NCBI GenBank assembly: GCA_026214975.1
Contig: CM047815.1
Coordinates: forward strand, 61,263,852-61,327,851
DNA from: Gentiana macrophylla
Taxonomy: Eukaryota; Streptophyta; Magnoliopsida; Gentianales; Gentianaceae
Direction of reading: 5' to 3'
DNA: 64,000 nucleotides
Shown here: positions 1 through 64,000 of the stretch, piece after piece
Layout: each line of letters begins with the position of its first letter
How positions within the stretch are numbered: position 1 is the first letter of the stretch
Made by a program: the position numbers and the translations under genes
Notes under the pieces: generated by a model
What the model saw: only the letters and a program-made list of their open reading frames with translations
What the model was told of the DNA's origin: nothing
The model's database searches: none

Positions 1-1435
1 GCGATGAATCATCATCAAAACATAAATTTTATTTCCAACAAAGCTGCGATCACGAGAGACAACTGCGATAAAATGACAACTGCGATGAATCGCGACAACG
101 CGTCATTGGCCACCGCGATGCATTGCCCAACCCGATGCATTGACCACCCCGTGCATTGGCGACCACGATCGATCCACCTCCTCGACTAATTAACCATTGC
201 GATCTTTGTGACCACCGCGATCACGATCACCACCCGATTAATTAACCATATATCGCGGTGACATCGGCAATCATATATCGCGATGACATCGGCAATCATA
301 TATCGTGACATCAACAATTTATGCAATGACGTCGACAATCAGTTGCGATGAAATCAACATTTTATCTGATGGCATCAACATTTTATGCGGAGACATCAAC
401 AATCATATATGAATGACATCAACAATTTATGTAGTGACATCGGCGATCATATATCACGAGAGACATCGTGATGAAGTGACACAGCGCGATCACGATGGCC
501 ACCCCCGATCTGAGAAGACACCGTGTGATGAAGTGGCCACCGCGATCACGAGAGACACGCGATCACGAGACCATGGGGATCACGATGATCACCGGGATCA
601 CGATGACATTTGATGAAAGCAACACCGTGATGACGTTTGATATTTTAAACTTAATTTCATAAAATCGATTTCTTTTCTTCGTAAAATCGACTTCAAATGG
701 CTATATTTTTTATATAAAACTACGTGCAACATAAATCTTCACCTTAATTCATATTTTTATGCGGTCGTCGGCAATCATATATCGTGGCATCAATAATTTA
801 TCGCGATGGCATCGGCAATCGGATATCTGATGGCATCAACATTTTATGTAGTGACATCGGCAATCGGATATCTGATGACTACGTGATCTGATAGCCTTTG
901 ATGTAGTGACATTTGATGATGGGACACGAGATGAAGCGACACCACAATGACATTTGATATTTTTCCGACTTTATTTTGAAAAATCAATTTTTCTTTATAA
1001 ATTCGACTTCAAACTATATATATTTTTGATATAAAACTCCGATCAACATAATTATTTCACCACTAATTCATATTTTTCCGTCCTCTTTATTTTGATATCT
1101 CATTTGATATTTTTCCGATATTAATTTGAAAAACCGATTTTTTTCTTTATAAATTCGACTTCAAACGGCTATATTTTTTATATAAAACTCCGATCAGCAT
1201 AATTCTTTCACTATAATTCATATTTTTTCGTCCTCTTTATTACGATATATCATTTTATGAAATGACACTTTATGCTGATGACACACAATAACACCAACAT
1301 TGTATGAAGCGACATCAACACCCAACTTGCAAAAACAAAACATTGTAAATTGTATATGCAGTGACATATCTTTGTGACATCGATGTCATTTGTATCAATT
1401 CTCTAACAACGTAAATACAGTGACATCGGATGAAA
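1..1435. repeat. Degenerate tandem-repeat field, GACATC/GATCACGA type
   Basis: The stretch is built from short imperfect repeats. Bases 1-620 are rich in variants of 'gcgatcacgatgac' and 'cattgaccac'. Bases 240-900 and 1240-1435 repeat variants of 'gtgacatcggcaatcatat'. Between them (about 620-1240) lie AT-rich blocks that recur twice, at about 950-1050 and 1090-1220, sharing 'tttttccgac' and 'ataaaactccgatca'. No coding frame spans the field and the short open frames are by-products of the repeats. A related field lies at 8435-9470. It is not a known satellite that I can name. Confidence 0.7.
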
Positions 1436-2163
<728 letters not shown>

Positions 2164-2481
2164 CTACAAATTTAAACAAACCAAAAACAAGCATTTAACA
2201 CATAATAATTCAACAACACACAGCCAACCGCCGTACATTTGAAAGATTCAGACTATGATAAAACCAATAACCAGCCACCTTTCACATAGGTTTGGGTCAT
2301 CTTCTCAAGTATTGAATACACTGCCCCTCCAAATATTTTATCCTCCATAGACAATACAACAAGTTACTAACTACATCAGAGAGTTAAACAAAACAACTTC
2401 ATAATAATGTAACAAAATTCACAAACCTAACTATGAATTTATAAAAGTAACATTACTAGTTGAAAATCTTTCGAAACTTAC

Positions 2482-2911
2482 TCGATTCCTTCTTTGCTTT
2501 ATCATGTTCTGTTGTCCTTATCTTGGACAGAACAAGTTTGAGATCCATATATGGTTTTACGGACGCATTTGTTTTATCCTTTTCCATCTCCATCTGCCTC
2601 AACTTAGCAAGTCTCTCATTCAAGTCATCCAACGAAAACCAATCCTTGCTATCCCTCTTCTTCTTCTTCTCCGGCCCCAGTGATTTTAGCCTTTCCCCCT
2701 ATTCTTTCACCGAATATAACCTGACAAACTCCGTCCTCATTGCCGGATAATCGCCTTCTGCAGACCCCATCTCCTTCCCAAACACCGAAAATGGTAGAGG
2801 ATCAGTCACTAAATTATTGGAGTCAATCCCACCACCCTGGTCGTTTGAAGGCGGCCTTGATTTCAAACTCTGCTGATACTCCCACATCGACTTATTGGGC
2901 ATCGGAATCAA
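2482..2911 (-). pseudogene. Exon of an unrecognised plant gene with one in-frame stop
   Basis: The minus strand reads through about 430 bases from a TTG just after an acceptor-like AG to a GTAAGT donor at 2481-2476. The protein is charged and lysine-rich in its second half, with 'GPEKKKKRDSKDWFSL' followed by a likely helical stretch 'LNERLAKLRQMEMEKDK'. One in-frame TAG at 2701-2699 interrupts it. I do not recognise the family. The splice-like borders and non-repetitive composition suggest a real exon, now broken or containing a sequence error. It lies on the same strand as the eL18 exon about 320 bases away, although the two belong to different genes. Confidence 0.5.
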
Positions 2912-3260
2912 CTACAGAAGCATCAGGGGTATAAGCATTATCAGAATTGACCTCAAAATTTCCAGAAATCAAGCAGCTGGTAATACTGATTGTGGAGGAG
3001 AGCCAATCTACAAATCAGTAGCATTAGAAGCAGCATAAATCAATGAAGAAGCCAACTCAGATCACAATGCAAATGCATACCAAAACTTTGAAGGTTAAAG
3101 TGCAGAAAAGAGCAAACCCGACAGAATCAAGGGGCCAACAAATACCCTAAAAACGCAGCAATATTTCAAGAGTCTGAATCCCAAAACAATAAATTAATCA
3201 GCCAAAACAGACAAAACAGAGACAACCCCCAATTTCTACAGGAATTCATACCTATGAAAA

Positions 3261-3390
3261 CGAGTGAAGAGAGCTCAAGAGAAAGAAGGAGCAGCGAAGA
3301 GCTTCAAAATGAACCCAGGCATCAACGAGTGAAGAGAGCTCAAGAGAAAGAAGGAGCAGCGAAGAGCTTCAAAATGAACCCAGGCATCAA
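3261..3390. repeat. 65-bp tandem duplication
   Basis: A 65-base unit beginning 'cgagtgaagagagctcaag' is present twice in direct tandem, at 3261-3325 and 3326-3390, with near-perfect identity. The unit length is not a multiple of three, so the open frame over it is probably not coding. Confidence 0.85.
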
Positions 3391-3961
3391 CGAATACAGT
3401 CAACTCAAGCCGGAGCAAGAGAAGAGCACAAGTAACCTTCTCCTTAAGTCAAAACACCATCGCTCGGATGATGAGTTCAGCCGCTCCATAGGCAGAGTAG
3501 GAGCAGCGAATAGCATCCAGTTGAACCTACGACATTGAAGACGATCTGTTTAGGGAAGAACGCCGGAGTAACATCACCACAATTCGAAACACCGGAGCTC
3601 GGAAGAAGGGTTCAGCAGCTCCATTTTCAGTGAAGAAAGAGTGAAGGCGATTACAATAGCGAAGAGTATAAGGTATTGCCTAGGGGTAATATAGGAAAAG
3701 TATTTAAATCTGAGTTTCTTATAACTAATGATCTTTTAAATGTGTTACAAATGTACAATTAAATTCCAAAACAGCGTCATATAAACAAAATAACACAATA
3801 TTTTATATGACACATCTATAAGACACACGGCGATATCTTATATCTCTATAAGAAGTTAGAGAACTACTCGCGTTTAGCCACGTGGCGGCGCTATATGGTG
3901 ACAATATGACAACAATTTTTTTATAGCAGCAGCAGTTTTATTTTTATTTTTCCTTCTAAAA

Positions 3962-5660
3962 ATCGTGATTTCGATTATCTCGTTATATATAAGCCGATTT
4001 CTTTTTCCGACTTTCCGTTCATAAATCGAATCAAAGTGTATATTTTAAATCTGACTTTCGTTTTAGTCTCCAACAGATTGATCACGGATTCGATTTTACA
4101 TTTGATCAATAGAAAAATTTCGATTTCTCGATTCGATTTACGACAAAAGTGAATATACACAACAAAGTGTATATTTAAATCTGATTCATTTTTTTCCCAT
4201 TCGGTAAAAGCGAGGATTTGATTATCTGGTTATATATAAGCGGAATTTTTTCCGACTCTCCATTTACATAAATCGAACCAAAGTGGTTCATTTTTTTTTA
4301 CCCACAGAGACGGTGTGGATTCGATTTCATTTCAATCAACCGAAAATTTTTGATTTACGATTCGATTTAATAGCAATTGAATATACACAACAAAGTGTAT
4401 ATTTCAATACGGTTCCTTTTCTTTTCCCGCCGGTAAAAACGAGATTTGGTTATCTCGTTATATATAAACCGATTTTTTATCCGACTTCGCCGTTTCATAA
4501 TCGAACCAAAGTGTATATTTCAATGCGATTCATTTTAGTCGTCTCCGCCAGACGATCGTATTCAATTTTACATTCAAATCAACCGAAAATTTTCGATTTC
4601 TCGATTCGATTTTGACACAACAAAGTGTATATTTACGATCTGGTTCATTTTAGGACCTCCGACAGACAGTCTGAAATTCGGTTTTAAATTTCAATCCAAT
4701 GAAAATTTTTGATTTACCGATTCGATTTCGACATGACAATTGAATATACACTACTGAAAGTGTATATTTAGATAAATCTCTCCCAACGGTATGCGCGAAT
4801 TCGTTTTAAATTTCAATCAACCGAAATTTTCGTTTTCGATTCGATTGAATAAAACCGTGTATTTTTTTTAATCAAATACTTTTTTTTATATTTTTTTTAA
4901 AACAGCATTTTTTTGTTTTCCGATAATAATAACCAAATTTGATGGCGTTATATATAAACCAAAATTTTTATTTATTTCTACGTTACATAATCGAACCAAA
5001 GTGTATATTCGATCGGTTCATTTAGTACTCCGATAGAAAGTCTTGGATTCGATTTTAAATTTCAAGCAACGAAAATTTTCGATTTAGCGATTCGATTTAA
5101 TACACAACAATTGAATATACACAACAAAGTGTATATTTTGATCTGATTCATTTTATTCACCATAGTCATACATTCATGGATTCGATTTTAAATTTCAATC
5201 AACCAAAATTTTTGATTTTGATTCGATTTAACACAACAATTGCATAAAACCGTGTATTTTTTTATTTATCAAATGTGTAACTTTTCGATTCATTTTCCCC
5301 TTTTTAACAGTGGTTTCTTTTTCCCCTCGGTAAAAACGAAAATTTCGATTATATATAAATCGATTTCTTTTATTTCTCATTACATAAATGGACCAAAATG
5401 TATATTTCGATCGTTTCATTTTTAATACATCCAACAGTACCAATCACGATTCGTTTTAAATTACAATCAACCGAAAATTTTGAGTTCTCGATTCGAGATC
5501 GACAAAACAATTGAATATACACAACAAAGTGTATATTTTGATACGGTTTATTTTTAGTATCTCCAACAGATTGTGCGGATTCAGTTTTAAATTTCAATCA
5601 ACCGAAAAATTTCGATTCGATTACGGCACAACAATTGAATAAAATCGTGTAATTTTTTAC
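3962..5660. repeat. Degenerate tandem array with a recurring hairpin
   Basis: An AT-rich array repeats the same ordered blocks: 'cgttatatataa', 'ataatcgaaccaaagtgtat', 'ggattcgattttaaatttca', 'atcaaccgaaaattttcga' and 'attgaatatacacaacaaag'. The hairpin AATATACAC-spacer-GTGTATATT occurs at 4152-4175, 4380-4403, 4743-4768, 5114-5137 and 5514-5537. Spacing between hairpins is irregular (228 to 400 bases), so unit length has drifted. No protein domain is seen. Confidence 0.8.
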
Positions 5661-8070
5661 CAGGCGTGTAACGTTAATAGTTTGTCTTGAAGGAAAAAAA
5701 AAGCGGAAAGACCGGCGGATTTGAAGTTCTAACTTGTGTAGTGTGCGATGAAGATGAGTCGATTTTAGGTATAAAATACAACAACAAAAAATAAGGGCAA
5801 ACAAATATCACGCGTCGAAGGTGTCTTGCGTGTGTGCGTGGGCGTGGGCCCGCGTTAAATGTTTTATTATTTTGAACAACATAACGTCGGTGGAACCGAT
5901 GGCGTTCTTGCGATCTGACGTCACTAAAATTGACGTTGGAATACAAAATCACTTTTTATATTCTTGGACCGTTTGACACGTGTGTCTTTTTCCCACCAAA
6001 TGAATGAACACGAGATCAATAGCGTATTCATTAATGATAAGGAAGAGAAATGTCGTATAGAAAATGAATGAAACGCATTTTCAAGCATATTAATGATCTG
6101 GAAGCTAAGGCGTCCCGGGAGATTTGACCGTGTAGTTATGGTCCACTTATTGAATTTCTATAATGTTTCATTACGTAAAGTCGAAAGTAAAGGGATAGAT
6201 TTTATAACATTGTTCTCCGATACATCATATTGTGGTTTATTTTGTAGGGAAAACTCACGATGAAATTTGGAAGAGAAGTGATTCACAATATTCACGTCTC
6301 TAAAAAAGAGCTACCTCTTGCAGAGAATGTAATATGTTTCGGTTGCTCTATTTGTCTTGTGCTTTGAATTATTAAGGTTTAAGCTTACGCGATTTATTTC
6401 ACGTTGGAGATCTATTCTTTGATGTTATCATTAATAACGATTTATGTTGGGTCCGCCGTGCTTTGCACGGCTCATGTTCACAAGTCATAATATTTAAAAA
6501 TGTCAACACGTCTTAGAGCAACCCTTGTAATAGAAATGTAGAGATATTCTTTTTCTTTTGCGTCAAAATAAATTACTCTATTCTTAAAATACAAAATAAT
6601 GGAGCTGAATTAGATAATTTTTTTTAGATATTATCTACCTTATTCTCTGAAATTGGACAACCACAGAGACAATTTTTTGTGACAAAAGTTGTCAAGCGAA
6701 CCCCACCCCTACCCCTTCCTTTTTGCAAAGAAAAATGCAAAAAAAATCCTGACTTCCCTTTACTTTAATATTATTTTAATAAATATCCTTAAAAAAATTT
6801 ATTAACATTCTGACGTCTAATCACACACACATCATTCTTATCATCCTTCTACATTTTCCTCCACTCATCTTCCTACACCTCGTGAGAATCGCGTCTCTCA
6901 CAATTACTACTACTGCTTTCTTACGTTTGTACATATCAAATGGTCTACTTATCAGACATAGTCTAGTTGTTGACCCGGTAAACCTGGCTGGAGTCACCGG
7001 GTCAACTGGTTCGACGGGAGTGGATCTTCTCAAGTACTTAAGGGTAAAGTGCTCTTGTTTTTACACATTATCACCAAAATGACGTAGTGTTGAAAATATA
7101 AATATACTGTTAGATGATTTTTACATTTTGGGTGTGTGGTTAGATCATTTCTCGCTTGAAAGAGTTCTTCCTCAAATCTTGAGATGATCACATTCCTGTT
7201 CAACATGCTGATTGTATAAAGTAGTATATAATATATTACATCACGAAAAATATAACATTTGATAATTGATATTCAAGTAAATAATGATATGAAAACTATG
7301 TATCACCGTATAATTTTAGACACATAAAGTTTCTTTTTTATTAATGATATGAAACTATGTATCACCGTATAATTAGTTACCATTTTAGGCGCATAAAGTT
7401 TCTTTTATTTGATTATATATATATATATATAAAGCTAAAAACTTTCTTGATACATGTAACTATTGTTTTATATGTATGGTGATGCACTTATTGTAATATT
7501 TGAAAAATTATGACTTGAATTATTTAGCAAAACGTTAAATTAAAAGTTATGAAATTGATAAGTTATTTCAAATAAGACAATGATTTTGATGTAGATTCAT
7601 AATAAATAATAAGCGTGCATAAAAATTAAACTATTATTTATATCATATCCGGGAAACCTAAATATTTCCAATTTATAACCGGTTTGATATTTATTTGATA
7701 AATTTTATTTATTGAATATACTTGATGTCTGAGTTTGAACCGAACCCACCAGGTCACCGATTGAACCGTCTGGTTTAGTGGTTTACTAGGGTTTGAGCAG
7801 GTCATTTCCTTGAATTGGTTGATGGTTGAACTACCGGGTTGGATTTGATATCTATGGGTCTACCTGTCCTTATTCTTTTCAAAACATTGGCACTTCATGA
7901 ATCATGTACAAGATGAGAGTTCTGAGCCAGAATAGTAAAATTAGTCCAAAATTATTGATCTACTAGCTTCGCATTTTAAAAAAAAAATGATCTAATTTAA
8001 GTTTTAGTCATTTATCTTGTACCAATATAAAATATTTATCATCATGACCGGAATTTGTGAAATTTGAAAG

Positions 8071-8071
<1 letters not shown>
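5661..8071. other. Gene-free AT-rich intergenic DNA
   Basis: No coding region is supported. A short perfect hairpin (GCCGTGC/GCACGGC) lies near 6455-6471. Two related 60-base blocks sharing 'gatatgaaactatgtatcac' occur near 7285-7330 and 7345-7400. A short TA run is at 7414-7430. Near 6960-7020 and 7735-7830 there are loosely similar 'accgggtcaac'-type stretches. Confidence 0.5.

Positions 8072-8107
<36 letters not shown>
8072..8107. repeat. (AT)n microsatellite
   Basis: A plain dinucleotide run of about 18 AT units. Confidence 0.95.
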
Positions 8108-8109
<2 letters not shown>

Positions 8110-8283
8110 TGGGCCCTCGGCAAGATTAAAAAAAAAGTCAAAGGCTAAAAGATGTAAAACTGTTTATTGAACATAAAGATAAAAGGAATCATTGAACATA
8201 AAACATGAAATTAGATAGATAGATTTCAAATCTCTTTAATGAAAAGAAGAAAAAGAAAAAGGCTGAACAGACGCGTACCTGAA

Positions 8284-8430
8284 TGTGTGTGTGTGTGTGT
8301 TTTTTTTTTTTTTTTAATTTATTTTGTGAAAACACACGTTTGTGTTTTTTTTTTAAATTTTCCTGGAGGTTATAAGTTGATTTTTTTTTTTTGTGAGCTG
8401 AAACGTTTTCTTTTTTTTTTTTTTTTTTTC
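8284..8430. repeat. (GT)n and poly-T low-complexity block
   Basis: A GT run is followed by T runs of up to about 20 bases near 8300-8315, 8345-8353, 8381-8392 and 8410-8430. The purine-rich open frames on the minus strand here come from these homopolymers. Confidence 0.9.
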
Positions 8431-8434
8431 CCGA

Positions 8435-9125
8435 TGACCACTGCATTGACCACGTCTGCGCGGCCGCTGCTCGATCGAAGACACGCGCGATAAATTGACA
8501 TCGCGACACAAAGACACAGCGATCAAGTGACACCACATTGCGAGAGACACCCGTGGTGCGAGAGATATCACGATATTATGACATTTGACAATGCAAAGAC
8601 ACCGCGATCTGAGAGACATCGCGGCCCGAAGTGACACCGCGATCGCGAGACACCACATTGACCACGCGACGAGAGACACGCGATCATTGACCTCCTCCAA
8701 TGCAATGACTACCGTGACCGCGTTGACCGCCCGCGACGCGTTGACCGCCCGCCGCGTTGGCGATACCACGGCGCGTTGACCGCGACCACGCGTTGACCGC
8801 CGCGACATTGACCATCCTGAAGCATTGGCCCGACCCAATGGTTGACGGCTGCGACACATTCGCCATCGGGATGCATTATCGCCCCGACGCATTCACCGTC
8901 GTGATCATTGACCCGCCCGATCATCGGCCGTCGGAACGCGTTGACCGCCGCGACGTATTGACTATCGGAGACGATGACCACCCCGCGCGCGTTGACCGTT
9001 GCGATGCATTGACCGTCGAAAGCGGATTGATCGCTCGATGCATTGCACGCGCCGGCGACTTCATTAGCGCCCGACATATTGACCGCCGTGACACATTGGC
9101 CGCACCGACGGATTGACCGTCGCGG
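8435..9125. repeat. GC-rich degenerate array of TTGACC units
   Basis: The motif 'gttgaccgcc' or 'attgacc' followed by a CG-rich spacer recurs every 15-35 bases through the block, for example near 8715, 8735, 8776, 8796, 8940 and 8990. It is markedly GC-rich against AT-rich neighbours. Long open frames exist on both strands, as expected for GC-rich repeats, and none shows a domain. It shares its vocabulary with bases 1-240. Confidence 0.75.
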
Positions 9126-9470
9126 CGTCATATTTTTAGTAGTGGCGTCATATTGTATCGATTTATCACGGTGACATCATAATGTATGAATTTATGCCGT
9201 GGCGTCTTATGGTATCGATTTATCTTTGTGGCGTATTATTATATCGATTTATGCGATGGCGTCTTATTGTATCGATTTATCGCGATGGCGTCTTATTATA
9301 TCGATTTATCGCGATGGCGTCATGCGGTGGCGTCGTATTATATCGATTTATCGCGATGACATCATGCGGTGGCGTCCTATTATATCGATTTATCACGATG
9401 GCGTCATGCGATGGCGTCATCTGATGGCATCATCTGCAGTGACGTCTTATTATATCGATTTATGCGATGA
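9126..9470. repeat. Tandem units of about 40 bp ending in GGCGTC and TATCGATTTAT
   Basis: The unit 'tatatcgatttatcgcgatggcgtc' in variant form repeats about nine times. Most copies read 'cgcgatggcgtc' or 'tgcggtggcgtc', but the last copy near 9437 reads 'ctgcagtgacgtc'. That difference sits exactly on a CTGCAG site and is discussed under the findings. Confidence 0.8.
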
Positions 9471-9714
9471 AGAAAATCCAACGGAAATTTCATCAAATAT
9501 TTACACAAAATTCCGGGTAAACATGAAGAGAAAAAATTCCATATGGCGAGGATTTCCTAATCGTCAGGCTACGGAAGATTTTGTAACGGGAAACTAGCTA
9601 CCGATATTGCATGCAAGCAAGTTCAATACTAATAGTACATAGTTTTTGATTATATATTGCATCTCGAAATCGAACTGATCAAACTGTTAATTAAATTTAT
9701 TTGTGTATATATAG

Positions 9715-10108
9715 CTGACACACTCGGATTTACTTCCTATCCACCTGCATATCTTAGTCCACAAGCATCCGGGAAGAACTTACTTATTGGGGCCAATTTT
9801 GATTCTGCTGGATCTGGCTATGATGATAAAACTGCCTACTTAAGCATCAGAAATCCCTTCTTCTTCCTTTTTTTTCCTATTATATAATCGAACACGAATT
9901 TATGATTTGTCTTTGGTGTTTGCAACATGCTATTTCACTGCCACAACAGTTCTAGTTTTACCAAGAATACAAAAGCAAGCTAGTGAAAGTTGCAGGTGAT
10001 CAAAAAGCTACATCCACACTTGAGTGCACTCTACATCATAAGCTTTGGTAGCAGCGATTTCGTGCATAACTATTACGTTAATCCTTTCCTCAACAAAGAG
10101 CTTTGAGA
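9715..10108 (+). pseudogene. GDSL esterase/lipase fragment
   Basis: Two segments match the mid-region of plant GDSL-type lipases (secreted serine hydrolases). The first starts right after an AG acceptor at 9713-9714, reads 'ADTLGFTSYPPAYLSPQASG' and continues through 'LLIGANFDSAGSGYDD' to about 9848. The second runs from about 9947 and includes 'EYKSKLVKVAGD' and, after a +1 frame break near 10027, 'ALYIISFGSSDFVHNYYV'. The catalytic GDSL block that belongs upstream and the C-terminal Asp/His block are absent. It is a truncated, frame-shifted remnant. Confidence 0.8.
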
Positions 10109-10272
10109 ACCTGCAATTTTCACCTCATTTCTCCAACATTATCCATACACCAAAAAAAATCCCATCTTTTTTCATTTCTCAACACATTTCCCACAAGCCC
10201 AAATTACTAATTTCTTGTAATATCACATTCCAAAAACACAAGCTAAGCAAAACACAAGCTAAGCATTCAACA

Positions 10273-10479
10273 ATGGCAGCAATGAGCTCAAGTGTTTTCA
10301 CATGCCACCCAGCAAAATCAGGAGCTCAAGTGTTTGAAAAGGGCATCACAAACCAAATGATGAAGGCTCCATCGAGGAAAGCGAAATCTCAGAATAACTT
10401 GCACCAGCACACTGTACATTTGCCTTTTCAATCACATGCTGCAAAGCAAGAAATAACACAAGCTAAAACTATAATGTGA
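10273..10479 (+). CDS. Possible small protein, 68 aa, unrecognised
   Basis: An ATG at 10273 follows a CA-rich leader that resembles a plant 5' UTR, and opens a 68-codon frame starting 'MAAMSSSVFTCHPAKSGAQV'. The serine/alanine-rich start could be an organelle-targeting segment, but this is only a composition argument. I do not recognise the protein. It sits directly downstream of the GDSL remnant on the same strand, so it may be another gene fragment. Confidence 0.25.
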   Translation: MAAMSSSVFTCHPAKSGAQVFEKGITNQMMKAPSRKAKSQNNLHQHTVHLPFQSHAAKQEITQAKTIM

Positions 10480-10911
10480 TATGGGAAATGTTCAGGAATC
10501 AACCATGTGTATGAACAAGATAATAAATGAGGCAAAATTTAATGAACTCACTGATTGCTCATCAATACCATACACATCGTAATCCTCTTCCAAAATTCAT
10601 TTGTAAACAGCAAAAAAACATAATGGGCCTGTTAGAAAATCATGAGAGAACGAATTACATCATGTAATACAGAACAACAACACCGTTATCCTAATAAGGT
10701 TACACTTTGTAACTATTCCAATTAAGTAACAGAGTTCACCAAACTACTACTGCCCAGAGATGTTCCATTCTACCCTGTTAAATCTTCCATCCTAATAACC
10801 AACACTCTCCAGAAACAAATACTACACAAAAGAAGCACAAATATTCTCAATAGAGCAGATAAATAGATTGCGAAAATAGACTGACTTTGTAACCACATTG
10901 ATAAATAGCTT

Positions 10912-11206
10912 TTAGTCTCTTGAACTTGTTCCTTCCACCGTCATTGATCTCTCCTCCTCCTTCTTCTTCTTCTTCTTTCACGCCTTGATTTTCTTCCACC
11001 GCATTTTCCTCTGGCTGCGGTTGCTGTTCGGAAAGGAAGGACTCCACAACCTGACGGACAAGTGTCTTATGGGCCGCGCCGGAGAGGTTTATCCCAAGCT
11101 TCTCCGACGCCGATTGTCGGACCATATATTCGGTTAATTTCTCCATGTCCGAGTTCCTCAAGATTTCAACAACGGCTTCTTCGATTTTCTTTTCTGTTGC
11201 TAAAAC
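10912..11206 (-). pseudogene. KELP: Fragment of KELP-type transcriptional coactivator
   Basis: On the minus strand a segment beginning after an AG acceptor encodes the N-terminal DEK-C-like domain of plant KELP (RNA polymerase II coactivator of the PC4 family). Recognisable stretches are 'KIEEAVVEILRNSDMEKLTE' and 'ASEKLGINLSGAAHKTLVRQ', followed by 'VVESFLSEQQ' and an acidic linker. The initiator ATG and the C-terminal PC4 single-strand-DNA-binding domain are both missing. After about 10912 the reading diverges from the family. It is a partial copy, not a functional gene. Confidence 0.75.
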
Positions 11207-12187
11207 CGTGTTTTTAGGTTATTTTATTAGATTAGGAATCTTTTAGATACGTATAGATATATTATATCGCTTATAAATCCAACATATTCTTTTATATGTC
11301 ATATAAATTTAATAAGTATAAAAACCTATACTTTTAAGGAATTAACCCGTAAAAAAAGACTTCTTTTAAAGTGACATGATTTATTGCTTTTTGTTATTGT
11401 TTTGTGTTATCCCATAAGTTGTCTTACTTATGGTTCTCTACCGTGTGAAATAAGTTTTACATATAAAAAAGTATCTGAATGGAGGCCTTGAACCGTGCGT
11501 CGGCAGAGAAGCCGTCGTGCGTCTTGTGGCGAAGGCTGTCGTCGTGCAACGATCGATGGAAGCGAGAAATAAGAAGGATGAGAGATGGTAGATTAAATTG
11601 CGGTTTCTTAAGCGCGTTAGATGACTAGAAAAAACAACACGGGAAAGAGGATGTCGTTGATAGGGTTTATTCATTCAAACATTTTTCCACAAAAGGTGTA
11701 ACGATAAATTTATCTACATATAGTGCAAATATAAGTCGTTTTAGGAGTTTTATTGCGCGATTAAGGAATTGGTTGAATGTCATTAATTTGAAGGTTAATG
11801 TCTAAAATACCCTCGACTATCATTAATACAATAGTTGTTAAGTAATGAAAAGTTGTTGAATTCATAATAAATTAGGGTAAGATAGAAAAGAAGCGATAAA
11901 TGTTGCGTTGATAATGTAGAATGAAACATATTATGGAATGAGTAGAAAAGTGTAGGATGAAACATATTATGAATGGGAGGTAGTACATCATTACAATATA
12001 AAAGTAAAAAAATATATCCTCATAATATGGTAGAAGTCAAGCTCAAGTCACTAAAAACAAATCTGCGTTTTCCACTAAAATAATATACATTATTATTAAG
12101 ATATAAAATTTGGTAGCTTTTATATAATCTTTCTACATTATTGAATAATGTAAGTTTGAGCATCTTATATCATGCGGGCTTGGGCGG

Positions 12188-12190
<3 letters not shown>
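11207..12190. other. Intergenic, no supported gene
   Basis: AT-rich DNA. Near 11890-11980 two 30-base stretches repeat 'gaatgaaacatattatg'. A minus-strand open frame at 11438-11674 shows no domain. Nothing else is supported. Confidence 0.4.

Positions 12191-12224
<34 letters not shown>
12191..12224. repeat. (AT)n microsatellite
   Basis: Uninterrupted AT dinucleotides, about 17 units. Confidence 0.95.
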
Positions 12225-12230
<6 letters not shown>

Positions 12231-12470
12231 TATTGAAATGATTGTATATGCAATTAATTGCAAATTTTGAAAAAAAATGAACTATGTAAATTAAAACTTT
12301 TGCAAGATAGTGTATGTATGTGGGTGGTTCTTGTGTGGTGTCTCCACACGGTGTGGAGAAACGTGTGGAGACATATACACCACACAATTTCATTCTGTTT
12401 TTAAATTACGTGGATTACGATCGTTTAAATCGTTTCACATCAAAATCACTCTCCATACAGGTATTTCCCT

Positions 12471-12693
12471 ATGTTTGATTGAGACTTTCCAAAAGCTACA
12501 TTATGGTGCAAATATGATTGAAATATAAAATAAAAAAGTAATAAAGGTTATCTTGGCAAATTTTCAGTGAATCACTTGTAAGATAGTGTATGTTTGATTG
12601 CGACTTTCCAAAAGCTACTTTATGGTGCAAATATGATTAAAAAAGTAATAAAGGTTATCTTGGCAAATTTTCAGTGAATCACTGGTGTACTTG
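12471..12693. repeat. Direct duplication of about 110 bp
   Basis: The block starting 'tgtttgattgagactttcca' at 12471 recurs at 12591 with the same order of landmarks ('aaaagctac', 'atggtgcaaatatgatt', 'aaggttatcttggcaaattt', 'cagtgaatcact'). The second copy lacks about 13 bases after 'atatgatt'. A short hairpin with 'tgtctccacac' and 'gtgtggagaca' arms lies just upstream at about 12340-12374. Confidence 0.85.
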
Positions 12694-12879
12694 TAATCAG
12701 AGGCGGACCTTGAGGATCGAGGGGTAATAAAAACTTTTAAAAGCGAAATAAAAAAATTTAAGAGGACAAACTATATGTATTGTATAAATTTTAGTGTATT
12801 TTTTCTTGGATTAAGAGGAAGCGATTCTCTTGCTATATGTAGAGTCATCCGCCATCTTTGTAATTTACTTTATCTTATG

Positions 12880-13490
12880 CGCCTCAGGGCCAGGCGCAGT
12901 AGCGCCCAAATAGTCGTAAATGTCAGGTCAATCGCTAGATCGCTGCCGTCATAAACTTGTGCAAAAGAAATTGCTTAGAGTTAATGAGCGCTTTATGTAT
13001 ATAAAAGTGGCGTTCTCTTATTTTACCGATGTGGGACTTGACCCGGTGCAGTAGTATTAAATGAGTCGTAAATGTCAGGTCAATCGCTTAGATGCCAGTC
13101 ATCGCATTGTCTAAAAGAGTTAACCGGAGTTAATGAAGCCTTTATGTCTCACACTTATATAAAGCAACTTAATGAGGCACTTTATATCTCACACTTATAT
13201 AGGGTGAAACATTCTCCCCACTTATAAGGGGTCGCGTCCTCGCCAGGGGCGGCCGAGGCTGATAGGATCGTCACTCTGGGAAGTAGCTAGAGGCCATCCT
13301 CTGAATCTGATTTTGTAATGCCTCAGGACCAGGCCCAGTAGCGGCTAAATAGTCGTAAATGTCAGGTCAATCTTGAGCCTCCGTCCTCGGCTTGTAAAAA
13401 AATTGCTTAGGGTTAATGAGGCTTTATGTCTCACACTTATATAAAAAGGTGATCATTCTCTTATTTTACCGATGTGGGACGTTACAAATA
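12880..13490. repeat. Three diverged copies of a short interspersed unit upstream of NPF
   Basis: Three blocks of about 160 bases share the same series: 'ccaggcgcagtagcg', 'agtcgtaaatgtcaggtcaat', 'gttaatgaggctttatgtct', 'cacacttatata', and in two of them 'tcttattttaccgatgtggg'. They start near 12882, 13040 and 13318. The middle copy has an internal duplication of the 'cacacttatata' part. The family is not one I can name. The array ends about 130 bases before the NPF start codon. Confidence 0.8.
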
Positions 13491-13562
13491 CCCTTTATAG
13501 GCATGAAATGAAAATAAGTTTGGGGTGGGGGGTTTGGTGGGTTGGGCGAGACTCATGCAGTC

Positions 13563-13569
13563 TATAAAT
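13563..13569 (+). promoter_or_regulatory. Candidate TATA box of the NPF gene
   Basis: TATAAAT lies 51 bases before the ATG at 13621. This spacing allows a transcription start roughly 30 bases downstream and a short 5' leader. The position makes sense but no start site can be seen in sequence alone. Confidence 0.5.
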
Positions 13570-13620
13570 ATCCTAACTTGTTGAGTGTAGCAAAAGGGAA
13601 AGAAACACAACAAAGGAGAA

Positions 13621-16600
13621 ATGGATAGAGTTGAGAAGAAAGGTTTTTTAGCTCAAAAAGAGAAGGGTGGCATAGTGACTATGCCTTTCATATTTGGTAC
13701 TCAATTAATCAATTAACCAGCTGCTCTATTTTTCCAGTTCCATATTAATTTAATGTTGTAGCTGTCTTCTAGTTTACTAATTAATCATCTTGATGATGTG
13801 CAGCTAATGAAGTGACTGAAAAGCTGGCAGTTGTGGGATTTAGTGCAAACATGATTAGCTACTTAACAACACAACTCCATATGCCCCTTACTAAGGCTGC
13901 TAATACTCTTACAAATTTCTCTGGCACTGCCAGTCTCACTCCTTTACTTGGAGCTTTCATTGCTGATTCTTTTGCTGGAAGGTTTTGGACCATCACTGTT
14001 GCTTCAACCATCTACCAAATAGTTGAGTATTTCTTTAATTTCACACCCCCCACACTCTCCAATCAAAAATACTGATACTTCCTTAACACACATGATATCC
14101 AGGGAATGATCATCTTGACATTGTCAGCAATACTCCCAAAACTAAGGCCACCCCCTTGTAAAAACGATGAAGTCTGCAAAGAAGCCAGTTCTAGTCAACT
14201 TGCCATTCTATACATTTCTCTCTTACTGACTGCAATAGGGTCAGGAGGGATTAGGCCATGTGTTGTATCATTTGGTGCTGATCAATTCGACGAATCGGAT
14301 CCGAAGCAAAAGACAAGTACATGGAAGTTCTTCAACTGGTATTACTTCTGCATGGGTGCATCCATGCTTGTTGCTGTAACAGTAATTGTATACATTCAAG
14401 ATTATGTAAGTTGGGGATGGGGGCTCGGCGTTCCGACGGTGGCGATGGCGTTTTCGATCATCACCTTCGTATTTGGATACCCTTTATATAGAAAATTGGA
14501 TCCTGCAGGTAGCCCTTTTACTAGGTTGATGCAGGTGTGTGTTGCAGCTTACAAGAAAAGGAAAGTTGCAATGGTTTCTGATCCTAAATTGTTGTATGAA
14601 AATCAAGATCTTGATGCTTCTATATCTCTTGGAGGCAGGCTTATCCACACTAATCATATGAAGTAAGTGCTTCTAATTAAGATCCTTATCAATGTTCAAT
14701 TTCATGTTTACTAATTGATGAATTATTTCTACTTAAACAATAGTCTACACCTCAATATAAGTGGTGTGCGTACGTAGTGTCGGATACGGGCGATTTATGG
14801 GCGACTAATGGGCGGTAGGTTTATGGGCGGTATTATGGGCCTAAAATGGATGGTCCTGCTTATTTATGGGCTGTTTCGCTCATTTTTAGGTAAAGAATAG
14901 TTGAGGATTTTGAAATTTTGGGTGAAATAAATTCGTCGAAGAAGATCATATCGTTACTTTTTTTAAAATATATATTTATAACATGATATTGATTTCCGGA
15001 CAATTGTTGTGCTATCACATGTATCAACGGACCACACAGACCTATGACTAACAAACAACTTTTTTTTATGTCTTTTTCTGATATATAACATGCCATGCCC
15101 ATTACCACATTTTTATATCACTTTTCTTTGTCACTTACCTCATATGATCAATCATTTGTTGTATTCTTCTCAAATAATTTTATTTTATTTTATAATTTCT
15201 TTTATTTATCTAGTTTACCTATCAAGTTGAAAATGCTGATGCTTGTCCCATTGCTCCTCTTCTGGCCAATCAATAAGTGAACCATAAATTATCTGCAGAG
15301 CCATCTCTATCTATTGCCCAAGGGAAACTTGAAAAATAGGTTTAGAAAAAAAAGAGACTTGAAAAATTATACCTCAAATTTAAATATTTGATATATATGC
15401 CAGCAGGAAGTTACTTGCTAAATATACCTAGTAGGAATGACGCACGCGTCACGCGTGACCGATGCACACAACCCGCATACAGAGCCGTCCCTGGGGAGTG
15501 AGGCGGCCAACAAGGCCATGCAGCCAGGCGCAGCACCCCACACTTACTTTATGATTTTAGGCGCGTTTTTTCACGTGTAATAGAAGTGTATTTTTAGGTT
15601 ATTTTTTATTTTTTTACTCAAGTTAAAACACTAGTAAAACCCAAATTTATAGTCAAATTCAGTGAAAGAAAGTCTAATCGAATTTCATTACCTTTTTTTA
15701 TAAAGCTCATGAACATAGTATACTTAAAAAATAGTTGTGATATATTATTTTTTTCACAGATTCGTAGGCCGGCCTTAAATTTTATTGGCTTGCGGGCTCC
15801 GATTCTGTGAGGGACGGCCTTGCCCGAAGACGCCACAGCGCGTCGCGCGTGACCGACCGACGACGCATCCCCATACACCTGCACCTTTCGTGGTGTATAA
15901 ATATAGCTAAAATCCGAATATTCTTACAATCGAAATCCGAATATCCAGATGTAGCATAGGTTGTTACAATGTGCTCGGCAATTTTATTACTTAATCAAAA
16001 TTGATTATTGCAATAATGATCAGATTTCTGGACAAAGCTGCAATTGTAACAGAAGGAGATGATATCAAAGCACCGAATTTCTGGAACCTAAACACAGTTC
16101 ACCGTGTCGAAGAACTTAAATCACTTATCAGAATGGGACCAATATGGGCAGCTGGAATCCTCATCATAACAGCATACTCTCAACAAGGCACCTTCTCATT
16201 ACAACAAGCAAAAACCATGAACAGACACCTCACAAAATCCTTCCAAATTCCAGCAGGATCCATGACAGTCTTCACATTGTCGTCAATGCTATCCACAATC
16301 ATTGTTTATGATCGTTTTCTTGTTCCCATTCTCAAGAAATACACCGGCCTCGAACGTGGCATGACATTTTTAACGCGAATGGGAGTTGGCTTTGTCATTT
16401 CAATACTAGCAACATTTGTAGCTGGCTTTGCAGAAATTAAGAGGAAAAATGCAGCGTTTTCACACGGACTAATTGATAAACCTCACGAAATAATTCCCAT
16501 TTCGGTTTTATGGATCGCTCCACAGTATTGCCTACATGGGGTAGCTGAGGCCTTCATGTCAATTGGGCATCTTGAGTTTTTCTATGATCAGGCACCAGAA

Positions 16601-16915
16601 AGCATGAGGAGCACTGCAACTGCACTTTTCTGGTTAGCCATTTCAGCTGGGAATTACATGAGTACTTTGTTGGTTACAATAGTGCATAAATACACTGCAA
16701 GCCCTGATGGATCATCCAATTGGCTTCCGGATAATAACTTGAACCGAGGAAAGTTGGAGTATTTTTACTGGTTGATCACGTTGATGCAAGTAGCTAACTT
16801 CATCTATTACCTTTTCTGTGCGAAATTCTACACATTTAAGCCAATTATTCAAGTCCGTGATAATCGAAATGATGATCAAAAGGAAGAAGGGCTCCATCTC
16901 TCAAATCATGTTTAG
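13621..16915 (+). CDS. NPF3.1: NRT1/PTR-family proton-coupled transporter, NPF3.1-like
   Basis: Four exons join without a break: 13621-13696, 13804-14021, 14103-14662 and 16024-16915 (stop TAG at 16913-16915). All introns have GT/AG borders. The product is 581 aa, the usual size of plant NPF proteins with 12 membrane segments in the plasma membrane. The family's proton-coupling E-x-x-E-K/R motif is visible as 'NEVTEK' (residues 27-32), and 'FNWYYFCMGASM' and 'GTFSLQQA' are typical family stretches. Sequence style fits subfamily NPF3, whose Arabidopsis member transports nitrate/nitrite and gibberellin; the substrate here is not provable. Intron 3 is long (1361 bases) and contains repeat DNA. 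This is the only gene in the window that looks intact. Confidence 0.9.
15440..15882. mobile_element. Small non-autonomous transposon-like insertion inside NPF intron 3
   Basis: Inverted copies of 'gccgtccct' occur at about 15484 and, in reverse, 15810, about 330 bases apart. They resemble terminal repeats of small plant hAT-like elements. Outside them are related stretches, 'gcgtcacgcgtgaccgat' near 15446 and 'gcgtcgcgcgtgaccga' near 15840. No transposase is encoded. The type is a guess from the terminal pattern. Confidence 0.35.
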
Positions 16916-17015
16916 CTTCACATTGCAGATCAACTCTTTGTGATTATATTAATTAGTCTATTACAGTTTCTAGTCTAAAGGTAGAAGTTCAATAATTTCG
17001 GACGCCGCTTATTTG

Positions 17016-17021
17016 AATAAA
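17016..17021 (+). terminator. Candidate polyadenylation signal of NPF
   Basis: AATAAA lies about 100 bases after the NPF stop codon, a normal distance for a plant 3' end. Confidence 0.5.
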
Positions 17022-17798
17022 AAACTTTTATTACAAAACATTAAAAGAATATATATTGTTACCCCATTACATTATCTGACATAAGAGTATCACCTTGAGT
17101 ACGTGACGGTTCTATAAAAAAACTAATGTTCTTGAAATTGACATTAGCCACCATCGTTCATGTCTGTGACGTTTTCCTTATAAAAAATGATTATAAATAA
17201 TGTGCTTTTTCTAAGTAAATTATATATGTAGTGTATTGATCATCAATTATGATGTTAGAATCGTATTAACTAATTAATGAGAGCAATAATATTAGGAGGA
17301 ATGAGGGAGAAGGACATAAATATTTCATCAATTGAATAGAAGGACGATCTTTTGAAGCTTTTGCGTAAAGAATACAAAACTATTTATCCATCATCGAAAT
17401 TCACTTTTGTTCAAATTCATTATCAAAAATTCACTAATTTTCAAAATTCATTTATCGAAAGTCATTTGATTTTCTGGATTATTGTAGAAAATTCAATGAT
17501 TTGGGATTCATTGAGAGATTCACCGATTTTAGGGATTAATCGTTTGTCATTCCATTATAAAAATTATGCATTGTCGTTTCTCTCATAAAAAAATATGTAA
17601 ATTTGTCACATGTTAGTTAAAAATATTCCAGATTGTGTCCTTATCCCTAATTATCCTATAATATTACCCACCAATATATGATGCATACGACTATATATAT
17701 ATTATCACTCAGGTCCTAATCTTCTGCGTGAAAAAGGATCCTTTGAATAGTTTGATTATATCCTTAAAAAAAGAATAATTGAGTAATATTATTAGTAT

Positions 17799-17851
<53 letters not shown>

Positions 17852-18182
17852 TTTGGCCCCAGTATCCTTTTTTTCTTATTGTTTCATGGTATCAATTTAA
17901 CATTCTCCTCTCTTCTACGTTACTACGTACAATCATTGTTTGCATCCATCAATGTTGGGTGGAGGGATTTTTAAATGTAATTATCCTACAAGGAAGAAGC
18001 TGGCAGACAAGGCAAGCATGCGTACGTTGTCGGCTCCTCTAAATATTTCAAAGAAGCCCATTCACGGGTCTACGATCAGACGAGTTGGGATCGAGTAGTC
18101 ATTCTCTGTGGATTTTATAACACATCCGCCACAAAAATCACACAAATAAGTGCATGACATATTCACTACATTTTTATCCATT
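17022..18182. other. Intergenic, no supported gene
   Basis: AT-rich DNA downstream of NPF. It holds repeated 'tcattta'/'ttcattatc' words near 17390-17500 and an (AT)n microsatellite at 17803-17848. No domain is visible in any frame. Confidence 0.5.
17803..17848. repeat. (AT)n microsatellite
   Basis: About 22 uninterrupted TA units followed by a T run. Confidence 0.95.
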
Positions 18183-18197
18183 GATTATGATAATTAA

Positions 18198-19074
18198 AAG
18201 CAAACCCCCCTCCTCGACTTAAACGCTCCCGGTGTTTTAGCAGGAGAGGCTTTTAATTTTAGTTTGTTTGTTGTTTGTGTCTTCCCTCGTTTCCCTCTTT
18301 CTTCATGTTTCCTATGACGCCGATCTCCATGGTTGGTGGTGCTGCTCAGCTTTTCCGGCCACCTGTCGTTGTGGACCAGATCTGATCTGATGTCTCCGGC
18401 GATTGAGAAGCTTTTGCTCCGGTGATGGCCGGTTTCCATGTTGTTTTTGGTGCTGACGGCGGTGGTCTTCTCCTAGCGGCGGATCAATGGTGGCGGTGGT
18501 GTTTTAGGAATTTGTTTGTGCCTGGGCCGTCTCCTCCCTCCGACGGCAGATCCGTTTGTTTTCTTTTTGAGGGGGAGCTGTGGTTGAGCGGTATAACTGT
18601 CTCCCTTACCGGCTGGTGGCGCAATCCATCGCTGTGTGGCTTACATAACTCCGTTGAGGCTCCGGGCTCTTAATTGGCGGTTATGGTAGTCGTTCTTTTG
18701 ACGGAGGAGTTAGTCATCTCTTACGGGCTTCTCTCTCTGCCCGGAGGCGGCGGTCGGTGTCGGTGGGCTCCGGTGGCGTCCATCATGGTTCATGGTTTCA
18801 GTTTTGCTGGCCTTTTGTTTTTCTTTGTCTTTCTCTTGTTGTTTTAGTTCTATGTCTGTGTGTGTCGAATAATAGGTTACCGAGAGGACCCATAATATGC
18901 GAACGTCTTCTTTCGGAAAAATATTATTTCCTTCTGTTCAGCACCCTCGACCCGACCAGTTATTTGACTTTGTTGTAATGTTTGTTGCTTGTTGTGCGGC
19001 TACGGTTTTGGCCGCGTTGTAAGTTCGGTTTATCCAATTTTTAATAAAATTTTCGTCCTTGGGAAAAAAAAAAA
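18198..19074 (+). mobile_element. Retroposed non-LTR element with poly-A tail and 15-bp TSD
   Basis: The 15-base sequence GATTATGATAATTAA stands at 18183-18197 and again at 19075-19089. The 3' copy directly follows an A run of about a dozen bases. Between them lie 877 bases that are richer in G and C than the surroundings. The 3' part ends in a T-rich stretch with 'taataaaattttcgtccttg' just before the tail. This is the signature of target-primed reverse transcription. No reverse transcriptase is encoded, so it is a non-autonomous LINE derivative, SINE-like element or retrocopy. The open frames inside have no recognised domain. Confidence 0.8.
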
Positions 19075-19089
19075 GATTATGATAATTAA

Positions 19090-21057
19090 GACACACGTTA
19101 TTCAATTGTCATAACTCCTACACTTTAATCAATGGTTAAAAAGTATGCAGTGAATGTGCATTGCATCTATTGTGTAGTGCACGTATAATTTTCCGGATTT
19201 CAGACGTGAGATGATCCCTTACTATTGTTATTCCGGATTAACACTTAGTTTTTTGTTTTGTTGTTGTTGTTTGGGAAAACATTGTAATTTTACTAAAATG
19301 AGAAAAGAAGGTTACAAGGTTCATGGGCCACTTCCGGCTTCCTCCAAAAAGACATGCATCCTCAACGTACTTTCCTCACATTCTTAAAACAATAGTCTAA
19401 AAAACTCGATCGATGTGGAAAAAACCGGATGCTAGGAAATAGCTATGGTTAAATATCATAAATGTACGACTCAAAACTTAAATATTATTCGAAAAACAAT
19501 CCATATGTTACTACCTTAATTTCCATTTAAGGAAACTACATACATGGACAGGAGAGAGCCATTTGTTTTATGAATGTATCAATTTAATTTGGCAGTTGAA
19601 CAACCTTCCGAAACAAGACAGTTAAACCTCGATAAATGAATAGTCTCGCTAAACGAATATTTTTTTCTGGTCCCGAAAGTATTCATTTATCGAGGTTTAA
19701 CTATACACGTATATTCAAATTTCCCACAGAAAATGACGTTCGTTCATATCCTTCCCATCATTTCATCTTTTTGTTAATGCTGCTACATTTTATTAAGCTA
19801 AAAGGGAGTATAGTGTTGTGACGATGCTGATTATCGTCGGGTATGCAATCCGGGCCTAAATACTCCTAGAACGACTTATCAAGAATTCTAACAATGGGGA
19901 TGGTGATTTCAATGTGTTTATGATCGAGCACGAGAGTTGGTTTCTCTCAAGTTGCCTACGTATCCAATGTGTGCGATTGGAATAAAGTCTTTCGTAGTTC
20001 CTTAGGGTAGTTTATATATGGAGGCGTCTCGCCCCTTGTCTTGTTGGACAAGTCTAGGATTCTTAAACCCTAAGGTTTATTAAGCGTGAATCTTTATAGG
20101 GGATAATTATGACTGCATTTAAACTATAAGATCTGTGTCCTATAATCAAGGGATTCTTCCCTTTTGTATCCTATTATATAGGCACGTGCGTGAATTACCC
20201 TTACAGGGAAAGACCCGGACGTCCTGCGTCATGCTCCTCTGATCGTCTCGACCAGGCTGGCCCGACCATCAAGACCGAGCCGCCCTGCGGTGGTCAGTTC
20301 GGGAAGAACTAGGACAGACCTCCCTCCTGGGGTGAGGTTTGAATAACCTGGGGCCCCTGGCCTTAATATTTTTCCCTCTAGATATTATGAAGCCACTCAC
20401 TGAGTGACACGTGGCGAGGTCTACTCTGGTCCTCATCATAAGCCCCCCAGGTCCGACCTGACCCTGTCAGGGTAGGGCGGACCTGACTTAGGCAGAACGC
20501 AGCTCTGCTATTTTACAAAGTCAAGGGTAGCCTTGCCACGTGGCTGCGTTGCTGTCATTAGTTAGCTATGGAAAGCACATGAAACAAATCGTTTCTTTAC
20601 ACGCTTTAATGATGGGGCGGTTTTCTCCATATTCCTTTTTGGAGTTTATAACCCCTAAGTCCTGTCACGTCTCTTCAGACGTTACACATATTCATTTAAA
20701 TCCGGGATTGAAGCTGCCGGTTGCCATTCCAACTTTCAACTCCTTGAGTCAAGTAAGCTCATCGTACTTTTTCCATTTTATTTTACTTGTTGTTAATGAG
20801 TGAGCATGTGATCCTCACTAATAGTTCCATTGAGGCTTTGTTTGAGTCTGAACCAGAATCGGAAAACGAAACTTCCCAATCTAGGGTTAATCCTGAAAAC
20901 CCCAGTCCTCTACCGGTCGAAAGCTCTGCTCCCAAACCCTTAATCAATCGCATGGGATTTGAACATCTATTTTTAGCCCCCCCGATACGATCCGTCCTAC
21001 ACCGGTCCTCCATGCTCCTCCGGCACTTCTAAACTCGTTCTGACACTGAAAGCACAC
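19090..21057. other. Non-coding flank, probably leader/LTR region of a gypsy-type remnant
   Basis: From about 19830 the sequence turns richer in G and C and reads like LTR or leader sequence ('ggtccgacctgaccctgtca' near 20450). It precedes a gypsy-type gag remnant on the same strand. I could not find a matching second LTR. A short inverted pair, 'aacctcgataaatgaa' near 19625 and 'ttcatttatcgaggttt' near 19683, forms a hairpin. No gene is supported. Confidence 0.35.
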
Positions 21058-22165
21058 ATGGCCTTAAAATCTCAGGCCGCTTGTCATGGTATTGATACCA
21101 AACTGACCAAAAAGGACGTGTCCTCCCTCTGCAAGCAGTACAACTTGGAGAATCCATTGTTCAAACCCACCGTTCCTGGTCCTGGCGTCTATGCCTACCG
21201 ATCTCCGGCCGGTTGTTGTGCCGTCTACAAGGAGCAACACGTGGTCTACAGTTTCCCATTTGTCTAGCCATACTGGCCATCCTAGATCATTACGGGCTGG
21301 GTCTAGCTCAGATAGTCCCAAACGGAATAAGGGCTATAATGGGCTTCGCCATTTGGTGCCGGTGCGCATGTATCCCTTTCACTGTTCAAATATTTTGACT
21401 TTTTTATCAATGCAAACAAGTGCCAGACTAGGCCGGGTATTACTGCTTTCCACAGCAAGGAGACTTCTACAAAGAGGTCCAATTCACCGAGATGGGCGAA
21501 TCTTCTTACAAGGGATGGAAATCCCGATTCTTCTTCATATGCCCGGAGGTGGAAACCAACCTGGGTAGGTGGAAATCTGCCGACCTGAGCAGTGATCCTC
21601 GGCCCACGAATGTTGACAAGAAGCTGATAGACGACATTCAGAAAAGTGGTGTCGATATTAGCATGAAGAAATTTTCCTCTGAATTGATTGAATCGGCCCG
21701 ACTGCCGACAGCTGGGCCTGACCCATATAGGGAATTAACCAGGGAGGAATATAGAATTCGTAGGACTTTTGCTTTTATTTACTTGTTGTGTTTTCTGCTT
21801 TAGAGTTTATAAAATACTGGTATTAACTTCTCTGTTGTGCTATTGCAGTGGCGAACTTTGCTGAACTGGCGGATGTTGATGAGGAAGAGGAGACACCTGG
21901 GGTAGAGCCGACAGATCTAGACCAGGGGTCGGAGAGGACAGAGAGCGCTGAGCCACAGGCGGCCCGATCTGTAGGGAACATCTTGACTGCCTCTTCTACC
22001 CGGCACTTAACTGAGCTTCCTGACGACGCGCCGGGTTCCTCCGTGCGTGTAGGGATTAATCTTGTGGACGTGAGTGCAGGTACTAAGGAAGGAGATGAGG
22101 GCTATTACGGACCAATTAAGGAGGGTAGCTTGCGTATAGATTGTCTACTACCATTGTCGGAGTAG
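21058..22165 (+). pseudogene. Gypsy-type retrotransposon gag remnant (Transposase_28-like)
   Basis: Three overlapping frames make up one decayed gene. The first starts at 21058 ('MALKSQAACHGIDTKLTKKD'). The second, a shifted frame around 21255-21400, carries 'ILDHYGLGLAQIVPNGIRAI'. The third, 21492-21803, carries 'GWKSRFFFICPEVE'. This order matches the plant 'putative gypsy type transposon' domain (Pfam Transposase_28). A further acidic frame follows at 21848-22165. Frame breaks lie near 21240 and 21420. No polymerase follows. Confidence 0.65.
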
Positions 22166-25100
22166 ATAGGGTTAGGAGTTGTACCCGTAGCTGAACAATG
22201 AATAAATTCACCAATGGGGAGGACTGTTGCATGTGTGGGGAGGGAATAACTAATTACTCAGAATTGTACTAATACATTAGAAACTTGCTTTGCTTCGTGT
22301 GAACAAGCATAACCTTGTTAGTTTGAGGCACCAAAATTACCACTGTCTATATTATAGTTGGTCGTATACCATTATCGTGACAAGCTCAATCTTGATAATT
22401 AGACATTCGTACGAGTCTCTGTGGGATCGACCTTGACTCGCCAGTACTCTACTACGATAGACATAGTCCTATTGCTAGTAAGTGCTTTGCACGCGATCAC
22501 TCCCCTTGTGGTTCTCAAACTCTTTTGAGATCTCATCTACTCCCATTATCTCTTTTGGAAGAAATACCTCCTTTCGAAGACAGCACGTTTGGAGACAAAC
22601 ATTTTTGTTCCACGGGAAAGTAGACAATATCTAGCATACTTGCCAAGATATTCCACAAAGTTGCATATGTCATACTAGGCTCCAAGCCTTTCTGACCTTG
22701 CCTATGACAAATTCAAACCATCGGTTAAAATAGATTCGACATAATCCCCTTCCATATCTAATATGGAATTTATTCAACCTTATTCTTTGGAACTCGGTTA
22801 AGTATGTGTTTTGATTAAGGGCACTATCCCGAAACGTATAAGGGATATTTCGCATGGCTTACTTCACACCTTTATCGTATAAAGTGTTATTTCCATTTTA
22901 GAAACACAATCTAATTGTGTTTCCAATAATGGCATCCTTCAATGAGGAATCTTATTCCTTTTCAGACAACTTCTGAAACACCCTTTAGTCATTAACTGCT
23001 TCAATCCAATTGAAGATTAATTCCTAAGTTTCATTTATCTCATATTCATACTTCAATAAGTACATTCAACTATTTCTAAAATAGTCCAAGAGAGATAAAC
23101 AATTATTTATGGTATATATTGTCATAAGCCAACAAACATAAATATGTTTAGACTCTAGTCAATGTTTCTAGATTTTATAACCATTTTCATAAAAAGGTAT
23201 TATAGTCCTATTTGGATAAGATATGTGTAACCCACATGATTCATAATCACATGGTTCAGACGTCATCAGAATGACATCTGATCACACGACTCTCCTTCAT
23301 AGAGACTATGTCTAGAACAACCATAAATATTAAGGATAACAGCCATACAAATACTAAATTGAGATTTTATCACTATATCGTGACATTAATCTAGTATGTT
23401 AGATTCAGTGACAGTTCAACCTTGTCGGAATAACATTTATTCCTTACAATTGAATTTGTCCATTATATCCTAACGTATAGCTGAAAATATGTTCTTCATA
23501 AAAACCAGAACATAATAACATTTATTTAGTTCCCTTATCAGTTTACTAGATTCGGAATATGGTAAGTGTTACAACGTTTGCTTCACCTTCCAAATCTGTA
23601 TTTAATCTTTCTAATTTAATCACACTCGTAGGATATCATATATCCAAGAGTTGACTTGAGTTTAGATAGATTTATCTCAATGTGCTTGCCTAGAATAGAA
23701 ACTTCAATTAGTTCTCAATTTAAGCACATGCCCTAACTTTCCTTTTTAATCCTTCTAACTCTTGTAAATATTTCTTAATTTAGTCTTCATAAGACTTAAG
23801 AAAAATCACAAGAATTGTGTCTTCAATTTTCTTTCATAAAGAAAATTCACAGTTTGCTAAATAGTCTATTTAAACTTTTGAATCATATTCAAAACATGAA
23901 CTATTTAATTTACTATCAAACAATGATTAAAGAATTAAGTCGATACTTAAATCTTATAATTTTGAAAACAACCTTTCCAAAATTCGACGTGGTTATCCTT
24001 ATCCAATTCATCTAATGTTTGAATAATCATCATCGTATGACGGAGTGACCTATCGGATATCGTTACGTCCAATATGTGAATTAAAGTCTTAGAGGACTCC
24101 ATCAAATATGTAGTCTCCTTGTCTTCGACTACGAAAACGCGATTGCTCGTGTCATTGCTTATTTTAAAAAGATTAAAATTACATAACCAACTTGAGAACA
24201 TTTCTCAAATGATAACAATCATAATTTGGTTTTACTAATCGAGAATTAAAACATAAATATAAAAGTTTGCTAAAACTACAACATTAAATAAAGATAAAAG
24301 AGTGTTCTTGTTTATACATGCAAAATCAAATATGGTCTTTGGGATTATGATTTTGCTCCCACTAGTCAACTACTCCCAATTGACTTTCAAGAATTTTCCA
24401 AAATTCTTTAGTGGCTGGAATCCTATCTAGTTGACTCGATCCCCGACGTGGGCCGATCGACTGGGTCAATTTCGACGGGTAGGTACTTCTTACCAATCGC
24501 GTCCAACGCGACTTCTAGTTATTTGGCTAGTAAACTCTTTGACAATTTACATCGTCTATGTGATAGCCAACCTCATGTCTCTAAAATCAGACAGTCCTGA
24601 CGTGGGCCAATCACCGCAAGATTCTTAGTCGAGCCGTAACCTAAGTATTTATGAGATCTCATAACGATCATATCCCGATAATGACGATATACCCGAGGTA
24701 GGTCAACTCCCGACGTGGGCCGATCAGTTGGATCCGAACAAGGGCTCTTCACCGTCACTATAATATTGGGAGACATATTATAACTCGGTTTTTGTCGTGG
24801 GAGTAATTTTAAATTAATTCACTTAATTAATTTTAATTAATTACGGTCTCATCTACGTGCATATTACTACAATATCACATAAAGTAAAACATACACAACA
24901 TTCCGCGCAAAACATTAACCGGTATGATCATGGACTTTTCCTAGGTGTGGTTACGAATACAAACTGATGAAACCGCGGGCCACAACTAAGGGTAGCCGCA
25001 ACCACCAATGGATCTTGACATGCGCCATCTCCATGGATCTTTATCGCCTTTTTTTTGACTTCATCCTTGTCTTCAATTTATTTTACATAAAAATCTATCT

Positions 25101-25980
25101 AATAAATTTTACACCCGCCGCACACGGGGGGAGCTAACTGGGATGAGATAATGCAAAAATAAAACTAGGTCACGTTCTTCATAACGGCCTAGGAAAACAA
25201 TAAAAACCAACAGAAAATAAAGCATTCATATCTATCATATTGGTTGGTCAGCGTATCGATCAATCGAGTGCTATATAATCATATTATATCTACTATATAA
25301 TCCATACAATCAATATCATATGAAAAGATAAAATTTAAATTTTAACTACTTGCGTCATTGAAGCATCCAATCAATTAATTAATTAACGCTTAATTAATTA
25401 ATAACTTTAATTTCAATTTTTTAAAATTTAAACTATTTTAAATAAAAATTAAAATCAAGTGGGTCTTTTTTGTTTCTTCCTTTTGATTCTTAATCAAAAG
25501 GATGCCTTTGGTTTGTTCCAAACCAAATTTAAAGGCATCCTGGGCATTTTTCAAAAATTAAATATTTTTGGAGAAAGCCTAGGCCCTTAGGCCTTTTTCC
25601 AAAATCAAATATTTTGGAAGAGGACTAGGCCTATTCCAAAATTTTTGAATTGCCTAGACTTTGGTTCATAACCAAAACTTATTTCTTCCCAACAAATTGG
25701 GTGATGCCACATGGCTTCCCGATGGACAAACTATTTGAGTCATTGGTTAGTCACATAGCATCAACTAAAAAAAAGAGAAATTACCAACCATGGACCATAT
25801 TGAAAAATAAAGATGCACAAAACAAAACAAGAATGGGAGGGGGACGGTGGCCGCCGTCGCCACCTCTCTTCCTTTTTTTTCTTTTCGTGTATCCATAACG
25901 GATCAATATCATATATGTTTTAATCTATTGGATCTAATTTAATACGCAAATAAAAGATGCTTATTCCTTAAGCTCAAAGA
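22166..25980 (-). mobile_element. Internal, apparently non-coding part of an LTR element ending at the LTR at 25996
   Basis: Immediately right of this stretch is a primer-binding site and an LTR, both in minus orientation, so this DNA is the internal part of that element read leftward. No gag or pol domain can be made out over about 3.8 kb. A 15-base word 'cgacgtgggccgatc' or close variants occurs near 24443, 24600 and 24713. Bases 22180-22490 contain a typical retroelement stretch ('gtgggatcgacc' near 22420) that probably still belongs to the gypsy remnant on the left. The left LTR is missing. Confidence 0.5.
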
Positions 25981-25994
25981 CCGTTCTGATACCA
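25981..25994 (-). promoter_or_regulatory. Primer-binding site, tRNA-Met type
   Basis: On the minus strand this reads TGGTATCAGAACGG, one spacer base after the LTR end ...CTAACA. It is the site at which initiator tRNA-Met primes reverse transcription in many plant copia elements. Confidence 0.8.
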
Positions 25995-25995
25995 C

Positions 25996-26790
25996 TGTTA
26001 GGAAATCAATCGAGTAGGCGGAATTTCAAAAATTGATTTCTCAATCCAGGATCGTCTTCGTTTAAACAATAAACATATAAGAGAGGGGACGATAATACTA
26101 CATTGGTTGATCTAAAAGATCGACGCGTTGACCGCCCGGTAGGAGTAGATGTGCGCGAGCCGTCCAAGTGTCCAGCCTCTACCAGTAATCCACACGAGCA
26201 CATCACCGGAATCCCGCCAAGGATTGCTACTAGAAAAACTCGATTGCTAGGTCGACCTTTTCTCTCTCTACAATCTCCTCTAGAAGGCTCTCTTATTTTT
26301 CACATGAAAACAATTGGGCTCTTTGGAATTATAGTGTCTGAGAAGAAATTGTAAGCCTCTATTCATATAGGCATATATGGCGCCTGGATGATCTCCCCAA
26401 CTGCTTTGAGATTAAACACAGTAGATTGATGAGAGAGAAAACATTTTCCTAATAAAATAAGGAAAATCATTTTGATTGATTTATCTCTTTTATTTAATAT
26501 CTTATATTAAATAAATCTAAGATATTGTCAATATCTTATATTGAATATCTTTATCTTATTACCATAATTCTATTTTCCAAAAATCAATTAATATCTAATA
26601 TTAATATTATGATAATCTTATTAATTAAATTACACAATCCATGTGTATCTTATACACTACATCATATGCGCCCCTTTTGCCAATTTATTGGCTTCCGGAA
26701 TATTCTTTAGTTAATAATATACTATGATTAATTAATTTACAAAAATACATGTATATCATATCTTATCTTATATAATATTTAAAAGTAAAT
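25996..26790 (-). repeat. LTR of family A (reference copy without viral insert)
   Basis: In plus orientation the block begins TGTTAGGAAATC, the reverse of the LTR end GATTTCCTAACA. Its bases match, in inverse order, the right part (59266 to about 58690) and the middle part (about 54760 to 54590) of the solo LTR at 50980-59266. Shared landmarks include 'gatctaaaagatcgacg' and 'gccaat(t/a)(t/a)attggc'. Beyond about 26715 the similarity stops, so the LTR is truncated or interrupted there. It serves as an empty-site reference for the viral element. Confidence 0.75.
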
Positions 26791-27620
26791 AACTGTCAAT
26801 TGGCCCGCTTTTGGCCAATTGACCCGACCCAAACCCGGAAATTAATTACAAAAATGCATTAAAAAACAAAAAGATTACATTCACACCCAACTTCTAACCC
26901 CACGTCTTGGTGTTAATTACAAAAGATTGACTAAAAAAAAAAACCAAACATTACACCCAACTTCTAACCCCACGTCTGGGAGTTAAAATAAAAAAGAAAA
27001 AAACATGTCTGTCTTCCCACTACCCCACACTTCCACGGCCACCCTTGTTATCCTCTTAAAAATTCTACCATTACCAAAACTTCTCTTTAGTGCCATTACC
27101 AGTCCTCCACATACACAACTACTATGCCTACTACCATTTTTCCTACACACGATTACCACTTACACAACCCCATTTAAACACTCAGTAATACACATTACAC
27201 CTGAATTACTTCCACAACACAGCCACTGGTGAGTTCTTCATCACTTGCAATCCATTTTTCTTCTCATTTACAATACATGGGATGATCATTCCAATATTTC
27301 ACTGTTTCTTCCAGCATTAACAGAAACTTTCACTCCCACCTGCAGCAGTTGCTCAATATTGAAGACCTCCTGCAACAGGTACAGGCTACAAAATAGCACA
27401 AATTGGTCATCCATTACAGTTGGTGCATTCACGACACATAACTTTTTCCTTCCGTTGCAGAGACATCTTCCTGCTCTGTTTTTGGTATTTTTTGTATTTT
27501 CTGTATTTAACATCTAATTCTCATTTCCAGAACATAGTGCAAACTACTTAACTGTTGCTCTCCAACGACACCGACTCATTCCAGGTATAACTGCTTCCTA
27601 CGCATTCATTTTACAATAAT
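26791..27620. repeat. Interspersed repeat block with a perfect 11-bp hairpin
   Basis: GTCAATTGGCC (26795-26805) and its exact reverse complement (26813-26823) flank seven bases. A related block with arms GTCAATTG/CAATTGAC stands at 62067-62095, and both are followed by 'acccg(a/g)cccaaaccc' and C-rich, ACAC-rich sequence. Two 40-base near-copies of 'acacccaacttctaacccca' lie at about 26884 and 26945. No protein domain is visible. The copia element inserted at 27621 lies at its right edge. Confidence 0.6.
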
Positions 27621-27985
27621 TGTTGAAGTTGTTCCAAGATAGACAAACTGAATGATAAGGCACATAAGGATCAGCAAAGAATGCAGCAGCAGCAGCAACA
27701 GCAACTCACTGGAGCATTAGGTCGAACATCTAACTCCAGATTCAGTTACAGCAAGTTGCAGCTCATAACCGCCAAGTGAAGCAGTTACAACAAACTTAGA
27801 TCACAAATTTACACTACAAGACAAACTATATATACTCCTAATTATTCCTTGTAGCAGTTAATTAAGAAGTTCTAATTGTACAATGAATTCTGATTTCAAA
27901 TAAAACAGTTTTCTCGTTTTCTTCTTCTTTGAACTTTCTGTTGTTCATTTCTTTGTTTCTCCTTGTATCATCAAGGATTTTATCA
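27621..27985 (+). repeat. Copia-1 5' LTR (365 bp)
   Basis: It starts TGTTG and ends ATCA next to the primer-binding site. It matches the 3' LTR closely, apart from 27680-27710, where a (CAG)n-type stretch stands against 'aggcggaagaagaataaag' in the 3' copy. Confidence 0.95.
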
Positions 27986-27996
27986 TGGTATCAGAG
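27986..27996 (+). promoter_or_regulatory. Primer-binding site, tRNA-Met type
   Basis: TGGTATCAGAG directly abuts the LTR end without a spacer base. Confidence 0.9.
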
Positions 27997-28088
27997 AAAT
28001 TAAAGTGTTCTTGATCGTTTTCTGCTCTACTCTTTTCTCTTTCGATCAATTGGTCAATTTTTGGTGTTTTTCTTTTCCTGTGTTAATC

Positions 28089-28568
28089 ATGAGTAACCAG
28101 CAAGCGTTGGTGATTCCTCCCGATCTTGTTCTTCATCCCGAGAAAGTCCCGCTTTCATTCTTGTTCAACCGATTCTTGATGAGACGAATTATCATAAATT
28201 TGGAAGGTTCTTTGTCTTAAATGCGTTGGCTTCAAAGAATAAAAGCAGCTTCATTGATGGCTCTATTGATAAACCAAATTGCGATGATCCTAATTTCAAG
28301 TTATGGCATCGTAATAACAAGATGGTTAAAGCATGGCTTGCAAATTCGGTTTCTAAACACATTGCACGTGAGTGTAATGAGCTATCCTACCGCAAAAAGA
28401 TATTTGGGATGATCTGAGGGAGCGAGATATGGAGGTGGAGATGCGATGTGATTGTCGATTTAGTTGATGAGATTCAAGCCCTGAAGCAAGGTGATTCTTC
28501 AGTTACAGAGTATTTTGCAAGACTGAAAATCTTATGGGATCGCTTGTTAGCTCTCACACTCTCCCTAC
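28089..28568 (+). pseudogene. Copia-1 gag, N-terminal part, frame-broken
   Basis: The ATG at 28089 opens the copia gag ('MSNQQALVIPPDLVLHPEKV'). The frame shifts near 28170-28220 and then reads 'ALASKNKSSFIDGSIDKP' and 'WHRNNKMVKAWL', typical of the retrotransposon gag domain (UBN2/Retrotran_gag_3). Another break falls around 28410-28440. Gag forms the particle in which the RNA is copied. Confidence 0.8.
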
Positions 28569-30251
28569 GTGTACTGTGGCCAAGATTGGTATAGACAACA
28601 TAATGAAAGGAATCATGTCATCAGGTTTTTGAAGGGACTGAATGATAGTTTCAGCACTATGAAATCCCAGGTTTTGATGATTTCTCCTTTTCCTTCAGTC
28701 AAGAATGTTTTTTCAATGGCACTTAAACTAGAGAGGCAACAACATTATTCTTCTGGTGGCCAAACAGTGAATTCATCTAGCATCTTGAACCAAAGTCTTA
28801 TTAATAATGTAGAGAAACCTGCATTATTTTCTCAAAATCAAGGTCAGAATTCTGCAAATTTTAGAAAGAATTACAATAATGGTGCTAAGAAGCCTCAGTG
28901 CACCTATTGTGGAATGGCTGGTCATACTATTGATAGATGCTATAAGAAACATGGATTTCCCCCCAACTTTAGGGGCAGGGGAAGGGGAAGATCTTATGCA
29001 AACAATGTTTCTGGTGATCAAGAAGGCTGGAACGGTCAAGATTCTCACAATTCTGGCTGGAATGGTCAAGATTCTTCTCTTAATTCTGGTTGTACCAATG
29101 TACAAGTGCCTCCTGTCTCACAAGAGCAATATCAGCAGATATTAAACATTCTAAAGGCTGGTTCTATGACCTATGGAGGTTCTGATGGCATTCCTGCAGT
29201 AAATTCTGTTGTTCTATCATCAAATTTTGGTAATGCAGATTCAGGTTTGTCTAATACCTCTCATATTTTTGAATGGATCATAGATTCTGGTGCTTCTGAT
29301 CATATCATATTTCATGAGGCATTATTTGTTAATTCTAAATCTGTTGAAAATCAGTTTGTTTCCTTACCTAATGGTAAAAGTGCCAGGATCTCTCATGTTG
29401 GTCAAGTTAAGGTGAACAAAGATCTTATCCTTGATAATGTGCTTTGTGTGCCTGAGTTTAATTTTAATCTAATGTCTATAAGCAAACTAATCAGATCTAG
29501 GGCCTACACTGTAAAGTTTTTTATGGATTCTTGTGTGGTACAGGACTTGATCACTCTAAAGAAGATTGGTTCAGCTGATTTAGTCAAAGGCCTTTATGTT
29601 TTGAAAGCTGATTCATCATGTTATGATTTTTCTGTCAACCATGTTCAAACTGCTGGAGTCTCTGAGCTTTTGTGGCATTATAGGATGGGACATCCTTCTG
29701 ATCAGAGGCTCAAGGCAATTAAACAAGCACATGACCAAGTTTCATTACCTGAAAGACATGTTTGTGAGATTTGTCCCTTAGCAAAACAAAAGAGACTTAG
29801 TTTCCCTGTCAGTCATTCTGTTTCTAAGGCCTTGTTTGATCTAGTCCATATGGATATTTGGGGGCCTTACAGACTGGTGGCTGTACATGGTCATAGTTAT
29901 TTTCTCACTGTAATAGATGATTTTAGTAGGTTTTGTTGGATCTTTATGCTAAAAGCAAAGAGTGAAGTCAGAACTTTAATTCCTCAGTTTTGTAATATGA
30001 TCAAAACTCGCTTTAATGCCAATATTAAAGTGCTCGAGATCGATAATGGTTTAGAATTTTCTATGCCTGATTTTTATGCAAGTAGAGGTATCTTTGCATC
30101 AAACTTCTATTGTCAAAACACCACAAATGAATGGGGGGTGGTGGAGAGAAAACACCAACACATTCTCGAATGTGGCGGAAGTTTGAGATTTCAATCGGGA
30201 TTACCTCTCATTTCATCGGTCTTATTTTGTTATACATGCAAAGGAACTTGA
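28569..30251 (+). pseudogene. Copia-1 gag C-terminus, protease and integrase
   Basis: A 560-codon open frame. A zinc knuckle is visible as 'CTYCGMAGHTIDRCYKKHG' (C-x2-C-x4-H-x4-C). The aspartic protease active site is 'IIDSGASDHII'. A GAG-pre-integrase segment ('LLWHYRMGHPSDQRL') and the integrase HHCC zinc and catalytic core ('HMDIWGPY', 'VIDDFSRFCWIF') follow. The conserved integrase segment before 'VVERKHQHI' is distorted, and the frame ends at 30251 before the integrase C-terminus. Residues expected there appear altered exactly at CAG codons. Confidence 0.9.
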
Positions 30252-30496
30252 TTAATATGACTCACTCCATCTTTGTTAGACAATAAGACACCTTCAAAAT
30301 GTTGTTTCATGTTAAACCTAGTTATGACAAAGATAAAGGTGTTTGGTTGTTTGGCATTTGCTTATAATCTTCATCATGATAACAATAAGTTTCTTTCTTA
30401 GAGGAATTAAGTCCATTTTATCTAGGCGGTGTACACAATGTAAAGGGGTACTATCTCGCTCAATCTCAATTCAAGGCGATCTTCAAAGCTAGGGAT

Positions 30497-32347
30497 GTGG
30501 TATTTCATGAAATGTGTTTTCCCTACAAAGACAAGCTTCAATCAGGTGATATCTCTAATTTTTCCTTACCTGTGCCTATTGATCAAAGCACATTATGGTA
30601 TGATACTGTGCATACACAGTCCAATCCACTACAAACACACAGTGAGAATGTACTCAATGAATCCCTTTCTCCATCTCAGTCAGAGTCTTCACCAGATTCT
30701 ATACACAATGATTTTCATGATAATCCACATAGTGATCCTGAGAACGATTTGGTTCAGCCAGATCTTCTTGAGAATATAGATTATGTGGAGCAAGTACAGA
30801 ATGACTTGCAGCACACTCGAAAATCCACAAGAGCAAGAGGGGTTCCTTCTTACCTTAAGGATTATCATTGTAATGCTGCACACAAACACACTTCTCCTCA
30901 CTCCATACACAAGGTGGATTCTTTTCAGCACTTATCTGATGCTTATAAGTCTTATGTTCTTAATACACAAATTTTGACAGAACCAAGAACATACAGTGAA
31001 GCAGTAAAAGATGAGGGATGGAGAAAGGCAATGCAGAATGAAATCAATGCTCTCCAACAAACACAAACATGGGAGGTTGTTCCTTTACCACAAGGAAAGC
31101 ATCCAATAGGATGTAAGTGGGTATACAAGATCAAGAGAAACTCAGATGGGACAGTTGAAAGGTTCAAAGCCAGATTAGTAGCCAAAGGTTATACACAGCA
31201 ACTTGGCTTGGACTATCTGGACACTTTTTCACCAGTTGCAAAATTGACCACTGTCAGAACTTTACTAGCCATTTCAGCTGCTAAAGGTTGGAATCTACAA
31301 CAGTTGGATGTAAATAATGCATTCCTCCATAGAGATCTAACTGAAGAAGTGTATATGCAAGTACCTCAGGGTTTTGAGACTGCACCAGGGATGGTATGTA
31401 GATTAAAGAAGTCATTATATGGTTTAAAGCAGGCTAGCAGGCAGTGGAATATCAAGCTATCCCAAGCATTGCTTGAGAGGGGGTTTAGGCAATCTAAGCA
31501 AGATTATAGCCTGTTTGTCAAGGGATCTGGTGATCACTTTGTAGCACTCTTGGTATATGTAGATGATGTTCTCATTACTAGTCCTGATATGAAAGAGATT
31601 GAAGATTTAAAAACCTACTTGAACAGCAAGTTTGGCATCAAGGATTTAGGGGACTTGAAGTACTTTCTAGGCCTTGAAGTTGCCAGATCATCAAAAGGAA
31701 TTGTGTTATCTCAGAGGAAATACTGTCTAGAGCTTCTGGAAGAATATGGTTATGCAAATTGCAAACCTAGTAATACTCCTATGGATGTCTCAATTAAGTT
31801 ACATTCCAAAGATTCTCCTCCATTAGAATCAAACAGTTATTATAGGAGCTTAGTTGGAAAGTTATTGTATCTGGGATTAACAAGACCTGATATAACATTT
31901 GCAACACAACAGTTAAGTCAGTTTCTGGCTAATCCTACTGAATTACAACTAAATGCAGCTCATAGAGTTCTTAGATATTTGAAGAAAGCACCAGGACAAG
32001 GCATCTTCTTTACTGCCAAAGACAATCTTGAATTGAAGTGTTATGTAGATGCTGACTGGAGTGGCTGTGAAGATACTAGAAGATCAGTCACTGGTTTTTC
32101 AGTCTTCCTGGGAGATTCACTCATCAGCTGGAGATCCAAGAAACAAACTACAGTTTCAAGGAGTTCATCAGAATCAGAGTATAGAGCCATGGCAATGGCT
32201 TCTTGTGAATTACAATGGCTTACCTACTTGCTAGCAGAATTTAACATCAAACAAGACAGAGCAATCCCATTATTCTGTGATAACAAAAGTGCTTTGTATA
32301 TAGTGGAGAATCCAGTATTTCATGAAAGAACAAAGCATATAAAATAG
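30497..32347 (+). pseudogene. Copia-1 reverse transcriptase and RNase H
   Basis: A 616-codon frame starting with integrase C-terminal linker. The RT begins at 'NEINALQQTQTWEVV', with 'KARLVAKGYTQ', 'LYGLKQASRQW' and the catalytic 'YVDDVLI' motif at about 31555-31575. RNase H follows ('CYVDADWSGCEDTRRSVTGF', 'SSSESEYRAMAMASCELQWL'). A TAG at 32345-32347 ends it after 'HERTKHIK', and the normal last residues continue beyond the stop. The core catalytic motifs are intact. Confidence 0.95.
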
Positions 32348-32516
32348 ATCGCCATGTAGTTAGAGATAGATATCGCCAAGGTCTTCAAAGCCCTTACCTA
32401 TATCTTCTCAATCACAAATAGCAGACTTATTCACTAAACCTATGGATCAACATAGACTGCAGACACTACTCAGCTCCTATCCATTGATCAACATATATCA
32501 GCCTTAATCTTCAGTT

Positions 32517-32526
32517 TGAGAGGGGG
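32517..32526 (+). promoter_or_regulatory. Polypurine tract of Copia-1
   Basis: A purine run (GAGAGGGGG) immediately before the 3' LTR is where plus-strand DNA synthesis starts in LTR retroelements. Confidence 0.85.
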
Positions 32527-32894
32527 TGTTGAAGTTGTTCCAAGATAGACAAACTGAATGATAAGGCACATAAGGATCAAAGAAAGAATGCAAGGCGGAA
32601 GAAGAATAAAGAACTCACTTTGGAGCATTAGGTCGAACATCTAACTCCAGATTCAGTTACAGCAAGTTGCAGCTCATAACCGCCAAGTGAAGCAGTTACA
32701 ACAAACTTAGATCACAGCCTACACTACAAGACAGCTATATATACTCCTAATTATTCCTTGTAGCAATTAATTAAGAAGTTCTAATTGTACAATGAATTCT
32801 GATTTCAAATAAAACAGTTTTCTCGTTTTCTTCTTCTTTGAACTTTCTGTTGTTCATTTCTTTGTTTCTCCTTGTATCATCAAGGATTTTATCA
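32527..32894 (+). repeat. Copia-1 3' LTR (368 bp)
   Basis: Same ends as the 5' LTR, followed by the TSD ATAAT. Confidence 0.95.
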
Positions 32895-32899
32895 ATAAT

Positions 32900-33978
32900 G
32901 CAACTTACTCTCCCTTACCAACATGTTATGCTTAAGAAATTTTCGCATTAAATAAAATTCTCAGTATATAATCAATTTCCTTTTGAACACTTAGTACATG
33001 TTTGAATCAAATACGCATACAAGATATATATACTCATTAGAGTGTTTGCAACTTACTGTTAAAATAATAGTTAAATGAACCAATGAGTAACAACTTAGCA
33101 ATAAAGAATTAAAATAGTATTATCTTTTAGTCCAATTTACTTAAGTATGGTATGGGATACGATTTAAAGATCCTTTATTATTTATAAAAACAAAAAAAAA
33201 AAAAAAAAAGATCCTTTATTTAATATATAAACTAACAGATACCACAACAAAGAGGTAACTGTTCAAAGCAGAATTACTATTAGATAGTAAACGATAAGCA
33301 TGAATATACGTTTTGCCTTCAAGCCAGAAAATGCAGAAACAGAGCCGTGAAAATTGTAATATATCGACTTACACATACAGACATATAGAAAATTCGATTT
33401 CAAGCAAAAAATAAATTGTGCAGTCAACATAGAGATCCAAAACGAGATTAAGGCAAAAATTTAGAACATGCAGACTCGATTAAGCATTTTAACAAACACA
33501 TAGGAGGCTTTAGATAGACATAAGTTGAAACTTAGTACTAATCAAGCATATTAGCAGAAAAGGTTCAACCTTTAATTACAACTAATTAAGCTTTGCAAAG
33601 CAACAAAAAGGTTCAACCTTTAATTACAACTAATTCAGCTTTGCAAATCAACAAAAAGACCGACTCTTTGCAGACAAATTGTCACATAAAAGATACAGAG
33701 GAAGAGATTCAACAAAATACAAAAATAATAGGTGCAGAATAACTTCCCCGAAATAAATCGCAGCATTTCGGTTTGAAAATTTGTAGAAAACGACATCATC
33801 GGCCTCATACGTCTTCTTCATAGGCCTCAGCTCCTTCTCATATCATCAGAGATCCTTTATAGCTTGCATCAGAGAGATTTTCAGAAGCTATAGAAGGAGT
33901 AGCAGAGATCCTTTACATCACAGAGAATCATATGACTATTTTGGGGATTAAGAGAGTAAGAGAAATATTTCTTCAACA
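32900..33978. other. Intergenic, with a 46-bp tandem duplication
   Basis: AT-rich DNA. The unit 'aaaggttcaacctttaatta' plus 26 more bases is present twice at about 33559-33652. An A run lies at 33188-33208. No gene is supported. Confidence 0.5.
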
Positions 33979-33988
33979 GATAGAACTG

Positions 33989-35871
33989 TAGACCCGTCCA
34001 AATGGTGGAACCGGAACCATCGGTTTTAAACAGATCTTAGGGTAATGAACCGCTGCCCAGTTTCTTGTTCAAAACGTGATTCTTAGGTTTGGCTGGCGAT
34101 TCCGGTTCTGCCTTCGAATCCTGGTTCGAGATCACCGCTTTCGCCACTGGCGGTTTTAAATTTTCATAATTTTAAATTTTTTTTTTCATTTTCACATAAT
34201 ACTTATTATTTTCACTACAATAACAAATTATTATTCTTTTCACTATAATTACTAAAATGAGAGTAATATATATATTTTTTCAAATTGTTTTCTATTCGTT
34301 GTTAAAAATAATATTAGTATTGTGTTATTTATTTATATGTAAATAATCTTATTTTAAAAAAATGTGTTATTTTTTCAACGCCAGACTTGTAATTCGGTTT
34401 GCTCGTATTTTTTATATATGTAATCGTGTTTTATGATTAACACATAAAAATCAAAACGAACGTAGTTCTTATTGTTTATTTTTTAGTTTTTTAGTTTGTT
34501 GTAACAGTTTTTATAGTAATTTTTATTAATGTTTTTTTTTTAAAGTCTTTTATAGTTTTTGTTATAAATTTTTTTCTAGGTTTTAAGTATCGTTGATTAT
34601 AAATGTTGTTTTATTAAACATTAGGTGAGATATATTGTGTTGTTTTTTTATATATAAATTGTGTTATTTTTTCAAAATTGTACTGTAATTCGATTCTTTT
34701 ACGATATCTAATCGTGTGTGAAAGATAACACATATAAAAAATCAAAGCGAACGTAGTTTCTTATTGTTTATTTTTTAGTCTTTTATAGTTTGTTGTTTTT
34801 TAGTCTTTTATAGTCTGCTTATATGTTTTTATAGTATTTAAAGGTTTATATTATGTTTGTTTTATTATAGTCTTTTATAGTATGTATATATGTGTTTGTA
34901 TTTTATAGTTTCATACAATTTTTTAGGTTTGTATATGGTTTGTTTGGGTGTTTTTTATAGTTTCTTATAGTTTTTTTTTTTTTTTTTTTTAGTTTTGTGT
35001 AGTGTTGTTATGGTTTGATATAGGTTTTTATTGTTTTTTATATTCTTTATAGTATTTTTTTAAATGTTTGTTTTATTGTAGTCTTTTATAGTATTCTTAT
35101 GTGTTTGTATAATTGTATTATATAGTTTCATATAAGTTTTTTTTAGGTTTGTATATAAATCTAAATTACATATAATGGTTATAAAAAAATTTAATTTAAC
35201 TAACCAATTTTACTTATAACTAAAACCAAATTGAAATAACGATTAAATCAGAACAACTTCAAATTTCGGTCTAGTAAAGTAAATTTGATTATAAAATTGA
35301 ATTTTTTTTACACTTGTAAAAAAATTAGTTGAATAAAATACAAAACCAAATTTACTTATAACTAAAATCGTATTGAAGTAACGATTAAATCAGAACAACT
35401 TAAAAAATCGGTATCGTAAAGTAAATTTGATTGTTGTTTTAACAACTAAACAAACTTGTTAATCAAAGAATTGAATAGAAGATGTAAGAATTGAGTAGAA
35501 GATTTAAGAATTGAGATTTAGAGATTGGTGTAGGAATTTTTGAATGAAATGAGTGGTATTTATAGAAAAATTTTGGAGTTTGGAAAAATAAATAAATAAA
35601 TAAATATATATATATATATAGCCGTTGCCAGAAAATAGCCATTGGACGGTTCCGGTTCCGGTTCCGGCCGGTAATAACCGATTCCAGTCGGTTTCAAAAA
35701 ATCCGGTTCCAACCGGCGGTTCCGGTTCCGGTTTCGGTTCCAAATATATCAAACCGGCAACAAACCGGTAAACTGACGGTCCCCCAAACCGGCGGTTTGA
35801 CAAACCGGCGGTTGATCAAACCGCCGCTTCCGGTTCCAACCGGCAGTTCCGGTTTCAAGTGGCCAGGTCTA
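33989..35871. mobile_element. Non-autonomous hAT-like element, 1.9 kb
   Basis: The left end reads TAGACCCGTCCA and the right end is the imperfect reverse, TGGCCAGGTCTA. Flanks GATAGAAC (33979-33986) and GATAGAAG (35872-35879) look like an 8-bp duplication with one mismatch, as hAT elements make; the left copy is separated from the terminus by two bases. Subterminal regions are full of CCGGTT/AACCGG words, densest at 35640-35860. The middle is T-rich with 'agtcttttatagtt' repeated at least five times between 34540 and 35090. No transposase is encoded. Confidence 0.6.
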
Positions 35872-36084
35872 GATAGAAGAGCATGGAAGAGCAAAAGAGC
35901 TTTGAGAGATAGAGGAGAGTAGGAAATTTCTAAGCAATTTCCTAGAAGATTGTCGGGTAGTGAAGAGAAGATAAGGGGACTGCAGGAGTGTATGTAAAAT
36001 AGGGTTTTTTTTTTTGAAGGGTTAAAATAGGGTTTAGATATAATATGTTATAGGCAAAAAAAATTATGAAGAGGAAACTGGGCT

Positions 36085-36185
36085 AAGAGCCGAAATAAGA
36101 TGGGCTGATGAAGGGTTCTGGGCCGAAATAGGATGGGCTGATGAAGGGTTCTGGGCCGAAATAGGATGGGCCGAAATAGGGTTTA
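36085..36185. repeat. Minisatellite, 33-35 bp unit
   Basis: The unit 'gatgggctgatgaagggttc' plus 'tgggccgaaatag' occurs about three times. It lies where the host-copia RT fragment ends. Confidence 0.8.
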
Positions 36186-36194
36186 AATCAAAAT

Positions 36195-36469
36195 GAGCCA
36201 CCAATGCCATGATGGTTCTAAATGAATCCTTCGTAGAAACTGGAGAGAAGGTTTCTTGGTAACCGATGCCCACTTTCTGAGTGAACCTTTTAGCCACAAG
36301 TCTAGCCTTATAACGCTCCACCTTGCTAGAAAAATCCCGCTTAGTTTTGAAGACCCATTTTCATCCCACAATGGATGCATTTTCTTGCATAGAAACAACA
36401 TCCTGCACATCATTTTTGGCCATAGATTCCATCTCTTCTTTCATGGCACCATACCAAGCATCGGACAAA
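36195..36469 (-). pseudogene. Host copia: start of reverse transcriptase
   Basis: On the minus strand this continues the host copia after the Copia-2 insertion. It carries 'MKEEMESMAKNDVQDVV', then 'ERYKARLVAKRFTQKVG' and 'YQETFSPVSTKDSFRTIM', the N-terminal part of copia RT. A frame break lies near 36340. Similarity ends near 36195, so the RT core with YVDD and the RNase H are missing. Across the Copia-2 insertion the codon phase continues from the fragment at 50170. Confidence 0.9.
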
Positions 36470-36474
36470 ATACA

Positions 36475-38173
36475 TGTTGGTCCCTTGAAAAGGATTTGGT
36501 TAAGTTTAGAGGGGGGGTGAATAAACTTAACACTTAAAACTTTAGAGTTAACAAACTCGAAGAAGTTCGATGAGCCTCTTTGATCGCTCATGGTCTCTTG
36601 ACCACTCACGTCTGTCTCATTGATCGATGATTTTATCAATTTGTTGCAGCAGAATATAGTCAAGTTAAGCCTTATTACTACTTGTAAAAATATGATACCA
36701 AGTATTAGATACTCAGTAGTGTAAGTGTGTGATTCAGTTGCTAGTTTCAATAGGTTGATGTGCTTAATATACTAAATGCAGAAAGTAAGTAGGCAATTTT
36801 TATAGTGGTTCCAGGTGGTGTAATCCTATCAGTCCACTCTTCTCATGTGATGTTGGAGGTAATTCACTAGAATCTTTGAGGTTGCAGTTACAAAAATCCC
36901 TAAGTTGTCTATCCTTCACCAATAACTATGGCTTCACAAACTGAACACTTGAAACAGGTAGGATTGCTGCTCCAAAGTATTCCACTGGTCCTTGAAGGGT
37001 AGGATTGCCTCTTCACCAGCTCCACCACAAACAACAGTCCTTGACACCCAAAGATGCTTCACTGTCTTCAGTATGTTTCTTGTAAAAGAAAGTTTGAATC
37101 AAGTAAGTGATTCATCTTTCAGCAGCTTGATCAGGATGAAATGATCAGCAGCTAGGAATCTTCAAGTGTTTATCCTTGATGTAACATGATAGTAGGTTAC
37201 ACTTGAAGAATTTACTAGATCGGTAGTTTTAGGCTCAGTAACGTCAGCATGGTGATTTCTTGATAATAATCTGATAGCTCAAGATTGATTGTTGCATTTC
37301 ATCAAAATTCATCATTTGTTTCTGTATCAGGGGTCTTCTATTTATAGGTGAGAATCCTTGTGACTTATGTTTGAAATTCAAACATAGCCGTTTCAGATTT
37401 GTCCCTATCATGACTTGCATTCTCGTCCCCTCAGACATAGTATTGACACTTTGTCTGCTTACTTTTGATAGTTTTCGATCGCCCACCCTTTGACTTGTAT
37501 CCATTGGATAAACCTCTGTTTCTTTCCAACGTTCTTTTAATCTTGACCATTGATTTGTTGACAGAATCAAGAGTTGTTATCTGTCATTATCCTTGTAATC
37601 TTCCAATGTAACCTTTGATTAAATCGAAATATGCGTTCAGCAGATTCCAGTGTATGTAAGTCTGCTGAAATACTTGTCAGTCAGTTGACTGAAGTTTGCT
37701 GTGTTTTACAAAACACTTCAGCTGACTGTCTTTTATCTAACTTTTAATTGTGAAGTTAGATAACACCAATTTGAACATAACTAAGTTCCAATCACCACTT
37801 AACTTATGGAACTTAGACCTAGTACACAAGGTATATGTAATCAGTTTAGGTCATCACAGACTTCCCTAAATTCTGATTCCATATCCTTGACTTTAAATAC
37901 TAAGTTTGATCCCTTAGCCTTTAGTAACTAAGTTTGAGCCCTCAGCCTTCAGTCTTCAGCAGGTTCCTAAACTAGTCTACTGACAAAGGTACCTTACTGA
38001 CCTAGACAGGTCTGCTGATGAAAGTCAGCTGACCTTTTACAATGCTTGGTTGATCAAACCTATACAAGGATCCAACTCTAATTAGCCTATACATTTAATC
38101 TAGACATCTTTTTGCCTTTGCTCTATTACAGCTAGTATGACACTCATCACTAAAACTTAAAATATGTCCAACA
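36475..38173 (-). repeat. Copia-2 3' LTR (1.7 kb)
   Basis: It matches 48705-50164 over its whole length but carries about 200 extra bases at roughly 36990-37190. The extra block begins and ends at the word 'tccttga', so the other LTR probably lost it by recombination between these short direct repeats. A purine-rich tract (plus strand 'atttccccctttttggtgat') abuts the inner end at 38174. Confidence 0.95.
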
Positions 38174-38477
38174 ATTTCCCCCTTTTTGGTGATGATTCCA
38201 ATGCCCTCCTTACAGCAAAGCAAAAAGGATAAAAACAAAAACAGAACAAGTTCAGTCAATTCTCATTATAATCAAATTAGTTCATTATTATTACAAACTA
38301 GATTCAGCAAAAGATATAGAAAAATGAAAGTCTGCTGATCTAGTTTCTCATTTCTCTCTCTTGTCTTTCTCTTTCTTTTTGCTCTTGATACTCTCTTATC
38401 TGCCTGACCATGTCTCTCATCCATTGATTTTCATTAAGGGAAAAATCAATATAAGGATTTACTTCCTTTCACCATTT

Positions 38478-41400
38478 CTATGCCTCAGGTAGAGTTAGGT
38501 TGATCTGGTGTACTCTGAATCCTAGACGCATGTACAACTGTTTGAATTCTTCCAGTGATTCTTTTGCTGATGTAGTAGGTAGACTTCTTCCACCTCTTCC
38601 ACCTCTATGTGAAGCTCTTAAAGACATAACTCTAGCTTCCCAGAACTTAAGTCCTAAAAAGGAATTTAGCCCTGCAAGGAAACCCTTGTCATGGTAAGGT
38701 CTCCTCTTATTGTAGTATTGCTTCTTATATTCTTTAAAGAGGTCATCACAATGAAATGCCACCAGTGCGTGTTCTCTCGAATGCATTTGTATCGACCTCC
38801 CATTTATTTTGAGCAAAAATTCTTGCAAACCTCTTTTGCTACTGTTGTTTGACTCTCTTCCCCCTTATTGACATCATCAACAAAACAGGAAAACAGGCCA
38901 TGAACACTCTCTTGTGTGATCACTAAGTTGTTTAGTTGACCTTCCATAATATATGTTCTAGTGTCAACTGCAGTGATCCTTCCTTCTAGTTCTTGCTCCA
39001 GCAAATTGATCCTCTCAGTGACTTTAGGTTCCAAAGCAGCAGGTTGAGATGTTTCAGCAGGGTCAGCCACAACAGGCTTGTGTGCTTCAGTAAGGTTGTC
39101 AAGCTTTTTTTGAATGGAGGCAAACTGTTCTTTCAAGAACTGTTCCTTGAGAGTATTGCCTTGTTTTATACCTCTCACATCTTTGGTTAGATCAGCAAGA
39201 GCAAACTGAGTGGATGTGATGTTGGAAGCAACTGTTTCAGTAGTCCTCCTCTATTTTCAACCAAGTTCATCAAATCTTCAAATCTTTGTTCTTTTCTATT
39301 GAGTTGAGTTCTTAACTGTGTAATGTCATTTCTGACTGCCCTCAACTCATCCAAAACATGTGTTGGTACTGCACCAGCCATAACTCCATCCATGTGTCCA
39401 GCAGCATCATCAGCAGGCTCTTCAACATTGTAATTTTCCCTCTGTCTGCTGACAACCATGGCCCAACTCCTATCCCTTCCAGCAGGGTCAGGACCTCCTT
39501 CAACCATAGCACCAAAAATATCTTCCAAAATGGGATCTTGTGCTGGTTGAGGTTCCAAGATAGGTTCTTCTTCAAAAAATTGTACATTTGCCTGTTGAGG
39601 TTCATCAGCAATTATTTCTTCCTCAGGCACTTGAAACTCCTCATCACTGAAATCATAGTCCAGCAGCTGTTCATCCTCATCAACAGCAGTCTGCTGACTA
39701 TCCTTTCCATCAGTAGCCTTTACTCCAGTAGGCTCTACTTTAGTAGCTTATTCTTCAACAATTGCAGGGGATTCCTCCAATCCTATTGTAAGTTCCAACC
39801 TTTGTCCAGGTGTTGTCTGATCCTCAGCAATCTGTACCTCCAGTTCCGACCTTTGTTCAGATGCCGTTTGTTCCTCAGCAACCTGAACCTCCTCAAAATG
39901 TATGGGTGATCCTTCCAACCCCATCACCAAATCCAATCTCTATCATATTACTGTTTGTTCCTCAGTGATCAAGACTCTTTGTACAAGAATTTCAGGAAAT
40001 GTTGCCATATTTTCCTCTAGAAATCCTCTAGCATTAGTAATCTTCTATAGAGTATCAACAGTTTTAGATAGTGTGTCATGAGTATCAATCCACTCCTAAT
40101 ATTGAACTGAATCCTCAGAACTGATGTCAGGCTCACTATGTGCAATGACAGTCTCCTCACCCAAATTTTCAGACTGTTTGTTGTCAATATTTCATCAGAT
40201 TCCACAACAAATAAAGTATCAGACGTTCCAACCAGCCTGTTATCTCTAAAATTTATTCCATCATTGATTAGAGCCTCCAAATCATTTATGGTTAGATCTT
40301 CCAGATCTTCATCTATTTGGTCAATTTGCTGGCCCTCAGCAGACTTGGCAGCACCAGTAGACTGTTCTACTCTTGGTTCAGTGGACAATGCAGTTCCACT
40401 GGCTTCTCCGTGATGTGTAGGATGATCATCATCAGAATCTGATGATGATGAATCATCATTGTCTGGTGCATCCCTAGGGTCTTTAAACCGGATACTTCCT
40501 TCTCCCTTTTCTCCTTCAATGATTTCCATTAACCTCATTTCCAGGAAGGAAGTATTAACCAAATCAAGTAGATTTTCAACTTCTAACTTTTCAAAGGCCC
40601 ATTCCTCAAAATCTGTTATTGGCTCAGCAGCTAGTTTTTATTTCTTAAAATAGCCAAACTTCCATTGAAAGTAATCAAAGAACCAAATTTGAGTTTGGGA
40701 TCTACATACCCTTCTTTCCTTTTCTTCTCCTTCCTTTCAAAAGTCATTCATGGCTTTCTAGGAGCTATTTGATCAGCTTGTTGTCCTCCAAAGGTCTCAA
40801 CAAGCAAATTCAGTGTTTCCTCAGCAGATTCCATCAGGTCAGTAGGCTCCTCAGATAGTAAATTTGTCCCCACTACCTCCATCTGCTCAACACTAGGTTC
40901 CTCCTGACTTACATGCTCATCAGCAGGGTTAGCAAGAGATTTCTCTTCCCCCTGAATTATTGCAGAAATGGCAGGGTCTTGTACAGTTGTATCAATTTTC
41001 ATAGCAGGTGCAGATTCAGTGGTCTTCTGTGGTTCTTCAGTAAGTTGCTCAACAACAACTTCTCCAGCCTCAGTAGGCTCAACAGCCTTTATAGATGCAG
41101 ATTCAATAACTGCCACAATAGGTTCTGGTTCAGCAGATTTGTGTGGTGCTTCACCCTGTTGTTCGGCCTCCACCTCGATAGTTTCCACAATAGGGTCTGC
41201 AGAGCAGCTTTTCTCGACATGGTCTTTGTGATTCTTCAATGTGTTGCTCAACAACAACACCAGCATCAGCATTAGGCTCAACAGCCTCTTCTCCTGTTTC
41301 CTTTTGTTCCTCAATAATTCTTAACTCTTTGCCTTTTCCATGCTTTTTCTTCTTAGAAATCTCTTTCATTCTTTTTGATGGTCGTTCAGTTCTAATTTCT

Positions 41401-42458
41401 GCAGATTTTCTCTTTCTTTTATCTTTCTTCTGTTGCTCTTTCAAGATTTCAGCAGCAGACTTCTTCTTTACAACATCAGTAGGGTCAGTAACTTCCACTT
41501 CAACTTGACCCTCAGTAGACTCAGCAGTCTCCACTGATTGATGTCTTGTTTTCTTAGGCTTTAGCATCTCAGTAATCTTTCTAGTATCGTTGAGCCTTTC
41601 TCTTCTCAAGAGAATTTTCTTGGATGCAGCAGATTTAGCAACTTGTTTAACCTGCTCACCACCAGCATCATCATCTCCATCATTGTCACTTTCTGTCTTT
41701 TCAGTGTCCATTTCTTCATCAACATCCAATCCAGGGATGAGATAACCGATCTCCTTTTTGTATCTAGATTTGTTGATCTTTTCTGGTGCAACATCAGCAA
41801 CCCTCAGATGAGTCAGCAGGGCCTGAATCACCAAACCCAAAGGCAGTGTTTTGGACTTTCTTGTCCCTTCTCTTTCCTATGTTATCACTTTCTTCATATA
41901 TTGGACAAAGAATCCAGCCCAATCAAACTTCATGCTCTTGCATATGATGATCAGTAGATCAATCTTGGGTCCTGATAAAGTGTCAAGACTATCACTGAAT
42001 CCTAAAATTTTCTTGGCTATAATCTTACTCAGCAGATTATACTCCATCCTGATATGCTTCACATTGATACTCACTGAGCACTTAATGGATTTGTTGGTCT
42101 TTATCATGTCAACAAAATCTATTCTTGTCAGCCCCATTGATCCAGGATTTGTAGGAGCATTGTTTCCAGGTCCAAACCCAAACACTTCCCTCAGCAGGTT
42201 TGAGGAAATTTCAATCTCCTGGCCATTAACTGTGGTAGTAAATGCCTCTCTATTATCTCTTATCACAATGTTTCTCCAAAAATTTGCAACATTCGTGTAG
42301 GAGATGCTTTCCAATCTCAGATTAAGAACTTCCTCCAGTCCTTCGTATCTTCTGATTATTCTACCAATATTTATAGCCAACTCAGTGTTATTAGCATCAA
42401 CAACAAATCCTCTGACACTTTGGCTCGTTCCAATGTGAATATCATCCTTGTCCGCCAT
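38478..42458 (-). pseudogene. Copia-2 extra region after pol: large hydrophilic protein with plant-transposon-type N-terminus
   Basis: A chain of minus-strand frames (42458-41877, 41840-41151, 41314-40748, 40562-40017, 39936-39748, 39630-39187, 39178-38804, 38828-38478) looks like one decayed reading frame of about 1300 codons. It starts 'MADKDDIHIGTSQSVRGFVV'. The first 190 residues include 'NFWRNIVIRDNREAF' and 'LREVFGFGPGNN', in the style of Pfam 'putative plant transposon protein' (PF20167). The next part is K/E-rich with possible nuclear-targeting clusters ('SKKKKHGKGKE'), then acidic Pro/Glu/Ala repeats, and last a coiled-coil-like part ('LNRKEQRFEDLMNLVEN'). No membrane segment is seen, so an envelope role is not supported. 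Confidence 0.6.
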
Positions 42459-43109
42459 TAGAGATGTAAAATATGAAGAAGAAAACTTTCAAATCTGTGT
42501 TCACACAAAGTATTTTCGTGAGAAAACGATCTAAAAGTTGTATGTAATGTCTCTGTATGTATCTCGCATATATAGAGAGTAGTAGTGGTAAATCGCCGAT
42601 AAAGTGATGTACGTGCCATCGTAGCATTAACCACGATTAAAGTAGGAATAAATGTGATGTTGCCACGTGTCCCACTAATTGATTCCATGAGAGTTGTAAC
42701 CGCTGGATATTTGTAATCTGCGTTATAAAGGATAAGAATAATATCCAATTCATCGTTGACTTTCATTTAAGTTTGACTGCCTTGTAACGTATAACTCAAA
42801 GAAATTGAGTTTCATGAGACTGGATCGGCAAATGGTGACAAGAATGGCTCAAGAATCACGACACAAGAATCTCTGATCTTCTTGTATCCTTGTTTTGTCC
42901 AACTGATAATACAAGATGAAGTTTAATACCAATGACTGATCTGTCAAATGAGCTCACCCAACAGGACAAAGACCAATCCCCTTGGCAACTTCATTTGCTC
43001 AATTGTCCAAACACATTTAAGTACATGGAAATGTTGATACCAATGACTAATCTGCTAAGTGAGCTCACCCAACATAGCAAAGACTAATCCCCTTGGTGAA
43101 TTCCAAGAT

Positions 43110-44283
43110 TCATTGATTATGAGGTATATCACCAACTTTTATACTTCCAAGTTCGGGCCTTAACTTAGCAAATCTTTCACTATCCAAAGGTTTTGTGAAA
43201 ATGTCAGCAAGTTGATCTTCAGTAGGGATATAAAGAACCACCACATCTTTCTTTTCAACATGATCTCTTATAAAATGATGTCTCACATCAATATGCTTGG
43301 TTCTTGAGTGCAAAACAGGATTTTCTGTGATTGCAATTGCACTTGTGTTGTCACACATTATGAGAATTTCTCTTTCTTCAATTCTATAATCCCTTAATTG
43401 TTGTCTTAGCCAAAGTATTTGTGCACATCAACTTCCAAAGAAGAATGTATTCACCTTCAAGAAGTGAAAGTTGATATTGAATTATGTTTCTTGCTAAACC
43501 AGAAACCAATCCTATTTCCCAACAACTATGTGTTTCGTAGTGCTTTTTCTATCAATCTTGCATCCGCATAATCGAATCTGAGTAGGATATAACTTTGAAG
43601 CTTCCATCTTTTGAATACCATATCCCTACTCCCAAAGTCTCTTTTAGATACTTGAAAATCCTTTGACTCAAAAATAGATGACTTTCCTTTGGTTTTGATT
43701 GAAATCTTGCACAAACACCTACAACAAAGGATATATCAGTCTGTTTGGGCAAATGAGTCTGACAAGAGATCGCCTATCATCCTTATGTATAAAGTCTGAT
43801 CAACATCTTTACCTTTTTTATCTTCATCCAATATAATGTTTGTACTCATAGGAGTTGATACCTTGGTGTTGTTTTCCATACCAAACTTCTTCAGTAGCTC
43901 CTTAGTATACTTGGTTTGATGAATGAAGGTTCCATCTTTCATTTGTTTGACTTGTAATCCCAAAAAGTAGTTCATCTCTCCCATCATACTCATTTGGAAC
44001 TTGCTTTTCATGAGATTGGCAAACTTTTCACATAGCAATTCATTTTCAGAACCAAAAATTATGTCATCAACATAAATCTGTACTCAAAGAGGTGTCTCTC
44101 CTTCATTGATTCTGAAAAGAGTCTTATCAATGGTACATTTGGTAAAACCATTGTCCACCAAGAATTGAGATAGGTCTCATACCATGCTCTTGGTGCTTGT
44201 TTCAAGCCATAAAGTGCTTTATTGAGTCTCAGACACTTTATCTTCTTGATCTTTAACTTCAAAACCAGGAGGTTGTTGAACAT
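43110..44283 (-). pseudogene. Copia-2 reverse transcriptase and RNase H
   Basis: Minus-strand frames carry 'ALYGLKQAPRAWYETY' (44283 onward), a YVDD catalytic box at about 44060-44075 in a shifted frame, 'MSMMGEMNYFLGLQVKQMKD', and RNase H ending 'CDNTSAIAITENPVLHSRTK'. The RNase H 'EAEYIAA' region near 43430-43480 is unreadable because its CAG/CTG-containing codons are altered. Further breaks occur near 43740 and 43530. Confidence 0.85.
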
Positions 44284-44562
44284 AAACCTCTTCTTCTAGA
44301 AATGCCATTCGAAATGCACTCTTGACATGCAGCTGGTATACTTTGAAGTTTTTGTAAGCAGCAGATGCCAAGAATAATCTTATAGCTTCCAATCTTGCAA
44401 CTGGGGCATATGTCTCATCAAAATCTATTCCTTCTGCTTGAGAATAGCCTTTTGCTACTAGTCCGCCTTATTCCTCACAATGGTACCAGATTCATCCAAT
44501 TTGTTTATGTATACCCATTTTGTTCCAATTATATTTGCATGATTAGGCCTTTCCACTAGTGT

Positions 44563-45865
44563 TCAAACTTGATTTCTTTCAAATTCATTCAATTCTTCTT
44601 GCATAGCAATTATCCAATCTGGATATGATATTGCTTCTTCAACAACTTTAGGTTTCATTTGAGATAGAAAACAAGTAAACATTGCTTCCAATTGTCTTCT
44701 AGTCCTTACACCTTGTTGTATATTGCCAATTACTTGCTCAGCAGGGTGATCCCTTAACCATTGAAGATATTGGTTTGATTGATTATCAGGAACATCATCT
44801 TCAGTAGGGTCTGTTGTTGCTTTAGCAGGGGGTTCAGCAGATCCTTGAACTGCCTCGGTTGTTGCATCAGTAGTGTTATCAGCAGGGTGTTCAGCAGGGG
44901 CAGAGTCAGAAACTTTCAAATCATTTATCCTTTCCAAAACATCAACACATTCTGGATCAGTGACTTGTTGATTCTCAGCAGGATCTGAAGCTTCATCTTC
45001 CATTCCTGTAAACTTAGGTTCATCAAATACAACATCTATTGTTTCTTCATGTTTCAGTGTTCTTTTGTTCAGTACCCTGAATGCCTTGCTGATAGAAGAA
45101 TATCCCAAGAAGATTCCTTCATCTGATTTTGGTTGAAAGGTCTTCAATTGTTCCTTATGATTCAAGATAAAACACTTGCTTCCAAATGGATGGAAATAGG
45201 ATATATTAGGTTTCCTTCCATTCCAAATCTCATAAGGTGTCTTCAGCAGCTTCTTGTTCACTGAGGTCCTATTTTGTGTATAGCATGCTGTATTGACTGC
45301 TTCAGCCCAATATCTTTCAGGTAATAGAGCTTCATAAATCATGGTCCTTCCTGCTTCTTTAAAAGTCCTGTTTCTTCTTTTAGCAACCCTATTTCGCTGA
45401 GGTGTACCAGCAGCAGCTAATTGATGTAGCACACCATTTTGCTCACAATATTCTCTTATAACTTTATTGAGAAATTCAAGACTTTATCCTCGATCCGATC
45501 TTCACTCTCACAAACTTTTCTCATTCTCGCAATCTTTTCAAAAGTTCGGGCATCTTTTGAAGTGTTTCACTTTTCTTGTTCATGAATACTACCCAAGTGT
45601 ACCTTGAATAATCATCCACAACTACTAGAGTGTACTTCTTTCCTGTTACACTAGTTGGTGTTACTGGTCCAAATAAATCCATATGCATCAGCTCTAAAAC
45701 TCTCTTTGTAGATTGTTTGGTCTTTGACTTGAAGCTTGATTTTGTTTGTTTACCTTGCTGACAAGCATCACATATAGCATCCTTTTTGAATGTGATCTTA
45801 GGTAAACCAATCACCAGTTTCTTTTTCACCAACTGATTGATATCATTAAAGTTTAGATGATTCAA
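44563..45865 (-). pseudogene. Copia-2 integrase and linker
   Basis: The integrase zinc part ('ICDACQQGKQTKSSFKSK') and core ('LMHMDLFGPV', 'VVVDDYSRYTWVVFM') lie in 45865-45521. The C-terminal part, 45432-44563, has 'AKRRNRTFKEAGRTMIYEAL' and 'ERYWAEAVNTACY', then an acidic linker to the RT. The frame breaks between 45520 and 45433. Confidence 0.9.
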
Positions 45866-45892
45866 CTTCTTATGCCATAATCAATTTAGTTC

Positions 45893-46402
45893 TCACTTGG
45901 TATGCACAATCAGGCATGTCTCTGGAACAGCAGTAGACCAATCCATAACATACATGTTTTGTTGTCTTTTTCCAGCCAACACAACTTGATCACCTCTTTC
46001 ACTAATGACAATACATGTGCCTTTGTCAAAAGTGACCTTGTAACCCATGTCACAAAACTGTCCAGTGCTCAGTAGGTTGTAGTCCAATCCTTCCACAAAT
46101 GCAACATTCCTGATGGTTAATCCATTTCTCACAAGTGTGCCATACCCTCTTGTGTATCCTGGTGTGTTCTTGTTGCCAAAATTCACTCTTGGACCATCCT
46201 TTGCCATGTAGTTTGTCAAACAGTGCTTATTCTTTGTCATATGTCTGGAACATCCACTGTCAAAGTACCAGACACCATACAAAACAAAGTTAATGTATTT
46301 TAGGTACCCAAAACTGTTTGGGTCCATAATGGTCAGTGGTAAGCATGACCCTTGGCAAATTTCCATAAGGTCTTCTTTCAAAAGTATTGTACTTTTGTTC
46401 AT
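45893..46402 (-). pseudogene. Copia-2 aspartic protease and pre-integrase segment
   Basis: The active site reads 'VWYFDSGCSRHMTKNK', the copia form with D-S-G. Downstream 'GLDYNLLSTGQFCDMGYKVT' is typical of the segment before integrase. The protease cuts the Gag-Pol polyprotein. Confidence 0.9.
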
Positions 46403-47189
46403 ACATGTATTCTACACATCCATAAGGTCTAACATTTGGTTGTGTAGGACTCACATATGCTTTCTGGCCTTTTGGTATGTAATGCTGCTTTGAGTGATTT
46501 CTATTGTTAAGCACTAGCATAACCATGGGTTTGTCATCTCATGCTAGAGCAGCACTTTCAGAATATGAAGTCTCACCGAGGTCCTGCAGAGGTCTTGTAT
46601 AAGTCCTCTGCTGAGTCCTCTGCTGAGACCATTGCTGAGGTTTTACCCTAGAAGTATGGTTATGTCCATTGTTTCTAGCAGTAAGTGTAGGAATATTACA
46701 ATCATCATCAGTAGGGAATAATCTACCTTTCCTCTCGAGATAAGTGCCCTAGAATGATTAACATTTTTAGGTTTTGGATTCTTATCCTTAGAATATTTCG
46801 ATTTTTGCCCTTTTGTGGTCCAAATAGACTTGGTAGCAGTCCGCTATCGCTGGTCTTGAAGGTACAAATAGCCTTACTCTTAGATTTATTCTTTTGTTAG
46901 TAATCGATGTCCTTTTGACTTCCGATTTTGCCTCTTTGAAGCATTCTCGTTGAGGTTTCACTGTCTCAGCAACCTTTTTGGGAGTTGGATCTTGTGCAGG
47001 TACAAACTTAGGACCAATTCTGGTACAAGGTTCAGTAACCTTACTGGATCCACTTTTATTAGATTGTTGAGTTCCAAATCCAAGGCCTGTTCTATCACCA
47101 TAAGGCTTTCCAGATTTGAATGCAATGGAGGAACAAGATTGTTCAGCAGATTCAGCAGCTCCTAAATGTACAGCAGACTTATGTTGATT

Positions 47190-48599
47190 CTATCCAAGCT
47201 CTTCTTCCTTTCCCTTGAGAATTCTTAATTCAGCTTTTAACCTTTCAACTTCTTCTTGAAGAGCTTCTTTTTCAGCCTTCACAATCTCATAGCCAGATTG
47301 TATTGTCCTCAGTTGATTAAGGATGGCATCCAAAGTTTCTTCATTGTCAGAATATTTAGGATTTGAACCACAAGTTGATTCACAATCACTTTCAAAGTAG
47401 GAGTGTTTATAGATACGCACTGTATACCTCCTCCTGCTTCATCCATATTTGCCATTAAAGCATAATCATCCATATCGGCAAATAAGTGCAGATCATCCGA
47501 TTCATTTCCTTTTCCTCGACTCAACTTCATATCCTCGATTCATCATCAAGAACCATTGCTTTCTTGCCAGTCTTCTTTGTCGATTCTTGTTCTTCAAGAG
47601 TCCGACAATCAGTCCGAAATGTCCAGGCTTCTTGCGCTTGAAGGAAAGATAATCGTGTTCTTTTTCTCGCTTTTAGTTCAGGGACGATCAGTTTGAAGTG
47701 TCCTGGTTTCTTGCATTGAAAGCACAAGTAATCATTGTCTTTCTTGGATTCCTCATTCTTCTTTTCACTAGATTTCTTTGTGAAATTCCTTGAGATCCCT
47801 TCCGCTTTTCATCATTCGATCTTCTTTCTCAAGAGGGAAATTTGCTCTTGCATCTCATCCAAGAGATTATCTTGAGCTCCGATGTTTCTTCTTGATGTGT
47901 AGCAGACCAATGCAAAGGGTCGTTGGTTCTTCCTTTTCACCTCGTGTACAAGTTTCTTCTCAATTCATAAGCCTTGAGATCTGAAAATAACTTGAAGGTA
48001 TCCTCTTCATGTACACTTCTTATTTCTTCTATTGCAGTCACCTTCATTTCCCAAACTTCCTTTGCAGGTAGAGCTTCTAAGATTTTTGAGTTGATTTCTT
48101 CTTTTGAGTAGTTTACACTCAGTAGGGTGAGTTCATCCATGATGGCATTGAATCATGATTCCATTTGTTCAATGGTTTCAATTGGTTTCATTTTGAAATC
48201 TTGGAACTTCTTCTTTGCCACACTGATTTTGTTCTTTTCTATTGCATCAGTGCCCTCACAGATTAATTGTAACTTATCCCAAAGTTCCTTTGCAGTCTTG
48301 CAATCTTTCACTTTCATGTACATATTTCTATCCAAGGTTCTATATATGATATCAATAGCAATATTGTTGAGGTTTGCTCTTTTTCTATCTTCAGCATTCT
48401 ATTCTCTTTTTGGTTTTGGAATGTACTGAGTTTGACCATCTACAGTTATAGCTTTTGTGATTTCAAATGGTCCATCAGTCAGCACATCCATCATCTCATC
48501 ATGTGTTGCAGCTTGAATAGCCTGCATATGACGTTTATACTCATCAAAATGATCTAAAGAACACATCAACATTGTTCTAGCATACTGGTTGTTATCCAT
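47190..48599 (-). pseudogene. Copia-2 gag with two successive zinc-knuckle-like motifs
   Basis: The gag starts 'MDNNQYARTMLMCSLDHFDE' (48599) and continues in broken frames with 'MYMKVKDCKTAKELWDKLQL' and 'LLSVNYSKEEINSKILEALP', the UBN2-type gag domain. Near 47725-47560 two knuckle-like motifs follow each other; the first reads 'CFQCKKPGHFKLIVPELK', where the last cysteine is lost at a site that should hold GCAG. A coiled coil ('EKEALQEEVERLKAELRILK') ends the region. No intact frame remains. Confidence 0.8.
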
Positions 48600-48691
48600 G
48601 ATGCAAAGCTTTGAAAATCAGAAACTAGTAAAAGTTTTCTAAGTATTTTCTCAAGCACAACAAGTAGGATTACTTCAGAACAGAAGCACTA

Positions 48692-48702
48692 CTCTGATAC
48701 CA
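48692..48702 (-). promoter_or_regulatory. Primer-binding site of Copia-2
   Basis: On the minus strand it reads TGGTATCAGAG, two bases inside the 5' LTR end. Confidence 0.9.
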
Positions 48703-48704
48703 AT

Positions 48705-50164
48705 TGTTGGTCCCTTGAAAAAGGCTTTGGTTAAGTTTAGAGGGGGGTGAATAAACTTAACACTTAAAACTTTGGAGTTAACAAACTCAGCAAGTTCGAA
48801 GAGCTCTTCCGATCGCTCCACTCGATGAGTCTCACTAACTGTTGATTTTACTTGAATTTGTTGCAGTGGAATATATTCAAGTTAAGCCTTATTACTTGTT
48901 GTAAAAATATGATACCAAGTATTAGATACTCAGGAGTGTAAGTGTGTGATTCAGTTGCTAGTTTCAGTAGGTTGATGTGCTTAATATACTAAATGCAGAA
49001 AGTAAATACAGAAAGTAAGTAGGCAATTTTTATAGTGGTTCCGTGTGGTGTAATCTGTCACCCACTCTTCTCCGTGATGTTGGAGGTAATTCACTGTAGA
49101 TCTTTGAGGTTGCGCTTAAAAATCCCTAAGTTGTCTGTCCTTCACCAATAACTATGGCTTCACAAAGTGAACACTTGAAACAGGTAGGATTGTTGCTCCA
49201 AAGTATTCCACTAGTCCTTGATGTAACATGATAGTAGGTTACACTTGAAGAATTTACTAGATCGGTAGCTTTAAGCTCAGTAACATCAGCAGGGTGATTT
49301 CTTGATAATAATCTGGTAGCTCAAGATTGATTGTTGTTTTTCATCAAAATTCATCATTTGTTTCTGTATCAGGGGTCTTCTATTTATAGGTGAGAATCCT
49401 TGTGACTTATGTTTCAAATTCAAACATAGCCGTTTCAGATTTGTCCCTATCATGACTTGCATTCTGTCCCTGTACATAGTATTGACACTTGTATCCATTG
49501 GATAAACCTCTGTTTTTTTCCAACATTCTTTTAATCTTGACCATTGATTTGTTGACAGAATCAAGAGTTGTTATCTATCCTTATCCTTGTAATCTTCCAA
49601 TGTAACCTTTGATTAAATCGAAATATGCTCAAAGATATTCCAGTTGTATGTAAGTCTCATTGAAATACTTGTCGATCACCGATCAAGTTTGTTGTGTTTT
49701 ACAAAACACTTCAGCTGGCTGTCTTTTATCTAACTTTTAATTGTGAAGTTAGATTACACCAATTTGAACATAACTAAGTTTCAATCACCACTTAACTTAT
49801 GGAACTTAGATCTTGTACACAAGGTATATGTAATCAGTTTAGGTCATCACAGACTTCCCTAAATTCTGATTCCATATCCTTGACTTTAAATACTAAGTTT
49901 GATCCCTTAGCCTTCAATAACTAAGTTTGAGCCTCACCTTCCGATCTTCAAGAGTTCCTAAACTAGTCTCATCGACAAAGGTACCTTATCGACTTAGACA
50001 GTGTCTCACGATGAAAGTCACCGACCTTTACAATGCTTGTTTGATCAAACCTATACAAGGATCAAACTCTAATTAGCCTATACATTTAATCTAGACATAT
50101 TTTTGCCTTTGCTCTATTACAGCTAGTCTGGCACTCATCACTAAAACTTAAAATATGTCCAACA
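48705..50164 (-). repeat. Copia-2 5' LTR (1.46 kb)
   Basis: Matches the 3' LTR, lacking about 200 bases. In 49930-50035 nearly every CAG or CTG of the partner copy (37925-38035) is changed while the intervening bases agree. Confidence 0.95.
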
Positions 50165-50169
50165 ATACA

Positions 50170-50974
50170 ATTCATGGCTTCACCAAAAAATAGTGGATCA
50201 AAGATCAAGTCCAACATCATAGTCGACACCGAGATAAACAACATAGTCATGTAAATGACGGACCTCCTTACTCTCAAAGATCTTTTAACTCCCACTTGGT
50301 CAAGCGTATCTTGACCAGTAGGATTGTCATCCACTTGTGGTTCTTCATGTGGTTCCTCTATTGGTGCTTGTTGTAATGGTTGCACCTCAATCCCGTCTAG
50401 AGGATTAGGTTGAGGATTAACCAATACTACTCCATGTAAGGGTTTTGACGAAGTTTCCCTTACTTCTTCAAATACCACTACTTGAGTCGAACCACTCCGA
50501 CTGGACTCATGATCCTCAAGAAATCGCTCATTTCGTGACTCTACAACTTTGATGGAGTTTGAGGGACAATAAAACCTAAACCTTTTCGAGTTTACCAGAT
50601 AGCCAACAAAGTAACCAGTAATGGTTCTTTCATCCAACTTCTTAATCTATGGGTTGTAAACCCTCACTTCAGCTGGACAACCCCAAACGTGCATATGATA
50701 CAAATTGGGCTTCCATCTATTCCAAATTTCAAAAGGTGTTTTCAGAACAAATTTAGAGGGGACCCTATTAAAAATATACACAACGGTTTTTAAGGCTTCA
50801 CCCCATAAGGTAATAGGAAGACTGGAGTTGCTCATCATGCTTCTAACCATGTCCATAACTGTGCGGTTCCTTCTTTCAGCAACACCATTTTGTTGTGGTA
50901 TGCAATAATGCCTTCACTAGAAAGGAACTGTGCAAATGGTCCAGAAGCTTGACCCTTGTCAGTGAACCTACCAT
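50170..50974 (-). pseudogene. Host copia: integrase C-terminal half and linker
   Basis: The minus strand carries '[20 protein letters not shown]', '[20 protein letters not shown]', '[20 protein letters not shown]' and 'DERTITGYFVGYLVNSKRFR', in the order of a Tnt1-type copia integrase and its linker to RT. Breaks occur near 50885 and 50645. The right end stops at the solo LTR and the left end at Copia-2. Codon phase continues across both insertions, so both landed in one once-continuous element. Confidence 0.95.
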
Positions 50975-52368
50975 AATATTGTTGAAATAGTGTCTTAAAC
51001 CCAATCGGGTTGGACCGGATCCGACCGGGACGGATCATTTATAATATTTCTTTATGATTATACACATATAATAAATGGCTTTTTCTGTTGTCATATATTT
51101 GTTCTTTTCAAGAACCAATTATGAATTGTTATATGATAACGTCCTTAGTATTAAACAATGATAGAGAAACCATGATAGGCGATTATGGTTGATGAGATCT
51201 CTAATCACTTTAATAAGTTTGATACTTAAATGTCTCTAGGCTTATATACTATTAAACCGGGCATTGATAGTACAAACAGGCTAGAACGTATTAGATGTCT
51301 TCTATCTTTAAGGGCAGGGATAGATCTCGTCTATCAAAGTGTAGAGACACTTGGACTGTACGTGGACGTGTATTAGAGAATGCGCACGTTAGACTGACCC
51401 ACTTACACTATTAAGTGTCACACTATGTGACGGTTGTGTAATTATCCTTAGACTGTAGTCTCATACATGGCATCACGGTGTGGATTGTCATGCATTGAAA
51501 CTATTGAGATTTCCCCTAGCCATGGGGTGATCAAGCGGTAGTGATTGGGTGTGATATTGAAGCATGCGGAGTATACATGTTGTTCGTCCGGAAATCGCGT
51601 ACCCTATTAGTAGGGGTGAATATCCGAAAGGACCTTCTTATAAGGAATGTCTTACTCTCGTGAATCTTTGTAAAGTGGAAGTAAATGAGTTACTTCGAGA
51701 GAGCATGATATCCAGATTATAAGATACGGTCATTGATGCTTGACACTCGACGTACGACCGTATGGATATTATTACAGCGTCAGGATTCTATTTTAACTTG
51801 TAAAATTTTTATTGATAGCTGAAAATTTTACTAGTTTTTCCACCCATGGCCTCCTCACTCCTATGATGTCATCAATGTGCAACCCCACCTCCTTAAAAGC
51901 CTAATCCGAAAAACCCGGGGTGAGAAAAGTCAGGTGCTAGGGAAAGAGTATGGGCCTTGACACATTGGCACTACCAAACCATAAAGGGAAAACCATTGAA
52001 ATACATAAAAAGCTCCTATACAGTCATTTATAGGAAAAAACAATCTATGTGGTCTTCAATCTTTTGCTGCATAATTCTCCAGAGAAAAAACCAGATCTTC
52101 TGCTGCAGCCATCTACAATTCAGGTTCAGCTTCTCCTAGAAAATGATCCATTGTAAACGTGAGAACTTATAAGCTTCCTTCCTTATAATCATGCTGCTAG
52201 GACGTGTCCTGTCACAAACGGTGACTAAACCAAATGAAGTGCTCATATGAGAAAGAAAACTTATGCAAGTGAGTATTATTAAACCATAAATACAACCTGG
52301 TTTGCACCCTTTAGAGGGAGACTGAAGGGTAAGTCCAAGCATGCCTGCCATTTGATTAAAGTCCTTCA

Positions 52369-53151
52369 TCATTGATATCTAATATATGCCAGCTGCAGTT
52401 GGTCTCCAAGAAGAATGAGGCCCAGATCTCTATCAATCCCTCCCATGTGTATGATGCTAGATTGCTGAGTTGTGCTTGCTTTTTTAGCCAGGTAATCCGC
52501 TTCCATATTACCTTCTCTGTAAATATGCATGATCTGATAATGACGTTGATGAGCAAGGGAAATCATATGTGAGATCTCAGCAACATGCTTCCAAGGGGCC
52601 TGAATGATACCATGCATCATATCTACAAGCTGTTTAAAGTCGTTTTCAATTTCAACCTGTTGCAACTGCAAGTCAATATTGTGTTGTATGCCAGATTTAA
52701 GAGCTCCTAATTCAGCTTCAAAGTTAGTTGCAACCCCATAAGCTTCTGAACCAGCAAGAACAAGATTGCTTTGAGCATATCTCATAATAAACCCCCCACC
52801 AGCTAAGCCTGGGTTATGTATTGAAGAACCATCAGTGTTGAGCTTATAGAAAGAGTGAGAGGGGGAATGCCATTTGACAGCAATAGCAGATTTTTTTGGT
52901 CTTGGATCAAGGTGCTTTAGAACACTAGAGCTAACCAAAATGTGATCATCATTATACTTTTGTGTAAGCTTCATTTTGTGGCATGTGTATTGTAGATCAA
53001 TAACAATGCTTTTAATAGCTTGATTGGCTCCCAAGTCCTCATCATATATTGCATTACATCTACTCTTCCAAAGTCCCCAAAAATGATAGAGGGCAGAATT
53101 CGGATTACCTTCCCAAGGGCCCCTTTGATCGGTGTATTCCACCAGATGCAT
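52369..53151 (-). pseudogene. LINE RNase H domain
   Basis: A 260-codon open frame. RNase H acidic residues sit in 'LNTDGSSIHNPGLAGGG', 'FEAELGALKSGIQ', 'ENDFKQLVDMM' and 'EGNMEADYLAKKAS', the expected D-E-D-D order of the plant RVT_3 type. The catalytic set looks complete. It is the best preserved piece of the LINE. Confidence 0.9.
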
Positions 53152-53214
53152 TGGACTTCCTGCACAGAATCAGCAGCATGAGAGTAATTAAGGGCATTTT
53201 GAAAAACCCCCATA

Positions 53215-53463
53215 CTACCTGTGCCCTAGTGCATTCCCAGAAATCATGATTAAGTGTATCCTCCTGATAGCAAAAAGGGCACTTGAAAGGACCATAGAAG
53301 CCCATTTTTTTATTCGATCAGCAAAAGGCAAAATCCCATTGTAGAGTTTCCAGTGAAAAATAGAGATTTTGAGTGGAACATATAGCTTCCATACTTCACC
53401 CAGTTCATATAGAGATGCTCTTTTAGCTCTAAGCAATTCATAGGCTGTAGAAACTGAAAACAA
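53215..53463 (-). pseudogene. LINE zf-RVT segment
   Basis: The minus strand reads 'ELGEVWKLYVPLKISIFHWK' and, in a shifted frame near 53300-53220, 'CPFCYQEDTLNHDFWECT', the cysteine/histidine part of the zf-RVT domain. A frame break near 53290 separates the two. Confidence 0.85.
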
Positions 53464-53481
53464 ACCAGAGCTGACAGGAGT

Positions 53482-54249
53482 CTATACCCATTTACCTATA
53501 CGAGCTGTCAAATAAAGCATGTGTTGTTCTATATCCTCTTGAGCAGGCCCAAAGAATTTCCAAGCATAGAGTTTATAGAGGGATAAGAACTCGCCATCAC
53601 ATTTCGAGCTCAAAGACTTTGTCAAGATGGATTTTCCACCACAGCTTACATCCAAGAGCTTCCTGAAAGTTCGATACTTCCGACACCAAGGCCATTCTCG
53701 TGAGGGGGAAACATATGCTCGCTCCAATTTTTCCAAAGGTCGTCTTTTATGTTGATCACAATCATGCCACGTAAAGTTAGCCATAATGTGCTCCAGCTTT
53801 TGAATGGTAGTAATGGGGAGTTTGATAGCTGCCATAATATTTATAGGTACAGAGGAAAGAACATGTCTGATAAGGACTAACCTACCCCTAGGGGACAAAT
53901 ATTTATTGTACCATTTGTTGAGCTTCTTTTCAAATTTGTCAATTAAAAACTGAAAGTAAGAAGATTTTGCACGTCCATAAAAAACAGGGCATCCAAGATA
54001 AGTAAAGGGGAAGTTTACTTGTTGCATACCTGTAAGAGCCTGAACACTTTGTATAGTGCTCAGTGGCGCTTTGCCAGACATAATGAAAGAGCTTTTCCCT
54101 TTATTGACTTTTTGTCCCGTGGCTTTCTCATAAACATCCAAGAAGTTTGCCATATTGGTCATGGTTTTCCTAGCAGCTCTAGCAAAAATGATGAGATCAT
54201 CTGCATAAAGGGAGTGAGTAACAGGGGCAAAGCCAATAGGAGTAGCAAT
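53482..54249 (-). pseudogene. LINE reverse transcriptase, C-terminal part
   Basis: The RT catalytic box 'YADDLIIFAR' lies at about 54207-54178, only some 40 bases from the truncation point. Downstream are 'KATGQKVNKGKSSFIMSG', 'TYLGCPVFYGRAKSSYF' and 'LSPRGRLVLIRHVLSSVP', typical of plant LINE RT thumb regions. The fingers and most of the palm are absent because the LINE is 5'-truncated. Confidence 0.9.
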
Positions 54250-54705
54250 AGGATTCTATTTACACGGTAACTGTTTCACATGAAATGTAGTAGACATTGC
54301 ATTTGACTTTTCGGATGATTGGGGGTCACGGTGTGTTGCTAGACGCTATTCCGTGATTGTTAGGTATGAAGGGCATTTTCGTAATTTGCACTTTGTGCCT
54401 CCGGCCAACATATTCGGAAGCCTATCGGGTGACACACATAAGAACATCTAGCCGGATTAAAATGCGGTTATAGCGATAACTAAATAAGGAAAGTTTATCT
54501 CGACTATAAAGGGTTATAGTGGTAAATTAATATTGTGGTATTTATTTATTATGAATAAATAAAATACAAGATATTAATTATATTGATTAATTAAATAATA
54601 TTCTGGATGCCAATTTATTGGCATATGGGCGCCATATTTTAAGTGCGTAGGATACACTTGGATTATGCAATTTAATTAATGGTATTACTGTATATTAATA
54701 TTAGA

Positions 54706-54710
<5 letters not shown>

Positions 54711-54759
<49 letters not shown>
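54711..54759. repeat. (AT)n microsatellite at the left viral junction
   Basis: About 24 AT units separate LTR sequence on the left from Rep-derived sequence on the right. Confidence 0.95.
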
Positions 54760-54761
<2 letters not shown>

Positions 54762-54799
54762 CAAATGACATCTTCCATATCGATTGGTTGAGCGATTAA

Positions 54800-55433
54800 A
54801 ATAAGTAAGTTTGGGTAACTTACCAAGAACAAATTTTGTTCTACCCAGTTAAGGAGTTCTTGGGGGACATTTACAAAATTAGTCCAAATGGGTTGATATT
54901 CAGGAAGGGTTTCAGGCCATTTGGAATTGGCTGCATATTCCAGATTCCTAAGCTGAGTTGCCCATGTGTATGGTTGCTCAGTCTGTACTATGGAGAGGAA
55001 ATCGGATTTGGATGTAGCCTCGTGGATAATCGTTGACCAGATGTCATCACGATTCTTCTTAGGGCTTCTTCTAGAAGCCTTAAGGTTTCCTCTTTCCTCA
55101 AAAGTTCCCCATTGGCGATGTAATGCAGAATACCAGCATCATGTCTAAGGACCTCGAGTATCGGGGTGATATGTCTCAGAACCCATTGGGTTCTTTGATG
55201 TCGGCAGTACAGTGGGTCCTCGTGTCAAACTTCTTTCCAAGTTGAACGAGGCAATGAAGGTGCGGTTCACCGTCCCGGTGTTTTTCAGTACATAATCTGC
55301 CATAATAAATATGAAAATCTTTAAGTAGATTAAATAAATAATCTCATACGAATAAGGGTATTAATGGGCAATGTGGATAAGTTAAAAAAATAGATTTTCC
55401 CTGTAATCTATACGAAACGTTTCTGCGAGGCAT
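54800..55433 (-). pseudogene. Geminivirus-like Rep, N-terminal half (left copy)
   Basis: Rep nicks the origin and starts rolling-circle replication. Starting at the ATG at 55433 the minus strand shows motif I as 'FLTYPHC', motif II as 'PHLHC', and motif III as 'YIAN', where family Rep has Y-x-x-K, so the lysine is replaced. Later residues include 'WSTIIHEATSKSDFLSIVQ' and 'WATQLRNLEYAANSK'. An in-frame TGA follows 'PLIPLFV' and at least two one-base shifts follow. The coding part ends after about 200 residues with 'TTCTTGGTAAGTT', which resembles an intron donor. The oligomerisation end and helicase domain are absent. Confidence 0.88.
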
Positions 55434-55649
55434 GTTTAATGTAGAGATAGAGAGATAAAAGGAAGGATTGATTTCTGAAAATTGGATCTTACTATGGTTT
55501 TGCGGAGGATGAAGGGGCATTTATAGTCCCCCCTATAACTCATAAAAAATCTCAGTCGTACACGTGGCAAAACCATATAATATTACTGGTTTTGCTTCTG
55601 GCCGACATGCGGGTCCACCCACGTGGCTACAGTAAAGGAAAGAGGCATA
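54966..55649. repeat. Left arm of the viral inverted repeat
   Basis: These roughly 684 bases are the reverse complement of 57829-58508, with scattered substitutions and one-base indels. The arm holds most of the Rep fragment, its promoter region and the origin hairpin. Rep sequence continues leftward beyond the arm to about 54800. Confidence 0.9.
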
Positions 55650-55895
55650 AAATGCCAATTAAGTCTTTCATTTTTCAAACGCAATTATTACCTTTTACTG
55701 TTGGTTAATAGTAAAAAGCAGTAACTTTTATTGTTGATAAATAGTAAAAGCCATAAAATTAAAATGAAGTCTGGCATCTTTCAAACGAAATCATCACTTT
55801 TACTGTTCAAAAAGTCACTTTTTACTGTAGCACGTTACTTTATATTGATTAGTAACAGCTTTGTCACATTTTCTGAGAAAAACATTTACAATACA
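55434..55895. promoter_or_regulatory. Viral intergenic region between Rep and movement protein
   Basis: This divergent region holds the origin hairpin. Towards Rep, the minus strand has a TATA-like 'actataaatg' near 55520 next to a G run (GGGGGG), where geminiviruses usually carry Rep-binding iterons; a true iteron pair was not proven. CACGTGG G-box words occur at 55561 and 55620. Towards the movement protein, the plus strand has short A/T repeats ('ttttactgtt...aatagtaaaa') at 55690-55830. Confidence 0.55.
55567..55595 (+). other. Geminivirus-type replication origin hairpin (left)
   Basis: GCAAAACCA (55567-55575) and TGGTTTTGC (55587-55595) pair perfectly over 9 bases. The 11-base loop TATAATATTAC contains the invariant nonanucleotide TAATATTAC at 55578-55586, where Rep cuts between the seventh and eighth base. 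Stem and loop are complete. Confidence 0.93.
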
Positions 55896-56759
55896 ATGGA
55901 GATTGTTGTAGCCGAAACGGTGTCGGGTGACTATGAGACTGATTGTACGGATATCAAATCAGGTTCTACTGTTGAGTCTGTTAAATTGAAATACCCAAGT
56001 TTTATTGACAGGGCATTTAACAAGTAAAAGAATATGTCGGTGATGATCGACAGTTGTCTGTTGATGTACAGACCCCAGTGTCCAATGAATTCTGAAGGTT
56101 GTGTTAGAGTTAAGGTTTACGACAACAGGTTATGTGAGCCTGATTGCAAACAGGCCGAGTTCGTCTTCCCAGTATCATGTTGTTTGAACATGACATTTTA
56201 TGGTAACGCCTATGCCAGTTTGAATGACAATGAGTGTCCATGGTCAATTACATATGTTTTGGAAAATGCTAATATTAAGGCGGATGTCAATTACTGTAAG
56301 ACGAAAGATTTTCTGAAATTATCAACAGTGAAGAGGCCCAATGAATTAGCATTTAGAGGTCCTGTAATTGACATCCGGTCTAAGTTATTCAACAGGGATA
56401 ATGTTGATGTCTGGCACTATGGATATAAGAAGCCCACTCTGAGCCGTTGCCTCAGTGCTCGTCCTGACAACCTTGAAAAGCCCAAGGCTATATCTTGTGG
56501 ACCTGGAGATTCCTTTTCTGATAGGAGGTCATCATTTTGTCATTTGGGTCGGCCCAGTTTGTGTGAGGTATTTAGTACACCCTCAGAATCAAAAAATCTA
56601 ATTTATGGCACTGTTGAGCCTAGTAAGAGTGTTGGGCCCATGAGCAGTGATGTATCTACGAAGCGTGATGTGGAAGCTGAACTGAAGATTCTTTTGGAAG
56701 CTGAGAAAAATAAAATTAATTATGGTATTACGTGTACTGCAAGTAAACATTGTTTATAA
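55896..56759 (+). pseudogene. Geminivirus BC1-type (30K) movement protein, one in-frame stop
   Basis: From ATG 55896 to TAA 56757-56759 one frame runs 287 codons, matching the roughly 290 aa of begomovirus BC1. The only break is a TAA at 56025-56027 (codon 44), followed two codons later by an ATG in the same frame. Family-like stretches are 'MIDSCLLMYRPQCPMNSEGC', 'DNECPWSITYVLENANI', 'LKLSTVKRPNELAFRGPVI' and 'VDVWHYGYKK'. Proteins of this group move viral DNA through plasmodesmata. Preservation is striking for a fossil: no frameshift in 860 bases. Confidence 0.85.
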
Positions 56760-56783
56760 CTACTATTATTTTCTTCATGTTGT

Positions 56784-57074
56784 TTGATCTATTACATGGA
56801 AGAAATCTGTGTACGTTACAATTATTGGATTCTACTCTGTTTATTTTCGGCACTTTTAAATATAGTAGCTCTATTAAATGGGTTCACGTATATACGATGT
56901 GGACGAATATGCCAAGAGTTAGGAAGGATTAAGAGCGATGTGCGTAGATCAATGGATTTCGTCACAATTGGAACTCTTAAAGGCTTGTCAAGGGACAGGG
57001 GGGATTTTTGTTTGTCACGGACCCCTGTTCTTAGGCCAGAGGAATCCATCTCTGTTAATGGAAAGGTTGGTTAA
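56784..57074 (+). CDS. Small ORF with a membrane segment between movement and coat genes, 96 aa
   Basis: It begins 25 bases after the movement-protein stop. Residues 15-34 ('WILLCLFSALLNIVALLNGF') are a clear hydrophobic span, followed by a basic stretch. Monopartite geminiviruses carry a small virion-sense protein just before the coat gene, and in mastreviruses it has a central hydrophobic segment, so this could be such a V2/MP-type protein. No sequence family is recognised. The frame is open end to end. Confidence 0.45.
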   Translation: MIYYMEEICVRYNYWILLCLFSALLNIVALLNGFTYIRCGRICQELGRIKSDVRRSMDFVTIGTLKGLSRDRGDFCLSRTPVLRPEESISVNGKVG

Positions 57075-57264
57075 ATTCCGTTCTATTAATCACAGATTCA
57101 GTAAAGAAAAGGCAAAATATTGGATTAAGAAGCAGAAAACAGAGGTAGATGTTAAAAGCCTCTGCAATGTCATCAACGAACAAAAAAATGAAGGATTTTT
57201 TGGCAGCCAAACGGAAGTTGGCGTATGCAAGTGTAAGCAGGAATCTGTTTGGAAAAGTTCCTAG
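56938..57264 (+). other. Second overlapping ORF upstream of the coat gene, 108 aa
   Basis: This frame overlaps the end of the small hydrophobic ORF and the start of the coat-protein frame. It contains a lysine-rich part ('KEKAKYWIKKQKTEVDVK'). In many geminiviruses a small virion-sense gene overlaps the coat gene in just this way, but no family match is visible. It may be chance. Confidence 0.25.
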
Positions 57265-57840
57265 GAACTTCTTCAGGTCTACGTTTAGAAGACCTATTTT
57301 GCCTTACAAGAAAAAACTTTTTATAGACAGAAGAGGTTTGCAGAAAAGAGGTTAAAGACAATTCATGAAAAATGAGGCAATTGATCAGAGTGGAGTGTGT
57401 AAGTTAGTAAACAATATTAATCAGGGTACCAGTTCAAATCAGAGGGTCGGTCATGATGTTAATTTATATGCCCTCAACATTAAGGGCAAGGTGATTTTGC
57501 ATACATGCCCAGCACTCTCAGGACTTCATGTATTATGGTTTTTAATTGTTGATAAAAAAAACCAAAAGCAACATCATCTGAATCTTTGAAGTTGTCAGAT
57601 ATTTTCGATATTTATGATGATGAACCATGTTCAGCAATGATTAAGGAAGACATGACAGACATATTTAGGTTATTAAGGAAGGGTGTGTATTGGCTGACAA
57701 TGCGTGGCTCTACATCTGTAGGGCAGAAAGATTATTTTTGAAGGAGTATTGTGATAAGAGTATATTAGTGAAGTATGGTGGTGCTACAAATGGGACAGTT
57801 GATAATATTCATGAGAATGCTTTGTATTTATGCCTCTTTC
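57149..57840 (+). pseudogene. Geminivirus coat protein/NSP-type gene, broken and 3'-truncated
   Basis: The frame opens at 57149 (or an in-frame ATG at 57167). It has a basic N-terminus ('RNFFRSTFRRPILPYKKK') as expected of a DNA-binding capsid or nuclear-shuttle protein. A TAA at 57353-57355 interrupts it and the same frame resumes at 57356. A shift in the A run near 57555 leads to 'LSDIFDIYDDEPCSAMIKED', the most family-like stretch, and another shift near 57690 leads to 'VDNIHENALYLC'. The inverted viral repeat begins at 57829, so the last 20-30 residues are lost. Coat protein and NSP are related, and I cannot decide between them. Confidence 0.72.
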
Positions 57841-57882
57841 TTTTACTGTAGCCACGTGGGTGGACCAGCATGTCGGCCAGAA

Positions 57883-57912
57883 GCAAAACCAGTAATATTA
57901 TATGGTTTTTGC
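57883..57912 (-). other. Geminivirus-type replication origin hairpin (right)
   Basis: On the minus strand TAATATTAC lies at 57900-57892. The stem is the same as in the left copy except for one extra T in one arm (TGGTTTTTGC), which makes a one-base bulge. Confidence 0.9.
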
Positions 57913-58045
57913 CACGTGTACGACTGGGATTTTTTATGAGTTATAGGGGGGACTATAAATGTCCATCCATCCTCTGCAAAACCATAGTAAGATCCAATTT
58001 GTAGAAATCAATCCTCCCTTATATCTCTCTATCTCTACACTAAAC

Positions 58046-58508
58046 ATGCCTCGCAGAAACGCTTCATATAGATTACAGGGAAAATCTATTTTTTTTTAAA
58101 TTATCCACATTGCCCATTAATACCCTTATTCGTATTAGATTATTTATTTAATCTACTTAAAGATTTTAATATTTCTTATGGCAGAGTACGTACTGAAATA
58201 CACCGGGACGGTGAACCGCACCTTCATTGCCTCGTTCAACTTGGAAAGAAGTTTGACACGAGGGACCCTAGGTACTTCGACATCAAAGAACCCAATGGGT
58301 TACAGACTTATAACCCAAATACTCAGGTCCCCAGACATGATGCAGCTGTTGCAGATTACATCGCCAAGGGGGGGCTTTTAAGGAAAGAGGAAACCTTAAG
58401 GCTTTTAGAAGAAGCCCTAACAAGAAACGTGATGACATCTAGTCAACGATTATCCATAAGGCTACATCCAAATCCGATTTCCTCTCCAGAGTACAGACTG
58501 AGCAACCA
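58046..58508 (+). pseudogene. Geminivirus-like Rep, N-terminal fragment (right copy)
   Basis: From ATG 58046 ('MPRRNASYRLQGKSI') the frame breaks at a T run near 58088-58097, one T longer than in the left copy. The shifted frame carries motif I in the form 'FLNYPHC' and, without an internal stop, 'RDGEPHLHCLVQLGKKFDTR' (motif II at 58216-58239), then 'VADYIAKGG' (motif III, Tyr codon 58357-58359, Lys kept). A G-run indel near 58370 shifts it again. It ends at 58508. It is shorter than the left copy but better kept over motifs II and III. Confidence 0.88.
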
Positions 58509-58589
58509 TATATATATAATACTTATGTATGCGTGTGCACTAGTGTAAATTAAACTAGTGATTTGCATTCACAAGCGCACGTAGTATGC

Positions 58590-58668
<79 letters not shown>
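58590..58668. repeat. (AT)n(GT)n microsatellite at the right viral junction
   Basis: TA units (58590-58605) pass into about 31 TG units. Between the viral arm and this tract (58510-58590) lies a short imperfect hairpin with 'actagtg' words. Confidence 0.95.
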
Positions 58669-58669
<1 letters not shown>

Positions 58670-59271
58670 TATATACACATGTGTAAATTGATTTATGGTA
58701 ATATAATAAAAGATATATTCAATATTGGATATTGATAATATATATCTTGAAAATATTTAATATAAGATATTGAGAATTTAATGAGATAAATCTAGAATAT
58801 CTATTTTTCTTATTTTCCAAGTAAAATGTTTTCTTTCTCATTAATCTACTCAGAAGCTTTTCCCAATCAGATTTGGACTAGAGGGGGGCGCACCACTCCC
58901 TATATAAACAAGGAGTGCCAAGCTCTTTGCTCATCAATCACAATTAGAAGAGTTCTAATTTATTAGAAAAATTGAAAGATTCCTAGAGAGAGATTTAGAG
59001 AGAGGGAAAAGGCCAGTCTAGCAACCGGACTTTTCTAGTGGCAATCCAATGGTGGATTACGGCGGGTGGACTAGCGGTAGAGGCCGACCGTTTGGGCGGC
59101 TCCGTGCACCACTACTCTCCTTAGACGGTCAAAGCGTCGATCTTTTAGATCAAGCAAGGTAACCACCGTCTACTAGCTTATTATGTTTGTTGCTTAAATG
59201 AAGTCGATCCTGGTTAAAGGAAATAAATTTTTGAATCCGCTGTGTTCCCGCATAGATTTCCTAACAAATAT

Positions 59272-60951
59272 TCACCACCCCTATCAAATCTCACAATCTT
59301 AATCTTATTTTCCTATTGATTCTCTACTTCTGCTTTGAAAACTTTAAAGACATCAAGTGCCTCACCCTTTTCAAACAAAAGGTAGACATACATGAATCTG
59401 GAAAAGTCATCAATAAATGTGATAAAATATTTTTGTCCATTAAGATACGGGGGTGTGAATAGTCCACATATATCAGTGTGTATGATCTCTAACAATTGAG
59501 AACTTCTTTTGGCACCTTTAGTGGACTTGTTTGTCTACTTTCCTTTAATGCATTCAATACAAGTTCCATAGTCAGAAAAATCTAGAGCTTTTAAGCACCA
59601 ACCTTTTAATTATTTCAATGGAGATATGTCACAATCTCCTATGCCAAAGTCGTTATAAGTTCTCATTAATGATGCTACTCTTATTGCCAATTTCACTAGT
59701 GTGCAAAGATAACAAACTATTCTCAAAAATAGAATCTAGATGAATTTTGAATAAATTTCCATCCAAATAACCAGAACCAATAACTTTATTAAATTTCAAA
59801 ACATCCACAACGTTATTATGAAAATGAAAACCAAAACATAAACGGGAAAGTCTTGAAACAGAAATAATGTTCTTAGAAAACGACGGAACATAAAAAATGT
59901 TTTCCAAAATCATATGAAAACCAGACTTCAAAACCAGCTTGTAACTTCCTACTCCCTCCACATGAGAACGCATCTTGTTTCCATAATAGATGTGTAGCTC
60001 ATTTTCCTTTGGTTTCCTAAGGTTTAAGAATCCCTGCACAGTATTGGCAATGTGAATTGTACAACCAGAATCAATCCACCAAGTATTATTCGAAATGTCA
60101 GCATAAAGAGATTCATGACACACAAAAATAAGATTACTATTCTTCTCAAGCCAAGACATAAACTTATGGCAATATTTCTTGAAATGGCCCTTTTTCTTGC
60201 AAAACAGACATTTGTCTTTCTAAAAGTTAGCATTCTTCATAAGGACAACCTTTTCGCCTTTGCTTTTCTTGAACTTATCTTTGCCGGTTCTCTTCAACTG
60301 AGACACCAAATGGGCACTTTCATGTGTCTCAGCCTTCGGCCTCTCTTCCTCTTGCACACACATGGTCAAACAATCATTAACATACCACTTTTCCTTCTGT
60401 GTGTTGTATGATATCTTAAAAGGCCCATTTTCAGGAGGAAGAGAGTTCATAATGAAGTGAACCAGAAACGCATCGGTAATCTGAATCTCCAGATTATTTA
60501 GCTTGGCAGCAATGTCCATCATCTTCATGATGTGCTCACGCCGCAGGCGTTTCTTTTCATGCACCATTGATGATAGTTTTTCATTGGGGCACTCCCAACA
60601 CTTCTCGAGATGCGATAAGTCTGTGCTTCAACAAAGCTGACCAAGTGGATTTCGCTTTGCCTGTATCAGAAATGGAGCTCTTAAATGGCTTGGAATTTTA
60701 GACTTCATGAGCATCAAACTTAAGCGATTAGATCGCTCCCACCGCTCATAAGCCAATTTCTCTTCTGGCGTACTTGATTCCGTAAGTGCTGGTGGAGCAT
60801 CCTTACGGAACGCCAAGTCCAAGTCTGTACAACCCAATGTCAAGAGAATGTCCTCTTTCCATTCACCAAAATTTTCACCAGTGAGCATTGGAATGACGGA
60901 TGAATCAAAAAGTGCAGTCGTAGGATAATCTGTCAATGACCACGACAACAA
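59272..60951 (-). pseudogene. Host copia: gag, protease and first half of integrase
   Basis: The minus strand begins with gag ('IPMLTGENFGEWKEDILLTL', 60951 onward), then 'LNNLEIQITDAFLVHFIMNS', a zinc knuckle 'CLFCKKKGHFKKYCHKF' near 60220-60165, the protease site 'WWIDSGCTIHIAN', a pre-integrase part ('ENIFYVPSFSKNIISVSRLS') and integrase ('LEIIHTDICGLF', 'FITFIDDFSRFMYVYLL'). Breaks lie near 60620, 60220, 59640 and 59500. At 59271 it stops at the solo LTR; the integrase continues in phase at 50974. Confidence 0.93.
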
Positions 60952-61906
60952 ACATATAAGTTATTATGAACAAGCATACATTCAAAGTGAATCAACAAAT
61001 GTCAATTCTGAAATTAGTAAATTCAAAACCTTCCTGTGGGTAGAGGTTGTAATCACTACATAGAATTTACTTTCAAAATAATAAGAATGAGGATTAATTA
61101 ATGAAGCGGGACAATCTATACATGTGGGCATAAGAAAATCCCCTTCCAATATTAATTTTCATTTTATTTCAATTAATCTCATAAAATAATTGCTTCCCTG
61201 TGGGGCCGAGTATTATTTGAATGAATTAATTGGTGAATAGGTATGTATCACTACTCTACCACTTATCATTATGTGAATTATCAATGTATTATTTATCATA
61301 CACTTCGGATGCTGTGGCTACTCCAAAATGCATAAAAAATAATCTCTCAATGTGATACATAAGGTATGATCAATTAGTCTCTAAATGTATACATAATTAA
61401 ACAAAATAATGAATACTTACGGAAGTCAGTAATGGGCTAATTTAGATCGTATCCTCCACAACAATTATAATCTCAAATTATTAATGTGAAACAAAATACA
61501 TTAAATTATTTGCAAGTTCATAATCGGAAAAGCTAGAATCACCGAAGTGATTCCCCGAAAGACTACCGAAAGTTGATCTGGCCCATTCAATTTTGTTTAT
61601 CTTTTTCTATTTGTGTTTTTATGTAAATAATGCATGGTCCAGATATTTTCTGTGTTGTTTTTTTAATAAATTTTATGGATGTAGTCCTTTCGTTTCATAA
61701 TAGACTTCATATTAATGAAAATGCAACTAATCGGATCGAACCATTACTTTTACACTAATAATATTGTCAAGGGCCCTTATTCTGTTATAATCAAAATTGA
61801 AAGAAACGATAATTATGACCCTATGGCCCAACTAACTTTTCGGCCCAAGACACATATGTGAAACAACCTAATACTCTAAAAGAATAATATTAGCCGGCAG
61901 TTACAA

Positions 61907-61909
<3 letters not shown>
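60952..61909. other. Non-coding leader side of the host copia
   Basis: AT-rich, no domain. It lies where the 5' leader and LTR of the minus-strand host copia should be. No tRNA-Met primer site could be found, so the 5' LTR is missing or too diverged to see. Confidence 0.4.

Positions 61910-61945
<36 letters not shown>
61910..61945. repeat. (ATT)n microsatellite
   Basis: Twelve ATT units. Confidence 0.95.
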
Positions 61946-61949
<4 letters not shown>

Positions 61950-62029
61950 TTTTATTACTGCACATGTGAACGATATAAGGAACGCGCAGCTAAAAGGAAG
62001 ACAACAGCTAAGGATTAATAAAATATAAA

Positions 62030-62640
62030 ATAATCTATCTATATAAATATTTATGAGAAAAAAACTGTCAATTGATCCACATTTCGCCAATTGACCCGGC
62101 CCAAACCCTGTTTGCCAATAAATAAATTAAAAAAACACAAAAAGCAAAATACAAATTACCCACAGAAATAAAACCACGCATTACATACACCACACTCCCA
62201 CTACCCACGCACATGCTATTCACAATAAATTTAAGATTAAAAAGAAAAAACCCAAAAATGTACTGCAATTTAAATTGCCGCGTTACACACCCATTATCCA
62301 CCTACTCCGCTCCTTCATCATCACAACTACTATCAACTACCAATATTTCAAGAACTTCACATTCGCTCATTACAATCACATCCTAAAAAATCTGTACATC
62401 ACATCTATGACCATTCATTTGAGCATTTTAGTTCTCCTTTCAAAACTTCTGCAAACCAATTCACCTGCAACACTATCATATCACATTCTTATTTGTTTAC
62501 TGCAAAACTTGCAGCAATTCGTAACACAACAAAACCAATTCACCTGCAACACTATCGTACATAAAACAAAAGGGAAGAAAAGGTTGTAGCTTTAACAATT
62601 TCAATCGCATTCATTCTGGCTTACGTTATTCATTCACTGC
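62030..62640. repeat. Second copy of the hairpin-headed repeat seen at 26791-27620
   Basis: Arms GTCAATTG (62067-62074) and CAATTGAC (62088-62095) followed by 'acccggcccaaaccctg' match the start of the block at 26795. Both continue into C-rich, ACAC-rich sequence in the same orientation. No coding function is visible. Confidence 0.55.
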
Positions 62641-64000
62641 AGAACCAGAAGCAGTGAATATTGGATTATTGCTTTCAAGAACAGGAGCACAATTGTGCGA
62701 CAATGAACGGAATAACAAGCATTTAAGTTACGTTCAAAACATATTCCTTACTTTCTTGCAGCATTGGAGTATTATCACACATAGGCATAATTTTTTCCTA
62801 AGATCACTTGTTTTAGCATTTGTTTTCCTATTCCCAAGCATAAACATTCAAGGAAAAAGCAACCACTGCCCCAGTATTGATGCTAAAATTGAACCAATTA
62901 AAAAAACAGCCTATGTATATAAACAGGATTCAAATTCCTCCAAACATATGTTTATTTCTTATTAGTACAATAAATTGTAGTGGAGCATATGTAATGTATA
63001 TAAGATTCCTAAGAAAACTAACTGACATGTGAAATGAAATTAATAGTTGGAACGGTGGTTTTCTTTAGCCCCTAATGTGAGACAATACTTCTACAAAATT
63101 CTCAAATCAGTTAATAACACACTCAAATAAGGATTCAACTCATAAGATGAAGAAATAAATGAATACCAGGTATCCATAACAACCAAAAGCAACCTAGCCA
63201 TCGAAGCTTTATCAGGAACAATTCAGGTAAATATAAACACTCTTGCAAAACAGAAGTATCGAACACTGTTGAAGAAGACTTTCTCACAAGCATGAAATAG
63301 AACATTCACAACAATATTCAGTAGCAAAATAAGCCCATAACCAATCTTATTTATATTAGCTTTCTTAGGAGCTCAAAACTCACCGTGAATATTGTTCTCC
63401 CGATTAAAAAATATAATGGTGTTATACTTACGATCTCGGTCTTCGCTGAACCTCCTCTCCCCCAATAGGAACACGAAATATCAAAAATCAGGCAAATGTA
63501 GGAAAAGGTTTTTTTTTTTTTAAAAAAAAAAAAAACCCAAATGGTGATGAGGTTAAGAATGACCACCCCTATCTATAGATGAGAGCCACTTTCTGTTAGC
63601 AGATACAATCTGCAGCACTATCTTCTTTGTTTGTGTAATTAGCAGTAATCCAATATGCTTCATCACACTAAGCTTAAGTAGTATAAAATTTTGACATACT
63701 GGTGAGTCATGGAAAGCTTCTACAAAGTGAACATCACCTTAACACCAACTCTGAAAATCCCTTCACCACCCATGTTCCCCAAGCCCCTACAACCTCACAC
63801 CCAGAAAGGTTTGCACAACCTAAACTAAAACAGAAACAGCCTTCCTCTGGCAGTAGAAGCATAGCAAATCATACAAGTATTTGAAAATAATAATAAAAAA
63901 TAAAAACAAATAGGCTCAGATCTTAAAAAGTAACAAGAATATTTCAGCAAGATTATTTCAGTCCAACTATTTTAACAAGATTATTTTAGTCCGATTATTT
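62641..64000. other. Intergenic, no supported gene
   Basis: AT-rich DNA. A T run followed by an A run (63510-63535) forms a potential hairpin. The last 60 bases contain a short tandem ('aagattattt(c/t)agtcc') that runs to the window edge. Open frames here show no domain. Confidence 0.5.

What the first reader, a model, noticed from the sequence alone, without database searches (positions are those of the whole stretch)
54762..58510. Endogenous geminivirus-like element carrying a BC1-type movement protein gene
A perfect stem-loop with TAATATTAC, Rep motifs I, II and III, a 287-codon BC1-type movement gene and a coat/NSP-type gene stand together in plant nuclear DNA. Known endogenous geminiviral sequences in plants are, to my knowledge, mostly Rep/origin fragments, so a virion-sense movement gene of nearly full length would be unusual and may be undescribed.
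Basis: partly seen in the sequence, partly recalled or inferred. Interest (0 to 1): 0.96.

Follow-up and report, generated by a model that had tools for sequence, protein, structure and literature searches.

The report
Fossil mosaic geminivirus, inverted and broken
What is likely plant chromosomal DNA holds the broken remains of a geminivirus whose replication gene resembles one branch of the family and whose movement gene resembles another, with the replication end repeated in reverse; it is likely a few million years old, and endogenous geminiviruses with movement genes are already described, so it adds a likely new variant rather than a new kind.

Summary
About 54760-58510 is geminiviral: a Rep/RepA part, a TAATATTAC stem-loop, a BC1-type movement-protein (MP) frame (PF00845, E 5.8e-39) and a coat-protein remnant lie in virus order. 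No LTR pair touches the element; a LINE-like remnant and Copia fragments flank it. The novelty claim fails as worded: PMC7758297 found domains of other geminivirus genes (movement, coat) at 1,601 of 2,165 endogenous Rep loci and labels BC1 on Camellia transcripts. What may be new is the combination: the Rep is 62-66% identical to capulavirus and topilevirus RepA, while, in the papers seen, monopartite viruses with such an MP are citlodaviruses, whose published Rep motifs differ. Most likely: a decayed, rearranged, captured genome of an unsampled mosaic geminivirus, roughly 3-7 million years old if the arms began identical. Host species, copy number and transcription could not be tested.

The parts
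54705..54759 (.). (AT)n tract directly outside the left viral end
   Evidence: sequence read directly
54760..55433 (-). left Rep/RepA remnant (N-terminal motif I, central domain, part of the RepA tail), broken by stops and frameshifts; no SF3 helicase part seen; left border approximate
54969..55651 (+). left arm of the inverted repeat (Rep part, intergenic region, origin)
55567..55595 (+). virion-strand origin: perfect 9-bp stem with TAATATTAC at 55578-55586
55896..56759 (+). BC1/BL1-type movement-protein frame, 287 codons plus final stop, one internal in-frame stop at 56025-56027, no frameshift seen
57149..57836 (+). coat-protein remnant, homology in three frames with in-frame stops, cut at profile position 219/244; homology shown for 57362-57836, start at 57149 by reading only
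57827..58510 (-). right arm of the inverted repeat, 93.4% identical to the left arm in ungapped columns (91.6% counting gaps)
57892..57900 (-). second origin nonamer, stem reduced to 7 perfect bp
58072..58548 (+). right-arm Rep N-terminal frame (158 codons, the last ~12 beyond the end of the arm) with motifs I-III and a GRS-like stretch by eye
58511..58667 (.). right flank: TA-rich run next to the viral end, then (AT)n(GT)n microsatellite
52369..54255 (-). LINE-like remnant (RVT_1 below its cut-off, zf-RVT, RVT_3) left of the element
59262..60627 (-). Copia remnant (gag, Pol_BBD, integrase, the last below its cut-off) right of the element; likely the same Copia resumes at 50898 and below

Best explanation
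This is a broken, rearranged copy of a geminivirus genome lying among transposon remnants in what is likely a plant chromosome: a Rep/RepA gene most like capulavirus and topilevirus RepA among the proteins searched, an origin, a BC1-type movement gene and a coat gene stand in virus order, the Rep-origin part is repeated in reverse at the far end, and the whole was likely captured by illegitimate DNA repair a few million years ago and is predicted to make no working virus. Shown: the domains, their order, the inverted repeat, the lesions, and transposon fragments on both sides. Inferred: (1) the parent was a monopartite, mosaic geminivirus larger than 3 kb; (2) the head-to-head duplication arose during viral replication or at capture; (3) entry was by end-joining at an AT-rich tract, since both viral ends touch TA runs; (4) decay since then has been close to neutral; (5) a read-through transcript of the two arms would fold into a hairpin, but no activity is shown.
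For: Pfam: BL1 134.8 bits, AL1 70.7, AL1_M 63, coat 34.0, further coat piece. Rep right-arm frame against RepA of Tomato apical leaf curl virus 66% over 103 residues (152 bits), Euphorbia caput-medusae latent virus 62%, Trifolium virus 1 62% (genera), but 43-64 bits against the six solved Rep sequences found. Left Rep centre 54% and 53% identical to the first two, running on into the last part of those RepA proteins, so the copied DNA was likely unspliced (inference). MP 52% and 50% identical to two unnamed proteins, one of 305 aa on a 3609-base contig. Arms 632/677 identical, with lesions that differ between the arms. Copia-type integrase sequence ends at 59262 and Copia sequence resumes at 50898 in the same orientation. 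No other match in the window for the pieces or for P0003/P0004 (tblastn E 0.01, blastn E 0.001).
Against: Citlodavirus RepA (287 aa in PMC11053556) was outside the length range of the Rep search, so the capula/topile assignment rests on high identity and on published motifs of one citlodavirus compared by eye, not on a tree with all genera. The coat protein could not be assigned to a genus and its best piece barely passes the Pfam cut-off; a PDB search with it gave no significant match. That the Copia fragments on both sides are one element is inferred. No empty site, no reads and no host genome were available (genome search did not complete). The MP frame has no frameshift although 3.8-5.7 indels would be expected at the arms' pace (6 gap events if neighbouring gaps are merged by eye, 9 as aligned; P about 0.02-0.003, post hoc), which mildly disfavours purely neutral decay.
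Confidence: 0.72

Rival explanations
1. It is a plain endogenous citlodavirus-like element, such as the Clade 3 elements of Ericales, with a Rep of that lineage as well as the MP.
For: A virion-sense BC1-type MP of about this size is the citlodavirus mark (PMC5923463, PMC11053556); Clade 3 elements in Camellia carry BC1 and are sister to citlodaviruses in the Rep tree (PMC7758297). The span of about 3.07 kb (54760-57826), with parts missing, would fit a 3.6-3.9 kb genome.
Against: The Rep is 62-66% identical to capula/topilevirus RepA, whereas PMC5923463 gives 25-32% between citlodavirus Reps and those of other geminiviruses; motif III (DYIAKGG) and the GRS-like stretch differ, by eye, from those published for one citlodavirus. 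Citlodavirus and Clade 3 Reps themselves could not be compared.
Confidence: 0.2
2. It is an endogenous begomovirus DNA-B (BC1 plus NSP) next to DNA-A pieces.
For: PF00845 is the BL1 family and PF00844 covers coat protein and the nuclear export factor BR1.
Against: MP and coat-type frames are on the same strand, downstream of the origin, with Rep on the other side of the same origin; in begomovirus DNA-B, BC1 is complementary-sense (PMC8000510, PMC8540022, passages).
Confidence: 0.03
3. It is viral contamination or an assembly chimera, not chromosomal DNA.
For: No read data were available.
Against: The Rep, MP and coat frames are all broken, the two arms differ at 45 of 677 aligned columns with separate lesions, and Copia fragments in the same orientation, likely of one element, stand on both sides.
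Confidence: 0.03
4. The host has kept the element for use: a hairpin RNA from the two arms, or a re-initiated MP fragment, acts against related viruses.
For: 13 perfect paired runs of 21 nt or more, 404 of 683 arm positions; MP frame free of frameshifts.
Against: No expression data; the 2.2 kb spacer is long; one stop in the MP is what neutral decay predicts.
Confidence: 0.06

Closest known systems
Endogenous geminiviral sequences of Camellia and other Ericales, Clade 3 (PMC7758297)
   Same: Geminivirus DNA in a plant genome with rep, coat, BC1-type movement gene and TAATATTAC; 75% of the endogenous Reps in that survey are shorter than the shortest free-living one.
   Different: Published Clade 3 Rep is sister to citlodaviruses; this Rep is closest to capula/topilevirus RepA in what could be searched. 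The sections and passages read do not mention an inverted duplication (the word 'inverted' does not occur in the main text). Direct sequence comparison was not possible.
Citlodavirus (CCDaV, CaCDaV, PCMoV, apiscitlodal virus)
   Same: Virion-sense BC1-type MP on a Rep-bearing genome; MP frame 864 nt against 888-921 nt.
   Different: Rep type; decayed and integrated. Order of coat and MP genes in citlodaviruses is not stated in the text read.
Capulavirus and Topilevirus
   Same: RepA N-terminal part 62-66% and central part 53-54% identical; motif III DYIAKGG shared.
   Different: Topilevirus ToALCV has a V2 that groups with curtovirus and becurtovirus movement proteins (PMC5770407, passage), not a BC1-type one; for capulaviruses the lack of a BC1-type MP is recalled.
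Olea europaea geminivirus DNA-B (PMC8000510, PMC8540022)
   Same: BL1-domain MP in the virion sense.
   Different: MP on a separate component without Rep.

Membership tests
Geminiviridae | TAATATTAC in a stem-loop between diverging Rep and virion-sense genes | tested here: met
Geminiviridae | Rep with HUH motifs I-III | tested here: met
   Gemini_AL1 domain; by eye motif I in both arms, motifs II and III in the right arm
Geminiviridae | Rep SF3 helicase domain | tested here: inconclusive
   no helicase match in the pieces scanned; the Rep stretch ends at the left border inside the RepA-like part, before such a domain would be reached
Geminiviridae | Geminivirus coat protein | tested here: met
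   34.0 bits against cut-off 33.9, plus two sub-threshold pieces in profile order; no significant PDB match
Endogenous geminiviral sequence | Viral DNA flanked by host DNA | tested here: met
   LINE-like remnant left, Copia right, Copia again further left; not checked on reads
Endogenous geminiviral sequence | Presence across accessions or species, copy number | not testable with these tools
   The genome search did not complete
Citlodavirus | Virion-sense BC1-type MP on the Rep-bearing genome | tested here: met
Citlodavirus | Citlodavirus/becurtovirus-type Rep | tested here: not met
   closest to capula/topilevirus RepA; published motifs of one citlodavirus differ by eye. Limit: citlodavirus RepA could not be a candidate
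Citlodavirus | Genome of about 3.6-3.9 kb | tested here: inconclusive
   about 3.07 kb span with coat end and Rep C-terminus missing
Capulavirus/Topilevirus | Rep/RepA of that type | tested here: met
Capulavirus/Topilevirus | No BC1-type MP | tested here: not met
   BL1 domain E 5.8e-39; absence of such an MP in these genera rests on one passage for ToALCV and on recall
Begomovirus DNA-B | Complementary-sense BC1 opposite virion-sense NSP, no Rep | tested here: not met
   strands and order

The most novel reading that the evidence does not exclude
The element is the fossil of an undescribed genus-level geminivirus line that joined a capula/topilevirus-type replication module to a BC1-type movement gene, and its head-to-head Rep-origin arms give the host an inherited hairpin RNA that makes siRNAs against that line's replication gene and origin.
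Probability: 0.06. Interest if true: 0.75.

Novelty: new variant of a known kind. Interest (0 to 1): 0.42.

Why it matters
If the mosaic reading holds, BC1-type movement genes were carried on single-component genomes by more than one replication lineage, which bears on the published idea (PMC5923463) that citlodaviruses are intermediates towards bipartite begomoviruses. The inverted duplication gives a built-in clock for the insertion and a concrete, cheap test of whether plant genomes keep viral inverted repeats as small-RNA sources.

Tried and rejected
Begomovirus DNA-B origin: rejected on strand and order. LTR-joined element: not supported; the LTR-like pair at 36475-38175 and 48705-50166 lies over 4 kb away. 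Other geminiviral pieces in the window, including at the two other TAATATTAC (17659 and 17783): none found at the thresholds. Target-site duplication: the longest shared word at the viral ends is a 16-nt AT run, and no shared word of 8-25 nt was found at the borders of the larger 8.3 kb block. IMG/VR searches with the MP, the Rep piece and two alignments gave no confirmed locus; the last alignment held three named geminivirus RepA proteins and also found nothing (confirmation was against the window's Rep piece), so that collection is probably uninformative here. The search of the host genome did not complete. Rfam: nothing at gathering scores in the window. The sigma-70 promoter scan does not apply to plant DNA. 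PDB searches with two coat pieces and the Rep centre were not informative: no match for two, and for 57356-57589 only matches at E 0.05 or above, led by unrelated immune-receptor chains with a capsid chain (6ek5) at 0.08. No structure prediction was run.

Not decided: the host species; whether published Clade 3 sequences are the same line; the coat protein's genus; the order of coat and MP genes in citlodaviruses, which the text read does not state.
Full report
What is there. Ten stop-to-stop frames from 54701-58548 were scanned against Pfam and ten (one of them a repeat). Four pieces pass Pfam's own cut-off: Gemini_AL1_M (54701-55138, minus), Gemini_BL1 (56028-56759, plus, E 5.8e-39), Gemini_coat (57356-57589, plus, only just) and Gemini_AL1 (58072-58548, plus). 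Sub-threshold pieces continue the coat protein (57556-57741, E 0.0024; 57669-57851, E 0.0056) and the Rep start (55344-55520, minus, E 0.09). Unrelated families appear at E 0.016-0.09 in the same calls, so these weak pieces count only because they follow on in profile order; for the Rep start, comparison with a named RepA is stronger (22 of 29 residues). The stem-loop at 55578 is perfect over 9 bp; its mirror copy at 57892 keeps 7 bp; the other two nonamers in the window have at most 3 bp.

Structure. Repeat search and alignment show that 54969-55651 and 57827-58510 are inverted copies: 632 of 677 aligned columns identical, 45 mismatches of which 22 are transitions, and 9 gap events (91.6% identity counting gaps). 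The single-copy middle fits the left origin: Rep runs leftwards on the minus strand, then origin, then MP and coat genes on the plus strand, which is the geminivirus layout (recalled). The right arm begins at 57827, within 10 nt of where the coat homology stops at profile position 219 of 244, so the joint cuts the coat gene. The left part spans about 54760-57826 (3.07 kb) and lacks the coat end and the Rep C-terminus; the parent genome was therefore larger than 3 kb (inference, if that stretch is one uninterrupted piece of virus).

State of the genes. The MP frame reads from 55896 to 56759 with one in-frame stop at codon 44 and no frameshift. The coat frame has two in-frame stops and its homology runs through three frames. 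Each Rep arm has lesions that the other lacks, so those lesions arose after the arms separated. If the arms began identical, their distance of 0.070 corresponds to about 2.7-7 million years at 5e-9 to 1.3e-8 substitutions per site per year (rates recalled); if they came from two viral molecules, that is an upper bound. At that pace 1.16 stops are expected in the MP frame and at most one is seen in 68% of simulations, so the near-complete frame needs no selection; the lack of frameshifts is less expected (P about 0.02 with 6 gap events, merged by eye, or 0.003 with 9; chosen after the fact).

Relatives. The MP piece finds one protein among 101 candidates, P0003 (305 aa, 3609-base contig, 52%), and P0003 finds one other among 598, P0004 (50% to the window piece, 58% to P0003). 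No named citlodavirus or begomovirus MP came up, so the database probably lacks them and the MP's genus could not be tested by name. For scale, the MP of PCMoV is 55-57% like those of two other citlodaviruses and citlodavirus MPs are 43-46% like a begomovirus MP (PMC5923463, section 10). The Rep frame of the right arm finds RepA of Tomato apical leaf curl virus (Topilevirus, 66%), Euphorbia caput-medusae latent virus and Trifolium virus 1 (Capulavirus, 62% each), 3 hits among 24 candidates, at 147-152 bits, against 43-64 bits for the six solved Rep sequences found (the call names the molecules, not the viruses). The capulavirus RepA itself scores 62-94 bits against those six. The left Rep centre is 54% and 53% identical to the first two and runs into the last part of those proteins, which suggests that unspliced DNA was copied. 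The length limits kept citlodavirus RepA (287 aa) out. Against that, the motifs published for one citlodavirus (section 3.2 of PMC11053556) differ by eye from those in the window, and citlodavirus Reps are only 25-32% like those of other geminiviruses.

Surroundings. Left of the element is a LINE-like remnant (zf-RVT, RVT_3, and RVT_1 below its cut-off). Right of it a Copia on the minus strand runs gag, Pol_BBD, integrase down to 59262. Copia sequence in the same orientation resumes at 50898, and reverse-transcriptase sequence at 36474, the latter exactly outside the LTR-like pair that begins at 36475. The simplest reading, not proven, is one Copia split twice, once by an LTR element and once by an ~8.3 kb block holding the LINE-like remnant and the viral element. 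Both viral ends touch TA-rich runs. A PTR2 transporter gene in two frames at 14076-16915 and the mobile elements fit a plant nuclear genome; the species is unknown.

Literature. Ten searches, the whole cap: 'citlodavirus', 'endogenous geminivir', four further term sets on endogenous elements, capulavirus with BC1, inverted-repeat viral elements, and two on individual citlodaviruses; several lists were capped (for example 12 of 1,160 and 12 of 107). PMC7758297 was read in sections 19, 20, 23, 24 and passages; it already reports endogenous geminiviral loci with coat and movement domains and BC1 on Camellia transcripts. PMC5014472, PMC8626973, PMC5770407, PMC8540022, PMC8000510, PMC8705360, PMC12758780, PMC10850569, PMC10167294, PMC8428138 and PMC11359110 were seen in passages; PMC5923463 and PMC11053556 in passages plus one section each. 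In those lists and passages I saw no report of a capula/topile-type Rep beside a BC1-type MP, nor of an endogenous geminivirus with head-to-head arms; supplementary tables, where such elements may be listed, were not available.

Verdict. A real, decayed endogenous geminivirus; ordinary as a kind, likely new as a combination of parts and in its inverted structure.

Noticed in passing
27710-32894: A Copia element with nearly identical terminal repeats (96-nt and 160-nt blocks at 100% and 99%) and two long frames (566 and 652 aa); likely a young insertion.
   Followed up: no
36475-50166: An LTR-like pair about 12 kb apart (seven blocks, 85-97% identical) with Copia domains between; it appears to sit inside the same Copia that the viral block also splits.
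   Followed up: partly
55561-55568 and 55620-55627: The word CACGTGGC stands on both sides of the origin stem; it could be an iteron or a G-box (names recalled).
   Followed up: no
14076-16915: PTR2/POT transporter gene split into two frames, likely by an intron.
   Followed up: no
4683-5539 and 35202-35432: Short, imperfect repeats of about 86-89 nt in three and two copies.
   Followed up: no
55896-56759: The MP frame has no frameshift while the coat and Rep frames do; weak hint of slower decay, or chance.
   Followed up: partly
protein P0004 (JGI, 4618-base contig): An unnamed 208-aa BL1-type protein with seven member sequences, shorter than P0003; may come from another endogenous copy.
   Followed up: no
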